Assembly: GCA_016286345.1 (NCBI GenBank)
Contig: JAEESL010000006.1
Span: 1 to 52,152 of the forward strand
Reading direction: 5' to 3'
Origin: Dehalococcoidales bacterium
GTDB lineage: Bacteria > Chloroflexota > Dehalococcoidia > Dehalococcoidales > UBA1222
DNA length: 52,152 bases
Under the pieces are notes generated by a model. It made no database searches. It was given only the letters and a program-made list of their open reading frames with translations, and was not told where the DNA came from. Both the position numbers and the translations under genes were made by a program. Below are positions 1 through 52,152 of the stretch, one piece after another (the first letter of the stretch is position 1; each line of letters begins with the position of its first letter).

Positions 1-513
1 GAGAAAACAAATATTAGTAAGATAGATGCCAGTGAACTTGCACTTAATGACAGATTGATCTATATCAATCGAGTCACCAAGGTACTCAAGGGCGGCAAAC
101 GACTTGCATTCGCAGCTCTGGTAGTAACCGGTGATGGTGAAGGCCATGTAGGCATCGGCACTGGTAAATCCAGCGAAGTTCCTGATGCTATCAACAAGGC
201 CAATGCCGTAGCCAGAAAACATCTTGTCAAAGTTGAACTCGACGGTACAACCATTCCTTATGAAGTCCGTGCTCAGTTCGGTGGCGCAGATGTTCTTCTT
301 AAGCCTGCTGCAAAGGGTACCGGTATCATTGCAGGCGGCAGCATCCGTGCTGTTGTTGAAACCTGTGGTATCAAGGACATCCTTACCAAGTCGATGGGCA
401 GCGCAAACAAGACCAATGTTGCAAAGGCAACAATGATTGCTTTGGCTTCATTGAAAAATCCTAAAGCAGAAGTAGCCAAGAGAAAAGCTGCTCCAAAAGC
501 TGAGGAGGAATAA
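1..513 (+). CDS. rpsE: 30S ribosomal protein S5 (5' end outside window)
   Basis: S5 binds 16S rRNA near the decoding centre and helps accuracy and mRNA unwinding. The reading frame is open from base 1, with residues resembling the family's N-terminus ([20 protein letters not shown]), so the true start lies upstream of the window and the TTG at 55 is only internal. The double-stranded RNA-binding part is clear ([13 protein letters not shown], then [13 protein letters not shown]), followed by the C-terminal S5 fold and a Lys/Ala-rich tail. It is followed after 2 bases by rpmD in the standard spc-operon order. Arg codons already favour CGA. Identification is secure; only the 5' end is missing. 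Confidence 0.97.
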
Positions 514-515
514 TA

Positions 516-710
516 ATGGCTAATGAAGCAACAAAACTTAAAATAACCTGGATCAAGAGCACGATCGGATGCCCAAAGGATCAGATCGCCACTATTGATT
601 CACTTGGACTTAAGAGACTCAATGACTCTGTAATCAAGGAAGACTGTCCTTCATTACGAGGCATGATCCTCAAAGTCCGACATTTGGTATATGTAGAGGA
701 GGCTGAATAA
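516..710 (+). CDS. rpmD: 50S ribosomal protein L30
   Basis: Small (64-residue) 50S protein. It has the typical L30 pattern: a short beta strand ([14 protein letters not shown]), then [18 protein letters not shown], and a final VRHLVYVEE. The ATG at 516 follows the S5 stop by 2 bases, and the Shine-Dalgarno (GAGGAGG) lies within the end of rpsE. Its stop codon overlaps the ATG of rplO by one base (TAATG), so translation is probably coupled. Length matches the bacterial family (about 60 residues). Confidence 0.96.
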
Positions 711-1168
711 TGCAGCAGCATGAATTATTCCCTGCTCCTGGTTCCAGAAAGAACGCTAAAAGAGTAGGCCGAGGCAACGGCAGCGGACATGGTACTTATT
801 CCGGAAAAGGATGCAAAGGTGCCAAGGCACGAGCCGGCAAAGGTCCACGACCTGGATTTGAAGGCGGTCAGCTTCCTATCGTAAAGCGACTTCCTGAAAA
901 ACGAGGTTTCAGAAATATTTTCAGAGTTGAGTATCAGGCAGTAAATCTGGCGGCACTTTCATTTTTTGATGCCGGCACAACTGTCGATGCCGATGCTTTG
1001 GTAAATGCAGGAATCATCAAAAATACAGATAAACCGATCAAAATCTTAGCTTTTGGATCAATCGACAAAGCTCTTAATGTTGTTGCCGATAAATTCTCTG
1101 CCGCAGCAAAAGAAGCAATCGAAGCTGCTGGCGGTAAAGCAGAGGTGAAGGAAGATGGCGAAGTCTAA
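710..1168 (+). CDS. rplO: 50S ribosomal protein L15
   Basis: L15 is a late-assembly protein of the large subunit. The Gly/Lys/Arg-rich N-terminal extension (GRGNGSGHGTYSGKGCKGAK, roughly residues 22-41) threads into rRNA, and the globular C-terminal part is also visible (about residues 75-145). At 152 residues it has normal length. It starts inside the rpmD stop codon and its last 14 bases overlap secY, so the three genes are translationally coupled. Arg is mostly CGA in the basic N-terminal part. Confidence 0.97.
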   Translation: MQQHELFPAPGSRKNAKRVGRGNGSGHGTYSGKGCKGAKARAGKGPRPGFEGGQLPIVKRLPEKRGFRNIFRVEYQAVNLAALSFFDAGTTVDADALVNAGIIKNTDKPIKILAFGSIDKALNVVADKFSAAAKEAIEAAGGKAEVKEDGEV

Positions 1169-2474
1169 CACACCAAGGTTTTTACAGGCGATAATTGATG
1201 CTTTCCGCTTGCCTGAATTACGCAAGAGAATATTGATTACGCTTGGTATTTTGGTCGTGTTCCGTGTGCTCGCGCATGTTCCTGCACCGGGTGTTGATTC
1301 CGTTGCTTTAGCTGAGATGATGGAATCAAACGCAATGCTAGGTATTTTTGATCTGTTCAGCGGCGGCGCTTTCTCAAACTTCAGTATCGTTGCTATGGGC
1401 GTATACCCGTATATCACTGCAAGCATCGTGATCACGCTTATGCAGCCTGTCATTCCACAGTTGCAGATGCTGGCTATGGAAGGTGAATCAGGCCGTGATA
1501 AGATCACTCTGATCACTTATATCCTGACTATTCCTCTGGCAGCACTTGCAGCTTATGGTCAGATTGTGACACTTCAGAATCAGAGCGCACTGGCAGACAC
1601 CTCAGTTCTCGGTACTATTGCCCTGATTTTGACTCTTACTGCAGGTACATTGATTCTGGTATGGTTAGGTAATCAGATTACAGAATATGGTATTGGTAAT
1701 GGTATTTCCATTATCATCTTCGCTGGTATCGTTGCCGGTCTTCCTGAAGACATCGGACGAGCTTTCCTCGCAGGTGAACAGGGACAGTATATTGGACTTA
1801 TCGTCTTTATACTCCTTACTATTCTGGAAACCTACGCTATTGTTGTCTTCTCAGAAGCACAACGAAGGATTCCGGTCCAGTATGCGCGCACCCAGTTCCG
1901 TGGCGGAAGAATGTACAGATCTGCCGGATCCAATATCATTCCTATCCGTGTCAACACAGCAGGCATGATTCCTTTGATTTTTGCAATCGCTATCGTTTCA
2001 CTTCCTGCAATGATTGGAAGCTATTTTGCCAATGGCAGTGCTACTGAACCTAACTTCTGGCAGCATGTTGTGAATATTTTCTCATCCAGTGCCAGTTTGC
2101 CATTGGGTCTTGTCTACTGGGGTCTTTATTTCATCCTGGTGTTTGCTTTTACCTTCTTCTATACACAGGTGATGTTCCAGCAGCAGGATATTCCCGGTAA
2201 TCTTCAGAGAAACGGCGGTTTTATTCCTGGTATCCGACCGGGCAAACACACTCAGGATTATCTCAACAGTGTAACGATGAATATCACATGGGCAGGTGCT
2301 CTTTATCTGGCTGTGATCGCTATTCTTCCTTTCATTGCAAGAGAGATCACTGATGTCCAGCTTCTTCAGATTTCATCAACCGGTATGCTGATCGTTGTCG
2401 GTGTTGTTATCGATACTATGAATCAGTTAGAGGGACAGCTGGCAATGCGAAGATACGAAGGATTTATTAAATAG
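1155..2474 (+). CDS. secY: Protein translocase subunit SecY
   Basis: Central channel of the Sec translocon in the inner membrane (439 residues, about ten hydrophobic segments). Family marks include the N-terminal LRKRILITLGILVVFRVLAH, plug-region residues (LFSGGAFSNFSIVAMGVYPY), the cytosolic loop with RRIPVQYA, and the C5 loop with NGGFIPGIRPGKHT, which contacts ribosome and SecA. Start ATG at 1155 lies inside the end of rplO with GAAGG upstream. Its place between rplO and adk is the classical spc-operon order. Confidence 0.97.
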   Translation: MAKSNTPRFLQAIIDAFRLPELRKRILITLGILVVFRVLAHVPAPGVDSVALAEMMESNAMLGIFDLFSGGAFSNFSIVAMGVYPYITASIVITLMQPVIPQLQMLAMEGESGRDKITLITYILTIPLAALAAYGQIVTLQNQSALADTSVLGTIALILTLTAGTLILVWLGNQITEYGIGNGISIIIFAGIVAGLPEDIGRAFLAGEQGQYIGLIVFILLTILETYAIVVFSEAQRRIPVQYARTQFRGGRMYRSAGSNIIPIRVNTAGMIPLIFAIAIVSLPAMIGSYFANGSATEPNFWQHVVNIFSSSASLPLGLVYWGLYFILVFAFTFFYTQVMFQQQDIPGNLQRNGGFIPGIRPGKHTQDYLNSVTMNITWAGALYLAVIAILPFIAREITDVQLLQISSTGMLIVVGVVIDTMNQLEGQLAMRRYEGFIK

Positions 2475-2483
2475 GAGCTGATT

Positions 2484-3131
2484 ATGTGTAAAGATTTAAT
2501 GGTTGTTTTTCTGGGCGCTCCTGGTGCTGGTAAGGGTACACAGTCTGATGTAATTGCAGACAAAATGAGCATGGCTCATTTATCCAGCGGTGATCTGTTC
2601 AGAAAAGCTGTAGCTCGTGGCGACGAATTAGGCAAGATCGTTGAGTCATATATGAAATCCGGCGCACTTGTTCCTGATGAAATTACCACCAAAACCGTTT
2701 TGACACATATGAATAACGAAGGAATCCGCAGAGCAATTCTGGACGGATTCCCTCGTACCATCAGCCAGGCCGAATCGCTTGACAAAGCTTTAGAAGCTGA
2801 TGGCAGAAAACTTGATGCAGTTATATTGATTGATGTTCCCGATGAAGAACTGATCAGACGACTTGCAAGCAGATGGGTCTGCCGTGAATGTCAGACTCCT
2901 TACAACTACCCTGACGGACCTCAGGGTGCACGTTGCAAGTGCGGTGGTGAACTCTTCCAGAGAGCTGATGATAAACGTGAAACTGTTGCAAACAGACTTG
3001 ATGTTTATCAGAAAAATACTGCTCCATTAATTGAATATTACGAGAAACAGGGGAAACTCATCCGCGTCAGCGGAGTAGGTGACATAACGGAAATTTCTCA
3101 CCGAATCACCGATGCGCTTGTAGAACTTTAA
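2484..3131 (+). CDS. adk: Adenylate kinase
   Basis: Cytoplasmic enzyme converting ATP + AMP to 2 ADP. The P-loop GAPGAGKGT is at residues 11-19, the AMP-site DGFPRT at about 87-92, and the LID domain follows after the conserved RLASRW. The LID carries four Cys (133, 136, 151, 153), as in zinc-binding long-form kinases, but the second pair is spaced C-x-C rather than the usual C-x2-C. At 215 residues it is a standard long form. It starts 9 bases after secY and is followed 3 bases later by map, the common secY-adk-map order. Confidence 0.96.
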   Translation: MCKDLMVVFLGAPGAGKGTQSDVIADKMSMAHLSSGDLFRKAVARGDELGKIVESYMKSGALVPDEITTKTVLTHMNNEGIRRAILDGFPRTISQAESLDKALEADGRKLDAVILIDVPDEELIRRLASRWVCRECQTPYNYPDGPQGARCKCGGELFQRADDKRETVANRLDVYQKNTAPLIEYYEKQGKLIRVSGVGDITEISHRITDALVEL

Positions 3132-3134
3132 TAA

Positions 3135-3890
3135 ATGCATATAACTTTAAAAAGAGAACCCCAGCTGAGGCTGATGCGAGAGTCAGGTGCTATCACGGCA
3201 ACTATTCTCCAACTGCTGAAAAAATCAGTAAAAGCGGGTATGACAACAAAAGATTTAGATATTATTGCTGAACGTGAAGCTAAATCTCTAGGTGCAAAAC
3301 CTGCGTTTAAGGGGTATAATGGTTTCCCGGGTTCTGTGTGCATATCGATCAATGATCAAATTGTTCATGGAATTCCTGGAAAAAGGATAATTGAAAATGG
3401 AGATATAGTCTCCTTCGATTTTGGTGTAATCGTTGGTGGCTTCTATTCCGACTCGGCAATTACTGTACCTGTCGGTGAGGTCAGTGCGCTTGCACAGAAT
3501 CTGATTGCTGCGACTGAAGGGTCGCTTATGGCAGGTATTGCCCGGGCTCACGCCGGTGCAAGACTAGGAGACGTATCAAGCGCAGTGCAGAACTATGCTG
3601 AAAACCTTGGCTTCAGTGTTATACGCGAGTATACGGGCCATGGAGTAGGTAGGGATCTGCATGAAGATCCTTTAGTTCCGAACTTCGGCGTTGCTGGTCG
3701 AGGTTTGGAATTAAAGAACGGCATGACATTGGCAATTGAGCCGATGTTGGCCACTGGTACATGGAAAACAAAGGTCGGTGCCGACCATTGGCTGGTAAGC
3801 ACTTTGGATGGTGGTTTGTCTGCTCATTTTGAACACACTATCTGTGTGAGAAATGGGGAGGCAGAAATTTTAACTAAAATAAATGAGTAA
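3135..3890 (+). CDS. map: Methionine aminopeptidase, type I
   Basis: Removes the initiator Met from new proteins in the cytoplasm. This is the short 251-residue type Ia form without an N-terminal zinc finger. The five dinuclear-metal ligands are readable: Asp in SFDFG, Asp in YSDSAI, His in [10 protein letters not shown], Glu in IEPM and Glu in HFEHT. The catalytic-pocket His is in IVHGIP. The start lies only 3 bases after adk, and no strong Shine-Dalgarno is visible, so coupling to adk translation is likely. Confidence 0.96.
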
Positions 3891-3898
3891 AAAAGAAG

Positions 3899-4117
3899 AT
3901 GGCAAAAAAGGATTCGTTAGAGGTTGAAGGCGTAGTAACTGAGGCATTACCTAATGCGACTTTCATGGTCAAGTTAGCTAATGAAGCAACTGTTCTTGCC
4001 CATATCAGCGGCAAGATCAGAGTGCATTATATCAGGATTCTGCCAGGTGATAAGGTCTTAGTCGAATTATCACCCTATGATCTTACTCGTGGCCGAATAA
4101 CGTATCGTTTTAAGTAG
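3899..4117 (+). CDS. infA: Translation initiation factor IF-1
   Basis: 72-residue OB-fold protein that binds the ribosomal A site during initiation. The whole family pattern is present ([19 protein letters not shown], then [19 protein letters not shown] and [19 protein letters not shown]). ATG at 3899 follows map by 8 bases. Position between map and rpmJ is the usual order in alpha/spc operons of Gram-positive-type bacteria and Chloroflexota. Confidence 0.97.
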
Positions 4118-4142
4118 CTTCAATTTTCTAAGGAAGGTAGTC

Positions 4143-4256
4143 ATGAAAGTAAGAGCATCCGTAAAACCTATATGTGACAAATGCAGAATCATTCGACGAC
4201 ACGGTGTCGTACGAAACATTTGCACCAATCCAAAACATAAGCAGAGACAAGGTTAA
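4143..4256 (+). CDS. rpmJ: 50S ribosomal protein L36
   Basis: 37-residue protein of the large subunit. It begins [20 protein letters not shown] and ends KHKQRQG. The three Cys (CDKC near residues 11-14, then Cys27) and the following His32 form the zinc-ribbon ligand set of the zinc-containing (C+) L36 type. An AAGGAAGG-like Shine-Dalgarno lies just upstream of the ATG at 4143. Four of its five Arg codons after the first are CGA or CGA-like choices, in line with the operon's unusual bias. It sits between infA and rpsM as expected. Confidence 0.95.
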
Positions 4257-4269
4257 AAGGAGATAAACA

Positions 4270-4656
4270 ATGCCTCGTATTGCTGGTATAGATATTCCAC
4301 GAGATAAACACATTTTGTTCTCAATTCGATACATCTATGGTATTGGCCCTGCCAAAGCCAAGGAGATTATTGAGAAAGCAAACATTAACCCAACCACTAA
4401 GGCCGATGATCTGACCGAAGAGGAATTAAACCGACTTCGAGAAATCATCGATAAAGATTATATTGTCGAAGGTGATCTTCGAAAACAGGTCAATATGGAC
4501 ATCAAGCGGCTGATTGATGTCGGATGTTACCGCGGTATTCGTCATCGACGCGGTCTCCCTGTTAACGGACAGCGAACCAAGACAAACGCTCGTACTCGAA
4601 AGGGTAAGCCTAAGACAGTAGCCGGACGTGGTCAGAAACGTGGCGCAAAGAAATAA
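4270..4656 (+). CDS. rpsM: 30S ribosomal protein S13
   Basis: S13 sits in the head of the small subunit and contacts the large subunit and P-site tRNA. The helix-turn-helix-like core ([19 protein letters not shown]) and the basic tail ([15 protein letters not shown], then RGQKRGAKK) are typical. 128 residues, start ATG at 4270 with AAGGAG upstream. Eight of its 16 Arg codons are CGA and none is AGA or AGG. Confidence 0.97.
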
Positions 4657-4684
4657 TCAAAGGTAGTTATTTAGGAGATATTTG

Positions 4685-5077
4685 ATGGCACAGCAAAAGA
4701 AAACGGTTAGGAGAAAGGACAAGAAGGTTGTACCTTCCGGAAAAGCCTTTATCCAAGCTACTTTCAACAATACCATCGTTACCTTGACTGATCCTCAGGG
4801 CAATGTCCTTGCCTCATCATCATCAGGTGCGAATGGTTTCAAAGGTTCACGAAAAAGCACTCCATATGCTTCACAGCTTGCTGCAACCGCAGCTGCCAAG
4901 AAAGCAATGGATATTGCCGGTTTAAAACAGATCGAAGTATATGTCAAGGGTCCTGGAAGCGGCCGAGAAGCTGCAGTCAGAGCTCTTCAGGCAGCCGGCT
5001 TACATGTAATTAGTATCCGAGATGTCACACCAATTCCTCACAATGGGTGCCGACCTCCTAAAAGGAGACGTGTATAA
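4685..5077 (+). CDS. rpsK: 30S ribosomal protein S11
   Basis: S11 forms part of the small-subunit platform next to the E-site. Core signatures include [49 protein letters not shown] and the conserved end [19 protein letters not shown] chose ATG 4685 rather than the in-frame TTG at 4682, because AGGAG (4673-4677) is then 7 bases away. 130 residues, normal length. Its stop overlaps the ATG of rpsD by one base (TAATG). Confidence 0.96.
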
Positions 5078-5700
5078 TGGCTAGATATACTGAAGCAGTC
5101 TGTCGACTCTGCCGCCGATCAGGCGACAAGCTCATGCTCAAGGGCGACAGATGTTTAACAAAATGTACGTTCGACAAACGACCCAAGGCTCCCGGTCCTC
5201 AGTTGTCACGACGACGACGTTTATCAGACCGAGGCGTACAGATCAGACAGAAGCAGAAAGTTAAATATACTTACGGTTTACTTGAACGACAGTTCAGACG
5301 TTTCTTCGAAGAAGCAGAACGACAGCCCGGTATCACCGGTGACAATCTTCTTGTCTTACTCGAACGACGACTCGACAACGTAGTATACCGATTGGGTTTT
5401 GCCAATTCACGATCACAGGCTCGACAGCTCGTTAATCACGGTCACTTTATCGTTAATGGCAAGAAAGTTAACATTCCTTCATATCTCGTAAAAGAAGGCG
5501 ATGTTATCAGCTGGCATGAATCCAGCCGCAAGACTGAATTCTTCAAATCAGCATCAGAAGCCATCAGCGGAAAAGTTATTCCCGGTTGGTTAACACTTGA
5601 AAAGAATCAAATGACTGGTCGAGTCTACACAATGCCTACTCCCGGTGACGTTGAAGCCACCTTCGATATGGCATCTGTGGTCGAGTATTACTCACGTTAG
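5077..5700 (+). CDS. rpsD: 30S ribosomal protein S4
   Basis: S4 starts small-subunit assembly and often represses its own operon. Residues 1-45 hold a zinc-type N-terminus with Cys 9, 12, 26 and 30. The S4 RNA-binding domain lies at about 95-160 ([20 protein letters not shown], then [20 protein letters not shown]). 207 residues. The gene lies in the alpha operon between rpsK and rpoA. I counted its Arg codons as CGA 15, AGA 4, CGT 3, CGC 2 and none for AGG or CGG, an extreme use of a codon that most bacteria avoid. Confidence 0.97.
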
Positions 5701-5721
5701 TAATAAACAAGGAGGCCAAAA

Positions 5722-6660
5722 TTGGCTACCCTATCTTATCCGACAATTAAATGTGTTGAACAAGACGTCCATCATGGCCGTTTTGAAATTGAAGATTTGG
5801 AAAAAGGTCTTGGTATCACTCTGGGTAATTCTCTCAGAAGAACTTTGCTCAGATATCTTACCGGTTCTGCAATCACTTCAGTTTTCATCGACGGTGTAAA
5901 GCATGAATTTGCTCCGATTCCTGATGTTAAGGAAGACGTTCTTGACTTTTTATTGAATGTTAAAGCAATCAGATTGAGACCGGTCACTTCTGCCACCAGT
6001 GGCAAGATCATCCTTGAGAAATCAGGACGAGGACCTGTCTATGCATCTGATATAAATGTTGGAACTGATTACGAAATCGTTAATCCGGACCAGTATTTGG
6101 CTACAATTGACTCGAAAAACGGCAAACTCTATGTCGAAATGACTGTAGAAAGTGACATGGGTTTCAGAGCAGGCGAGGGAGAACCTGAACAGGTAGGTGC
6201 TATCCCTGTAGATGCTATTTTCTCTCCTGTTCGTAATGTCAATTACGAAATTGAACCTATGCATTCAGGTCATGAGAATAGTTTGGAAAAATTAACAATT
6301 GATATCTGGACTGATGGAACAGTTGAACCACAGGCGGCTTTAAGCCAGAGTGCAGCAATCCTGATCGACCAGTTCAGACCATTTGTTGATTTCGGTAAAC
6401 CAGTCAAGCAGACTGTCAGCGTGGATGCTCCTTCAACTCCTGCCATCCCCGATGAAATCTATAATACAAAGATTGAAGCACTGGATCTTTCAGTCCGTTC
6501 AGTCAATTGTTTGCTCCGAGGTGGTATAGTCACCATTGGTGATTTACTCAACAAGAGCGAACGGGATCTCATGGGCTTACGCAATTTTGGTGTAAAGTCC
6601 CGAACTGAGGTCGAAGAAAAATTACGTGCATTAGGTATTGATTTCCCCAACAAGGGTTAA
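5722..6660 (+). CDS. rpoA: DNA-directed RNA polymerase subunit alpha
   Basis: Alpha subunit, the scaffold for RNA polymerase assembly. The N-terminal dimerisation domain spans about residues 1-225 (LEKGLGITLGNSLRRTLLRY; IEPMHSGHENSLEKLTIDIW). The C-terminal UP-element and activator-binding domain spans about 250-308 (LDLSVRSVNCLLRGGIVTIG, LRNFGVKSRTEVEEKL). Initiation is at TTG 5722: GGAGG at 5711-5715 sits 6 bases upstream and there is no better ATG. 312 residues. It follows rpsD by 21 bases in the alpha operon. Confidence 0.97.
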   Translation: MATLSYPTIKCVEQDVHHGRFEIEDLEKGLGITLGNSLRRTLLRYLTGSAITSVFIDGVKHEFAPIPDVKEDVLDFLLNVKAIRLRPVTSATSGKIILEKSGRGPVYASDINVGTDYEIVNPDQYLATIDSKNGKLYVEMTVESDMGFRAGEGEPEQVGAIPVDAIFSPVRNVNYEIEPMHSGHENSLEKLTIDIWTDGTVEPQAALSQSAAILIDQFRPFVDFGKPVKQTVSVDAPSTPAIPDEIYNTKIEALDLSVRSVNCLLRGGIVTIGDLLNKSERDLMGLRNFGVKSRTEVEEKLRALGIDFPNKG

Positions 6661-6690
6661 TCAGAGTGCAGAAATACTAGGTGAAATAAT

Positions 6691-7044
6691 ATGAGACATC
6701 AAGTTGCAGGAAGAAAATTCGATAGATCAACTGACGAACGAATGGCCATGTACCGAAACCTTGTGACCAGCCTGCTTGAGAATGGTAAGATGGTTACCAC
6801 TGAAGCTAAAGCCAAGGAAATTCAGGCTATGGCTGAAAAGATGATCACTCTCGGCAAAAAGGGCGACCTCAATGCCCGACGAAAAGCTCTTGCCTTCATT
6901 TACAAGGAAGATGTGGTCAACAAAGTTTTCGATGATTATGCCAAGCGATTTGCCGACAGAGCAGGCGGCTATACCAGAATCACCAAGCTTGTTCCCCGAG
7001 TCGGTGACGGCGCTAAGATGGCACAGATCGAACTGGTAGATTAA
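6691..7044 (+). CDS. rplQ: 50S ribosomal protein L17
   Basis: L17 lies near the polypeptide exit tunnel. The family opening is present ([20 protein letters not shown]), followed by [20 protein letters not shown] and the closing [20 protein letters not shown]. 117 residues, typical of the bacterial family. It lies 30 bases after rpoA. The truA start follows its stop by a single base, so the two are probably coupled. Confidence 0.97.
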
Positions 7045-7045
7045 T

Positions 7046-7819
7046 TTGTCAGACAATCATTCCGATGAGTTTTCCTCAGGTACTCGTTGGAAGTTAACAA
7101 TGGAATATGATGGTACACGTTACGCGGGGTCGCAAAGACAGCCAAAGGAACCTACCATTCAGGGTGAACTTGAGGAAGCACTTTACAAATTGACAGGAAC
7201 TCATATAAAAGTGAGTACAGCTGGCAGGACCGATTCCGGAACCCATGCTTTCGGGCAGGTGGTCAGTTTCACGACAACGGCTAACTTAGACAGCCGTGCG
7301 TTCGTGTTCGGACTGAACCACTTTCTTCCCGATGACATTGTGGTGAAGAATGCAGAGACTGTCAGTGCAGACTTTGATCCGAGAAGGGACGCTGTTCTGA
7401 GAGAATATGTTTACTGCATAATCAATTCAGACAACCGTTCACCGGTCTGGCGGAACAGGGCATATCAGGTGCCCGGTACGCTGGATGTTGAATTGATGAA
7501 TGAAGCAGCGAAAATGTTGATAGGGACATATGATTTTGCATCATTTACTACAGAAATAGATGAAGGCAAAAGTTCCAGAAGGATCGTATATGAGTCTGAA
7601 GTCAGTCAAGAGAAAGATATTATCAGATACAGGATTGTAGCGAATTCTTTCTTGAGACATATGGTGCGGGTTATTGTGGGTACACTGATCCGCGTCGGCA
7701 AGAAGACGATGTCGCTTGATGAATTCAAGGCTTTGCTGGATTACGCCGAGATTTCAAAAGCGGGACCTGTCGCTCCTGCCTGCGGTTTATATTTAAATCG
7801 TGTAGAATATAGCAATTAA
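7046..7819 (+). CDS. truA: tRNA pseudouridine(38-40) synthase TruA
   Basis: Converts uridines 38-40 of the tRNA anticodon arm to pseudouridine. The catalytic Asp is D63 in AGRTDSGTHA. Other marks are LTMEYDGTRYAG near the start, the GLNHFLPDDIVV stretch, DPRRDAVLREYVY, and NSFLRHMVRVIVGTLIRVG near the C-terminus. The start is probably TTG 7046, one base after the rplQ stop. The first ATG (7100) would cut into the first beta strand. No clear Shine-Dalgarno is visible, so coupling to rplQ is likely. Genes truA-rplM-rpsI commonly follow rplQ. Confidence 0.94.
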   Translation: MSDNHSDEFSSGTRWKLTMEYDGTRYAGSQRQPKEPTIQGELEEALYKLTGTHIKVSTAGRTDSGTHAFGQVVSFTTTANLDSRAFVFGLNHFLPDDIVVKNAETVSADFDPRRDAVLREYVYCIINSDNRSPVWRNRAYQVPGTLDVELMNEAAKMLIGTYDFASFTTEIDEGKSSRRIVYESEVSQEKDIIRYRIVANSFLRHMVRVIVGTLIRVGKKTMSLDEFKALLDYAEISKAGPVAPACGLYLNRVEYSN

Positions 7820-7837
7820 TAAAAGGAAGTTTAATTA

Positions 7838-8242
7838 ATGAAGACCTATACAGTTAAGGCCAAGGAAGTCAAACGCGAAACACGCGTAATTGACGCTGAT
7901 GGCATGGTACTGGGCAAGCTTGCTACTGAAGCAGCCAAAATCCTTATGGGCAAAGATAAGGCAACTTATACTCCCTATATGGATACCGGTGACCGTGTTA
8001 TCGTTATCAATGCAGCAAAGGTCAAAGTGACCGGTTCAAAATTAGAACAAAAAACTTACAAACGTCATTCAACTTATCCCGGCGGTTTCAGAGAAACAAA
8101 GATGGGTGATCTGTTGGAAGATAAACCTGAAGAGGTTGTCCGAAAAGCAATACGAGGCATGGTTCCCCGTGGTACCTTAGGCGATTCCATGATGAGCAAA
8201 CTCACCATCTATGCTGATGACGCTAACGTTAAGAAAGATTAG
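7838..8242 (+). CDS. rplM: 50S ribosomal protein L13
   Basis: Early-assembly large-subunit protein. Clear motifs are VIDADGMVLGKLATEAAKIL, GDRVIVINAAKVKVTGSK, HSTYPGGFRE and the KAIRGMVPRGTLG segment. At 134 residues it is slightly shorter than E. coli L13 (142), mainly at the C-terminus. AAGGAAG precedes the ATG at 7838. It forms the usual pair with rpsI. Confidence 0.96.
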   Translation: MKTYTVKAKEVKRETRVIDADGMVLGKLATEAAKILMGKDKATYTPYMDTGDRVIVINAAKVKVTGSKLEQKTYKRHSTYPGGFRETKMGDLLEDKPEEVVRKAIRGMVPRGTLGDSMMSKLTIYADDANVKKD

Positions 8243-8258
8243 GCACAGGAGATAAGAA

Positions 8259-8660
8259 ATGGCTAATACTAAGAAATCATATGTTTGGGGCACTGGCCGA
8301 CGAAAAACAGCTATCGCTCAGGTCAGATTATATGCGGGTTCAGGTTCCATCGTTATCGATGGCAAATCACTTGAAGAACGCTTTCCTGTTGAAACCCAGA
8401 GAATTACCATTTGCAAGCCACTTAACGTTACCGATACATTAAACAAATATGATATCGAAGTTAAAACCTGTGGCGGTGGCGTCAGCGGCCAGGCAGATGC
8501 AATCTCACTGGGTATTGCCAGAGCACTTCTTAAAGAGGATGAAGCTCTTAAAGAAAAGCTTCGTGCGGAAGGTCTCTTAACCCGAGATCCTCGTGCTAAG
8601 GAAAGAAAGAAGCCTGGTCTCAAGAGAGCTCGTAAAGATACTCAGTACACAAAGCGTTAG
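8259..8660 (+). CDS. rpsI: 30S ribosomal protein S9
   Basis: S9 sits in the small-subunit head, with its C-terminal tail reaching P-site tRNA. Motifs: VWGTGRRKTAIAQVRLYAGS at the start, GGGVSGQADAISLGIARALL in the middle and the tail LTRDPRAKERKKPGLKRARK ending in QYTKR. 133 residues, normal. AGGAGATAAGA precedes ATG 8259. It is the last gene of the operon; a strong terminator follows 30 bases after the stop. Confidence 0.97.
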   Translation: MANTKKSYVWGTGRRKTAIAQVRLYAGSGSIVIDGKSLEERFPVETQRITICKPLNVTDTLNKYDIEVKTCGGGVSGQADAISLGIARALLKEDEALKEKLRAEGLLTRDPRAKERKKPGLKRARKDTQYTKR

Positions 8661-8690
8661 ACTGTTCTTTTATTATTTGTTGCATATATC

Positions 8691-8724
8691 AAAAAGGGAG
8701 ACATTTTCGATGTCTCCCTTTTTT
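8691..8724. terminator. Bidirectional intrinsic terminator after rpsI
   Basis: A 13-bp stem, AAAAAGGGAGACA (8691-8703) with TGTCTCCCTTTTT (8711-8723), encloses a 7-base loop. The plus strand then has a T-run and the minus strand another, so the structure can stop both the ribosomal operon and the converging phosphohexomutase gene (which ends at 8748). Confidence 0.92.
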
Positions 8725-8747
8725 AGTACTTAATTGTTCTGTTATTA

Positions 8748-10166
8748 TCAGGCTATACCGGCCAGTTTGGCACCTTCTTTAAGAAGGGCATCGACACGTT
8801 CCTTTGAGTCGGTTTCTGTATAGATCCTCAGCAAAGGCTCAGTACCGGAGAATCTGATGAGAAGCCACGAACCGTCTTCAAGATAATACTTGAATCCATC
8901 ATCGGTCCTTACATGGTCAACCTTGACACCGAGAATCTCTTTCGGTTGGTTGGCTGCCAGTTTCTGAATGATCTCATATCGCTGTGATTCATCAAACTTA
9001 ACATCATCCCGGTCATAATAATGAGGACCGACCAGATCATAAAGCTTGTTGATCAGTTCTGAAGGTTTCTTTCCGGTTCGGATCATAAGATCAATGAAGA
9101 ACAGACCTGCGAGAATACCGTCTCTTTCGGGGATATGTCCGCGGAATCCGTATCCTCCTGATTCCTCTCCGCCGATCAGAGCATTGTTTTTGATCATGAC
9201 AGGAGCTACATATTTGAAGCCTACATTTACTTCCTCAACAGGAACGTCATAAAGCTTGCCGAGCTTGTAAAGCATATTTGTGGTTGTAATAGTCTTTACG
9301 ATCATGCCTTTTTCCTTGCGGACTTCCAGCATGTAGTATGCGAGAAGGGCGTAGACCTGCAGCTGAGTCAGGTATACACCGTTTTCATCTATTACTCCAA
9401 GTCTGTCTGCATCTCCGTCTGTTGCAAGACCTATGTCGTAATGTTCACTCTTGATGAAAGACTCCATTTTGTGAAGATTGGCATCAATCGGTTCGGGCTG
9501 ATTCATGTCAGGGAAGTTTGGATTGATGTCGTTGTGAAGCTCTGAAACCTTTGCTCCGTTGATTATTTTCTTAAGATAGCCGATTCCTGCTCCGTGCATG
9601 GAATCGACCGCAATTTTCAGTTTGGAGTTTCTGATGTTATTGAGATCTACCAGCTCAGCGACATGTTTGTAGTAGTCCTCATAAAGATCAACATATTCAA
9701 ATAAACCGTTAAGGGTTTCGGTTGCATTGACGGATTTAATGTCAGAATAATCGAGCTGTTTAATGTTTGCTTCAATGATTGCGACATCATCAATCGGAAG
9801 CGATGCTCCGTCAGATGATTTGATTTTAAAACCGTTATATGAAGCAGGGTTGTGAGATGCTGTGATTACGATAGCACCGGTTGCTTTTCTGGTAATGACC
9901 CCGTAGCTGGTTACCGGAGTAGGGACCGGATCATGTGAAAGATATGTGTGGATGCCGTTTGCAACCATGACATCAGCGGCTGCTTTGGCGAAAGCAGGGG
10001 AGCCGAATCGGGTATCATAGCCGATAACGACCGATGGCTTTTTTTCTTTTTTCAGAAGATAATCTGCTGTCGCTTGTGCACACAGTTTAACGTTTGCAAT
10101 TGTAAACGTATCAGCGATGATGGCTCTCCAGCCATCAGTTCCAAATTTAATATCAGGTTTTTCCAT
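8748..10166 (-). CDS. Phosphohexomutase (phosphoglucomutase/phosphomannomutase family)
   Basis: Alpha-D-phosphohexomutase superfamily enzyme that moves phosphate between C1 and C6 of a hexose. It has all four diagnostic elements: the active-site Ser104 in TASHNP, metal-binding DGDADR at 250-255, the sugar-binding GEESGG, and the C-terminal phosphate-binding loop RFSGTEPLLRIY. 472 residues, normal for this family. Sequence alone does not settle glucose versus mannose specificity. It is the last gene of the minus-strand series, 4 bases after ahcY, and ends at the shared terminator. Confidence 0.9.
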   Translation of the reverse strand: MEKPDIKFGTDGWRAIIADTFTIANVKLCAQATADYLLKKEKKPSVVIGYDTRFGSPAFAKAAADVMVANGIHTYLSHDPVPTPVTSYGVITRKATGAIVITASHNPASYNGFKIKSSDGASLPIDDVAIIEANIKQLDYSDIKSVNATETLNGLFEYVDLYEDYYKHVAELVDLNNIRNSKLKIAVDSMHGAGIGYLKKIINGAKVSELHNDINPNFPDMNQPEPIDANLHKMESFIKSEHYDIGLATDGDADRLGVIDENGVYLTQLQVYALLAYYMLEVRKEKGMIVKTITTTNMLYKLGKLYDVPVEEVNVGFKYVAPVMIKNNALIGGEESGGYGFRGHIPERDGILAGLFFIDLMIRTGKKPSELINKLYDLVGPHYYDRDDVKFDESQRYEIIQKLAANQPKEILGVKVDHVRTDDGFKYYLEDGSWLLIRFSGTEPLLRIYTETDSKERVDALLKEGAKLAGIA

Positions 10167-10170
10167 AAGT

Positions 10171-11427
10171 TTAAGTGCCTTCTTCCCACCCGTTCAGATA
10201 TGCGATCTGTTCTTCTGTAAGGGTATCTATTTCAATTCCCATAGCTTTAAGCTTGAGCTCAGCAATGCTGCGGTCAATGTCTTCGGGAACTGCATAAACA
10301 TGTTTGGTGAGTTTGCCCTGATTTTTGATCAGGTATTCGACACTTAACGCCTGGTTGGCAAAGGACATATCCATTACTGAAGCAGGGTGACCTTCTGCAG
10401 CTGAGAGGTTGACGAGTCTTCCTTCAGCGATCAGATTGAGTCTTCTGCCGTCAGGCATGGTATATTCTTCGACCATCGGACGTACTGTTCTATGTGATAC
10501 TGACATTCTTGTCAGCGCAGGGATATCTATTTCTGAATTGAAATGACCGGAATTGGCCATTACTGCCCCGTCTTTCATGTTGGCAAAAGCACTTTCGGAT
10601 ATAACGTTCTTGTCTCCTGTGACGGTGACATATATATCGCCTTTCTTGGCTGCTTCTGCAATAGGCATGACTTCATAGCCTTCCATGGCGGCTTCAAGTG
10701 CTTTTATCGGATCGACTTCGCAGACGATGACTTTCGAACCAAGACCTTTAACTCTCAGTGCAAGACCTCGTCCGCACCATCCGTAACCTGAAATAACGGC
10801 AGTTCTTCCTGCCCAGAGTATGTTGGTCGCACGGTTGATGCCGTCAACTGTACTCTGACCTGTGCCGTATCGGTTATCAAAGAAGTGCTTGGTCTGAGCA
10901 TCATTGACATCAATAACCGGATATTCGAGACGTCCGTTCTTTTCCATAGACTGAAGTCTTACGACTCCTGTTGTGGTTTCTTCAGTGCCGCCGATGATAT
11001 TGTTAAGAAGATCTCTTCGTTTTGTATTAAGTGTCGTCACAAGATCGGCACCGTCATCCATTGTTATTTGAGGTTCATGTTCGAGAACTGCATTGATGTG
11101 ACTGTAATATGTTGCATCATCCTCACCTTTGATAGCGTTAATATAGATGCCCATTGAGGTGAGTGCAGCAGCTACGTCGTCCTGAGTGGAAAGGGGATTC
11201 GATGCACACATTACGATATCTGCACCGCCGGCCTGAAGAGTAAGTGCCAGATTGGCGGTCTCTGTCGTGATGTGCATACATCCGCCGATCCTGATGCCTG
11301 CAAGAGGCTTTTCCTTTTCAAAACGTTCTCTGATAAGTGTCAGAACGGGCATATCTCTTTTCGCCCATTCAATACGCATTTTGCCTTCATCGGCCAGGTT
11401 AATGTCTTTAATGTTATATGTTCTCAT
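10171..11427 (-). CDS. ahcY: Adenosylhomocysteinase
   Basis: Splits S-adenosylhomocysteine, the by-product of methyl transfer, into adenosine and homocysteine using bound NAD. Lys180 with the following DNRYG is the substrate-binding segment. NAD-binding GYGWCG is at 214-219 and the acidic VCEVDP strand end at 235-240. At 418 residues it is the shorter form without the roughly 40-residue insertion of many proteobacterial enzymes. Its start overlaps the end of the upstream kinase gene by 14 bases. A MetE-like gene lies three genes upstream, so homocysteine can be recycled within the same series. Confidence 0.94.
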
Positions 11428-12979
11428 CGTTTATCTTATCCAGTATTTTTATTATTTTATCACCTAATGAGTCCATAGAACTGACAATTATCAGTGATGA
11501 CGCAGGAATCTCATCAGGTTCTTCCAATGATGCCAGCTGCATTTTATATACATCGAAGGAACCGTCTGATGCAGTCTGATGATGGGATCTCTTTTCAAGA
11601 TTGATGCGGGTCTGTTCCTCTGTCGTTTCAAATTTAAGACAGTAGAAGGCTGATCCTGTTTTCTTTGCGAGGTAATGAGCTTCCTCTCTGAAAGAACGTT
11701 TCAGAAATGAAGCATCCAGGATAACCGAATATCCGTGTGTGAGAGCATTTTCTGCCTCGCTGAACATTGCTGAATATGTTTTTGCCGTCTGGTCGTTACC
11801 GTACAGACCTGTGTTCAATTCTTTGTTTTTATGATCGTATATGGGAACATTGGCAAGATTTTTTCTGGTGATATCTGACGATATGTAAACCAGTCCGAGT
11901 TCTTTTGCCAGTTCCTTTGATACTTTGGATTTTCCGCAGGCAACTGTTCCGTAATTGATAATCAGTTTCGGACGTTTCGAGTAGCTTTCTGCAAGATTGA
12001 TATATGATGAGGCCTGCTTAAAGCATTTTTTCTTTCCGTCTTCACTGATAAGCTTGTCATCGAGCTGGAAACAGTTCACCTTTGCTCTGACACATGCATA
12101 GTAGCATTTGAAGAAGCGGTTGAGTTTATATATCTCGGTATCTCCGCTCTTATTGATGTATTCCTTCAGGAATTCGAGTGCAAGATCTCCATGACCGGAA
12201 TGGTCAAGATCCATGCACAGGAAAGATACTTCGGATGCAACATCGACACATCTGAACCTTTCATTGAATTCGATACAATCGAATACGAAGATCGGTTCAT
12301 CAAAACAGATATGCTGGGCATGCAGGTCACCGTGACAGTCCCTGACTTTGTTTTCTTTGTTTCTTTTAACCAGCAGAGATCCGTTCTTATCAACAAAACC
12401 GCGGGTAAAACTGCAGATATTGTCGTACTGCCGCTGACTGAATACTCTTCCGATGTACGGAGCCAGCTGAGTGAAGTTTTCTTCAATATTGAATTTCAGT
12501 GTGTCAAGGTCAGCTATTTTTGAAATCTCATCTGAAGATTCTGCTTTACTGTGGAAATCCGACATGACATCTGCGACCTTTCGCATCATTTCGGGAGTCA
12601 CTGCATCCTTTTCCAGCAGGTAATCCATGCATTTCTCATGCGGGATGAGATTCATTTTTACAACATAGTCGATAATATCTCCATTGCCTCCGACAGAAAC
12701 TTTTCCGTCAGAAGAAAGAGTTACCGGTTCCACACCGAGATATACATTGGGTGCAAGTCGTCTGTTAAGTCTGACTTCCTGATTGCAGAAATACTTTCGG
12801 TTTTGCAGTGTGGTGTAATTTACATAACCCAGGTCGACAGGCTTTTTAAGTTTATAAACATAATCACCAGTAAGAAATATCACTGACATCTGAGTCTGGA
12901 TGATTTCTATCTGTTCTTTTGTCTGATGCGGGTATGCGGATGGACTCTCTAGAGCTTTCAGTAAACCGGACAAGTCCAT
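11414..12979 (-). CDS. Two-domain kinase: aminoglycoside-phosphotransferase-like domain plus P-loop kinase
   Basis: 521 residues in two parts. The first (about 1-320) resembles the APH-like group known as COG2187: [20 protein letters not shown] near the start, then HGDLHAQH (216-223) as the catalytic loop and [10 protein letters not shown] as the metal-binding segment. The second (about 335-521) is a P-loop kinase with GTVACGKS (344-351), like COG0645/gluconate-kinase-type proteins. The natural substrate of this fusion family is not known to me; antibiotic resistance should not be assumed. It is transcribed just before ahcY with a 14-base overlap. Confidence 0.8.
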
Positions 12980-12986
12980 TACCGGG

Positions 12987-13637
12987 TTATTCCTGTTCCA
13001 TATACTTGTTCATTGCATCGATGCCGGTTGAAATGGCTGTTGCAACGACGTTGATATCCTGCTGGTCTCGGAGAGGAGCCCCATCGATCAATACTCCAGG
13101 TTGAACGATATCTTTGAACTCATGTACAGGGAAATTAACTTTGGACCAGTCCAGGCACTGATGGCCGTAAGCTGAGCATAACTTGGCAATTACAAGCCCG
13201 GAAAGATGGATGATATGAGGATGATTATCCAGATCATAATTGAACTGGGCATCGAATTTCTGGAATTCTTCCATCCATCGTTCTGCGATTGTATCAAAAA
13301 TATAGATAAGCTTGGTGCTGATTACTTCTTTGGGAAGATTGGAAGTCTCATCATGATCAGGCTGAGTATTGATCCATCTGTAGGTCTGGCTGAGCATGAG
13401 GAATGAGAATAAGAGACAGGTCTCATTTGCTTTGACCAGGGAACCCTCTCTCCAGTAAGGTCGGATACCGGCACAATTATTTACAAAGAGCTCAGCCGCA
13501 ACTGTGCCACCCATGGCCAGTGAATGAAGAAACTTGTCCTCCTGCGGTGAGACGATTACTTTGGGAAGTTTTTCTTCCATATTGTTCCAAACTTCATCAA
13601 AAAGTTTGCTGTTCTGTTCTTCGAATTCTGAGCTCAT
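12987..13637 (-). CDS. Conserved-looking protein of unknown function
   Basis: 216 residues; I do not recognise a family. It is acidic, mostly helical in appearance, soluble, with no signal peptide or membrane segment. Scattered Cys, His and Trp (NNCAGIRPYWREG, SAYGHQCLDW) do not form a recognisable metal motif. The start has AAGGAG 12 bases upstream in the non-coding gap. It lies 7 bases before the two-domain kinase and may begin the transcription unit with that kinase, ahcY and the phosphohexomutase. Codon use is like its neighbours. Confidence 0.65.
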   Translation of the reverse strand: MSSEFEEQNSKLFDEVWNNMEEKLPKVIVSPQEDKFLHSLAMGGTVAAELFVNNCAGIRPYWREGSLVKANETCLLFSFLMLSQTYRWINTQPDHDETSNLPKEVISTKLIYIFDTIAERWMEEFQKFDAQFNYDLDNHPHIIHLSGLVIAKLCSAYGHQCLDWSKVNFPVHEFKDIVQPGVLIDGAPLRDQQDINVVATAISTGIDAMNKYMEQE

Positions 13638-13685
13638 TATATAAATCTCCTTATGATCGATTAAGATCTTCTTAACGATTTATTC

Positions 13686-13691
13686 AGTATA
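13686..13691 (-). promoter_or_regulatory. Possible -10 element for the unknown gene-kinase-ahcY-phosphohexomutase unit
   Basis: In the 78-base gap 13638-13715 the minus strand has TATACT, about 49 bases before the ATG at 13637. No good -35 hexamer is visible at the right distance. An imperfect palindrome (TTAAGAAGATCTTAA) lies between it and the Shine-Dalgarno. The gap may therefore hold a separate promoter, but the evidence is weak. Confidence 0.3.
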
Positions 13692-13715
13692 GACGATAAA
13701 TCAAAATAACGCTAT

Positions 13716-14741
13716 TTATTCTTCAAGCAGGGATCTCAGCGTGTTGGACAGTTCAACTGTTATCTGAAGAGCTTTCTCTGCTGTCGCTTCATCAAGACAT
13801 GCAAGACCGCATTCAGGTGTTATAAGACTGTTGCTGTACAACTCTTTGCTGTCGATCCCGTGGTTGATCATTTCGAGCATGAGTGCATTGTACTGAAATG
13901 CCAGCTGGGGAACAGTCAGAGAGTTCAGCTGGCTTTCTCCAGTCGGAACAATACCCCAGGCAATACTTCCTCCCAGTTCAAGGTAGGTGGAAACTGCAAG
14001 GGGAGTGAGGAACATGCGCTGTCCGTATTTCACGGCATCAAAACTGATGATGTTCGGAGCTGCTTCCATTACCACAGGCCAGTTTATATCAGCGCAACAG
14101 TGGAAAGCGGAATTACCGCTGACTGCACTGAAAACATCTCTGAGTATGGATATAACATGGTCATATGAGAGCCCGTATTCAACTTTTTCAATTTCCGTAA
14201 ATGAAGGTTCATCAAAACAAATCAGAGTTTGCTGACCGTAGTTCCTCAGCAACTGGTCCATCCACATAGCTTTCAGTCTGACATGCTTGGTTATAAGTGT
14301 CAGTATTTCAGGATCACCAAGCAGGTTATTGCCTTCAGGATCATAGATATTTGCTGCAAGTGTGATAGGACCGCATAACTGTCCTTTAATGAACAAAGGA
14401 TTATCTGTTCCGTTCCTGATCATTTCATAAAGACCTGCAGCAGCATCTTCAGGAATGGCTGATTTTGAAGGGTCATCATTTTTTATACGGGTAATAAAAT
14501 CCTGCAGTTCATTCATGTCAGCAGATTCAATGTCCAGGATACACTTTCCATCCTGGACTTTAAGTCCCGGAAGACCAATTGCCGTCTGTAATATCATGCC
14601 TTCCTTTGGATCTCTGTTCGGAAGCTGAGGAAATGCAGGTGCTTCTTTCAAAGTATCCTTTACGACTTTGAAGGCTTTCTTAACATCTTTGTGGGGTAGT
14701 GAACCGACCATGGTGGGAAGAAAGTAATAATTAGTCAGCAT
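13716..14741 (-). CDS. MetE-like methyltransferase (catalytic domain only)
   Basis: 341 residues, matching only the C-terminal, zinc-binding half of cobalamin-independent methionine synthase. It opens with the family phrase TMVGSLPHKD. Likely zinc ligands are His and Cys in FHCCADI and Cys in TPECGLAC. The N-terminal folate-binding half of full MetE is absent. Such short forms are known in anaerobes, where they take methyl groups from a donor other than polyglutamyl methyltetrahydrofolate, possibly a corrinoid protein. Nearby ahcY fits a methionine-cycle role, which is inference. GAGG lies upstream of the ATG. Confidence 0.75.
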   Translation of the reverse strand: MLTNYYFLPTMVGSLPHKDVKKAFKVVKDTLKEAPAFPQLPNRDPKEGMILQTAIGLPGLKVQDGKCILDIESADMNELQDFITRIKNDDPSKSAIPEDAAAGLYEMIRNGTDNPLFIKGQLCGPITLAANIYDPEGNNLLGDPEILTLITKHVRLKAMWMDQLLRNYGQQTLICFDEPSFTEIEKVEYGLSYDHVISILRDVFSAVSGNSAFHCCADINWPVVMEAAPNIISFDAVKYGQRMFLTPLAVSTYLELGGSIAWGIVPTGESQLNSLTVPQLAFQYNALMLEMINHGIDSKELYSNSLITPECGLACLDEATAEKALQITVELSNTLRSLLEE

Positions 14742-14753
14742 TTTAATACCTCA

Positions 14754-15698
14754 TTAGTTAATATTGTGTTTTTTGATATCGTAATTGAATGTCAGCGGTG
14801 ATATGCTGTCATCTATCCTTTCGATTCCTTCTTCGGCAGCATTACGGACTCTCTCGCTGTCATTGTTTCTGAGTGATTTCAGAATATCCTTTGTTCCGCT
14901 GCCTCCGATTTTACCAAGAGCAACTGTGACTTCATAGATGACCTCTTCGTCTTTTTCAATCAGCAGTGATGTCAGATGAGGAAGAAACTCTTCGGATTCA
15001 ATATCACCGGCAGCCTTGATAGCTGCTATAAGTATCTCATGATCTTCTGAATCCAGATAATTGATAACCGGCTGGATCCAGATATCATCAAGATTTCTTC
15101 CCATACTGGTCAGAGCGGCAATCGTATATGACTGGTCATTCTTCATCTGGGCATCACCGATTGCTTTAATGATGCCAGGTGATGAAAGCGGAGCTGCGGA
15201 GACAAGCGCCATACATCTTACTCTGTCCGCTTCAGTTTCGTTGTAATAAACGGAGAGAAGGTTATTCTCAAGGAAAGTAGCAAACGGAAGATCGTTCAAT
15301 TCAGTATCAAGAACAAATCTTCCGAGACTTTCAGCAGCTGCTTCCCTTACATCTTCGGAGTCATCTTCCATCATCATTTTTGAGAATTTGTTGATGAGGT
15401 AGGTGTCTTCGCATTCCCAGAGTGACTGCACGGCTTCATACCTGACGTCTTCATCATGGTCATTCAAACAATATTTATATATACGGCTGAAGTCGTAGGC
15501 GGCGGTCTCATCTGCTTCATCATGAAGGAAACAGATGACCTGCTGACGTCTGGTGAGATCAATTTTATTCCACTGTTCAGTAAAATAATCAAATTCTTCC
15601 TGTGTCATGTCTGACAAGGCTATCATTTCATCATCAGTAAGAAGCTGATCTTCATCACTGACGACTTCCATTGCTTTAATGAGCTCTTCACTAACCAT
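14754..15698 (-). CDS. HEAT-repeat protein
   Basis: 314 residues, acidic, built of helical HEAT/PBS-lyase-like repeats from about residue 70 onward. Repeat phrases include DHDEDVRYEAVQSLWE, DDSEDVREAAAESLGRF, DHEILIAAIKAAGDI, DEEVIYEVTVALGKIG and NDSERVRNAAEEGIERI. Such solenoids serve as protein-binding scaffolds; the partner is unknown. The gene starts within the last 8 bases of the PAC2-family gene, so the two are translationally coupled and probably work together. Confidence 0.75.
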   Translation of the reverse strand: MVSEELIKAMEVVSDEDQLLTDDEMIALSDMTQEEFDYFTEQWNKIDLTRRQQVICFLHDEADETAAYDFSRIYKYCLNDHDEDVRYEAVQSLWECEDTYLINKFSKMMMEDDSEDVREAAAESLGRFVLDTELNDLPFATFLENNLLSVYYNETEADRVRCMALVSAAPLSSPGIIKAIGDAQMKNDQSYTIAALTSMGRNLDDIWIQPVINYLDSEDHEILIAAIKAAGDIESEEFLPHLTSLLIEKDEEVIYEVTVALGKIGGSGTKDILKSLRNNDSERVRNAAEEGIERIDDSISPLTFNYDIKKHNIN

Positions 15699-16497
15699 TT
15701 AAATCATCCTCGTCGTCATTGTGTGCATCGGGGTTTTCCCAGATGGGTTCAGTGAAGTAATCGATGTAATTTCCCATGGCATCATTTGCCAGCTGTTTGC
15801 TGTCTTCGTTTGCATCCTCTGCAATTTTTTCCATGTCCTTCATGTCAATGTCGAGTTCAAGCAGGGATGAAAGTGTTCTCACAATTGCGAGAGCTGCGGG
15901 AGGATTATTCAGTCCCGTAGCATAGTTCGGCACACCTGCAAGAACGCAGATTCCGTCCATACCTCTTTCCTGTGCGGTTCCGAGAATAAGGCCATTCATA
16001 TTGGCGATCTGGATATTTCCGCCCAGAGGAACATTATGCTTGGCAAGCTTTTCGATCATCTTCTCGTTGGTCCCGACGCCATACACGTGAGGTATCTCAC
16101 TATGATGCATATGGGCGACCATTGCGGCGCATGTATATATGCAGTGAACATCGTAATACTCTGCAATGTCGATAATTGCATGGGAGAAAGGATATGTGTT
16201 TGATGTGGGCTGGCTTTCGCCGATGAATATGATAAGATCTCGTCCTTTGGGATTTTTATAATACATGAACATGTTGGAAGGGAACTGAGCACCTTCAACG
16301 ATGCTGTCTCTGACGAGCATACCGTTCGGTTCAAAAAAGAACTGGGGTTTGAGTACAGCCAGATTCTTGCTGTTCAGCTGTTTGGCTACATAAGTTGCGG
16401 CAAGCATGGCAACATTGCTGATGCCGGGCCATGCACATAACATATTAGGCTCTTTTAATTTCGGACGAGCCAATTTCTTCCAGAAATCATTTGCCAT
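15691..16497 (-). CDS. PAC2-family (proteasome-assembly-chaperone-like) protein
   Basis: About 268 residues. It resembles the PAC2/DUF75 group: a substrate-like opening (MLCAWPGISNVAMLAATYVA), a central IIFIGESQP strand, and GICVLAGVPNYATGLNNPPA near the C-terminal half. In actinobacteria relatives occur near proteasome genes, but none is seen here. I chose the ATG at 16497 because AAAGGAG sits 6-7 bases upstream; an in-frame ATG at 16524 lies inside the preceding gene. It is coupled to the HEAT-repeat gene. Confidence 0.7.
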   Translation of the reverse strand: MANDFWKKLARPKLKEPNMLCAWPGISNVAMLAATYVAKQLNSKNLAVLKPQFFFEPNGMLVRDSIVEGAQFPSNMFMYYKNPKGRDLIIFIGESQPTSNTYPFSHAIIDIAEYYDVHCIYTCAAMVAHMHHSEIPHVYGVGTNEKMIEKLAKHNVPLGGNIQIANMNGLILGTAQERGMDGICVLAGVPNYATGLNNPPAALAIVRTLSSLLELDIDMKDMEKIAEDANEDSKQLANDAMGNYIDYFTEPIWENPDAHNDDEDDLNG

Positions 16498-16510
16498 ATT
16501 GTGAACTCCT

Positions 16511-17818
16511 TTAGTGACTGGCACAGCTGACAGAAGGAAAATATACAGAAGGTGTTCTTAATCCCCCGAGCCATCTGGCATCACAGCCAAAAGCATTAAT
16601 AGTCTTCAGTAATTCATAAATGTTGCCGCTGACAACGGCATCTTTTACTCTTCCTGTTATTTTACCATTTTCTATTTTATATCCTAACAGAACATTTCCA
16701 CTGAAATAGCCTCCCAGGACATTGCCTTGTTCCGCGCCCATAAGTTCTTCAACGAGCAGACCGTTTTTAATGTCTTTAATCATTTCTTCCTGAGAAACTG
16801 TACCGGATCCGATCACCACATTAGTGAAACTGGGATGTGAACCTCCGTGGTAACCATGCCCTGTGCTTTGGGTGCCGGCAAGTTTGGCAGTCTTCAGGTC
16901 GTATATGAAATTCCTGATCACTCCATCCTCGATAAGCTGCAGCTTCCTGCTGGGAATGCCTTCACCGTCGACAGGTCGGGAGTTGTCCATGTAGGGAAGA
17001 GTTGCATCATCAGTGATGCTGAGCTTGCTATCAAAAGCTTTTTCTCCCAGCCTTCCGGTAAGAGGGGAGGATTTTTCGTATACGGCTTTGCCATTGAAAC
17101 CGGAACAAATGCCCGGAATGAATGCGTCGTAAAAACCGTTCGGAGTAAAGATAACAGGGATGTTGCCTGATTCGATCACGGCAGTGTTCTTCGATCTTTC
17201 ATATTGTTTCTTTACTGAATCGATAATAAAGTTCATATCAATGTCTTTTCTTCGGGATGAAAGGCCGTCACCGATGAATAACATGTCAGATCCATGGATA
17301 ATGGTTCCTGACAGAGACACATCCAGGCCTGTTCCGCGGAATGAAGAATGGATGCCTTTGGAACTCACAAATTCCATATCCGAAATAGACTTGTCTACTC
17401 CTCCGTCACAGACGATATTGGGGTCAATATCCTGAACAGAACTGATAAGCTTGCCTCCCATTTCCACCATCTCGTCGACAGTGATGTCTGCAACAGCCTG
17501 GTCATAGGTCGGGACTTCAGGAATAGTCTGTTTTTCCGGCAGATCATACATTGCTTCTGCCCCGTATCTGGCATTTTCAAGAGCATTGTCAACCAGTGCT
17601 TTTGGATCATCAAAGTAATCGGTGGATGAAAGTCCTATTCTTCCATCTTTTATTACTCTTAGAGATATGGCCTGATATTCCTTGGTATGGATGTTTTTCA
17701 GTCTGTTTGCTTCATATTCAACAGGGATTACTTCTCCTGTATTGATCCAGAAATCACATTCGGCTTTGTTTCGGCTGCAGAGGTCAAGGATTTCATCTAT
17801 AAGTTTTGACTTGTCCAT
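16511..17818 (-). CDS. tldE: TldE/PmbA-type subunit of the TldD/TldE peptidase
   Basis: 435 residues, modulator-of-gyrase family. TldE lacks the metal site and pairs with TldD to form a metalloprotease that takes unfolded peptides, matures some microcins and degrades CcdA in E. coli. The N-terminal beta domain (WINTGEVIPVEYEANRLKNI) and the C-terminal lobe (GYHGGSHPSFTNVVIGSGTV; GNVLGGYFSGNVLLGYKIEN) are clear. The HExxxH motif is absent, as expected. It begins inside the tldD stop codon (TAATG), so the subunits are made together. Confidence 0.88.
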   Translation of the reverse strand: MDKSKLIDEILDLCSRNKAECDFWINTGEVIPVEYEANRLKNIHTKEYQAISLRVIKDGRIGLSSTDYFDDPKALVDNALENARYGAEAMYDLPEKQTIPEVPTYDQAVADITVDEMVEMGGKLISSVQDIDPNIVCDGGVDKSISDMEFVSSKGIHSSFRGTGLDVSLSGTIIHGSDMLFIGDGLSSRRKDIDMNFIIDSVKKQYERSKNTAVIESGNIPVIFTPNGFYDAFIPGICSGFNGKAVYEKSSPLTGRLGEKAFDSKLSITDDATLPYMDNSRPVDGEGIPSRKLQLIEDGVIRNFIYDLKTAKLAGTQSTGHGYHGGSHPSFTNVVIGSGTVSQEEMIKDIKNGLLVEELMGAEQGNVLGGYFSGNVLLGYKIENGKITGRVKDAVVSGNIYELLKTINAFGCDARWLGGLRTPSVYFPSVSCASH

Positions 17819-19200
17819 TATGCACCTCCCACAAGGCAGTGTCTGATTCTTATATGCGGGCTTCCGTTGGTTACCGGCAGAGGTGACTGACCGCCCTTTC
17901 CGCAGCCACCTCCTTCATTCATATCAAGATCGTTGCCGATCCCGTCAATGTTTGCCAGGGTTGTAAAGACATTGCCGCTGAGAACTACCGGATGGATCAT
18001 TTCGCATATCTTTCCATGTCTGATCATATATGCTTCGCCGGCAGAGAAAGTGAACATTTCCATGCTTGTGGTTCCTCCATACCAGTTTTTTGCATATATG
18101 CCGAGTTCGATTCCCTCGAGCAGATCATCCAGAGTGGCATCCTGAGGTTCAATATATGTGTTAGTCATTCTAACGATAGGCGCATAATGATATCCGATTG
18201 CCCTGGCATTGCCGGTCGGCTTCTCTCCCATACGGCCGGCAGTTTCTCTTGAATGGAGACGTCCTGTCAGGATACCTTCCTTAATAAGATATGTCTTGGT
18301 GGATCTGACCCCTTCATCATCATATTTATAAGATCCTCTCAGTCCGGGGACTGCAGCTCCGTCTACTATATTGAGGTTCTTCTCACCGAATTTTTTCCCA
18401 AGGACCATCAGATCTTTCATCTGTTCATTTTCATAAGTGAAGTCTGCTTCACTGAGATGACCGAAAGCTTCGTGTACAAAAACACCGGCAAGGACAGGAT
18501 CAAGGACCACAGTGTATTCTCCGGGGTCTATCCTGGGAGCATCCAGCATTTCTATTGCTTTGCGTGTTGATTCCCTGATTTCTTCGTCAAGAGCAGTCAT
18601 TTTGCTGAAGTCGCCGGTATTGCCTATGGAAATACCGCACTGTTGGATATCATTGCCTTTGCTGGCAACAGCAGACATCGAAACAGTTATATCTGATCTT
18701 TCCTGATATATATAACTGCCCTGGTTGTTAATGAATATCTGTTTTTTATGTGCATCTCCGTATCTCAGGCTGGATGACTGGAGGGAAGGGGATGTTTCCC
18801 ATATTAAATTATTGTAGTGATCGAACAAATCCTTCTTTTCGGCAAGGGAAATAGCGGTCGGATCATATTGACTCGTAATATGATCTTTAATGACAGGTGC
18901 ATCTGCAAGAGTAACTTTCTCTCCGTTTGCAGCAAGTTCAGCCTGATGTATGACAGCATTAACTTTTTTCTCGAAGTCTTCCATATTGTTAAAGCAGGCA
19001 AAGCCCCAGCCACCGTTGACCATCGCACGGATATTTCCTCCGCGTGATGTTGCATTATTGATATTTTCAAGTTCATGTTTGCTGTAGCGGATCGATGAAG
19101 CTGTTCCCTCTGAAATGTGAGCATCAATATAATCCGCTTTGGCATTTTTTATGATCCTGGAGAGTTCTTCTCCATACTGTTCTATATCTGTCACAGGCAC
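17818..19200 (-). CDS. tldD: TldD-type zinc metalloprotease subunit
   Basis: Catalytic half of the TldD/TldE peptidase. The metal motif HEAFGH is at about residues 243-248, and the conserved Cys of GGGCGKGGQSP near the C-terminus is the further ligand. About 460 residues, normal. I place the start at GTG 19200, with AAGGAG at 19205-19210. A longer frame reaching TTG 19254 would run through the probable -10 element (TATACT, 19234-19239). The next GTG at 19194 is also possible. It heads the minus-strand series and diverges from the 16S gene. Confidence 0.88.
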   Translation of the reverse strand: MPVTDIEQYGEELSRIIKNAKADYIDAHISEGTASSIRYSKHELENINNATSRGGNIRAMVNGGWGFACFNNMEDFEKKVNAVIHQAELAANGEKVTLADAPVIKDHITSQYDPTAISLAEKKDLFDHYNNLIWETSPSLQSSSLRYGDAHKKQIFINNQGSYIYQERSDITVSMSAVASKGNDIQQCGISIGNTGDFSKMTALDEEIRESTRKAIEMLDAPRIDPGEYTVVLDPVLAGVFVHEAFGHLSEADFTYENEQMKDLMVLGKKFGEKNLNIVDGAAVPGLRGSYKYDDEGVRSTKTYLIKEGILTGRLHSRETAGRMGEKPTGNARAIGYHYAPIVRMTNTYIEPQDATLDDLLEGIELGIYAKNWYGGTTSMEMFTFSAGEAYMIRHGKICEMIHPVVLSGNVFTTLANIDGIGNDLDMNEGGGCGKGGQSPLPVTNGSPHIRIRHCLVGGA

Positions 19201-19398
19201 AAGACTCCTTGATTTGACTAAATAATAAATAATAGTATAATAGATTTCTGGCAAACTAAAGTTAAGAAAAACTATTAAGTGCTAATTTAGTAGTATTAAA
19301 AAGATAATAAACACGGAAAAAATTGGAGAAAAATTTTCAAAAATTTTTTTGATGATCTGACAATTTGCTAGGCACAAACTATGCCTGAAAAAACAAAC

Positions 19399-19428
19399 TT
19401 GACACAGTTCAAAACCCTGTGATATTAT
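19399..19428 (+). promoter_or_regulatory. 16S rRNA promoter
   Basis: A consensus -35 TTGACA (19399-19404) and -10 TATTAT (19423-19428) are 18 bases apart. Upstream, 19320-19350 is an A/T-rich tract resembling an UP element, including AAAATTTTCAAAAATTTT. CACAG and CTGTG within the spacer form a short inverted repeat. The 322-base gap 19201-19522 holds this promoter, the leader with a processing arm, a small hairpin (19497-19514), and the divergent tldD start signals. Confidence 0.85.
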
Positions 19429-19448
19429 CTTTCTTGCTTTGTTGAGCA

Positions 19449-19475
19449 CCTTAACAACTGGATAGCGAAGAGAAG
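19449..19475 (+). other. Upstream arm of the pre-16S processing stem
   Basis: These 27 bases pair with 21100-21126 downstream of 16S with one mismatch and one G-U pair. In bacteria this long stem brackets 16S in the precursor and is cut by RNase III. The arm contains GAGCACCTTAACAA-like sequence at its start, which resembles the boxA antitermination element. Confidence 0.85.
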
Positions 19476-19522
19476 ATAAATTTTTAAGAGCAGATCAACG
19501 CTCTAACAAGCGTTAAATGTTT

Positions 19523-21018
<1,496 letters not shown>

Positions 21019-21060
21019 TAGGGAGAACCGTAGAATGATTTCTACTACTCCTAGGTCGAA

Positions 21061-21086
21061 TTTCTATCACTGATAGAAACTTTTTT
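21061..21086 (+). terminator. Hairpin with T-run between 16S and tRNA-Ile
   Basis: TTTCTATCA and TGATAGAAA form a compact inverted repeat followed by CTTTTTT. It could partly terminate transcripts after 16S or guide processing. As it lies inside the large pre-16S stem and before the tRNA, full termination here is doubtful. The core also resembles a tet operator, but its place in an rRNA transcript makes that a coincidence in my view. Confidence 0.4.
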
Positions 21087-21099
21087 AAAAACCTACTTT

Positions 21100-21126
21100 C
21101 TTCTCTTTGCTATCCAGTCGTTAAGG
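21100..21126 (+). other. Downstream arm of the pre-16S processing stem
   Basis: This segment is the near-perfect complement of 19449-19475, closing a 27-bp stem around 16S. It separates the 16S 3' end from tRNA-Ile, so processing would release the tRNA from the 16S precursor. Confidence 0.85.
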
Positions 21127-21141
21127 CTTTTTTGTATATAA

Positions 21142-21218
21142 GGGCGATTAGCTCAGTTGGTTAGAGCACAGTCCTGATAAGACTGGGGTCCTTGGTTCGA
21201 ATCCAAGATCGCCCACCA
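21142..21218 (+). tRNA. tRNA-Ile (GAT)
   Basis: Complete cloverleaf: acceptor GGGCGAT pairs with ATCGCCC, anticodon loop CTGATAA gives GAT, and the T-arm has GGTTCGAATCC. The 3' CCA is encoded in the DNA. It sits 123 bases after 16S, the position usually found in 16S-23S spacers, but no 23S follows. Confidence 0.96.
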
Positions 21219-21240
21219 TACAATACAAAGAAATGAAATG

Positions 21241-21266
21241 AGCACCCTTCGAGGGTGCTTTTTTTT
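21241..21266 (+). terminator. Terminator of the 16S-tRNA-Ile unit
   Basis: AGCACCCT (21241-21248) pairs with AGGGTGCT (21252-21259) over a 3-base loop, then eight T. It ends the rRNA unit before any 23S gene, which shows that the 16S operon is short by design rather than cut by the window. The stem also stops the converging hepT gene only weakly, as the minus strand lacks a long T-run. Confidence 0.9.
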
Positions 21267-21280
21267 AACTTAATTCTCTT

Positions 21281-21619
21281 CTATTTATTTTGGCCTTTTA
21301 AGAATTCATATAGCATAGGAATGTCTGTTTTTACAGTATCATAAATAATTGATAGATCTACTTCTCCATATTCATGAACTATTCTGTTTCTCATTCCTTT
21401 TATATCGTGCCAAGCAATACTGTTATGCTTGTTTTTATATTCATCTGATAAACAGTTCGTGTTTTCAGATATTTGAACTAGTCTAAACATAATTGAATCC
21501 AGTAAAACTTCATTTTCTGAAATGTTATCTCGTGTTAAATTCTTTGTATGATTAATTAGAAAAACAGTGTCTTTTAGTATCTTCTCTATATAGTATGTGT
21601 CTTTTTTATTGTTATCCAT
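21281..21619 (-). CDS. hepT: HepT-like (DUF86) RNase toxin
   Basis: 112 residues. It carries the HEPN-type RX4HXY motif as R77-N-R-I-V-H82-E-Y84, the RNase active site of HepT toxins. Helical throughout, as expected of the four-helix HEPN fold. It overlaps the end of the nucleotidyltransferase gene by 8 bases. In known MntA/HepT pairs the antitoxin adds AMP to the toxin's Tyr of this motif, which is retained here. Confidence 0.85.
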   Translation of the reverse strand: MDNNKKDTYYIEKILKDTVFLINHTKNLTRDNISENEVLLDSIMFRLVQISENTNCLSDEYKNKHNSIAWHDIKGMRNRIVHEYGEVDLSIIYDTVKTDIPMLYEFLKGQNK

Positions 21620-22082
21620 AAATCTTTATTCCGTCTTTTAGTATTTCATTAACCAGTATTTCATTATCATTTAATTGTTTCTGATTCAATACATCTACTT
21701 TTTTCTTGAGTTCAACTCGTAACTTTTCTACTAAGCCAAAATATTTCATTCCTGTGACCGGTGTACTTATCAGAAGATCAACATCACTGTTTTCTTTTGC
21801 TTTTCCTTTTGCATAGGATCCAAACAGATAACAATATGAGATTTCATATTCAGAAAACACTTTATTACATGCATTCTTTATTGTTTCGATATCCAGTATT
21901 CCGTGTGTTTCATCAACGTATCCATATGAAAGAAGCTTCTGCAGTATATATTGATACTTAATTGAATTATTTTTCCTTGTATCATTTTCATAATTCTGAT
22001 ATGTGCGCAATGGTATTCCAATGTATTGTGAACATTCAGACTGGGTGAGGCCTTTCTCTTTTCTTAATTCTTTTAAAACCAT
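21612..22082 (-). CDS. mntA: MntA-like nucleotidyltransferase antitoxin with N-terminal HTH domain
   Basis: About 156 residues. Residues 1-60 form an XRE-type helix-turn-helix (ELRKEKGLTQSECSQYIGIP). The C-terminal half is a minimal nucleotidyltransferase with the full GSX10DXD motif (GSYAKGKAKENSDVDL). The HTH fusion suggests it represses its own operon as well as AMPylating HepT. I chose ATG 22082: a longer frame (to 22148) would run through the operator sites. It is the first gene of the pair. Confidence 0.83.
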   Translation of the reverse strand: MVLKELRKEKGLTQSECSQYIGIPLRTYQNYENDTRKNNSIKYQYILQKLLSYGYVDETHGILDIETIKNACNKVFSEYEISYCYLFGSYAKGKAKENSDVDLLISTPVTGMKYFGLVEKLRVELKKKVDVLNQKQLNDNEILVNEILKDGIKIYG

Positions 22083-22132
22083 CTTAATTCTTCTTTTAAT
22101 AATAGAGTTGCGAATTGCCTTTATGGTTATTA

Positions 22133-22178
22133 TGCAATAATTGCACAAATATGTAAATTAATATACGCAATAATTGCG
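22133..22178. promoter_or_regulatory. Twin operator-like palindromes upstream of mntA
   Basis: Two perfect inverted repeats with a single central base, TGCAATAATTGCA (22133-22145) and CGCAATAATTGCG (22166-22178), have centres 33 bases apart, about three helical turns. They share the core GCAAT-A-ATTGC. A repressor binding the same helix face, most simply the HTH domain of the antitoxin encoded 50 bases away, would explain them. Confidence 0.7.
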
Positions 22179-22272
22179 CAAAACAATTGTTGATAATATG
22201 CAAATGTGTGTTTTTTTAGTATTTCATTATTAGTATATTCAGTAAAAACAGACTGTCTTCAATTTAATACTT

Positions 22273-22281
22273 TGATATAAT
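22273..22281 (+). promoter_or_regulatory. Extended -10 promoter of the AAA-M41 gene (leaderless)
   Basis: TGA followed by TATAAT (22276-22281) forms an extended -10. It ends 7 bases before the ATG at 22289, so the transcript would begin at or next to the start codon. There is no Shine-Dalgarno. No convincing -35 is seen, as is common for extended -10 promoters. Confidence 0.65.
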
Positions 22282-22288
22282 ATGGCCT

Positions 22289-25200
22289 ATGAGTCGTTAC
22301 TTTGATTTTAAACTTCCATGGGATCTGGATGTGATCAAATACTATCCGTCACATCTTTGCGATTACTTTTGTTTTCTATATGACAATGGACTTATTTATC
22401 TGCAGAAAGAACTGGAAGACTCAACGAATGATGAAGGTGAACACGGCCAGTATATGGTACTGGTCTTTCCGTATGTTCTTTCACCTGTGTGCGGTATCAA
22501 TACAGTCCCTATGCAGATAGCTCTTTGGCGCCAGATAGGTGATGAGGCTTATCTCGAATATGCAAACTTTGCAAATAAAGAGGCCGGTGAACGTGTTTAC
22601 GAGTGGAAAGCCAATATGAAGCAGTCTCCCTATGCTGACTGTGAAAAGAATTCATGTCCGAAGACGTCGGTTTTCTGCAGCGTACACATCATGTTTACTC
22701 TTGCCTATGGACTTAAGACTGCCCCTGAGACAGTAAAACAATATCGTAAATGGCATAACGATCACCTTCAGGAATCGGATGAACACAATTCATTTCATTT
22801 GTCAGTAAACTACCTGTGGAATCCCAAGAACGGTTTGGAATATGCTTCTCAGAAAGACATTATCGAGGCAGTGAAACTTGCCAGATCCGGCGAGGTGTTC
22901 CTTAGTAATGTTACGGATGATAAAGGGCTTTCAAGTGTTAAAACGCTTTTGCCAGGATATGTTCCGTCTTTGTATCCGACAACAAATGTTTTCCCATATG
23001 CAGATCTTCGGGTCGGTTTGAATTACTTTAATCCCAGTTCGAATCTTGATGAGATATACAGTGTGACAGAAGCAGAACGGGAGTCTTCAGAAAGCGGTCA
23101 CCGTTTCTACCTGCTTTATCTCGCAGGATACATCCAGTTCCTGCATATACGCGGAAGCTATTTCCATCAGCTGGAGATAAGAGACAAGCTTCTCAATGAA
23201 TACCGTGAAAAGATAAACAGTAATATTGATTTTGTGAAGTCGTGTCTTGAGGATCCTGATGATTTAGAAGAAGAGCTAAGACGAGCAAGCCTGACAAAGA
23301 GATTGTATTTTGCGATCAAGGCCGAAAGAGGATGCGGACAGCATTCTGTTTGTGAATATATTGCATACCGTCTCTGGGACCAGGGCCTTCTTTATACTCC
23401 TGAATATAAGCAGATCACTCTTTATGATTTATCCAGGAGTGATGTTACTTACACAGAAGGCGGTGATCTAAAATACCGCAATCTCAGGACGGATCATCTC
23501 TACGTGATTACCGGTCTCAGAGAGTTTTTGAATCTCAATGGTAAAAATGATTCCGAATCACAGAGAATCAATGACTATACATTGAAACTATTGTCCAAAC
23601 TGAGTGAGAACCGCTACGTTATTATCATGGGCGATAACAAGGATGTTACTGAATTCCTGAATCTGCATGAGAACTTCCAGCGTATCTATCATAACGTTGC
23701 CCTGAAGCAGTGGGATAATGAGCGCATTATCAGAAGTATTGAATCTCAGGTCCCGTATCCGCTGGATGATGCTGTCAAGACTCATCTTGCCAAATGGCTT
23801 CCTACAGCAAGGGACATTGAACCGTTGAAGAATGAAGAGCTGGCAAGATATGTTGCTTCACAGTATGTTCTGTCAAAAGATGTTAAGCTTCGTGATTATT
23901 CCATAAACAAAGATAAACTATTTAAAGATCTTGACAGACTGGTCGGTCTTTCAAAAATTAAGCAGCAGATAAAAGCACTTGATAAGTATCTTTTGTTCAG
24001 ATCTGAACTGCAGCAGAATTCAAAGCCTGTTCCGCCTATCAATCTTCATATGTTGTTCCTCGGCAATCCTGGAACGGGAAAGACTACTGTTGCAAGGATC
24101 ATAGGCAGACTTTTCTATAGTATTGGTCTTCTGAAGAAGGATACCTTCATTGAGTGTTCAGCCAAGGATCTGATAGGGGAGTACGTCGGTCAGACTGCAC
24201 CTAAGACTCAGAAAATGATCGACCGTGCCATGGGCGGCGTGCTGTTCATTGATGAAGCTTATTCACTCACTGTGGGAAAGAAGAATTCCAGCGGTGCCCA
24301 GTATGGTCAGGAATGTATTGCAACACTTATCAAAGCCATGGAGGATCACAAAGGTGAATTTGTGGTCATATTTGCCGGCTATACACAGGAAATGCATGAT
24401 TTTGTTGCCACTAATCCAGGTATTTCATCAAGGATCGGTTATACATTCGAATTCCCTGACTATTCAGAGGAAGAACTGTATGAGATATTCAAGATCAAGA
24501 TGGAAAACTTTACAATCGATAATAAAGCTGAAAAGCAGGTCAGACTGCTTCTTACATATTTCCATTCAGTTAAAAATGTCGGAAACGGCAGACTCGTTGA
24601 TAATGTGATACAGCGTATTTATATCAAGCATGCTGAAAACAGAAAAGGTGGAAAACTGCTTGAACTGACCATAGACAGTATTCCGACTGTCGCTGAAATG
24701 AGTGAGAGTCTGTATTCAGACGGTGAAGTAAAGATCCTTCCAGAAAACATTACAGAAGATGATCTGCATGGAACAGCAGTTCATGAACTCGGACATGCCA
24801 TCATTTCCTTCCTTGAGACATCGGATTCAAACATTGAAAAGATCACGATCATCCCTGAAGCAACAGGAACGCTCGGCTACGTACGATATAAAGATAATGA
24901 TGCAATCATCCATTATGATATTCAGGCAATGCGCAAACATATCTCCAGACTCTTCGGCGGACGTGCTGCTGAGGAAGCTTTCTTCGGACCGGAGCACATT
25001 TCAAACGGCTGCTCTTCCGATATCAAGAAGGCTACTGATATAGCAACAGTTTCCATGACAGCAGGCGGATGGTCTGAAACATATGGCCTTATCTATACCG
25101 ATGAACCAACAATGATTCAGAAAGCCGCTTTCGAAAAAGAACTGAAGGTTGTTCTCGATGATATCTATAAGGAAACTTTGGAAAAGATCGAGAAGTACAA

Positions 25201-25300
25201 GGATGTTATCGAGGCAATGAGCAAAGTTCTTATTAAAGAAAAGTCTATGGACGGCGTTGCATTAAACAAACTGTTCAAAAAAGAACTCGGAAAAGGGTAA
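22289..25300 (+). CDS. Tandem CbbX-type AAA+ ATPase fused to an FtsH-type M41 metalloprotease
   Basis: 1,003 residues. Residues 1-330 are of unknown type (Cys- and Tyr-rich start, no signal peptide). Residues about 335-525 look like a degenerate AAA+ module: its P-loop position reads ERGCGQHS, without Lys. Residues 545-800 are an intact CbbX/SpoVK-type AAA+ module with GNPGTGKT (592-599), VLFIDEAYS (Walker B, 651-659) and SSR (713-715). Residues 825-1003 are an M41 peptidase with HELGH (832-836), GGRAAEE (890-896) and Asp911 as probable third ligand. Real FtsH has a different AAA class and membrane anchors, both missing here. It is probably a soluble ATP-driven protease or regulator. Confidence 0.88.
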   Translation: MSRYFDFKLPWDLDVIKYYPSHLCDYFCFLYDNGLIYLQKELEDSTNDEGEHGQYMVLVFPYVLSPVCGINTVPMQIALWRQIGDEAYLEYANFANKEAGERVYEWKANMKQSPYADCEKNSCPKTSVFCSVHIMFTLAYGLKTAPETVKQYRKWHNDHLQESDEHNSFHLSVNYLWNPKNGLEYASQKDIIEAVKLARSGEVFLSNVTDDKGLSSVKTLLPGYVPSLYPTTNVFPYADLRVGLNYFNPSSNLDEIYSVTEAERESSESGHRFYLLYLAGYIQFLHIRGSYFHQLEIRDKLLNEYREKINSNIDFVKSCLEDPDDLEEELRRASLTKRLYFAIKAERGCGQHSVCEYIAYRLWDQGLLYTPEYKQITLYDLSRSDVTYTEGGDLKYRNLRTDHLYVITGLREFLNLNGKNDSESQRINDYTLKLLSKLSENRYVIIMGDNKDVTEFLNLHENFQRIYHNVALKQWDNERIIRSIESQVPYPLDDAVKTHLAKWLPTARDIEPLKNEELARYVASQYVLSKDVKLRDYSINKDKLFKDLDRLVGLSKIKQQIKALDKYLLFRSELQQNSKPVPPINLHMLFLGNPGTGKTTVARIIGRLFYSIGLLKKDTFIECSAKDLIGEYVGQTAPKTQKMIDRAMGGVLFIDEAYSLTVGKKNSSGAQYGQECIATLIKAMEDHKGEFVVIFAGYTQEMHDFVATNPGISSRIGYTFEFPDYSEEELYEIFKIKMENFTIDNKAEKQVRLLLTYFHSVKNVGNGRLVDNVIQRIYIKHAENRKGGKLLELTIDSIPTVAEMSESLYSDGEVKILPENITEDDLHGTAVHELGHAIISFLETSDSNIEKITIIPEATGTLGYVRYKDNDAIIHYDIQAMRKHISRLFGGRAAEEAFFGPEHISNGCSSDIKKATDIATVSMTAGGWSETYGLIYTDEPTMIQKAAFEKELKVVLDDIYKETLEKIEKYKDVIEAMSKVLIKEKSMDGVALNKLFKKELGKG

Positions 25301-25339
25301 TGTTCATAAGACAGTAACACGGAAAATGAGCGCTGTCGT

Positions 25340-25384
25340 AGGTCAGATGAGAATAAACATTGATTTACTCATCTGACCTTTTTT
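25340..25384 (+). terminator. Terminator of the AAA-M41 gene
   Basis: A perfect 12-bp stem, AGGTCAGATGAG (25340-25351) with CTCATCTGACCT (25368-25379), encloses a 16-base loop and is followed by a T-run. The repeat shared with 41891-41952 begins immediately at its 3' edge. Confidence 0.9.
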
Positions 25385-25444
25385 GTCAGGGATAATTATA
25401 AAACGCAGTAGTGACAAGTCATGCAGGACAGTTGTATTTGCTCA
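25382..25444 (+). repeat. Dispersed 63-bp repeat, copy A
   Basis: It begins TTTGTCAGGGATAATT and matches 41891-41952 at most positions. In both copies the first bases overlap or touch the T-run of an intrinsic terminator. Both translate as SGII(I/V)KR..DKSC.TV in the same frame, so the repeat is a coding fragment. Confidence 0.85.
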
Positions 25445-25616
25445 GAACCTCGCTAATAAACTGGGGGTTGTTGTTGAAGCTCCGACAAAACTTGTATGGG
25501 CATATTCGAATGGCAGATACTTTGTGGCTGCCAGAAGAAAAGATAATCCTCAATTACCCGACATAAATGATCGAGGCAAATTCATAAAATTTTATCCAGG
25601 AGGAAAGAAAAAATGA
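25383..25616 (+). pseudogene. Fragment of a polymorphic-toxin C-terminal domain
   Basis: 77 codons, opening at TTG 25383 without a Shine-Dalgarno, straight after a terminator. The text SCRTVVFAQNLANKLGVVVE, then APTKLVWAYSNGRYFV and GKFIKFYPGG, resembles tails found at the ends of RHS-like polymorphic toxins; this is from memory and modest in certainty. The usual large N-terminal part is absent, so I read it as an orphan or decayed cassette. The immunity-like gene follows with an ATGA overlap and a good ribosome-binding site (AGGAGG) inside this fragment. Confidence 0.5.
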
Positions 25617-26005
25617 ACAATAAAATAATATGTGAAAAGTGTGGAGCGGAAATGCTTCCCATCGATCCTAATAAACCCGTTGGGATGACCTGCCCAAATT
25701 GCGGATGGGGTTGGGCAACAACTTACATAGACCCTGAACAGGAAGATGATACTGTTTATGTCATATCTTTGTCTAAAGGAAATATCGCAACAATAGCAGC
25801 GGTTAAAGCTATTTCAAAGATTACGAACAAGAACTTCGTGCAGGCAAAAAAAATAATAGAGAATTCACCAGTAGATATTTATTCTGGGAATGCAGTCCAG
25901 GTTAAAGATGTTCTTCTACTGCTTGAATCGTTGTCAATGGCATACTGTATTACTCCTGAATTCCCGTATTCGCTGAATCAGGAAGAGGCAAATACGGAGG
26001 ACTAA
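25613..26005 (+). CDS. Immunity-like protein with zinc ribbon and L7/L12-like domain
   Basis: 130 residues. Residues 8-31 contain a CX2C...CX2C zinc ribbon (CEKCGAE; CPNCGWG). Residues about 58-110 resemble the C-terminal domain of ribosomal protein L7/L12 (VKAISKITNKNFVQAKKIIE, NSPVDIY, then VKDVLLLLES). Proteins with this layout often follow polymorphic-toxin tails, so an immunity role against the upstream fragment is the simplest reading. It has a strong AGGAGG 8 bases before ATG 25613. Its function could also be ribosome-linked. Confidence 0.6.
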   Translation: MNNKIICEKCGAEMLPIDPNKPVGMTCPNCGWGWATTYIDPEQEDDTVYVISLSKGNIATIAAVKAISKITNKNFVQAKKIIENSPVDIYSGNAVQVKDVLLLLESLSMAYCITPEFPYSLNQEEANTED

Positions 26006-26112
26006 TTCAGTTGGTGTAACTGGGACTATGTTCCATAAGGGCTTTCGACCGGTATGAGATATCAAACTAGGCAAAGCCGGTACAGAAATCATTGAATTGA
26101 AGTGACAGAGGA

Positions 26113-26694
26113 TCACAAAAAACTAATCTTTATACTGTATTTGGGAACATTTTTACCGTCTTCGCCGCCAACATACTGGGTATTGTTCTTATTATTCTTC
26201 CAGTATATTAATGCATATGGAGGATCTCCATATGGGTAGAGTGAGATCATGACAACTGCATTAGTATAATCCGCATCAGCTTTATACGATCCATATTTAT
26301 TACCCATGGAATATTTGGTTCCACCGTTGACAGTAGTACCTTTGCCATACGTTTTTACAGCTGCCGGAAGTAAATTTCTGCTGGCATAGATCTTTCCGGT
26401 TCTCGGGTCATATGCACCGTATGCATTGTTACGTGCTCTGCCACCATCAGAAGACCAGCTTAGTCCGGCCGCAAGTGCACTATTTTTATCAGTTACGCCG
26501 GCATAGAACAGGTGGATCGCTGCGGAAGCAGCCTGACGCATAGTATAAACATCGTATGCTTCCCGTGCTTTTTCCGAATTTTTGTTTAAAGTAGGGATCG
26601 CTATTGAAGAAAGAATAGCAATGATCGCGACCACGATCAAAAGCTCTCCAATTGTAAAACCTTTTTTTCTTCCTTTTTTAGATAGATTCAACAA
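26113..26694 (-). CDS. Type IV prepilin-like protein
   Basis: About 193 residues. A short basic leader (LNLSKKGRKKG) precedes the cleavage site G/FTIGELL with Glu at +5, then a hydrophobic helix (IVVAIIAILSSIAIPTL), the standard class III signal. The rest is globular and Tyr/Gly/Asn-rich. I chose TTG 26694: a GGGGGG ribosome-binding site is 6 bases upstream, and the frame extended to 26781 would give an implausibly long leader. No pilus assembly or prepilin-peptidase gene is in the window, so it is an isolated pilin or pseudopilin. Confidence 0.75.
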   Translation of the reverse strand: MLNLSKKGRKKGFTIGELLIVVAIIAILSSIAIPTLNKNSEKAREAYDVYTMRQAASAAIHLFYAGVTDKNSALAAGLSWSSDGGRARNNAYGAYDPRTGKIYASRNLLPAAVKTYGKGTTVNGGTKYSMGNKYGSYKADADYTNAVVMISLYPYGDPPYALIYWKNNKNNTQYVGGEDGKNVPKYSIKISFL

Positions 26695-26846
26695 AATAAT
26701 CCCCCCGAGAGGAACCTGCCTCTCATAAGGTGCCAAACGTATGACTGTATTTGTTAAATTATTACAGTAAGAGAGAATCAATTCAAGAGCATCGAAAGGA
26801 AGGCCCTGGATAAGGCTGGATAATCTTGGAATATTTGAGCCTGAAT

Positions 26847-26953
26847 TACAAGGATGTTATGGAGTCAACGAGTAGAGTTCTTATCAAAGAAAATCTATGA
26901 GCAGAGAAGCTCTTAACAAACTGTTCAAAAATGAATCCTGCAAGAAGCAATGA
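26847..26953 (+). pseudogene. Decayed partial copy of the 3' end of the AAA-M41 gene
   Basis: This segment matches the final 100 or so bases of the AAA-M41 gene (about 25198-25300): TACAAGGATGTTAT, AGTTCTTAT(C/T)AAAGAAAA, TCTATG and AACAAACTGTTCAAAAA appear in the same order. Small deletions break the frame. Weaker likeness extends upstream to about 26810. The toxin fragment, immunity gene and prepilin lie between original and copy. The 226-base gap 26782-27007 otherwise shows nothing but the promoter at its end. Confidence 0.8.
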
Positions 26954-26997
26954 CAATACTTCTGAATCCATGTCTATCATTTTGCTGGGCGCATTTA

Positions 26998-27006
26998 TGC
27001 TATACT
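26998..27006 (+). promoter_or_regulatory. Extended -10 promoter of the XRE-phosphorylase pair (leaderless)
   Basis: TGC plus TATACT (27001-27006) is an extended -10. It ends 7 bases before ATG 27014, so transcription would start at the start codon. No Shine-Dalgarno precedes the ATG. Confidence 0.6.
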
Positions 27007-27013
27007 TTTGCGT

Positions 27014-27271
27014 ATGAAAGATGAAGAGTATCTTGATATAAAAACAGAAAGTTATCTGAAGGAATCTGAAACTGTTGCTCAGATAGTGAATATCATTGTC
27101 AACAGACGCAAGGAACTGGGGATCACTCAGCGCAAGCTCGCAGAAATGTGTGAGATCTCAAAATCGTCTGTAACTAGGATCGAATCATTTGAGACCATTC
27201 CGAATCTTGATACTTTATTGCGAATTTTTCAGGCTTTAAAGTTAAGAATCGTTATTATGAGAGGTAACTGA
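27014..27271 (+). CDS. XRE-family HTH regulator
   Basis: About 85 residues. The HTH lies at about 32-60 (RRKELGITQRKLAEMCEISK, SSVTRIESFETIPNLDTLLR), as in antitoxin-like XRE proteins. ATG 27014 preferred over TTG 27008 because the -10 element lies directly upstream. One base separates its stop from the phosphorylase-like gene, which argues that regulator and enzyme act as a pair. Confidence 0.8.
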   Translation: MKDEEYLDIKTESYLKESETVAQIVNIIVNRRKELGITQRKLAEMCEISKSSVTRIESFETIPNLDTLLRIFQALKLRIVIMRGN

Positions 27272-27272
27272 T

Positions 27273-27950
27273 ATGAATTTCATGGGAAATGTGAAAGATG
27301 TTGTGTGCGTATCTGCACAGGATGAGTATATTGCACTCAAGGAAATAACTTTAAAAGAGAAAGAAAAGATCGGTTCAAACATCAAAGGTATTTTGGAGAT
27401 CAGCAAGGATAAGGCTTTCCTGCTTGATTACGAAGAATTTGCCGTTGTCGTTTATAAACTTGGTATGGGGATCGTTGCCGCAAGCCAAAGCTGCAGTAAG
27501 ATCATCCGTGAATATGGCAACAAACTTGAGAACGTTTATCTGATCGGCACCTGCGGCTGCAAATCAACAGGCATGTTTGCTATTGATAAGACATATCAGG
27601 AAGTTGATCTCAGACCTCTTGGATTCAAACTGGGAGAGTCTCCGGATCAGCCTCTCTACTATGAATGTGATAGGGATAAATTCCAGGATCTTCCCAAAGG
27701 GAATTCACTGACGGTCCAGCGATTTGTCATTGATTTCCCGGATACATCTTTCTACCGCGGACTAAATCTCGGAACACCTATCATCGACATGGAAGACTAT
27801 GCGTTTATGGCTTCCTTTGAAGGCCTGAGAGTGAAAAGATATATCCTGAGAGGTGTCAGTGATGCCGGCGACGGCGGTGACTGGGTGGCAAATACGAAGA
27901 ACGTGATGACAGACCTGTGGGATAAGGTCAGTAAAGAATTCGACAGTTAA
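27273..27950 (+). CDS. Nucleoside-phosphorylase-like protein
   Basis: 225 residues. The order of motifs fits the purine nucleoside phosphorylase/MTA-SAH nucleosidase superfamily: VVYKLGMGIVAASQSCSKII, LIGTCGCKSTGMFAI in the place of the phosphate/ribose-binding GTCG stretch, then IIDMEDYAFM, equivalent to the MEgaa loop, and RGVSDAGDGGDW, equivalent to the catalytic-Asp loop (SD). Whether it is a phosphorolytic or hydrolytic enzyme is open. Coupled to an XRE regulator; it could be metabolic or a nucleotide-depleting effector. Domain call is by motif memory only. Confidence 0.7.
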   Translation: MNFMGNVKDVVCVSAQDEYIALKEITLKEKEKIGSNIKGILEISKDKAFLLDYEEFAVVVYKLGMGIVAASQSCSKIIREYGNKLENVYLIGTCGCKSTGMFAIDKTYQEVDLRPLGFKLGESPDQPLYYECDRDKFQDLPKGNSLTVQRFVIDFPDTSFYRGLNLGTPIIDMEDYAFMASFEGLRVKRYILRGVSDAGDGGDWVANTKNVMTDLWDKVSKEFDS

Positions 27951-28006
27951 TTAATACATAATTTATAATTATCGATTAAATCAGTTCATTGAACTAGGAG
28001 AAAATA

Positions 28007-29341
28007 ATGAAGGAAAAACAGACCAAGGAATCAATCGTAAGAGCAGTAGAAGAGAATGATGTTAAATTCGTGGAATTATGGTTCACGGATGTTCTGGGAC
28101 AATTAAAGAGCATTGCAATTTCTCCTAATGAACTTAATACGGCTTTAAATGAAGGAATGGGATTTGACGGATCTTCCATCGAAGGCTTTGCCAGAATCGA
28201 TGAAAGCGATATGGTTGTCTTCCCTGATATCGATACTTTCAGGATCCTTCCATGGGAGACCAAGGGAACCGGAAACGTAGCCAGAATGATCTGTGATATT
28301 CAGACTCCTGAAGGCAAGCCTTATATCGGAGACCCGAGATTTGCGCTTAAGAGAATGCTTAAGAAAGCTGCCGATATGGGTTATACCTTCTGTGTCGGAC
28401 CTGAATTAGAGTATTTCTACTTTGCTAACAACCATTCCATTGATCCCATAGATCTCGGCGGATATTTTGATCTGACTCCTCTTGATAAGACCAATGATCT
28501 TCGAAAGCAGTCAGTCCTCGGACTTGAGAAGATGGGTATTGAAATAGAATTCTCACACCATGAGAATGCTCCTTCACAGCAGGAAATCGATATGCGCTAC
28601 AAGGATGCTCTGACCATGGCAGACCAGGTCATGACATACAGATATGTCGTTAAACAGGTAGCGCTCAACAATAACGTTTTTGCTTCATTCATGCCCAAAC
28701 CTATTTTCGGCCAGAACGGAAGCGGTATGCATTGCCATCAGTCTCTGTTCAAGGGTGATGTCAACGCATTCTTTGATCCGAAAGGTGAATTCAATCTCTC
28801 ACAGGTAGCCAGACAGTATACTGCCGGTATCCTGAAGTATGCTCCGGAATTTACTGCAGTTACCAACCAGTGGGTCAACAGTTACAAACGACTTGTTCCC
28901 GGATATGAAGCTCCTGTCTATCTGTCCTGGGCACGACGAAACAGATCCGATCTGGTCAGAGTTCCTGAATACAAACCCGGAAGAGAAAAGGCAACCCGAA
29001 TCGAACTGAGAAGTCCTGATCCTGCCTGCAACCCGTATCTTACTTTCACAGTACTGCTGGCTGCCGGTCTCAAGGGTATAGAAGAAAAACTTGAACTTCC
29101 TGAACCTATTGAAGAGAATGTTTTCGAAATGAAACCCGAGGAAAGAGAAGCCAGAGGCATCGGTACTCTTCCCGGTACTTTGGCGGAGGCTCTTGCTTTG
29201 ACAGAAAAGAGTGAACTGGTCAGAGAAGCTCTCGGTGAGCATATTTTCAGAGCATTCATTGAAAACAAAAAGAAAGAATGGGATGAATATCGTACTCAGA
29301 TCACTGAATACGAGATCAATCGATATCTTCCTCTTCTTTAG
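28007..29341 (+). CDS. glnA: Glutamine synthetase, type I
   Basis: Makes glutamine from glutamate, ammonia and ATP. 444 residues, the shorter GSI-alpha length. Motifs: FDGSSIEGFARIDESDM near residues 52-68, GPELEYFYF (metal-binding), NGSGMHCHQSL, and the adenine site region RVPEYKPGREKATRIELRSP. The Tyr-containing adenylylation loop of the longer GSI-beta form is absent, so feedback control is likely. AGGAG precedes ATG 28007. nadE follows after 14 bases; CGA codons are again frequent, as expected for high expression. Confidence 0.96.
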   Translation: MKEKQTKESIVRAVEENDVKFVELWFTDVLGQLKSIAISPNELNTALNEGMGFDGSSIEGFARIDESDMVVFPDIDTFRILPWETKGTGNVARMICDIQTPEGKPYIGDPRFALKRMLKKAADMGYTFCVGPELEYFYFANNHSIDPIDLGGYFDLTPLDKTNDLRKQSVLGLEKMGIEIEFSHHENAPSQQEIDMRYKDALTMADQVMTYRYVVKQVALNNNVFASFMPKPIFGQNGSGMHCHQSLFKGDVNAFFDPKGEFNLSQVARQYTAGILKYAPEFTAVTNQWVNSYKRLVPGYEAPVYLSWARRNRSDLVRVPEYKPGREKATRIELRSPDPACNPYLTFTVLLAAGLKGIEEKLELPEPIEENVFEMKPEEREARGIGTLPGTLAEALALTEKSELVREALGEHIFRAFIENKKKEWDEYRTQITEYEINRYLPLL

Positions 29342-29355
29342 AAATCAGAATACAA

Positions 29356-31032
29356 ATGAAACATATCAGAGTTGCAGTTTCCCAGATCAATTCCACTGTG
29401 GGTGATCTGAATGGGAACAGAGATAAGATTATCACTGATATTCAGCTCGCAAAGAATGCAGACTGCGATCTGGTTGTGTTTCCCGAACTTGCGGTAACTG
29501 GTTATCATCCCGAAGATCTTCTTTTGAAACCTAAGTTCATTGAGGATAGTCTGGAAACTCTTAATCAGATAATCCCCGAGACTAAAGGCATCACTGCGAT
29601 AATCGGTTATGCCAGAGGCAAGGTCGGCAACCTGCATGACAGTGCAGCCATTATCCATGACGGCAAGCTCGTTGCATCATACGATAAAGGCGTCATTGCT
29701 TCATTTGATATTTATGATGAGATTCGATATTTCAAACGCGGAACCCGTAATCCGTTATTCAATATCGGCGGTATAAAATGCGGTATCAGCATTGGCGAAG
29801 ATGCATGGGACAATGACATAAGCCCTGTTATGGAACAGGGTTCAAAAGGTGCCGAGCTTTTAATCAATATTTCTGCTGCTTCCTACTATATCGGTAAGGC
29901 ATCAAAGCGCTATCAGAAACTGAAAAGATTCACCAGGAAATTCAACGTTCCATTTATCTATGCCAATCTTGTCGGTGGTCAGGATGAAATGATCTTTGAC
30001 GGTACAAGCATGGTACTTACTCCGGACGGGGAGATCAAAACAGGGGCAAAACAACTCAAGGAAGATATCATATTCTCTGATATTGAAGTGCCTGAATATG
30101 AACAGACCGGTAAAATCGTTACGATCTGTGATGAATTTGTTCCTAAGACCAAGAAAAAGATCAAGGAACAAAAGCTTGAAAAGCTGACCCATGCCAGGAA
30201 GATATACAGAGCGCTTATTCTTGGAACACATGACTATGTTGTTAAGAATGGATTTGATACTGTTGTGGTCGGTTTATCGGGCGGTATGGATTCAGCATTA
30301 GTCGCCACTATCGCTGTTGATGCACTTGGAAAAGACAAAGTTAAATGTGTTGCAATGCCAAGCCGTTTTTCATCAGATGAAAGCTACAATGACGCACGTG
30401 ATCTGTGTGATAACCTGGGGATCGATTTGATGGTCCTTCCCATTGAGAAGGTATACAAGGCCTATCTTGACAGCCTGAAGGAAGTATTCAAAGGTACTGT
30501 TGTAAATACCACTGAAGAGAATATCCAGGCCAGGATCCGGGGTAATTTCCTGATGGCGCTCAGCAATAAATTCGGATGGCTTGTCCTGACTACAGGAAAT
30601 AAGAGTGAAACTGCCACCGGTTATACGACTCTCTATGGTGATATGGCCGGAGGCTTTGCTGTTATTAAGGATCTTCCCAAGACGAAAGTTTATGAAATTG
30701 CCAGATACAGGAATTCTGTAAGCAAAGTTATTCCTATCAATATTATTAAGAAAGCTCCGTCGGCTGAGCTGAGACCTAATCAGAAAGACAGTGATTTCCT
30801 TCCTCCTTATGAGATTCTTGATCCGATCCTCAGTGCTTATGTTGAAAAGAATCTTAGTGTTGATGATATAGTTCAGATGGGATTCAACGAGGCTGACGTC
30901 AAGAAGACCGCCAGGCTGGTGGATCTCAACGAATACAAGCGCCGACAGGGCCCTCCCGGCATTAAGCTTACAACCCGATCCTTTGGAAGAGACCGAAGGT
31001 TCCCGATCACAAACCAGTACCGTGGAGTGTAG
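29356..31032 (+). CDS. nadE: NAD+ synthase with altered glutaminase domain
   Basis: 558 residues: an N-terminal nitrilase-like glutaminase domain (about 1-265) and a C-terminal ammonia-using synthetase (about 280-558) with the PP-loop SGGMDS (308-313). The last step of NAD synthesis amidates deamido-NAD. Of the glutaminase triad, Glu44 (FPEL) and Lys111 (YDKG) remain, but the nucleophile position reads IGEDAW with Gly147 in place of Cys. The LPNY stretch after Lys111 is also altered. This suggests it cannot take nitrogen from glutamine and must use free ammonia. Directly downstream of glnA. Confidence 0.93.
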   Translation: MKHIRVAVSQINSTVGDLNGNRDKIITDIQLAKNADCDLVVFPELAVTGYHPEDLLLKPKFIEDSLETLNQIIPETKGITAIIGYARGKVGNLHDSAAIIHDGKLVASYDKGVIASFDIYDEIRYFKRGTRNPLFNIGGIKCGISIGEDAWDNDISPVMEQGSKGAELLINISAASYYIGKASKRYQKLKRFTRKFNVPFIYANLVGGQDEMIFDGTSMVLTPDGEIKTGAKQLKEDIIFSDIEVPEYEQTGKIVTICDEFVPKTKKKIKEQKLEKLTHARKIYRALILGTHDYVVKNGFDTVVVGLSGGMDSALVATIAVDALGKDKVKCVAMPSRFSSDESYNDARDLCDNLGIDLMVLPIEKVYKAYLDSLKEVFKGTVVNTTEENIQARIRGNFLMALSNKFGWLVLTTGNKSETATGYTTLYGDMAGGFAVIKDLPKTKVYEIARYRNSVSKVIPINIIKKAPSAELRPNQKDSDFLPPYEILDPILSAYVEKNLSVDDIVQMGFNEADVKKTARLVDLNEYKRRQGPPGIKLTTRSFGRDRRFPITNQYRGV

Positions 31033-31041
31033 GAAAACTCC

Positions 31042-32178
31042 ATGTACGATCCTAAAAGTTCAGATCTGGGACTTTATATACACATACCATTCTGTTTGAA
31101 GAAATGCGGATACTGCTCCTTTGTATCATACGAAAAGTGTGATCATCTGTATGATGGCTATGTTGATGCTTTGATTAAAGAAATCAGAAAAGCGGATACA
31201 GGAAACAGAAAGGTTAAAACGGTTTATTTCGGAGGCGGCACTCCCAGTCTTCTCAGACCTCAGCATATCTATAAAATCATGGATACCATCTATGATAAGT
31301 GTGATGTTGCCGGTGATGGTGAGATAACCATGGAGGCAAATCCCGGAACAGTTGACCATGTTAAGCTCAGGGATTTCAGGGAATGCAGTATCAACAGGCT
31401 GAGTCTGGGAATACAGAGTACTGACGATGATGACCTCAGATATCTTGAAAGGATACATGACAGGGCAACTGCATTGCAGACGATAAAGGATGCTTCAAAG
31501 GTTTTCGATAATGTGAGCTGCGATCTGATTTACGGACTGCCGCAGAGAAGTATCGATACCTGGGAAAAAGTTTTACGGGAAGTAAGTTCAATGGACATTG
31601 AGCATATTTCCATGTATGCGCTGACGCTGGAGGATGATACTCCCCTGGGGAAGAAGATCGCTGAAGGAAAAGCAGCTCCCCTTTCTGAAGATCAGGAAGC
31701 TGATGAATACGAACTCATTGATAAGATCAGAATCCCTTTCGAACAGTATGAGATCTCGAACTGGTCAAAGCGGGGATATGAATCAAAGCATAATGTGAAT
31801 TACTGGGAAAGGGGAGATTATCTGGGATTCGGAGTTGCAGCCCATTCATGCATGGGAAGAGTGAGATCTGCAAATACTTCGGATATTACTAAATATCTTG
31901 ATTCACTGAAAAAAGGTGATTCTCCTGAAGAATTCAGGGAAGAACTCGATGATGAAAAGATATTGGGAGAAACGGTCATGCTGGCTTTAAGAATGGCCAA
32001 GGGTGTCAGCATCAATGACATAAAGACCATTTTTAATGTAGAATTCGAAGATAAATATAAGAATGAGATTCGGGACCTTGCCGAACTCGGATTGATTGAA
32101 AGAACAGAGATTGGATACAAACTGACGAAAAAGGGAAGATTGCTTGGCAATCAGGTATTCGTCCGTTTTATTGAATAG
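31042..32178 (+). CDS. hemW: HemW, radical-SAM coproporphyrinogen-oxidase-like haem chaperone
   Basis: 378 residues. It has the radical SAM cluster motif CX3CX2C in IHIPFCLKKCGYCSF near residues 17-29, the GGGTPSLL SAM-binding stretch, and LGIQSTDDDDLRYLERIHD. It lacks the extra N-terminal part of true HemN, which supports the haem-chaperone HemW. It begins 9 bases after nadE, with GAGTGTAGGA upstream, and lepA begins 4 bases after it; hemW next to lepA is a common pairing in bacteria. Confidence 0.92.
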   Translation: MYDPKSSDLGLYIHIPFCLKKCGYCSFVSYEKCDHLYDGYVDALIKEIRKADTGNRKVKTVYFGGGTPSLLRPQHIYKIMDTIYDKCDVAGDGEITMEANPGTVDHVKLRDFRECSINRLSLGIQSTDDDDLRYLERIHDRATALQTIKDASKVFDNVSCDLIYGLPQRSIDTWEKVLREVSSMDIEHISMYALTLEDDTPLGKKIAEGKAAPLSEDQEADEYELIDKIRIPFEQYEISNWSKRGYESKHNVNYWERGDYLGFGVAAHSCMGRVRSANTSDITKYLDSLKKGDSPEEFREELDDEKILGETVMLALRMAKGVSINDIKTIFNVEFEDKYKNEIRDLAELGLIERTEIGYKLTKKGRLLGNQVFVRFIE

Positions 32179-32182
32179 GATT

Positions 32183-34015
32183 ATGGATCAGAGTCATATT
32201 AGAAATTTTTGTATTATTGCCCATATCGATCATGGTAAGTCCACACTGGCTGACCGTATGATCGAGATGACCGGTGCTCTCCGTCGTGAAGAGATGAGCG
32301 AGCAGGTCCTCGACAGCATGGATCTCGAAAAAGAACGCGGCATCACTATTAAAGCCAAGGCAATAAGACTGAAATACAAGGCGGATGACGGTGAGGAATA
32401 CATGCTGAACCTCATCGATACTCCGGGGCATGTAGACTTCTCATATGAGGTTTCAAGAACACTGGTTGCATGTGAAGGTGCGATTCTTCTGGTTGATGCC
32501 ACTCAGGGTATACAGGCACAGACTCTTGCCAATGTTTATCTCGCCATGGATAACGACCTGGAGATAATTCCTGCCCTGAATAAGATCGATATGGTCACCG
32601 CAGAGGTCGACCGTGTCATGGGTGAAGTTGAAAGCGTACGCGGTTACAAGAAAGATGAAACCTACAAGGTATCGGGAAAGACAGGAGAGGGTGTTCATGA
32701 ACTCATGGAAGCGATCGTTAAACAGATACCTCCTCCCCATGGTAATCCTGATGCCCCTGCCAGAGGATTGATATTCGATTCACATTACGATAAATATAAG
32801 GGCGTTGTCGCTTATACCAGGGTTGTAGACGGCAGCATCAAGCGCGGAGATAAGATTAAGCTTATGGCCCAGGGTACTGAAGTTGAAGTACTTGATGCAG
32901 GCTATTTCGGACCGCGTGAAACACCGGTCGACGGACTGGACTGCGGAGAAGTAGGGTATATCGCAACTGGTCTCAAGCAGGTCGGTGACTGTCCTGTCGG
33001 TGATACCATCACAAATAAATTGGAACCGGCTGCGGAAGCACTGAGCAAGTATACTCCTGCAAAACCAATGGTGTTTGCAGGTATTTTTCCGACATCGGTT
33101 TCAGATTATCAGGATCTGCGTGATGCCATTGAAAAGCTTAAGCTCAACGATGCGGCTCTGACTTTTGAGATGGAGAATTCTCCTCTCATGGGACATGGTT
33201 TCAGATGCGGTTTCCTCGGGCTTTTGCACATGGATATCGTGTATGAAAGACTCGAACGTGAGTTCGGACTTGAACTTGTTATTACTGCTCCCGGTGTCAG
33301 CTACCAGATCACCAAGAATACCGGCGAAATCATTATGGTCAATAATCCATCGGAGTTTCCTGATCCCAGCGAGATAACATCCATCCAGGAACCATGGGTC
33401 AATGTACATATCATCACTCCGGCTGCATATATCGGAACTGTTATGGAAATGGAAAGAAACAGCGGCGGTATCCACAGACATACTGAATATATCGGTATTG
33501 CCATGGGTGAGGATAAGAGCCACCAGAGAGTTCAGCTTGATTATGATATGCCGCTTCGGGAGATCATTACTGATTTCTACGACAGACTTAAAAGCAGGAC
33601 CAGAGGCTATGCTTCGCTTGATTATGAACTCGAAGGATATCGTGAGACCAAACTTGTCAGACTTGATGTCCTTGTTAACGGGGAGATGGTCGATGCCTTC
33701 AGCCGTATCGTTCCGCCTGAAAAGGCCACAGCACTCGGACGATATCTTGTTCATAAACTGAGAGGTGTTATACCCAGACATCTGTTTACGGTACCTATCC
33801 AGGCTTGTGTCGGCGGAAGAATACTGGCACGAGAGGATATTGCGGCACGGAGAAAAGATGTTCTTGCCAAATGTTACGGTGGAGATATTACACGAAAACG
33901 CAAACTTCTTGAAAAACAGAAGGAAGGCAAGAAAAAGATGAAGACTATCGGAAAGGTTGAAGTTCCCAAGGAAGCATTCCTCAGTGTTCTTACTACCGAC
34001 GATGAAGATAAATAG
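32183..34015 (+). CDS. lepA: Elongation factor 4 (LepA)
   Basis: Ribosome-binding GTPase that aids back-translocation and 30S assembly. About 610 residues. G-domain motifs: AHIDHGKST near residue 13, DTPGH and NKID. The LepA-specific C-terminal region (FSRIVPPEKATALGRYLVHK; GDITRKRKLLEKQKEGKKKM) is intact. I start it at ATG 32183, which gives the conserved MDQSHIRNF opening; a longer frame would overlap hemW. The ribosome-binding site is weak (TAGGA very close), so coupling to hemW is likely. Confidence 0.96.
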   Translation: MDQSHIRNFCIIAHIDHGKSTLADRMIEMTGALRREEMSEQVLDSMDLEKERGITIKAKAIRLKYKADDGEEYMLNLIDTPGHVDFSYEVSRTLVACEGAILLVDATQGIQAQTLANVYLAMDNDLEIIPALNKIDMVTAEVDRVMGEVESVRGYKKDETYKVSGKTGEGVHELMEAIVKQIPPPHGNPDAPARGLIFDSHYDKYKGVVAYTRVVDGSIKRGDKIKLMAQGTEVEVLDAGYFGPRETPVDGLDCGEVGYIATGLKQVGDCPVGDTITNKLEPAAEALSKYTPAKPMVFAGIFPTSVSDYQDLRDAIEKLKLNDAALTFEMENSPLMGHGFRCGFLGLLHMDIVYERLEREFGLELVITAPGVSYQITKNTGEIIMVNNPSEFPDPSEITSIQEPWVNVHIITPAAYIGTVMEMERNSGGIHRHTEYIGIAMGEDKSHQRVQLDYDMPLREIITDFYDRLKSRTRGYASLDYELEGYRETKLVRLDVLVNGEMVDAFSRIVPPEKATALGRYLVHKLRGVIPRHLFTVPIQACVGGRILAREDIAARRKDVLAKCYGGDITRKRKLLEKQKEGKKKMKTIGKVEVPKEAFLSVLTTDDEDK

Positions 34016-34053
34016 CCGACAGTCAATTCTATTCATTCATAAAAGTACAGCGT

Positions 34054-34082
34054 ATTTACGGATGACCGCAAATGGCGTAAAT
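34054..34082. repeat. Inverted repeat upstream of the peptide-export locus
   Basis: ATTTACG (34054-34060) and CGTAAAT (34076-34082) are exact inverted copies 15 bases apart in the 121-base gap after lepA, about 55 bases before the first small gene. It might be an operator or a leader hairpin. No clear -35/-10 pair is visible nearby. Confidence 0.35.
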
Positions 34083-34136
34083 TAAAAGGGTATTCACGCT
34101 TATATACAATTTAATCCTTTGATAAGGAGAACCATA

Positions 34137-34334
34137 ATGAAGGAATCTGTATTCAGGAAAAAGAGTGTTGACCGTGTGAACTCACCGGAACAGCTCAACA
34201 GTTATATCCATGTCACAGGTCCGAGCGTATGGCTCATTCTTGCCGGAGTAGCAATTTTGCTTATCGGGTTTTTAATTTTTGCGTTAATGACCAAAGTGGA
34301 CGGAACTAGTCTATTTTCTTTTATTATCAATTAA
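34137..34334 (+). CDS. 65-residue membrane protein, remnant of an NHLM HlyD-like adaptor
   Basis: The sequence up to the membrane helix (FRKKSVDRVNSPEQLNSYIH, VTGPSVWLILAG) matches the usual start of NHLM-type HlyD-like secretion proteins, which read FRK..LERLSSPEQLD...VT.P..WLAL. One hydrophobic helix spans about residues 34-55. It then ends after about ten residues, whereas family members continue for over 200 with coiled coil and lipoyl domains. ATG 34137 has AAGGAG 6-7 bases upstream. The stop is clean and the ABC gene follows after 6 bases, so it looks functional rather than broken. Confidence 0.75.
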   Translation: MKESVFRKKSVDRVNSPEQLNSYIHVTGPSVWLILAGVAILLIGFLIFALMTKVDGTSLFSFIIN

Positions 34335-34340
34335 TTAGTT

Positions 34341-36518
34341 ATGAGTAAGATCAATAAGGCACCGATAAATAAAGGTGTGGCGGATGTTCCGATAGTCATG
34401 CAGATGGAAGCTCTCGAATGCGGAGCTGCTGCGTTGGCTATGATTCTTGCCTGGTACGGTAAGTGGGTACCATTGGAGCAGGTAAGAAGGGACTGCGGCG
34501 TTTCCCGTGACGGCTCAAATGCCAAGAACATGCTGGTTGCTGCCAGATTGTATGGCCTTGAGGCTAAAGGATACCGTTACGAACCTGATGTCCTGAGAAC
34601 TGATGGGACTTTTCCCTGTATTATTCACTGGAATTTCAATCATTTTGTTGTTCTTAATGGTTTTAAGGGCAATAAGGCCTACATCAATGATCCCGCAAAG
34701 GGTACTTATTCCGTATCCATGGAAGTATTTGATAAATCATTCACCGGAATATGTCTGGTGTTCCAGCCTTCGGCAGACTTCAAACCTTCAGGACAGCAAA
34801 GAAGTGTTTACTCGTTTGCAAGAACCAGACTTAGAGGTGCGGGTGCTTCCTTTGCTCTGGTCGTTATTACGACTGTTATCACTTCATTTATCGGTATTAT
34901 TACTCCAGGTATGACAAATGCCTATGTATCCAGAATTCTTACAGGGCTCAACCCTGAATGGCTGATGCCGTTTATATGGATAATGTCCGGACTGGCGATC
35001 ATGCAGGTAGTGGTTGCATCGATACATGCTATATATACGCTCAAAGCGAATGGCAAGATGGCTATCGTTGCAAACAGTGCATATGTGTGGCATGTTCTCA
35101 GACTTCCAATGGAATTCTTTTCCCAGCGTCTGGCAGGGGATATATCAATGCGCAGACAGCAGAATGCAACCATTGCCAGTGATTTGATCCAAAGATTTGC
35201 ACCTCTGGTGATTCAGCTGTACATGATGATATTTTACCTGTTCGTCATGGTCAGGTACTCACTGGTGCTGTCTTTGATAGGTCTTGCTTCGGTTGTCATT
35301 AACAGTACTCTGTCTTTCTGGATTTCAAGGAAAAGAGTCAACCTCACCAGAGTAAAATCACGTGACTTGGGAAAGCTTTCCGGCAATACAGTAGCCGGAA
35401 TCGAAATGATTGAATCGATAAAGGCATCCGGAGCTGAAAACGGATTCTTCGAGAAGTGGTCAGGTTATCAGGCCAGTGTCAGCAATGGAACTGTCAAATA
35501 CACTAAGTTGAATGCCTATCTCGGACTTATTCCGCAGATAGTATCTTCTTTTACCAGTGCTGTTATTTTCATGTTCAGTGTATATCTTTGTATGAATGGC
35601 GACTGGGAAGTCGGTATGATCGCCGCTTTTTCCGGTTTCCTGAATGCATTTCTCGGTCCTGCCTCTCAGCTGATCTCAGCATCCCAGATGCTGCAGGAAA
35701 TGCGTACTTCTATGGAACGAATTGAGGATGTCATGAATTATCCGACGGACATAGAATATCCTGATCAGGCAAATCCCGATGATATGGAATTCAATAAACT
35801 GACAGGCAAAATAGAACTGAAAAATGTCACTTTCGGCTATTCCCGTATGGCTCCTCCCTTGATCGAAAACTTTTCCCTGACGATCGAGCCGGGGCAATGC
35901 ATTGCTTTCGTCGGTTCCTCCGGCAGCGGCAAGTCAACTCTTTCAAAACTGATCTCAGGCCTTTACAAGCCATGGAGCGGAGAGATCCTTTTTGACGGAA
36001 AACCGATAGAAGAGATCAACCGCAGTATATTTACATCATCACTGGCTGTTGTTGACCAGGATATCATTCTTTTTGAAGATACCATTGCCAATAATATAAA
36101 GATGTGGGACTTATCGATTGAGGATTTTGAGATGATCATGGCTGCCAGGGATGCACAGATACATGATGATATCATGCAGAGAGTCGGCGGCTATCAGTAT
36201 AGGATCACAGAAGGCGGTAAAGACCTTTCCGGAGGACAGCGTCAAAGACTTGAGATCGCCAGAGTACTTGCTCAGGACCCGACTATTGTTATTCTTGATG
36301 AAGCAACCTCTGCTCTTGATGCCCAGACTGAAAGCAGTGTTGTCAAATCAATTACCGACCGTGGAATCACTTCAGTTGTTATCGCACACCGTCTCAGCAC
36401 AATCAGAGACTGTGATGAAATCATTGTTCTTGACCATGGCAAAGTCGTGGAACGTGGAAATCACGAGGAACTCTATGCAAAAGGCGGGTTATATACAAAA
36501 CTTGTCAGCAGTGACTGA
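34341..36518 (+). CDS. C39 peptidase-ABC exporter (NHLM bacteriocin type)
   Basis: 725 residues. An N-terminal C39 peptidase (1-140) has Gln21, Cys27 (ECGAA), His101 (NHFVVL) and Asp117 (NDP), the full set for cutting leaders at double glycine. Six membrane helices follow, about 165-430. The ATPase has GSSGSGKST at about 524-532, signature LSGGQRQR and ILDEATSALD. It would cleave and export the precursor encoded at 38755. Its TGA shares bases with an ATG of the second ABC gene. Confidence 0.92.
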   Translation: MSKINKAPINKGVADVPIVMQMEALECGAAALAMILAWYGKWVPLEQVRRDCGVSRDGSNAKNMLVAARLYGLEAKGYRYEPDVLRTDGTFPCIIHWNFNHFVVLNGFKGNKAYINDPAKGTYSVSMEVFDKSFTGICLVFQPSADFKPSGQQRSVYSFARTRLRGAGASFALVVITTVITSFIGIITPGMTNAYVSRILTGLNPEWLMPFIWIMSGLAIMQVVVASIHAIYTLKANGKMAIVANSAYVWHVLRLPMEFFSQRLAGDISMRRQQNATIASDLIQRFAPLVIQLYMMIFYLFVMVRYSLVLSLIGLASVVINSTLSFWISRKRVNLTRVKSRDLGKLSGNTVAGIEMIESIKASGAENGFFEKWSGYQASVSNGTVKYTKLNAYLGLIPQIVSSFTSAVIFMFSVYLCMNGDWEVGMIAAFSGFLNAFLGPASQLISASQMLQEMRTSMERIEDVMNYPTDIEYPDQANPDDMEFNKLTGKIELKNVTFGYSRMAPPLIENFSLTIEPGQCIAFVGSSGSGKSTLSKLISGLYKPWSGEILFDGKPIEEINRSIFTSSLAVVDQDIILFEDTIANNIKMWDLSIEDFEMIMAARDAQIHDDIMQRVGGYQYRITEGGKDLSGGQRQRLEIARVLAQDPTIVILDEATSALDAQTESSVVKSITDRGITSVVIAHRLSTIRDCDEIIVLDHGKVVERGNHEELYAKGGLYTKLVSSD

Positions 36519-36532
36519 TGAGAGGGATTAAT

Positions 36533-38731
36533 ATGGGACTGTATGATGATCAGATAAGAGAACGTATACGGATGGATGATGAGGAATTCCAGAATTCCAT
36601 GTTCTCCATGGCTGGCATCGTCATGGGCGAAAAGATCTCACGTGCTCTTGAAAATGACAGGATTAAAACAAAAAATGCCATAGAAGAGATACTGAAATTC
36701 TTCCATGCCAGGCCTGTTCCTATGCCTGATGACATAACTGATATCAATGAACAGCTTGAATATCAGCTCAGACCCGCTGGTATCATGTACAGAACTGTCA
36801 ATCTTGAGGACGGCTGGTATAAGGACTCGATCGGTCCTATGCTTGGAGTGACCAGAGAAGACGGAACTCCCATTGCTCTCGTTCCTGAAAAGTTATTCGG
36901 CTACTCGTATTATGACTATGAACAGGGAAAACGGGTAAAAGTCGGCAGTAAAACATCCGAATATCTGTCGGATGAAGCAATTGTCTTTTATAAATCGCTG
37001 CCATTGAAAAAGATCGGTATAAAGGATCTGACCTCGTATGCCGTGCAGTCCTTTACTTATACCGATATTGCCATGGTCGCAATAACTGCACTTATTGTTT
37101 CATTGATAGGTATGCTCCTTCCTTGGGCGAATAATCTTATATATGGAAAAGTCCTGTCAGGCGGAAGCTACAATCTCCTTATCGGTGTTTTTGCATTCCT
37201 CTTCAGCGTGACGGTCTCACAGCTGATCTTCCGTGCTGTTAATACTTTGCTTATAGAGAGGATTTCCTCCAAGGTCAGAGTTCAGGTTCAGGCAGCGGGA
37301 ATGATGCGCCTGCTTTCTCTTCCGGCTGTTTTTTTCAAGGACAAACCATCCGGTGACCTTGCAGCACGTATGTCGTATATTGAAGAAGTGACAAATACGA
37401 TGACAAGAGTTGTTCTTACAACAAGCTTCACAACACTGTTTTCGCTAGTTTATATTTCTCAGATGCTCCATTACGGGCCGGGAGTCGTAGTCCCGGGTCT
37501 TCTTGTGATCCTGTTCACGTTATTATTCTCTGTTGTATTTACGATTGCTCAGGTACGTATTTCAAGGCAGATAATGGAACTGCATGCCAAAGAGGCAGGT
37601 ACGGATTATGCCATTATAAGTGGCGTTCAGAAGATCAAGCTGGCAGGTGCAGAGAAGAGAGCATTCTCAAAATGGGCCGAGGAATACACTGAACTGGCAA
37701 AACTTCAGTATGATCCTCCTGCCGTTATAAAATTCAGCACAGTTGTGACTTCATGCATATCTTTGATTGGAACAATCGTGATATATTACTTCACAATCAA
37801 GACCAATGTGGCACTTGAAGACTATTTTGCATTCAATGTGGCATATGGAAATGTAATGGGTGCATTTGTGATGCTGGTAGCAATGATCGGAGATATTTCC
37901 ATGATCCAGCCTATGCTTGAAATGGTGAAACCGATATTGGAGACCGTTCCTGAGGTTGCGGAAAATAAGAGTATTGTTACCAGGCTTTCAGGCGGCATTG
38001 AAATGAATGGTGTGTCATTCCGCTATAACGACAACATGCCTTTCATTTTCGATAATCTGTCGCTGAGAATAGCTCCCGGACAGTATGTTGCGATCGTTGG
38101 CAAGACTGGCTGCGGGAAATCAACACTAATGCGTCTGCTGCTGGGTTTTGAATTACCGCAAAAAGGTGCAATTTATTATGACGGGAGGGATCTGAATACC
38201 CTTGATCTGAAGTCACTGAGACGACATATCGGAACAGTAATGCAGAATGGCAAACTCTTCCAGGGAGATATCTATTCGAATATCACAATCTCTGCTCCCC
38301 AGATGAGTGTTGATGATGCCTGGGAAGTGGCAGAGACTGCTGGAATTGCCGATGATATCAGGGATATGCCGATGGGTATGCATACTGTTATCTCCGAATC
38401 CGGAGGCGGTATCTCCGGCGGGCAGAAGCAGAGACTCATGATCGCCAGGGCAATTGCCCCGAAACCCAAAATTCTCATGTTCGATGAAGCTACATCAGCT
38501 CTTGATAATGTGACTCAGAAGAAGATATCAGATGCACTGGATGCATTGAATTGCACAAGGATAGTGATAGCACACAGACTCAGTACTATCAAACATTGCG
38601 ACAGAATCCTTGTAATCGATGACGGAAAAATCAGCGAGGATGGGACTTATGATGAGCTGCTGGCGAAAAAAGGATTGTTCGCAGAATTGGTCGAACGGCA
38701 GCGTTTGGATACAACAGAAAACAAAGAATAA
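36533..38731 (+). CDS. Second NHLM-type ABC exporter subunit
   Basis: About 732 residues. The first roughly 150 residues form a non-peptidase, cytoplasmic N-terminal domain (no C39 Cys/His), as in the second transporter of NHLM systems. Membrane helices at about 185-435, then the ATPase with GKTGCGKST (about 523-531), signature SGGQKQR and MFDEATSALD. I chose ATG 36533 because AGAGGG is 6 bases upstream; ATG 36518 overlaps the previous stop. It probably pairs with the C39 exporter as a heterodimer. Confidence 0.9.
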   Translation: MGLYDDQIRERIRMDDEEFQNSMFSMAGIVMGEKISRALENDRIKTKNAIEEILKFFHARPVPMPDDITDINEQLEYQLRPAGIMYRTVNLEDGWYKDSIGPMLGVTREDGTPIALVPEKLFGYSYYDYEQGKRVKVGSKTSEYLSDEAIVFYKSLPLKKIGIKDLTSYAVQSFTYTDIAMVAITALIVSLIGMLLPWANNLIYGKVLSGGSYNLLIGVFAFLFSVTVSQLIFRAVNTLLIERISSKVRVQVQAAGMMRLLSLPAVFFKDKPSGDLAARMSYIEEVTNTMTRVVLTTSFTTLFSLVYISQMLHYGPGVVVPGLLVILFTLLFSVVFTIAQVRISRQIMELHAKEAGTDYAIISGVQKIKLAGAEKRAFSKWAEEYTELAKLQYDPPAVIKFSTVVTSCISLIGTIVIYYFTIKTNVALEDYFAFNVAYGNVMGAFVMLVAMIGDISMIQPMLEMVKPILETVPEVAENKSIVTRLSGGIEMNGVSFRYNDNMPFIFDNLSLRIAPGQYVAIVGKTGCGKSTLMRLLLGFELPQKGAIYYDGRDLNTLDLKSLRRHIGTVMQNGKLFQGDIYSNITISAPQMSVDDAWEVAETAGIADDIRDMPMGMHTVISESGGGISGGQKQRLMIARAIAPKPKILMFDEATSALDNVTQKKISDALDALNCTRIVIAHRLSTIKHCDRILVIDDGKISEDGTYDELLAKKGLFAELVERQRLDTTENKE

Positions 38732-38754
38732 TAACATAATAAGGAGTTATATTT

Positions 38755-39018
38755 ATGGAAAACAAATCTCTTGATCAGATCATTAAGACACTCAAGTGCT
38801 ATGAATTGAATGATGAAGACCTTAACACCGTCAGCGGTGGTCTTAATCAGCCCGGCGACAAATATGGCGGAAAAGTTGATTGCTCCAATCCTGATTGTTT
38901 TGTTCATTATGAAGGTACAGGAAATAAAGGCGAATTCTTACTTGCCCAGACATATCATGGCAAGAAATGTCCTGCCTGTGGTAAGGGTACACTTACCGTA
39001 GAAGTTTATGAACTTTAA
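38755..39018 (+). CDS. Double-glycine precursor peptide with zinc-ribbon-like core
   Basis: 87 residues. Residues 1-29 look like an export leader ending ELNDEDLNTVSGG, with Gly28-Gly29 as the C39 cleavage site. The 58-residue core has Cys43, Cys48, Cys72 and Cys75 (CX4C-X23-CX2C), a zinc-ribbon or two-disulfide pattern, and is rich in Gly and Lys. No modification enzyme or immunity gene is seen nearby. AAGGAG precedes the ATG. It closes the export locus, so it is the likely cargo: a small bacteriocin or signalling protein. No known family is recognised. Confidence 0.75.
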   Translation: MENKSLDQIIKTLKCYELNDEDLNTVSGGLNQPGDKYGGKVDCSNPDCFVHYEGTGNKGEFLLAQTYHGKKCPACGKGTLTVEVYEL

Positions 39019-39030
39019 TCGGAGATTTAA

Positions 39031-39060
39031 ATAGAGACAGCTGAAATACGCTGTCTCTAT
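39031..39060. terminator. Hairpin between precursor gene and helicase gene
   Basis: ATAGAGACAGC (39031-39041) pairs perfectly with GCTGTCTCTAT (39050-39060) over an 8-base loop. There is no T-run, so it is not a textbook terminator. It sits between converging genes and includes the helicase stop codon, so it may stabilise both mRNA ends. Confidence 0.6.
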
Positions 39061-40460
39061 TCATCAAAGGAATAACGGGCCAGAGGCCTGACATTGTTTG
39101 TATCTTTCAGTGTGGGCAGTTTTGCCTGATCTGGAGGCAGTATCTCATCTGCTGATGCAATCTTCCTTAAAAACGTTTTTATGGTCGGATCAGTCATTAT
39201 GTCCCGTCTGGTGATCCTTCTTCTGAGAACTATGCCGTCAAGAGATCTGCATCTTGACAATGCCACATACGTCTGACCGTGTGCAAACGCACCGGTTCCC
39301 ATGTCTATCATTACTTTGTCAAAAGTTTTACCCTGGCTTTTATGTATCGTTACTGCCCATGCCAGCATGACGGGAAACTGGGTGAAGCTTCCGAGGGTTT
39401 CAGGGACCACTATATCGCCATACAACTCATAGTGGATGATTTCCCATTTATATGTGTTGACTTCGCAGATGGTGCCGTTCTGAAGTTCACAGAGCAGGGT
39501 AGTGCCGTCGCCCTTGTGATTGATCTTGAGCAGTTTGCCAAGTGTTCCGTTGACCCAGCGGTGGCTTGGATCATTTGCGGTCATCATGATCTGTGCTCCT
39601 TCCTTCAGGATCAGATCTGCTGAAGTGGGAAGATAATCTTTTGGGAATTTTCCTTCCAGTTCTCCTTCAAATGTTTCAAGTGTGGAGTTAAGTTTATCAA
39701 GATGCCTCTGATTGATATCTGTTGCCACTCTGTTAGTAGTAGTAAGACAGATGTAGTAATCGTCATCGGGAAATTCAAAGTTATCCACATATCTGGTGTT
39801 GATGATATCCAGATCCTGGGAAGTCACACTGTTGTCTCTGATATGATTAAGTATAGTGATAAATTCGTTATCACTTTGCCTGAAGACTTTATCAAGTTCG
39901 ATCTTCCATATAGGAAGCTGTGACATTGCTTTTGCAGAGAAAAAGTTCGGTGAATCATATATTCCCAAGAGCACTTCCTCTTCATCTCTGGTTACGACAG
40001 GCGGAAGCTGGTAGAGATCTCCGATAAATACCATTTGTATCCCGCCGAAAGGAGTACCGGGTTTTGGTCCGTACAGTCGCAGGAAGATATCGACACAGTC
40101 GAGCAGATCTGCCCTGACCATGGATATCTCATCAATGATTATCATATCCAGGTTCTTAACGATTTTTTTCTTGTTTCCTGGTTTTAATTCACGTACACCT
40201 TCAGGAGTGATTCCGGGCTTAAAACCAAAGAAGGAATGGATTGTCTGCCCGTGAACGTTAAGAGCAGCGACTCCTGTGGGGGCAAGTATCACCATTCGTT
40301 TGTGTGTAGTGTGGGTGAAATACGTAAGAAGAGTTGATTTGCCTGTTCCGGCCTTACCGGTAATAAACAGACTGACATTGGAAAACTCCATAAGCTGAAC
40401 TGCCTGGGTGAATTCCGGTGTCATTTCCAATATATTGTTTTCTTGTGTCTGCCTGTCCAT
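39057..40460 (-). CDS. PIF1/RecD-like superfamily 1 DNA helicase
   Basis: 467 residues. Walker A GKAGTGKST at 35-43, motif LAPTGVAALNVHGQTIHSFF, Walker B IIIDEISMV, GDLYQLPPVV, and the C-terminal motif TIHKSQGKTFDKV with YVALSRCRS. This is the compact PIF1-like helicase form seen in many bacteria; it would act on DNA or RNA-DNA duplexes. No nuclease domain is seen. On the minus strand the probable -10 TATCAT (40470-40475) lies 9 bases before the ATG, so its leader would be very short. Confidence 0.87.
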   Translation of the reverse strand: MDRQTQENNILEMTPEFTQAVQLMEFSNVSLFITGKAGTGKSTLLTYFTHTTHKRMVILAPTGVAALNVHGQTIHSFFGFKPGITPEGVRELKPGNKKKIVKNLDMIIIDEISMVRADLLDCVDIFLRLYGPKPGTPFGGIQMVFIGDLYQLPPVVTRDEEEVLLGIYDSPNFFSAKAMSQLPIWKIELDKVFRQSDNEFITILNHIRDNSVTSQDLDIINTRYVDNFEFPDDDYYICLTTTNRVATDINQRHLDKLNSTLETFEGELEGKFPKDYLPTSADLILKEGAQIMMTANDPSHRWVNGTLGKLLKINHKGDGTTLLCELQNGTICEVNTYKWEIIHYELYGDIVVPETLGSFTQFPVMLAWAVTIHKSQGKTFDKVMIDMGTGAFAHGQTYVALSRCRSLDGIVLRRRITRRDIMTDPTIKTFLRKIASADEILPPDQAKLPTLKDTNNVRPLARYSFDE

Positions 40461-40484
40461 ACAGATTTAATGATACCATTTCAA

Positions 40485-40512
40485 TTGTCCCAATTTTGTA
40501 AAATGCTACTAT
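40485..40512 (+). promoter_or_regulatory. Promoter of the site-2 protease gene (leaderless)
   Basis: -35 TTGTCC (40485-40490), 16-base spacer, then TGC and -10 TACTAT (40507-40512). The -10 ends 7 bases before ATG 40520, with no Shine-Dalgarno. The transcript should therefore start at the start codon. Confidence 0.65.
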
Positions 40513-40519
40513 TAAGTGT

Positions 40520-41620
40520 ATGAAAAGTTCATTTTCCATAGGAAAGATCGGCGGGGTACCTGTAAGGCTCCATTTCACCTGGATATTTATCTTTTTATAT
40601 GTTGTATGGAGCCTCATGGATGCATATTATCCCGGTCCCGGAACAGAGATATCTATTTTTGTGTATCTCGGTTTATCCGTGGCTACAAGTCTTCTTTTCT
40701 TTATTTCCATACTCTGTCATGAGCTGGGGCACAGCTTTGCAGCCGGAAAATGCGGAGTCACGGTTTCCAGCATAACTCTTCATCTGTTCGGTGGCGTTGC
40801 CAGAATGGATGAACAGCCCCAGACTCCTAAGAAAGAATTCTTTATTTCCATAATGGGTCCGGTTGTAAGTCTGACTATCGGTGGTATCGGACTGGCTCTG
40901 GCGTTTTTTAGTATGGGAAAGGTTTTCTATCTTATTCCGAATCTTCTGCTTTGGCTTGGATATGTGAATGTAATTACGGCATTGTTCAATCTTCTTCCCG
41001 GTTTTCCGATGGACGGCGGAAGGGTACTACGAGCCGTCATCTGGAGCAAAACCGGGAATGAAACCAAGGCAACAAGGATCACATGTAAGGTCGGTATGGC
41101 ATTTGCCGTGATCGTCGGCCTGGTCGGCATATATTTCATGATCATACAGTCATTTTCACTGGGTATCTGGGCTTTTATCATTGCCTGGTTCTTCTATGGG
41201 GCATCTAAGGAAACTCTGGATGAAATGAAGACAAGACGTGATTATTCCATGTATCCGCTGTCAAAGCATCTCAATCATGATTATCAGGTCTTTATGGCTC
41301 TCGACAGTATCGGTTTCGTAAATAAAAAACTTTCAAAAGTGAATGGCAATATTCCGATCCTTGTGAGTAAGGATAACGGTATTATCGGAATACTTGAAAA
41401 AAAAGATCTGGATGTCGCAGCCGTGCAGGGAACTGACATCAGACTGGGAAGTATCATGCATCCTCTTCAGGATTATTTTGTTCCGATCTCAGCAGATCCT
41501 TTAACTGCTCTTGATGTGATGAACCGGCAGTGTACAGATAATATTGCTGTGATAGATGGCAATAAGCTCCTTGGTTTTGTCAGCAGAAAAGAATTATCCG
41601 AAATACAGGGCAGTGTATGA
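40520..41620 (+). CDS. Site-2 protease family (M50) membrane metalloprotease with CBS-like tail
   Basis: 366 residues, about six membrane segments in the first 230. The zinc motif HELGH is at 67-71 and the second ligand Asp165 lies in NLLPGFPMDGGRVL (157-170). The tail (about 255-366) resembles a CBS pair (MALDSIGFVNKKLSKVNGNI; DNIAVIDGNKLLGFVSRKEL), as in the SpoIVFB-like/Rv2869-like CBS forms, which may sense adenine nucleotides. It would cut a membrane-embedded substrate, often an anti-sigma factor; none is identifiable next to it. Confidence 0.9.
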   Translation: MKSSFSIGKIGGVPVRLHFTWIFIFLYVVWSLMDAYYPGPGTEISIFVYLGLSVATSLLFFISILCHELGHSFAAGKCGVTVSSITLHLFGGVARMDEQPQTPKKEFFISIMGPVVSLTIGGIGLALAFFSMGKVFYLIPNLLLWLGYVNVITALFNLLPGFPMDGGRVLRAVIWSKTGNETKATRITCKVGMAFAVIVGLVGIYFMIIQSFSLGIWAFIIAWFFYGASKETLDEMKTRRDYSMYPLSKHLNHDYQVFMALDSIGFVNKKLSKVNGNIPILVSKDNGIIGILEKKDLDVAAVQGTDIRLGSIMHPLQDYFVPISADPLTALDVMNRQCTDNIAVIDGNKLLGFVSRKELSEIQGSV

Positions 41621-41624
41621 TTGT

Positions 41625-41653
41625 TTGACACTTGAATTTGTCTCACGTATAAT
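41625..41653 (+). promoter_or_regulatory. Perfect consensus promoter of the tRNA-Thr/tRNA-Tyr unit
   Basis: TTGACA (41625-41630) and TATAAT (41648-41653) are separated by exactly 17 bases, the ideal housekeeping-sigma promoter. It starts 5 bases after the protease stop codon. Confidence 0.9.
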
Positions 41654-41676
41654 AATCACTCGTACAGATTGTATGT

Positions 41677-41748
41677 GCCCGAGTGGCGCAATGGTAGCGC
41701 AATTGACTTGTAATCAATAGGTTGTAGGTTCGAGCCCTATCTCGGGCT
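41677..41748 (+). tRNA. tRNA-Thr (TGT)
   Basis: Cloverleaf: acceptor GCCCGAG pairs with CTCGGGC, anticodon stem ATTGA/TCAAT around CTTGTAA gives TGT, T-arm GGTTCGAGCCC. 72 bases with discriminator T; CCA is not encoded, unlike tRNA-Ile. Confidence 0.94.
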
Positions 41749-41765
41749 TGTTAAAAAATGAATAT

Positions 41766-41849
41766 GGAGAGATGGCCGAGCGGTTAATGGCAACAGACTG
41801 TAAATCTGTCGTACTACGTACTTCATAGGTTCGAATCCTATTCTCTCCA
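41766..41849 (+). tRNA. tRNA-Tyr (GTA)
   Basis: Acceptor GGAGAGA pairs with TCTCTCC, anticodon stem ACAGA/TCTGT around CTGTAAA gives GTA, and the long variable arm (GTACTACGTAC region) marks a class II tRNA. T-arm GGTTCGAATCC. 84 bases, no encoded CCA. A terminator follows 15 bases later, then the accessory island. Confidence 0.94.
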
Positions 41850-41864
41850 GTCCTTCGAAAGAAT

Positions 41865-41890
41865 AAGCACCCATCATGGGTGCTTTTTTA
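41865..41890 (+). terminator. Terminator after tRNA-Tyr
   Basis: AAGCACCCA (41865-41873) pairs with TGGGTGCTT (41877-41885) over a 3-base loop, with a T-run after. The stem is nearly the same as that of the tRNA-Ile terminator at 21241. Repeat copy B starts at the next base. Confidence 0.9.
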
Positions 41891-41952
41891 TTTGTCAGGG
41901 ATAATTGTAAAACGCTGTGGTGACAAGTCATGCATGACAGTTTATTCGCTCA
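41891..41952 (+). repeat. Dispersed 62-bp repeat, copy B (toxin-fragment remnant)
   Basis: It matches 25382-25444, opening TTTGTCAGGGATAATT. The frame reads LSGIIVKRCGDKSCMTV before diverging and stopping, so only the first part of the toxin-tail fragment survives here. The 228-base gap 41850-42077 otherwise contains the terminator, about 70 bases without recognisable signals, and the XRE promoter. Confidence 0.8.
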
Positions 41953-42021
41953 TTGACGTACAGCTGTTTTTAATGACAAAACACTATATCTGGTTAGTAC
42001 AAAAAAACTGCACTCCATTAC

Positions 42022-42050
42022 TTGAATAATTTAAAACTGTACTGTACAAT
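42022..42050 (+). promoter_or_regulatory. XRE gene promoter with overlapping operator
   Basis: -35 TTGAAT (42022-42027), 17-base spacer, -10 TACAAT (42045-42050). A perfect inverted repeat with one central base, TGTAC-T-GTACA (42038-42048), overlaps the -10. A repressor bound here would block RNA polymerase; the XRE protein encoded directly downstream is the natural candidate. Confidence 0.75.
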
Positions 42051-42077
42051 AGAATTGCACAAACAGGAGGATGAGAT

Positions 42078-42440
42078 ATGGCGAACAAGGTTTTCAGCAC
42101 GAGAGTCAGAGAATTACGTGAAAAAGCAGAACTCAGTATGGATCAGCTAGCGAAACAGATGGGGATTACTAAAAGTCGTGTTAATATGTGGGAAAATAAT
42201 GGCACTGTCCCTCGCATGAATGTTCTCGTAGAACTCGCAAAGTTCTTTAGGGTTACGACAGACTACTTGCTTGGGAATGATGATGTCAGTAATCTTTCGC
42301 CAAATAACACCCGTCTAAGTACCTTGCAGCGGAATTTGGGAAAACTTAGTGACGCTGATCTTGAGAAGGCTGAGGGGATGCTGAAAGCTGTTTTCATGGA
42401 GATTTTTAACGAAGATGGGGACGAAGATGACGATATCTAA
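42078..42440 (+). CDS. XRE-family HTH repressor
   Basis: 120 residues. HTH at about 8-62 (LREKAELSMDQLAKQMGITK, SRVNMWENNGTVPRMNVLVE) with the ending RVTTDYLLG typical of phage- and ICE-type repressors. The acidic C-terminus (EDGDEDDDI) is probably an interaction tail. GGAGG stands 9 bases before the ATG. It overlaps the ImmA-like gene, the usual partner that cleaves such repressors, and likely binds the palindrome in its own promoter. Confidence 0.87.
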   Translation: MANKVFSTRVRELREKAELSMDQLAKQMGITKSRVNMWENNGTVPRMNVLVELAKFFRVTTDYLLGNDDVSNLSPNNTRLSTLQRNLGKLSDADLEKAEGMLKAVFMEIFNEDGDEDDDI

Positions 42441-43113
42441 AATCTACAGTGTCAGAGAACCAGACTTTAAGAAAATCTATCAATATGCAAATAAGATTTT
42501 GGTTCGATCTTCGGTTATTGGTGGATTTCCGTTTAAGGCAAAGGCACTGGTCAAAGAGCAGACAGATATCGCATTTTGTACATTTGAAAAAGCAAATAAT
42601 AAGTATCGCCAAGACATCAGGCAGTTTGGAAGCGATTCAGCAGTCCTTATGGAGATGCGGGGCGCCTATATCATTTTTTATAACGAATCTGAAGCACTGT
42701 ATCGCATCCGATTTTCCATCATGCATGAACTCGGGCACTATCTTCTTGGCCATAAATTAAATCTTAATCTGGAAGATGATTTATATGGTGTACAGGAAAT
42801 CGAAGCAAACTGTTTTGCCGCACAGGTATTAATGCCGGAGCAGCTACTTCGCGTATGCTCGAAACGTGGGAAAACACTCTCGGATGATTTTATTATTCGA
42901 TCATTTGAAGTTTCTCGGGAAGCTGCCCAAAAACGGCGAAACACTCTTGCGAAAACGGTTTATGAGTGGCGGTCAAGGGAAGAGTCACGATATGATGATA
43001 ATATCCTCAATAAATATGCGGATCTGATTGATCGTATTGCGCCTCTTCCAACAAGTACTCCTATACCTTTAAAAATGACCATGAGCGCGAACAGGAGCGA
43101 ACCTCATTGTTAA
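42427..43113 (+). CDS. ImmA/IrrE-type metallopeptidase
   Basis: About 228 residues. Zinc motif HELGH within MHELGHYLLGH near residue 100, with the downstream Glu of IEANCFAAQVLMPEQ as third ligand. ImmA-type proteases cleave the adjacent XRE repressor to relieve repression after a signal. I prefer ATG 42427 (GGGGA 5 bases upstream) over ATG 42415. It overlaps the XRE gene by 14 bases, so the two are translationally coupled. Confidence 0.87.
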   Translation: MTISKIYSVREPDFKKIYQYANKILVRSSVIGGFPFKAKALVKEQTDIAFCTFEKANNKYRQDIRQFGSDSAVLMEMRGAYIIFYNESEALYRIRFSIMHELGHYLLGHKLNLNLEDDLYGVQEIEANCFAAQVLMPEQLLRVCSKRGKTLSDDFIIRSFEVSREAAQKRRNTLAKTVYEWRSREESRYDDNILNKYADLIDRIAPLPTSTPIPLKMTMSANRSEPHC

Positions 43114-43157
43114 ACGTTCACGTTGGAACTAATGTAATGTACTTATGAAGGGAGGTG

Positions 43158-43340
43158 ATGTCAATTGAGAGTATTGAGCTTTTCGATAAAGAAAAACGCC
43201 TTAACAATTGTAACCAGCAACTGCTAAGACGCATTTCCTCGGATGTGGCAAACATCCTAAAGCTATTAAATTATTATGTCGCACTCCGAGGAAATAATCA
43301 ATATACCAAAAGAAGAACCATTATAAATTTTGGTTCATAA
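43158..43340 (+). CDS. Small protein of unknown function in the island
   Basis: 60 residues (or 61 from GTG 43155), rich in Asn, Leu and Arg, with a helical stretch LFDKEKRLNNCNQQLLRRIS and a basic end. GAAGGGAGG lies upstream but unusually close to the ATG (2 bases). A start at ATT 43164 would give better spacing, so the exact start is open. No family recognised. Place before the DUF4417 gene suggests it belongs to the same unit. Confidence 0.45.
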   Translation: MSIESIELFDKEKRLNNCNQQLLRRISSDVANILKLLNYYVALRGNNQYTKRRTIINFGS

Positions 43341-43372
43341 CATTGAGATTTTTCTCGGAAAGGAGACATAAT

Positions 43373-44038
43373 ATGTCCAGAATTAATGGCATCCGAAACG
43401 GGTGCAGAGATGTTTTTCACTCATTTCTGGTGAGTGATGCAACCTATGATGGAATGTTGGAGATTCCGGTCATACAGCCAATAGACCATCTGCCGAACCG
43501 TTTGATTTCATTCTCGAAAGCGATAAGGACTGGAGATTATGATCAGTGGGTCCACTTCTATGAAGATGATGGTGGTTTTGAACGTGTCTGGAACAGGCCA
43601 AACTACTATCTTCCACATCTTAAAAAGTTTAATGGAATAATCACTCCCGACTTTAGCTTATATCGGGATATGCCGTTGGTCATGCAGCAATGGAATACAT
43701 ATCGAGGTAAAGCTCTGGGACATTGGTGGCAGACACAGGGAATGCAGGTGCTGCCTAATGTTAGAACTGCTGATGAACGCTCGTTTGCATTCAGCTGCTG
43801 CGGAGTTCCGCAGAATGCTCCTATATGCATTGGTACTCATGGATGCCTTAGGGTCCGCAAAGATCGCGATCTCTTCAAGGATGGCCTGTCATATGTCGTA
43901 AATGAACTGAGACCGTCACATATCATTTTTTATGGTGCTCTACCAGAAGATGTTATTGAGATTTGCTCTGCGAGGAAAGTGAAAGTCCTGCATTTTACCA
44001 GTGAATTTGCTCTCAGCAGGAAGGGGGTGAATGTGTAA
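43373..44038 (+). CDS. DUF4417-family protein
   Basis: 221 residues. It carries the DUF4417 features: CRDVFHSFLVSDATYDGMLE-like start, FNGIITPDFSLYRDMPLVMQ in the first half, FSCCGVPQNAPICIGTHGC in the middle and an end in LHFTSEFALSRKG. The biochemical role of DUF4417 is unknown; relatives occur on phages and integrative elements. ATG 43373 has AAGGAG 7 bases upstream; a longer frame from 43343 lacks one. It shares TAATG with the toxin gene, so the two products are made in a fixed ratio. Confidence 0.82.
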   Translation: MSRINGIRNGCRDVFHSFLVSDATYDGMLEIPVIQPIDHLPNRLISFSKAIRTGDYDQWVHFYEDDGGFERVWNRPNYYLPHLKKFNGIITPDFSLYRDMPLVMQQWNTYRGKALGHWWQTQGMQVLPNVRTADERSFAFSCCGVPQNAPICIGTHGCLRVRKDRDLFKDGLSYVVNELRPSHIIFYGALPEDVIEICSARKVKVLHFTSEFALSRKGVNV

Positions 44039-44541
44039 TGGGTACAGGATATCATAGTGGCTTTGGAAATACAGCAGGAGCCGACGGCGGCAGACCAAAA
44101 CTTGTACCAAACAGCGGTAAGCCAAAACCTGTTCCTAATGGCGACAAACCAAAACCTCTTCCTAAAAAGAAGGTGCCGATTTTCGATGACAAAGGCCATG
44201 TAACGAAAGATAGTATAAAAGCAAGAGCGGAGTTTTTTCTTGGGAAATCAGTTGCACGGCTGGAGCACGAGTTACATAAAAATGGCTACGAAACCAAGCG
44301 GCGGCCTTCAATACATTCAACTTCTAGAGCTAAAATCATAATGACTCTAAATGGCACTAAAGCCCGGAACATATCTCAGATACTGGTTTCGCCCGGCAGT
44401 AATAGGCATGGGGATGTCCCGTATGTAAAAATCAGTACTACTGATTGCGGTAGAATTAAAATTATCAATGCGTTTCCGTCTGAATACAAGTCCGATGGGC
44501 GAGAGAAAGCAGAACTCATTTACAGGAGGATAATAAAATGA
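44038..44541 (+). CDS. Probable polymorphic toxin with GFGNT-type N-terminus
   Basis: 167 residues. The N-terminal motif GTGYHSGFGNTAGADGG (2-18) is known to me from small toxins linked to DUF4417 genes. A Pro/Lys repeat linker (SGKPKPVPNGDKPKPLPKK, about 26-44) leads to a basic C-terminal domain with RAKIIMTLNG, VSPGSNRHGDVPYVKISTTD and GRIKIINAFP, resembling RNase-like tails of polymorphic toxins. His128-Gly-Asp and Lys/Arg residues could be catalytic; this is inference. It overlaps the immunity-like gene (ATGA). Confidence 0.7.
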   Translation: MGTGYHSGFGNTAGADGGRPKLVPNSGKPKPVPNGDKPKPLPKKKVPIFDDKGHVTKDSIKARAEFFLGKSVARLEHELHKNGYETKRRPSIHSTSRAKIIMTLNGTKARNISQILVSPGSNRHGDVPYVKISTTDCGRIKIINAFPSEYKSDGREKAELIYRRIIK

Positions 44542-44996
44542 TGAATATAGTACCATACAAGGGTGTTGGTGAAATAACTTTTGAAATGTCGTTTGATGAG
44601 GTCAAGGAACTCCTTCGAAAGAAGCAGATTAAGTTTAATACCGAAAATTGGCCAAACAAAGGGTGTGATCCAGAGGTGGCATGGGTCATTATTCGAATCG
44701 ATAAAGAAATCAGCATCTTCTTTGCCAGGAATCGGATGTTCAAGATCTATTTTGAGAATGGCTTCTCAGGAAGACTTGAAAATGGGATCTCACTGGGAAT
44801 GAATATCAAAGACGCAAAGAAGCTGGATAATACTATTGAGTATGATGACTGGAATGAGGTTTACACTTCTGACCTGGGATACTGGCTTGAAGATGATGTG
44901 GAAAGCGGTGAGATTATCTCAATCACTGTCTTTATCAAAGAACTGGAAGATGACGATGTTTTCTTCCGTTATGACTGGTGCAATAATCCAGATTAA
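44538..44996 (+). CDS. Probable immunity protein
   Basis: 152 residues, strongly acidic, no membrane segments. It alternates short strands and helices (EITFEMSFDEVKELLRKKQI; GISLGMNIKDAKKLDN) and ends EDDDVFFRYDWCNNPD. Charge opposite to the basic toxin, the ATGA overlap and AGGAGG 8 bases upstream make immunity the best reading. I do not recognise a specific family. A strong terminator ends the unit 18 bases on. Confidence 0.65.
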   Translation: MMNIVPYKGVGEITFEMSFDEVKELLRKKQIKFNTENWPNKGCDPEVAWVIIRIDKEISIFFARNRMFKIYFENGFSGRLENGISLGMNIKDAKKLDNTIEYDDWNEVYTSDLGYWLEDDVESGEIISITVFIKELEDDDVFFRYDWCNNPD

Positions 44997-45013
44997 TCGT
45001 TTTTGAGCCATAC

Positions 45014-45054
45014 AAAAAAGGGCTTTCGACTTCCCGGCCGAGAGCCCTTTTTTT
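45014..45054. terminator. Bidirectional terminator between island and ino1
   Basis: AAAAAAGGGCTTTCG (45014-45028) pairs with CGAGAGCCCTTTTTT (45039-45053), one G-U pair, over a 10-base loop. A-run and T-run allow stopping on both strands, so it ends the toxin-immunity unit and the converging inositol gene. Confidence 0.92.
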
Positions 45055-45069
45055 GTGAAGGTGTAAGAA

Positions 45070-46161
45070 CTATTTATTGTTGATGAAGTCTTCGAGTAAC
45101 TGTCTGTTGAGGAAGTCTTCTCTCTGGACTCTCGGATGCTTCATGAAGTAGCTTGAAGGAGGTACGATATCGCCTGACAGACCTCGGTCAAGAGCAATCT
45201 TCATGCATCGGATTGCATCGATCACGACACCTGCAGAGTTAGGTGAATCTTCGACTGAAAGTCTTAATTCCAGATTCATGGGAACGTCACCGAACTGCTG
45301 ACCTTCGATTCTCAGGAAGCAGAGCTTGTTGTCATGCTGCCAGGGAACGAAGTCTGATGGACCAACATGGATATCGAACGGATCAAGAGGTTCCTTAAGG
45401 TTTGACTGGACAGCCTGGGTCTTGGAGACTTTCTTGTCTGCAAGTCGGCTTCTGTTAAGCATGTTGAGGAAGTCAGTGTTGCCGCCGGTGTTCAGCTGAT
45501 AAGTGTGCATGATCTTGATGCCTCTTTCTTCGAAGAGTCGCATAAGTTCACGATGAACGATAGTAGCGCCGAGCTGTGATTTGATATCGTCGCCGATGCA
45601 TGGAACGCCTGCTTCCTTGAATCTTGCGATCCATCTGTCATCACTGGCAATGAATACCGGCATACAGTTGATATAGCCGACTTTTGCTTCAAGAGCGCAG
45701 TCTGCATAGAAATAGGCTGCTTCGCGTGAACCGACCGGCAGATAGCTGATGATCATATCAACGCCGGAATCTTTGATGCTCTGTACGATTTCTGCTTTGG
45801 TTGGTTCCGGAGCAGGGGATACACGGAATGAGATATCCTCATCAAAGTCCTGGGTATGTTCTGAGATACCGTCAAGCACTACACCCTTTTTGACGATGAC
45901 GCCGGTTTTGGGAACATTTGGTGCGAATACTTTTGTGCAGTTTGGCTTAGCAAAAATTGCCTCTGCAACATCCTTGCCGACTTTTCTGACATCAACATCA
46001 TATGCCAGGCCGACTTCGATGTCCTTGATCTCATAACCGCCGAGAACCTTGTGCATAAGACCGATGGGTTTTTCTTCACAGTCATGATAATACGTAAGAC
46101 CCTGTACGAGTGAAGACGCGCAGTTTCCTACGCCGATGATACCGATTTTGATTTTGCTCAA
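45070..46161 (-). CDS. ino1: Inositol-3-phosphate synthase
   Basis: Converts glucose 6-phosphate to inositol 3-phosphate using NAD, the first step toward inositol lipids or inositol-derived solutes. About 363 residues, the length of the short prokaryotic form. NAD-binding GIIGVGNCASS begins near residue 7; other marks are GDDIKSQLGATIVHRELMRL and QLNTGGNTDFLNMLNR. I start it at TTG 46161 because GGAGG (46170-46174) is 8 bases upstream; a longer frame to 46218 lacks a ribosome-binding site. Common in actinobacteria and Chloroflexota. Confidence 0.9.
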   Translation of the reverse strand: MSKIKIGIIGVGNCASSLVQGLTYYHDCEEKPIGLMHKVLGGYEIKDIEVGLAYDVDVRKVGKDVAEAIFAKPNCTKVFAPNVPKTGVIVKKGVVLDGISEHTQDFDEDISFRVSPAPEPTKAEIVQSIKDSGVDMIISYLPVGSREAAYFYADCALEAKVGYINCMPVFIASDDRWIARFKEAGVPCIGDDIKSQLGATIVHRELMRLFEERGIKIMHTYQLNTGGNTDFLNMLNRSRLADKKVSKTQAVQSNLKEPLDPFDIHVGPSDFVPWQHDNKLCFLRIEGQQFGDVPMNLELRLSVEDSPNSAGVVIDAIRCMKIALDRGLSGDIVPPSSYFMKHPRVQREDFLNRQLLEDFINNK

Positions 46162-46234
46162 TTTATATTCCTCCAGAATTGTATTTACACTATCGATAAC
46201 AAATTGAAACTTTTTCATATTTTGACTGATTGCG

Positions 46235-46276
46235 AATAAATAATCAACTGTAATAAATAATCAACAAAATGTTGAT
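46235..46276. repeat. Direct and inverted repeats in the ino1/STAS divergent gap
   Basis: AATAAATAATCAAC occurs twice (46235-46248 and 46252-46265), 17 bases apart. The second copy runs into a perfect inverted repeat, ATCAACA with TGTTGAT (46260-46276). They sit 75-115 bases before the ino1 start, and look like regulator sites. The same gap (46162-46420) also has an ATCATATGAT palindrome at 46377-46386, nearer the STAS gene. Confidence 0.5.
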
Positions 46277-46420
46277 AATTAATAAACATATGTAAACAAT
46301 CATGGCTGAATTGTTTTGTCATCTGCCTTGATATTTTCTAATTTATTATGGAAAGCAGACCTTTATATATGTTAATATCATATGATTATATTAGTTTTAT
46401 CCTAATGGGAGGTATTCGCA

Positions 46421-46720
46421 GTGAATATTAACGAAGCTTCAAATGGTGATCAGATTACATTGTCCGTCAGCGGACGGGTCGATACCACTACGGCTCCCGA
46501 TTTACAGACATCAATCACTAATGCTTTTGAAAAGAGTGCAGATCTTGTAATCGATTTTTCAGAAGTTGAATATATTTCCAGTGCAGGTCTCCGAGCATTG
46601 CTTTTCGGACAGAAGACTGCCCAGTCTAAAAATGGCTCAATGGTAGTTACCAATGTGACCGATGCTGTGAAGGAAGTACTTGATATTACCGGTTTTTCCA
46701 ATATTCTTACTATCCAGTAA
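46421..46720 (+). CDS. STAS-domain anti-sigma factor antagonist
   Basis: 99 residues, a single SpoIIAA/RsbV-like STAS domain. The phosphorylation site is in YISSAGLRALLFG, most likely Ser54. In such circuits an RsbW-type kinase phosphorylates this Ser and a PP2C phosphatase removes the phosphate; unphosphorylated STAS binds the kinase. Both partner domains are encoded downstream. Start is GTG 46421 with GGAGG 8 bases upstream. The 86-base gap to the next gene holds a possible -10 (TACACT 46793-46798). Confidence 0.9.
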   Translation: MNINEASNGDQITLSVSGRVDTTTAPDLQTSITNAFEKSADLVIDFSEVEYISSAGLRALLFGQKTAQSKNGSMVVTNVTDAVKEVLDITGFSNILTIQ

Positions 46721-46806
46721 TTAGCAGTATTTTGATGATTGTTTTATTGCAATGTTCATCTCTGTATATCCTTTATTTCACAATGATGGCGGTACACTAG
46801 TCAGAT

Positions 46807-48612
46807 ATGAAGAATTCTGATAACAGTAACGCAAAACTTGTTCAGAACGATACGTTTCTCAGCAGAACGTTCAATTCTGCTGTTATTCCCAGTATCCTGA
46901 CGACACTGACTGGTACTATCACGATCATCGTTGATGGTATTCTTGTCGGTCAGAAGATCGGTTTGAATGGTCTTGCCGCACTTAACTACTGTCTTCCACT
47001 CTATATGATCCAGTGTGTCATAGGATCGCTTATTGTTTCCGGTGCAGGCATTATTTCATCTAGGCTTATCGGAAATAGTGATCACAAAGGGGCGAATGAT
47101 TACTGTCAGGTTGCCGTGACCCTCGGCATAATAGTTTCAGTACTTCTGACATTTTTCGGAGTATTATTCCTTGATCCTATCAGTAAAGCTCTGTGTTCAG
47201 ATCCTGAGATAACACCGATGATCGTTGAGTATGCATATATCACTTTCCTAGGTACGGTATCACGTGTATTGCTGTATATTCCGTTCTGGTATCTGAGGAT
47301 AGAAGGGAAGAATAATCATGTCCTTATATCTGTAGCCATAATGGCAGTCGGCAATATCATCCTTGATATCGTTTTCCTGTTCGGGCTCGGATACGGAGTC
47401 GCCGGTGCTGCTCTTGCCAGTGTGATATCGACCACAGTCGCAACCATGTATGGTCTTATTATTCTTTTCTCAAAGAAGACCAGGGTGAATTTTGAATTTA
47501 ATCTTAAGATGCCGACGCTGGCAATGATGAAGAAAATATTTGTGACAGGCAGTCCGGCTGCGAATAATAATCTTATGCAGACGCTCAGATTGCTTGTCGT
47601 GAACTATCTTCTTACTTATTTCGGCGGAACAGACATGGTGGCGTATTTCACGGTTATCAATGGTGTTGCATCAGTTTCTGAATCCATTACTGTCGGAGTT
47701 CCTTCTGCCGGTATTGCGATTACAGGTATCTGTTACGGAGAACATGATAATCCCAGTTTAAGGATCATATTGAAAAAAGAGATCATATATGGAATCCTTC
47801 TGTGTCTGGTCTTTGGAGCTGCGATCATTTTCGGTTCTGACTATATTGCAATGGCATATGGTGTTGATGGCAGTATCCGTTTTCCTATGATGTGCCTTGC
47901 GGCAAGTCTTGTACCGGCACTTTTATGCGGAATATTGATCCATTTTTATAATGTGACTGGTCATGAGGTTCTTTCGAATACTATGATCACGCTCAGAATA
48001 TTTGTTTTCGCAGCCATTACAACATTTCTGCTTCAGTACAATGATATGGCTCCATGGCCGTTCCTGTTCCAGGAACAGGTTCTTACTCTTTTTTTCTGGA
48101 TCATTGCATCCGGATTTATTGCCAGACGCAGAAAACTGTCACGTTTTCTTTTGCTTGATACAGAACTTGAACACTCAGGCAATGTGATCAATTTCTCGTC
48201 AGATTCATCAGCTGAACAGATTGCAGGCGCAAGCGAGAAGATCGTAACTTTCTGCGAGAATAATGACATGAATCCCAAGGAGGTCATGAGTGTCAGTCTG
48301 GCTCTTGAGGAAATAATGGCGCTCATTGCAGAAGTGAACCGTGATCATGCTCAGGAAAAACGCAATAATGAAAAAAATACTGTCCCGGGTGATCTTTCAA
48401 ATAATAGTGACCTTGTTTTATTTGATATCAGGGTGTTCAAGATACAGGGAGTCATCGGTATCCGTTTCAGATATGACGGTATTCCGTTCAATCCTGTTGC
48501 TGAAGAAAACCAGTCAGATATGTATATGGGTATCCGTCTTGTAACCAAGATTACACAGACGATTGTTTATAGAGTGGTTTTTGGTATGAATTCTCTTTCC
48601 ATCACTATTTAG
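46807..48612 (+). CDS. MATE-family transporter fused to an RsbW-like kinase domain
   Basis: 601 residues. About 1-455 form a MATE multidrug/polyspecific antiporter with twelve hydrophobic segments (VDGILVGQKIGLNGLAALNY near the start; DGILVG is a usual MATE helix-1 mark). About 470-601 form a GHKL ATPase domain like anti-sigma kinase RsbW/SpoIIAB: MSVSLALEEIMALIAEV holds the N-box Glu-Glu, and MYMGIRLVTKITQTIVYRV the G-box-like end. The kinase would be held at the membrane. Start ATG 46807 has no Shine-Dalgarno. Role inferred: a membrane-bound switch partner of the STAS protein. Confidence 0.85.
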   Translation: MKNSDNSNAKLVQNDTFLSRTFNSAVIPSILTTLTGTITIIVDGILVGQKIGLNGLAALNYCLPLYMIQCVIGSLIVSGAGIISSRLIGNSDHKGANDYCQVAVTLGIIVSVLLTFFGVLFLDPISKALCSDPEITPMIVEYAYITFLGTVSRVLLYIPFWYLRIEGKNNHVLISVAIMAVGNIILDIVFLFGLGYGVAGAALASVISTTVATMYGLIILFSKKTRVNFEFNLKMPTLAMMKKIFVTGSPAANNNLMQTLRLLVVNYLLTYFGGTDMVAYFTVINGVASVSESITVGVPSAGIAITGICYGEHDNPSLRIILKKEIIYGILLCLVFGAAIIFGSDYIAMAYGVDGSIRFPMMCLAASLVPALLCGILIHFYNVTGHEVLSNTMITLRIFVFAAITTFLLQYNDMAPWPFLFQEQVLTLFFWIIASGFIARRRKLSRFLLLDTELEHSGNVINFSSDSSAEQIAGASEKIVTFCENNDMNPKEVMSVSLALEEIMALIAEVNRDHAQEKRNNEKNTVPGDLSNNSDLVLFDIRVFKIQGVIGIRFRYDGIPFNPVAEENQSDMYMGIRLVTKITQTIVYRVVFGMNSLSITI

Positions 48613-48623
48613 GAGATTTCGGT

Positions 48624-50168
48624 ATGAATGAAGATTTGAATCTGGAAAATTTAAAAACGATTATCGAAAATTGCAAAGATACCGAATTTGGCCGGAAACA
48701 TAATTTTGATAAGATCCATTCTGTTGATGATTACAGGAGGGAAGTTCCCCTGTCTGAATACAGGGATTATGCTGAAGCGATAAAGAGAATGGAAAACGGT
48801 GAAGAAAAAGTTCTCACTGCCTGGAAAGTAAAGCATTATCTTTCTACTTCCGGAACAGGCGGAGTTCAGAAGCACATACCTCTCACTCAGGAAGGTATTG
48901 ACCGATACGGAGATATTTTCTATTTTGCCCCGTTCAAAGTGATGGGGATTGATATTCATGCTCCCAAGATCTTTCTCAGCACGTTTGTTGTGAATTCAAC
49001 GGCCCCTATACTCATCAGTACTGCATATTTTTGGAATCTGAAGGAAAAGGGTATCCTTGATCCGAATGATTTCCTTGAAAAAGAAAGGTTGCTTTTCCCA
49101 TCAGAGTCGCTTGATGTTGAGATTCAGACATACTGTAAGGCAAGGGCTGCTCTTTCCTGTCCTGATCTGACTGCCATTCAGTCAATGTTCCTGTATGATG
49201 TTCTGCAGTTCTTCCTGTATCTGAAGTCAAACTGGAAGATGCTGATTTCAGATATAGAGAACGATTCATTTTCAATCGAACTGCCTGAAGATATAAAGAG
49301 TGTGGTTAAAGGGTTCAGCAAACCTGATAAGGCATGGCTTGATAAGATCAAGAAAGAATTTGCAGCAGGTTTTGATACACCGATAACTCCCCGAATCTGG
49401 CCAAAACTGAGTTTTGTGACAGGAATCGGCGGAAAGGTATTTCTTGAACAGTCTGAGGCAGTGAAAAGCTTCTGCGGAGATATTCCTATTTTCTATTTCT
49501 GCTATGGTTCTACTGAATGTGTACTGGGACTTGCCTATGCTCCCAACAAAGCCGATTATTCACTGACACAGAGAATTGGTTTCTTTGAATTCCTGCCTAT
49601 CGGCGGGGATGAAACAGTTCTTCCGAGGGAAGTTGAGATCGGCGGAATATATGAACCGATAGCTACTAATTTTTCAGGGCTTTACAGATACAGAATGGGT
49701 GACAGAATCAGAATCACAGGTTTCATGGATGACGGACTGCCGACTTATGAGATTCTCGGACGAAATACACTGATACTTAACATGTGTGGCGAAAAAGTTG
49801 AATATGAATCAATTTACAGGGCTGTAATTGATGTCCGTGACAAGTATAATATCGGTAGTTTTGATTATTGTGTTGCAACTGATATCAGCGGAAAACACGG
49901 GCATTTTGATATCTTTATTGAAGGAAAAATCAATCCTGCTGTGAAAGAAAGTCTGGCTGCTGATATCGATGCATATCTAATTAAAACGAATATTGATTAT
50001 AAAGACCTGCGAAACAAGAACAATATTGATCCTCCTGTCGTTTATGTTATTGCAGACGGCATGATGGAACAGTGCAGGGCGGCTACAATGCCTTCCGTTA
50101 CCACCAAGAAGCCGCTTCAGATAATCAAACCTGAACAGAGGGAATACTTGAAGGAGAGGAGCCTGTAA
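48624..50168 (+). CDS. GH3-family acyl-acid adenylating enzyme
   Basis: 514 residues. GH3 proteins are ANL-type enzymes that activate a carboxylic acid with ATP and join it to an amino acid or other amine. Visible signatures: ATP-binding STSGTGGVQKHIPLT near residue 74, YFCYGSTECVLGLAYAPN, GLYRYRMGDRIRITGF and the C-terminal lobe after LGRNTLILNMCGEKV. Plants use this family for auxin and jasmonate conjugation, but bacterial substrates are mostly unknown. AGGAG lies upstream; it starts 12 bases after the MATE-kinase gene and 4 bases before the phosphatase gene. Confidence 0.85.
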   Translation: MNEDLNLENLKTIIENCKDTEFGRKHNFDKIHSVDDYRREVPLSEYRDYAEAIKRMENGEEKVLTAWKVKHYLSTSGTGGVQKHIPLTQEGIDRYGDIFYFAPFKVMGIDIHAPKIFLSTFVVNSTAPILISTAYFWNLKEKGILDPNDFLEKERLLFPSESLDVEIQTYCKARAALSCPDLTAIQSMFLYDVLQFFLYLKSNWKMLISDIENDSFSIELPEDIKSVVKGFSKPDKAWLDKIKKEFAAGFDTPITPRIWPKLSFVTGIGGKVFLEQSEAVKSFCGDIPIFYFCYGSTECVLGLAYAPNKADYSLTQRIGFFEFLPIGGDETVLPREVEIGGIYEPIATNFSGLYRYRMGDRIRITGFMDDGLPTYEILGRNTLILNMCGEKVEYESIYRAVIDVRDKYNIGSFDYCVATDISGKHGHFDIFIEGKINPAVKESLAADIDAYLIKTNIDYKDLRNKNNIDPPVVYVIADGMMEQCRAATMPSVTTKKPLQIIKPEQREYLKERSL

Positions 50169-50171
50169 GTT

Positions 50172-51881
50172 ATGGATGAAACAAACAAAAAAAATAAGCG
50201 CACAAAGATCAGTCATAAAATTGCGACGCTGATCATTCTTTTTGCATTGATTCTTACTGCAGCAACTACCACCGTCGGCTATTTTGTGTTCAAATCAAAC
50301 ACAGAGAGAGTCTACAATGATTCTGCATATAATACTGCCAAAGTTGCCGCATCATACATCTCCCCTGAACTTCTCAAGGAATACTCTGATCTTGCAAAAG
50401 AATATGTTGCAGGAAACGTATCACAGGAACAGATTCTTTCTGTTATCGGATCAGACGATTATAAGAATGTACGTGCTCTCATAGTCAACCTCAAGGAAGA
50501 TATGGGCGCAAATGACATCTATATCGTGTACCCCGATATGGAAATGATGTGGAATTACGGAAACATTCCTGATGAAGAATGGAATCCAATGCTGTATATC
50601 TTCGATTCCTACATTGATGAGAATTACAGCTATTACCTCGGTAATATAGGTCCTTTCAATCCCAAATTCATAGAGGATATTGATAAAGTAATCACAACCG
50701 GTGAGAGATCTGATAACTATTTTGTCTCTAAGAGTAAATATGGTTATAACACTTCTGCTGTCTATCCCATTTATCTCAACAATGAACTGGTTGGTGTAGT
50801 GGGTACTGAGATCCCGATGGTCACGATTACCGATACACTTCGCAAGTATCTTATTATCGTTACTCTTCTTGCTCTGGCAATCATGGCTTTGGTGATAACC
50901 CTGATCTCAATGGTTCTTAATAAGATTATCGTTAAACCCATCAATATTGTTGCCAGTGAAGCAGAAAAGTTTGTTGACGATACTTCGGTTATCTCCATGA
51001 AGCTAAACAGTATCAGGACCAATGATGAAATTGAGGACCTGTCTCAGAGTATCATGACGATGGAAAATGACATCAACCGATATATCGCTGAGGTTAAGAG
51101 CGTCACAGCAGAAAAAGAACGTATCGGAGCAGAACTTAACGTTGCCAGAAATATCCAGAAGGCCATGCTTCCTATCATCTTCCCGGCTTTCCCTGAAAGA
51201 AAAGAATTTGATATATATGCTTCAATGGATCCTGCTAAGGAAGTCGGTGGTGACTTCTATGATTTCTTCCTGGTTGATGATTCACATCTGGGAATGGTTG
51301 TTGCAGATGTCAGCGGTAAGGGCGTTCCTGCCGCACTGTTCATGGTCATCGGTAAAACTCTTATCAAAGATCACACCAATCCAGGACTCGATCTTGGCAC
51401 AGTGTTCTCTGAAGTCAACAATATGCTTTGCCAGACAAATTCAGAACAGCTATTCATTACTGCATTTGAGGCTGTCATCGATCTTAAGACCGGTGAAGTC
51501 AGCTATGTCAATGCAGGACATGAACATCCGTTTATCATGAAGAAACAGGCAGATGGTTCATACAAGTATGAGGAAGTTGTTCCTAAGTCCGGTATCGTTC
51601 TTGCTGCAATGGATGATATGCGATATGTATCCGGCAGCTTCAATCTTGAGCCCGGTGATCGTCTGATTCAGTACACAGATGGTGTAACTGAAGCCACCAA
51701 TGCCAATAATGAGCTTTACGGTATGGAAAGACTCGGTGCATATCTTAATAAAAATACCGATAAGAAACCCGAAGAACTGCTTCATGGTTTGAAGGCAGAT
51801 ATCGATGAATTTGTAGGCGAAGCTCCTCAGTTTGATGACATCACTATGCTCTGCTTCGAATACAACGAAAAGATGGATTGA
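50172..51881 (+). CDS. Membrane sensor with HAMP and SpoIIE-type PP2C phosphatase
   Basis: 569 residues. Membrane helix 1 at about 18-40, an extracytoplasmic sensor of about 180 residues (Tyr/Asp-rich, probably a Cache-like fold), helix 2 at about 222-252, HAMP at about 253-305, a coiled linker, then the phosphatase (about 335-565). Metal-binding residues are in EVGGDFYDFF, VVADVSGKGVPAALFM, YTDGVTEA and FDDITML. It would sense an outside signal and dephosphorylate the STAS protein of the same unit. A strong terminator follows 24 bases after the stop. Confidence 0.9.
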   Translation: MDETNKKNKRTKISHKIATLIILFALILTAATTTVGYFVFKSNTERVYNDSAYNTAKVAASYISPELLKEYSDLAKEYVAGNVSQEQILSVIGSDDYKNVRALIVNLKEDMGANDIYIVYPDMEMMWNYGNIPDEEWNPMLYIFDSYIDENYSYYLGNIGPFNPKFIEDIDKVITTGERSDNYFVSKSKYGYNTSAVYPIYLNNELVGVVGTEIPMVTITDTLRKYLIIVTLLALAIMALVITLISMVLNKIIVKPINIVASEAEKFVDDTSVISMKLNSIRTNDEIEDLSQSIMTMENDINRYIAEVKSVTAEKERIGAELNVARNIQKAMLPIIFPAFPERKEFDIYASMDPAKEVGGDFYDFFLVDDSHLGMVVADVSGKGVPAALFMVIGKTLIKDHTNPGLDLGTVFSEVNNMLCQTNSEQLFITAFEAVIDLKTGEVSYVNAGHEHPFIMKKQADGSYKYEEVVPKSGIVLAAMDDMRYVSGSFNLEPGDRLIQYTDGVTEATNANNELYGMERLGAYLNKNTDKKPEELLHGLKADIDEFVGEAPQFDDITMLCFEYNEKMD

Positions 51882-51904
51882 TCATTAACTCAATAAGAGT
51901 AATT

Positions 51905-51945
51905 AACAAGAATGCCCGGTCCGGACCGGGCATTCTTGTTTTTAG
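51905..51945 (+). terminator. Terminator after the phosphatase gene
   Basis: AACAAGAATGCCCGGTCC (51905-51922) and GGACCGGGCATTCTTGTT (51923-51940) are perfect inverted copies, then a T-run. It closes the STAS-MATE-GH3-phosphatase unit. Confidence 0.93.
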
Positions 51946-51951
51946 TGACGG

Positions 51952-51999
51952 TTTCTACTGAAAGATTTTACCTGCTCCAGTAAAACCTTTCAGTAGAAA
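51952..51999. repeat. Long hairpin downstream of the terminator
   Basis: TTTCTACTGAAAG (51952-51964) and CTTTCAGTAGAAA (51987-51999) are exact inverted copies, and inside them TTTTAC pairs with GTAAAA, leaving an 8-base loop. No T-run follows. It is not explained by the neighbouring genes. Confidence 0.7.
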
Positions 52000-52042
52000 T
52001 GAAAATTATTAAAAAAGTTTGAATATAGTATTAAACTTTGCA

Positions 52043-52072
52043 TTGTGTAAGCTTTTTTATAAGTTGTATAAT
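52043..52072 (+). promoter_or_regulatory. Possible promoter near the window end
   Basis: TTGTGT (52043-52048), an 18-base spacer and TATAAT (52067-52072) lie in the A/T-rich 271-base tail 51882-52152. No coding sequence starts before the window ends, so the driven gene lies outside. Confidence 0.45.
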
Positions 52073-52152
52073 TTCCAAAGAAATCTTTAAGTCGATACAG
52101 AGATATCGGTAAGATTAAAAAGTAGTGTAATGAGCTTATTTTTAAGTCTTGT

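Follow-up and report, generated by a model that had tools for sequence, protein, structure and literature searches.

A candidate sigma-independent partner switch with an RsbW-like tail on a MATE transporter and a linked GH3 enzyme in a Dehalococcoidales bacterium

Results

Four consecutive genes near the end of the window (the whole stretch of DNA analysed, 52,152 nucleotides of contig JAEESL010000006.1, assembly GCA_016286345.1) encode a STAS protein, a MATE transporter with an RsbW-like tail, a GH3 enzyme and a membrane SpoIIE phosphatase. On balance, this locus probably encodes a partner switch that works without a sigma factor and acts on an export transporter, docking via the pseudokinase tail of the MATE protein. 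All four predicted genes are present, as confirmed by their coordinates and Pfam matches:

46421..46720, + strand: STAS-only protein of the anti-sigma-antagonist type, 99 aa, GTG start (Pfam STAS, 3.2e-18)
46807..48612, + strand: MATE transporter with the RsbW-like tail, whole gene
46807..48129, + strand: MATE transporter body, aa 1-441, 12 TM type (Pfam MatE, 5.1e-27)
48130..48612, + strand: C-terminal pseudo-RsbW domain, aa 442-601, predicted GHKL fold without the ATP-binding residues (hhalign, Foldseek)
48307..48324, + strand: degenerate N-box EEIMAL, aa 501-506 (Glu502 kept, Leu506 in place of the RsbW Asn)
48472..48480, + strand: degenerate G1 box YDG, aa 556-558 (Tyr556 at the RsbW Asp position in the alignments)
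48624..50168, + strand: GH3-type acyl-adenylate/amide synthetase, 514 aa (Pfam GH3, GH3_M, GH3_C)
50172..51881, + strand: membrane sensor with C-terminal SpoIIE/PP2C phosphatase, 569 aa (Pfam SpoIIE, 4.8e-45)
51905..51945, + strand: intrinsic terminator, a 16-pair stem followed by a T run, ending the transcription unit

The last three genes are indeed close, the gaps being 11 bases (MATE-GH3) and 3 bases (GH3-SpoIIE), not 12 and 4 as originally counted. The STAS and MATE genes are separated by 86 bases, and the terminator that closes the four-gene unit after SpoIIE is strong.

The STAS protein also scores above the cut-off of the NCBIfam model ant_ant_sig. Ser54 (46580-46582, motif YISSAG), which had been singled out from the sequence, occupies the phospho-acceptor position; a serine is found there in all 25 STAS proteins of the clusters, and the pattern YxSSAGL is invariant. 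The metal-binding aspartate motifs of the phosphatase are all present (GGDFYD, ADVSGKG, TDGV and FDDIT at aa 359, 378, 502 and 554). Two components of a partner-switching module are in place, namely a STAS protein with the conserved acceptor serine and a PP2C-type SpoIIE/RsbU phosphatase with its metal-binding aspartates. The third, an active RsbW-type kinase, is absent from the gene set of the window.

The body of the MATE protein has two MatE repeats and the 12 TM fold. The best PDB matches of its AlphaFold model (pLDDT 85.5) are MATE transporters, and Asp43 is invariant in 19 relatives. The transmembrane fold is shared with the multidrug exporters NorM, DinF and PfMATE, whereas the additional 160-aa pseudo-RsbW tail is not.

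The tail taken alone has only a weak match to HATPase_c_2 (E 0.003, 18 bits; cut-off 27.4); 11 of its 19 relatives match this domain. The profile of the tail family aligns with the RsbW family (hhalign 98%, E 1.9e-13), and SpoIIAB, RsbW and UsfX rank first in a Foldseek search with the predicted fold of the tail (SpoIIAB 1.2e-6). Several of these matching structures are complexes with STAS partners, and the SiaB-SiaC structure is also among the matches. Only the fold search was informative with respect to known structures, as phmmer and profile searches of the PDB sequences with the tail produced nothing useful; phmmer matches to the PP2A scaffold were rejected as noise. Given the agreement of profile and fold, the original description of the tail as RsbW-like is correct, and the C-terminal region does match the GHKL family. 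Judging by the profiles and the model, it is homologous to RsbW, with a predicted SpoIIAB/RsbW fold.

The role of a kinase, on the other hand, is not supported by the alignments. The N-box asparagine, which coordinates Mg-ATP, is present in 17 of 17 RsbW proteins and in none of the 19 MATE tails, all of which have leucine, isoleucine or valine at this position. The G1 aspartate (DxG), which binds adenine, has the same distribution (17/17 and 0/19). Two G2 glycines are likewise gone from the MATE tails, and Glu502 is retained. An intact N-box is retained in six more distant MATE fusions, and thus not all such tails are dead.

The gene set recurs in Clostridia, mostly in Lachnospiraceae, and often in the same order. 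Of the 18 closest SpoIIE loci, 13 contain the MATE fusion, GH3 and SpoIIE genes together, and the other five are cut by contig ends. Neither outcome that would have refuted the original observation, a tail that does not match GHKL kinases or a dispersal of the genes in related genomes, was thus found. Linkage was assessed with 30 MATE fusions chosen by the tail alone and 40 control windows. STAS, SpoIIE or RsbW genes were found within 8 kb of 19 MATE fusions and of none of the controls (p 9e-10), while 11 of the 30 fusions had no partner-switch gene in this range. There is no sigma factor gene inside the four-gene set, as originally noted, and the best 25 of 126 families, considered for recurrence in at least 2 of 73 ORFs flanking the clusters, include no sigma family.

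Intact RsbW genes of the relatives are situated behind SpoIIE or are fused to it, and 13 of those 18 loci have a separate intact gene directly downstream of SpoIIE. In the window no RsbW gene adjoins the four-gene cluster. The genome was found to have only one strong, intact RsbW, on a different contig (C29); as the MAG is approximately 91% complete, the organism could have another kinase that the assembly lacks. The original reading therefore stands as regards a conserved partner-switch set with a transporter and GH3 and without a recurring sigma factor, but not as regards a complete circuit whose kinase is part of the MATE protein: the tail lacks the ATP residues, and the kinase of most close clusters is a separate RsbW. 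For the same two reasons, and from sequence comparison, the tail is better read as a target or a docking site of the switch than as its kinase.

Closer to the host, the tail alone had no match in 393 genomes of its class other than that of the window itself, and no GH3 gene in those other genomes was near partner-switch genes. A scan of genome contigs for the MATE fusion yielded no relatives, because the exact short peptides used were too divergent. Only plain MATE genes and unlinked GH3 genes were observed in PLSDB, and a literature search for a MATE-RsbW fusion or for the gene set found nothing relevant. Contamination by a Clostridial contig was considered and set aside, since a 16S gene and the ribosomal operon both lie on this contig, whose RpoA is closest to its own genus (79% identity to a genome of the same genus, 45-58% to the family and order, 38-43% to the Clostridia carrying the cluster).

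The GH3 protein has the N, middle and C domains of acyl-acid amido synthetases (Pfam 3.6e-49, 3.4e-16 and 8.7e-10) and the adenylation motifs STSGTGG, YGSTE and YRMGD. Among PDB sequences, it is closest to plant GH3 acyl acid amido synthetases, and its identity to relatives from the clusters is only about 28-35%. The nearest named NCBIfam model is OlsH, a bacterial GH3 N-acyl-ornithine synthetase that makes N-acyl ornithine (PMC12493201). The fold is the same, but the protein scores 67.6 bits against the cut-off of 620 of this equivalog model and is thus far from being assigned to it. In loci without GH3, genes for GNAT, LPG_synthase_C or NRPS proteins are found near the MATE fusion or near STAS and SpoIIE, so that all four kinds of genes alternate near the switch. 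This makes it more plausible that GH3 probably produces an amide that is the cargo of the MATE protein.

Homologous dead RsbW-like domains were found on two more transporters of the same genome: an SDF symporter encoded beside the other SpoIIE gene of the genome, and an amino-acid ABC transporter encoded 3' of RsbW and STAS. A second MATE protein also has an RsbW-like domain. These homologous domains span three transporter superfamilies in a partner-switch setting. The same design occurs on transporters of gut bacteria as well.

Discussion

The proposed mechanism is as follows. A signal sensed by the membrane SpoIIE phosphatase would lead to removal of the phosphate from Ser54 of STAS. RsbW would rephosphorylate it, acting in trans here (from C29); in most relatives its gene immediately follows that of SpoIIE. 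Having apparently lost the ability to bind ATP, the tail with its RsbW fold could serve as a docking site for STAS, not as a kinase. The tail and the real RsbW would compete for unphosphorylated STAS, and its binding to the tail would set whether the transporter works. The product of GH3 is probably an amide such as an N-acyl amino acid, exported by the MATE protein. More tentatively, the locus may belong to a post-translational network that spans the genome: one RsbW and a few STAS and SpoIIE proteins would gate a MATE exporter, an SDF symporter and an amino-acid ABC importer via a shared ATP-dead docking domain, and the uptake of amino acids would thereby be coordinated with the synthesis and export of the amide product.

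One rather unlikely alternative is that information flows in the opposite direction: the transporters would be sensors, their tails retaining STAS or letting it go according to substrate load or the state of transport, and STAS once free would act via RsbW on a sigma factor or another target elsewhere. Transporters acting as sensors are known in other systems, and the presence of one RsbW and several transporter tails in the same genome would suit the collection of inputs. However, SpoIIE already has its own membrane sensor, and the recurring families near the clusters that were considered include no sigma factors, although an unlinked one is possible. It is also improbable that the tail serves ligand sensing or assembly, with no relation to STAS, in genes that are merely co-expressed. 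The GHKL fold has been recruited to other functions, and the MATE fusions that stand alone fit this explanation, but the strong linkage to STAS, RsbW and SpoIIE and the presence of the domain on diverse transporters in the same setting argue against it. Finally, that the tail is an active RsbW-type serine kinase phosphorylating STAS, as originally suggested, is very hard to maintain: the homology and fold, the retained N-box glutamate, the full N-box of distant fusions and the lack of an adjacent RsbW would fit, but the nucleotide- and Mg-binding positions are lost in 19 of 19 tails and most close clusters have a dedicated intact kinase.

Partner switching is best known for freeing sigma factors. 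Like the SpoIIAA-SpoIIAB-SpoIIE and RsbV-RsbW-RsbU systems of Bacillus, the locus combines a STAS protein with an acceptor serine, a PP2C phosphatase and an RsbW-fold partner. Unlike them, it has no sigma factor, and the extra RsbW-fold domain is fused to a transporter and appears to be ATP-dead, the active kinase being a separate gene. Sigma-independent partner switches, BtrUVW (type III secretion of Bordetella), SiaABCD, HmpUVW and SypE/SypA, likewise combine STAS, kinase and phosphatase, and their output is undefined or is not a sigma factor (PMC8256260); however, in the literature consulted none was found to have a pseudokinase domain built into a transporter. The SLC26/SulP transporters also carry a fused domain of the partner-switch type, a C-terminal STAS domain (PMC8256260), but there it is the STAS half that is on the transporter, whereas here the RsbW half is fused and STAS is free.

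If the preferred reading, a switch docked on an exporter, is true, a pseudokinase effector on transporters would extend partner switching to direct control of membrane transport. Many sets of SpoIIE, STAS and RsbW genes in gut Clostridia lack an evident sigma target, and this would explain them. A bacterial GH3 enzyme that has received little study would, in addition, be linked to an exporter under regulation, and thus to a small molecule that can be found.

The gene cluster and the tail of its transporter

All four genes named in the original prediction are present, and family searches agree with each assignment.

46421-46720, STAS protein, acceptor Ser54 kept
46807-48612, MATE transporter with a 160-residue tail
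48624-50168, GH3 protein
50172-51881, membrane SpoIIE, metal-binding Asp motifs kept
51905-51945, 16-pair terminator 3' of SpoIIE

The gap after the STAS gene is 86 bases; those between MATE and GH3 and between GH3 and SpoIIE are 11 and 3 bases. An inositol-3-phosphate synthase gene (45070-46218, minus strand; Inos-1-P_synth 3.8e-33) is divergent from the cluster and scores under the mycothiol_INO1 cut-off. Elsewhere in the window, positions 22289-25300 encode a 1003-aa protein in which a SpoVK/CbbX-like AAA domain precedes an FtsH-like protease part.

The MATE tail alone matches HATPase_c_2 weakly (18 bits, cut-off 27.4), and homology was therefore established through its relatives. Built from 19 sequences, the tail-family profile aligns with that of RsbW across 138 columns (98%, E 1.9e-13). 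The AlphaFold models are confident (pLDDT 87 for the tail domain, 85 for the whole MATE protein). The first PDB structure found by Foldseek with the tail model is SpoIIAB complexed with SpoIIAA, followed by RsbW-RsbV and UsfX-RsfB; the model of the MATE body best fits MATE exporters.

In a merged alignment, 17/17 RsbW proteins but 0/19 tails have the N-box Asn, which Leu, Ile or Val replaces in the tails (Leu506 in the window). The G1 Asp has the same distribution (17/17 and 0/19; Tyr556 in the window), and two of the three G2 glycines are gone from the tails, in which the N-box Glu502 is invariant. More distant MATE fusions are intermediate: most have the Asp without the Asn, and the N-box Asn survives in six. 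Given these losses and intermediates, the tail domain seems to derive from a functional GHKL kinase, with ATP binding lost in the GH3-linked group. A kinase within the transporter, as originally claimed, is therefore unsupported, the ATP-binding residues being lost from the MATE tail.

Conservation of the cluster in Clostridia

With both SpoIIE proteins encoded by the host genome as queries, a scan of GTDB contigs yielded 80 loci, all or nearly all labelled as Clostridia, whose gene content was assigned by profile annotation. By this annotation, 13 of the 18 closest loci (L092-L095, L097-L100, L102, L105, L106, L108, L110) combine the MATE fusion, GH3 and SpoIIE; the remaining five (L096, L101, L103, L107, L109) are interrupted by contig ends. 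Locus L104, which has the MATE fusion and lacks GH3, was left out of the 18. The exact order STAS-MATE-GH3-SpoIIE recurs in L098, L100, L102, L105 and L106. Immediately 3' of SpoIIE, 13 of these 18 have an intact RsbW gene, and many other loci have RsbW joined to the C-terminus of SpoIIE; the window resembles the minority of loci without an adjoining RsbW.

The window also contains an NHLP bacteriocin exporter pair (NHLM_micro_ABC1 and ABC2, above cut-off; 34341-38731). In 9/80 Clostridial loci (L092, L095, L111, L116, L117, L130, L132, L135, L138) such a pair is found no more than about 9 kb from the SpoIIE partner-switch genes; 0/40 control windows contain it.

To escape the bias of SpoIIE-based fetching, the tail alone was used as query against 391 genomes of the Clostridial class, 25 of which contained it at E <= 1e-12. 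STAS, SpoIIE or RsbW genes were found within 8 kb in 19/30 tail-picked loci and in 0/40 control windows (Fisher p 9e-10). A GH3-only search in the family of the genome carrying L093 yielded 37 loci; within 8 kb, a MATE tail is encoded in 11 of them (controls 0/40, p 1e-4) and a partner-switch gene lies in 13 (controls 0/40, p 2e-5). The controls were 40 windows of 19 kb, 20 from the tail-search and 20 from the GH3-search genomes. No sigma-factor family was matched by at least two of the 73 other ORFs flanking 16 clusters; single-hit families were listed in part, and isolated sigma genes are possible.

The GH3 position

Both the adenylation motifs and the complete set of three GH3 domains are present in the GH3 protein. 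Among proteins of solved structure, plant acyl acid amido synthetases are closest to it in sequence. Of the named bacterial models, that of OlsH, which makes N-acyl-ornithine (PMC12493201), comes nearest, yet the protein scores far under the OlsH cut-off. In related loci lacking GH3, the vicinity of the MATE fusion, or of STAS and SpoIIE, contains a GNAT-type acyltransferase (or a GNAT-like gene without assignment), an aminoacyl transferase of the LPG_synthase_C type, or a reductase-containing NRPS. The NRPS genes (C-A-PCP-reductase) lie between STAS and SpoIIE in two Lachnospiraceae loci.

L166, 5055-9311
L155, 5099-9313

Both are surrounded by RsbW and transporter pseudo-RsbW fusions. As the alternatives are mostly amide- or acyl-forming enzymes, the gene at this position may make or modify the exported molecule.

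RsbW-like domains on other transporters

Similar domains were observed in the host genome on three further transporters, as follows.

Contig C7 (L086), 3186-6569, SpoIIE and, in divergent orientation, an SDF symporter that begins with a pseudo-RsbW domain
Contig C29 (L090), 6494-11417, RsbW, HD-type hydrolase, STAS fused to an APH-like kinase, amino-acid ABC transporter
Contig C99 (L009), 530-2266, second MATE fusion with a degenerate RsbW-like tail

Contig C7 carries the only other SpoIIE of the genome. Contig C29, where the listed genes form a single row, has its sole strong RsbW match. The RsbW-like region is degenerate both at the N-terminus of the SDF (dicarboxylate/amino-acid) symporter and at the C-terminus of the ABC transporter. 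The ABC-tail and SDF-head profiles are closer to that of the MATE tail (98%, E 1.4e-13, and 97%, E 1.8e-10, respectively) than to RsbW. In Clostridia, too, SDF and ABC fusions adjoin STAS/RsbW/SpoIIE genes (L093, L095, L166, L169). The second MATE fusion has a counterpart in a same-genus genome (L077, 1861-3837); SpoIIE was not seen on the short contigs bearing these two genes.

Origin of the cluster

The contig with the cluster bears the 16S gene and ribosomal operon of the genome (1.46 Mb, 115 contigs). Judged by RpoA, it is native to this genome, since identity is 79% to the same-genus genome, 45-58% to members of the family and order, and 38-43% to cluster-bearing Clostridia. In the same-genus genome, nothing is closely related to the cluster's MATE fusion (best match 24%), and in a tail search of 393 genomes of the host's class the window's own copy was the sole match. 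Along almost the entire protein, SpoIIE shares 50-52% identity with its closest Clostridial/Lachnospiraceae relatives, exceeding the RpoA identity, and the MATE protein falls, with full support, inside a group of MATE fusions from Bacillota. The simplest reading of these comparisons is horizontal acquisition from a Clostridial source.

Possible mechanism

By analogy with the established biochemistry of SpoIIE/SpoIIAB/SpoIIAA and RsbU/W/V, RsbW would phosphorylate STAS and SpoIIE would remove the phosphate. The fold, the residue loss and the linkage suggest that the dead RsbW-like tail is a putative site holding STAS without phosphorylating it, so that its occupancy would set the activity of the transporter. 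The main rival is the reverse flow, in which the state of the transporter would control free STAS.

Non-sigma outputs of partner switches are known (BtrUVW, SypE/A, HmpUVW; PMC8256260), and SLC26 transporters carry fused STAS domains. Transporters with a fused pseudokinase domain of the RsbW type were not described in the literature searched, most subscription papers being outside it.
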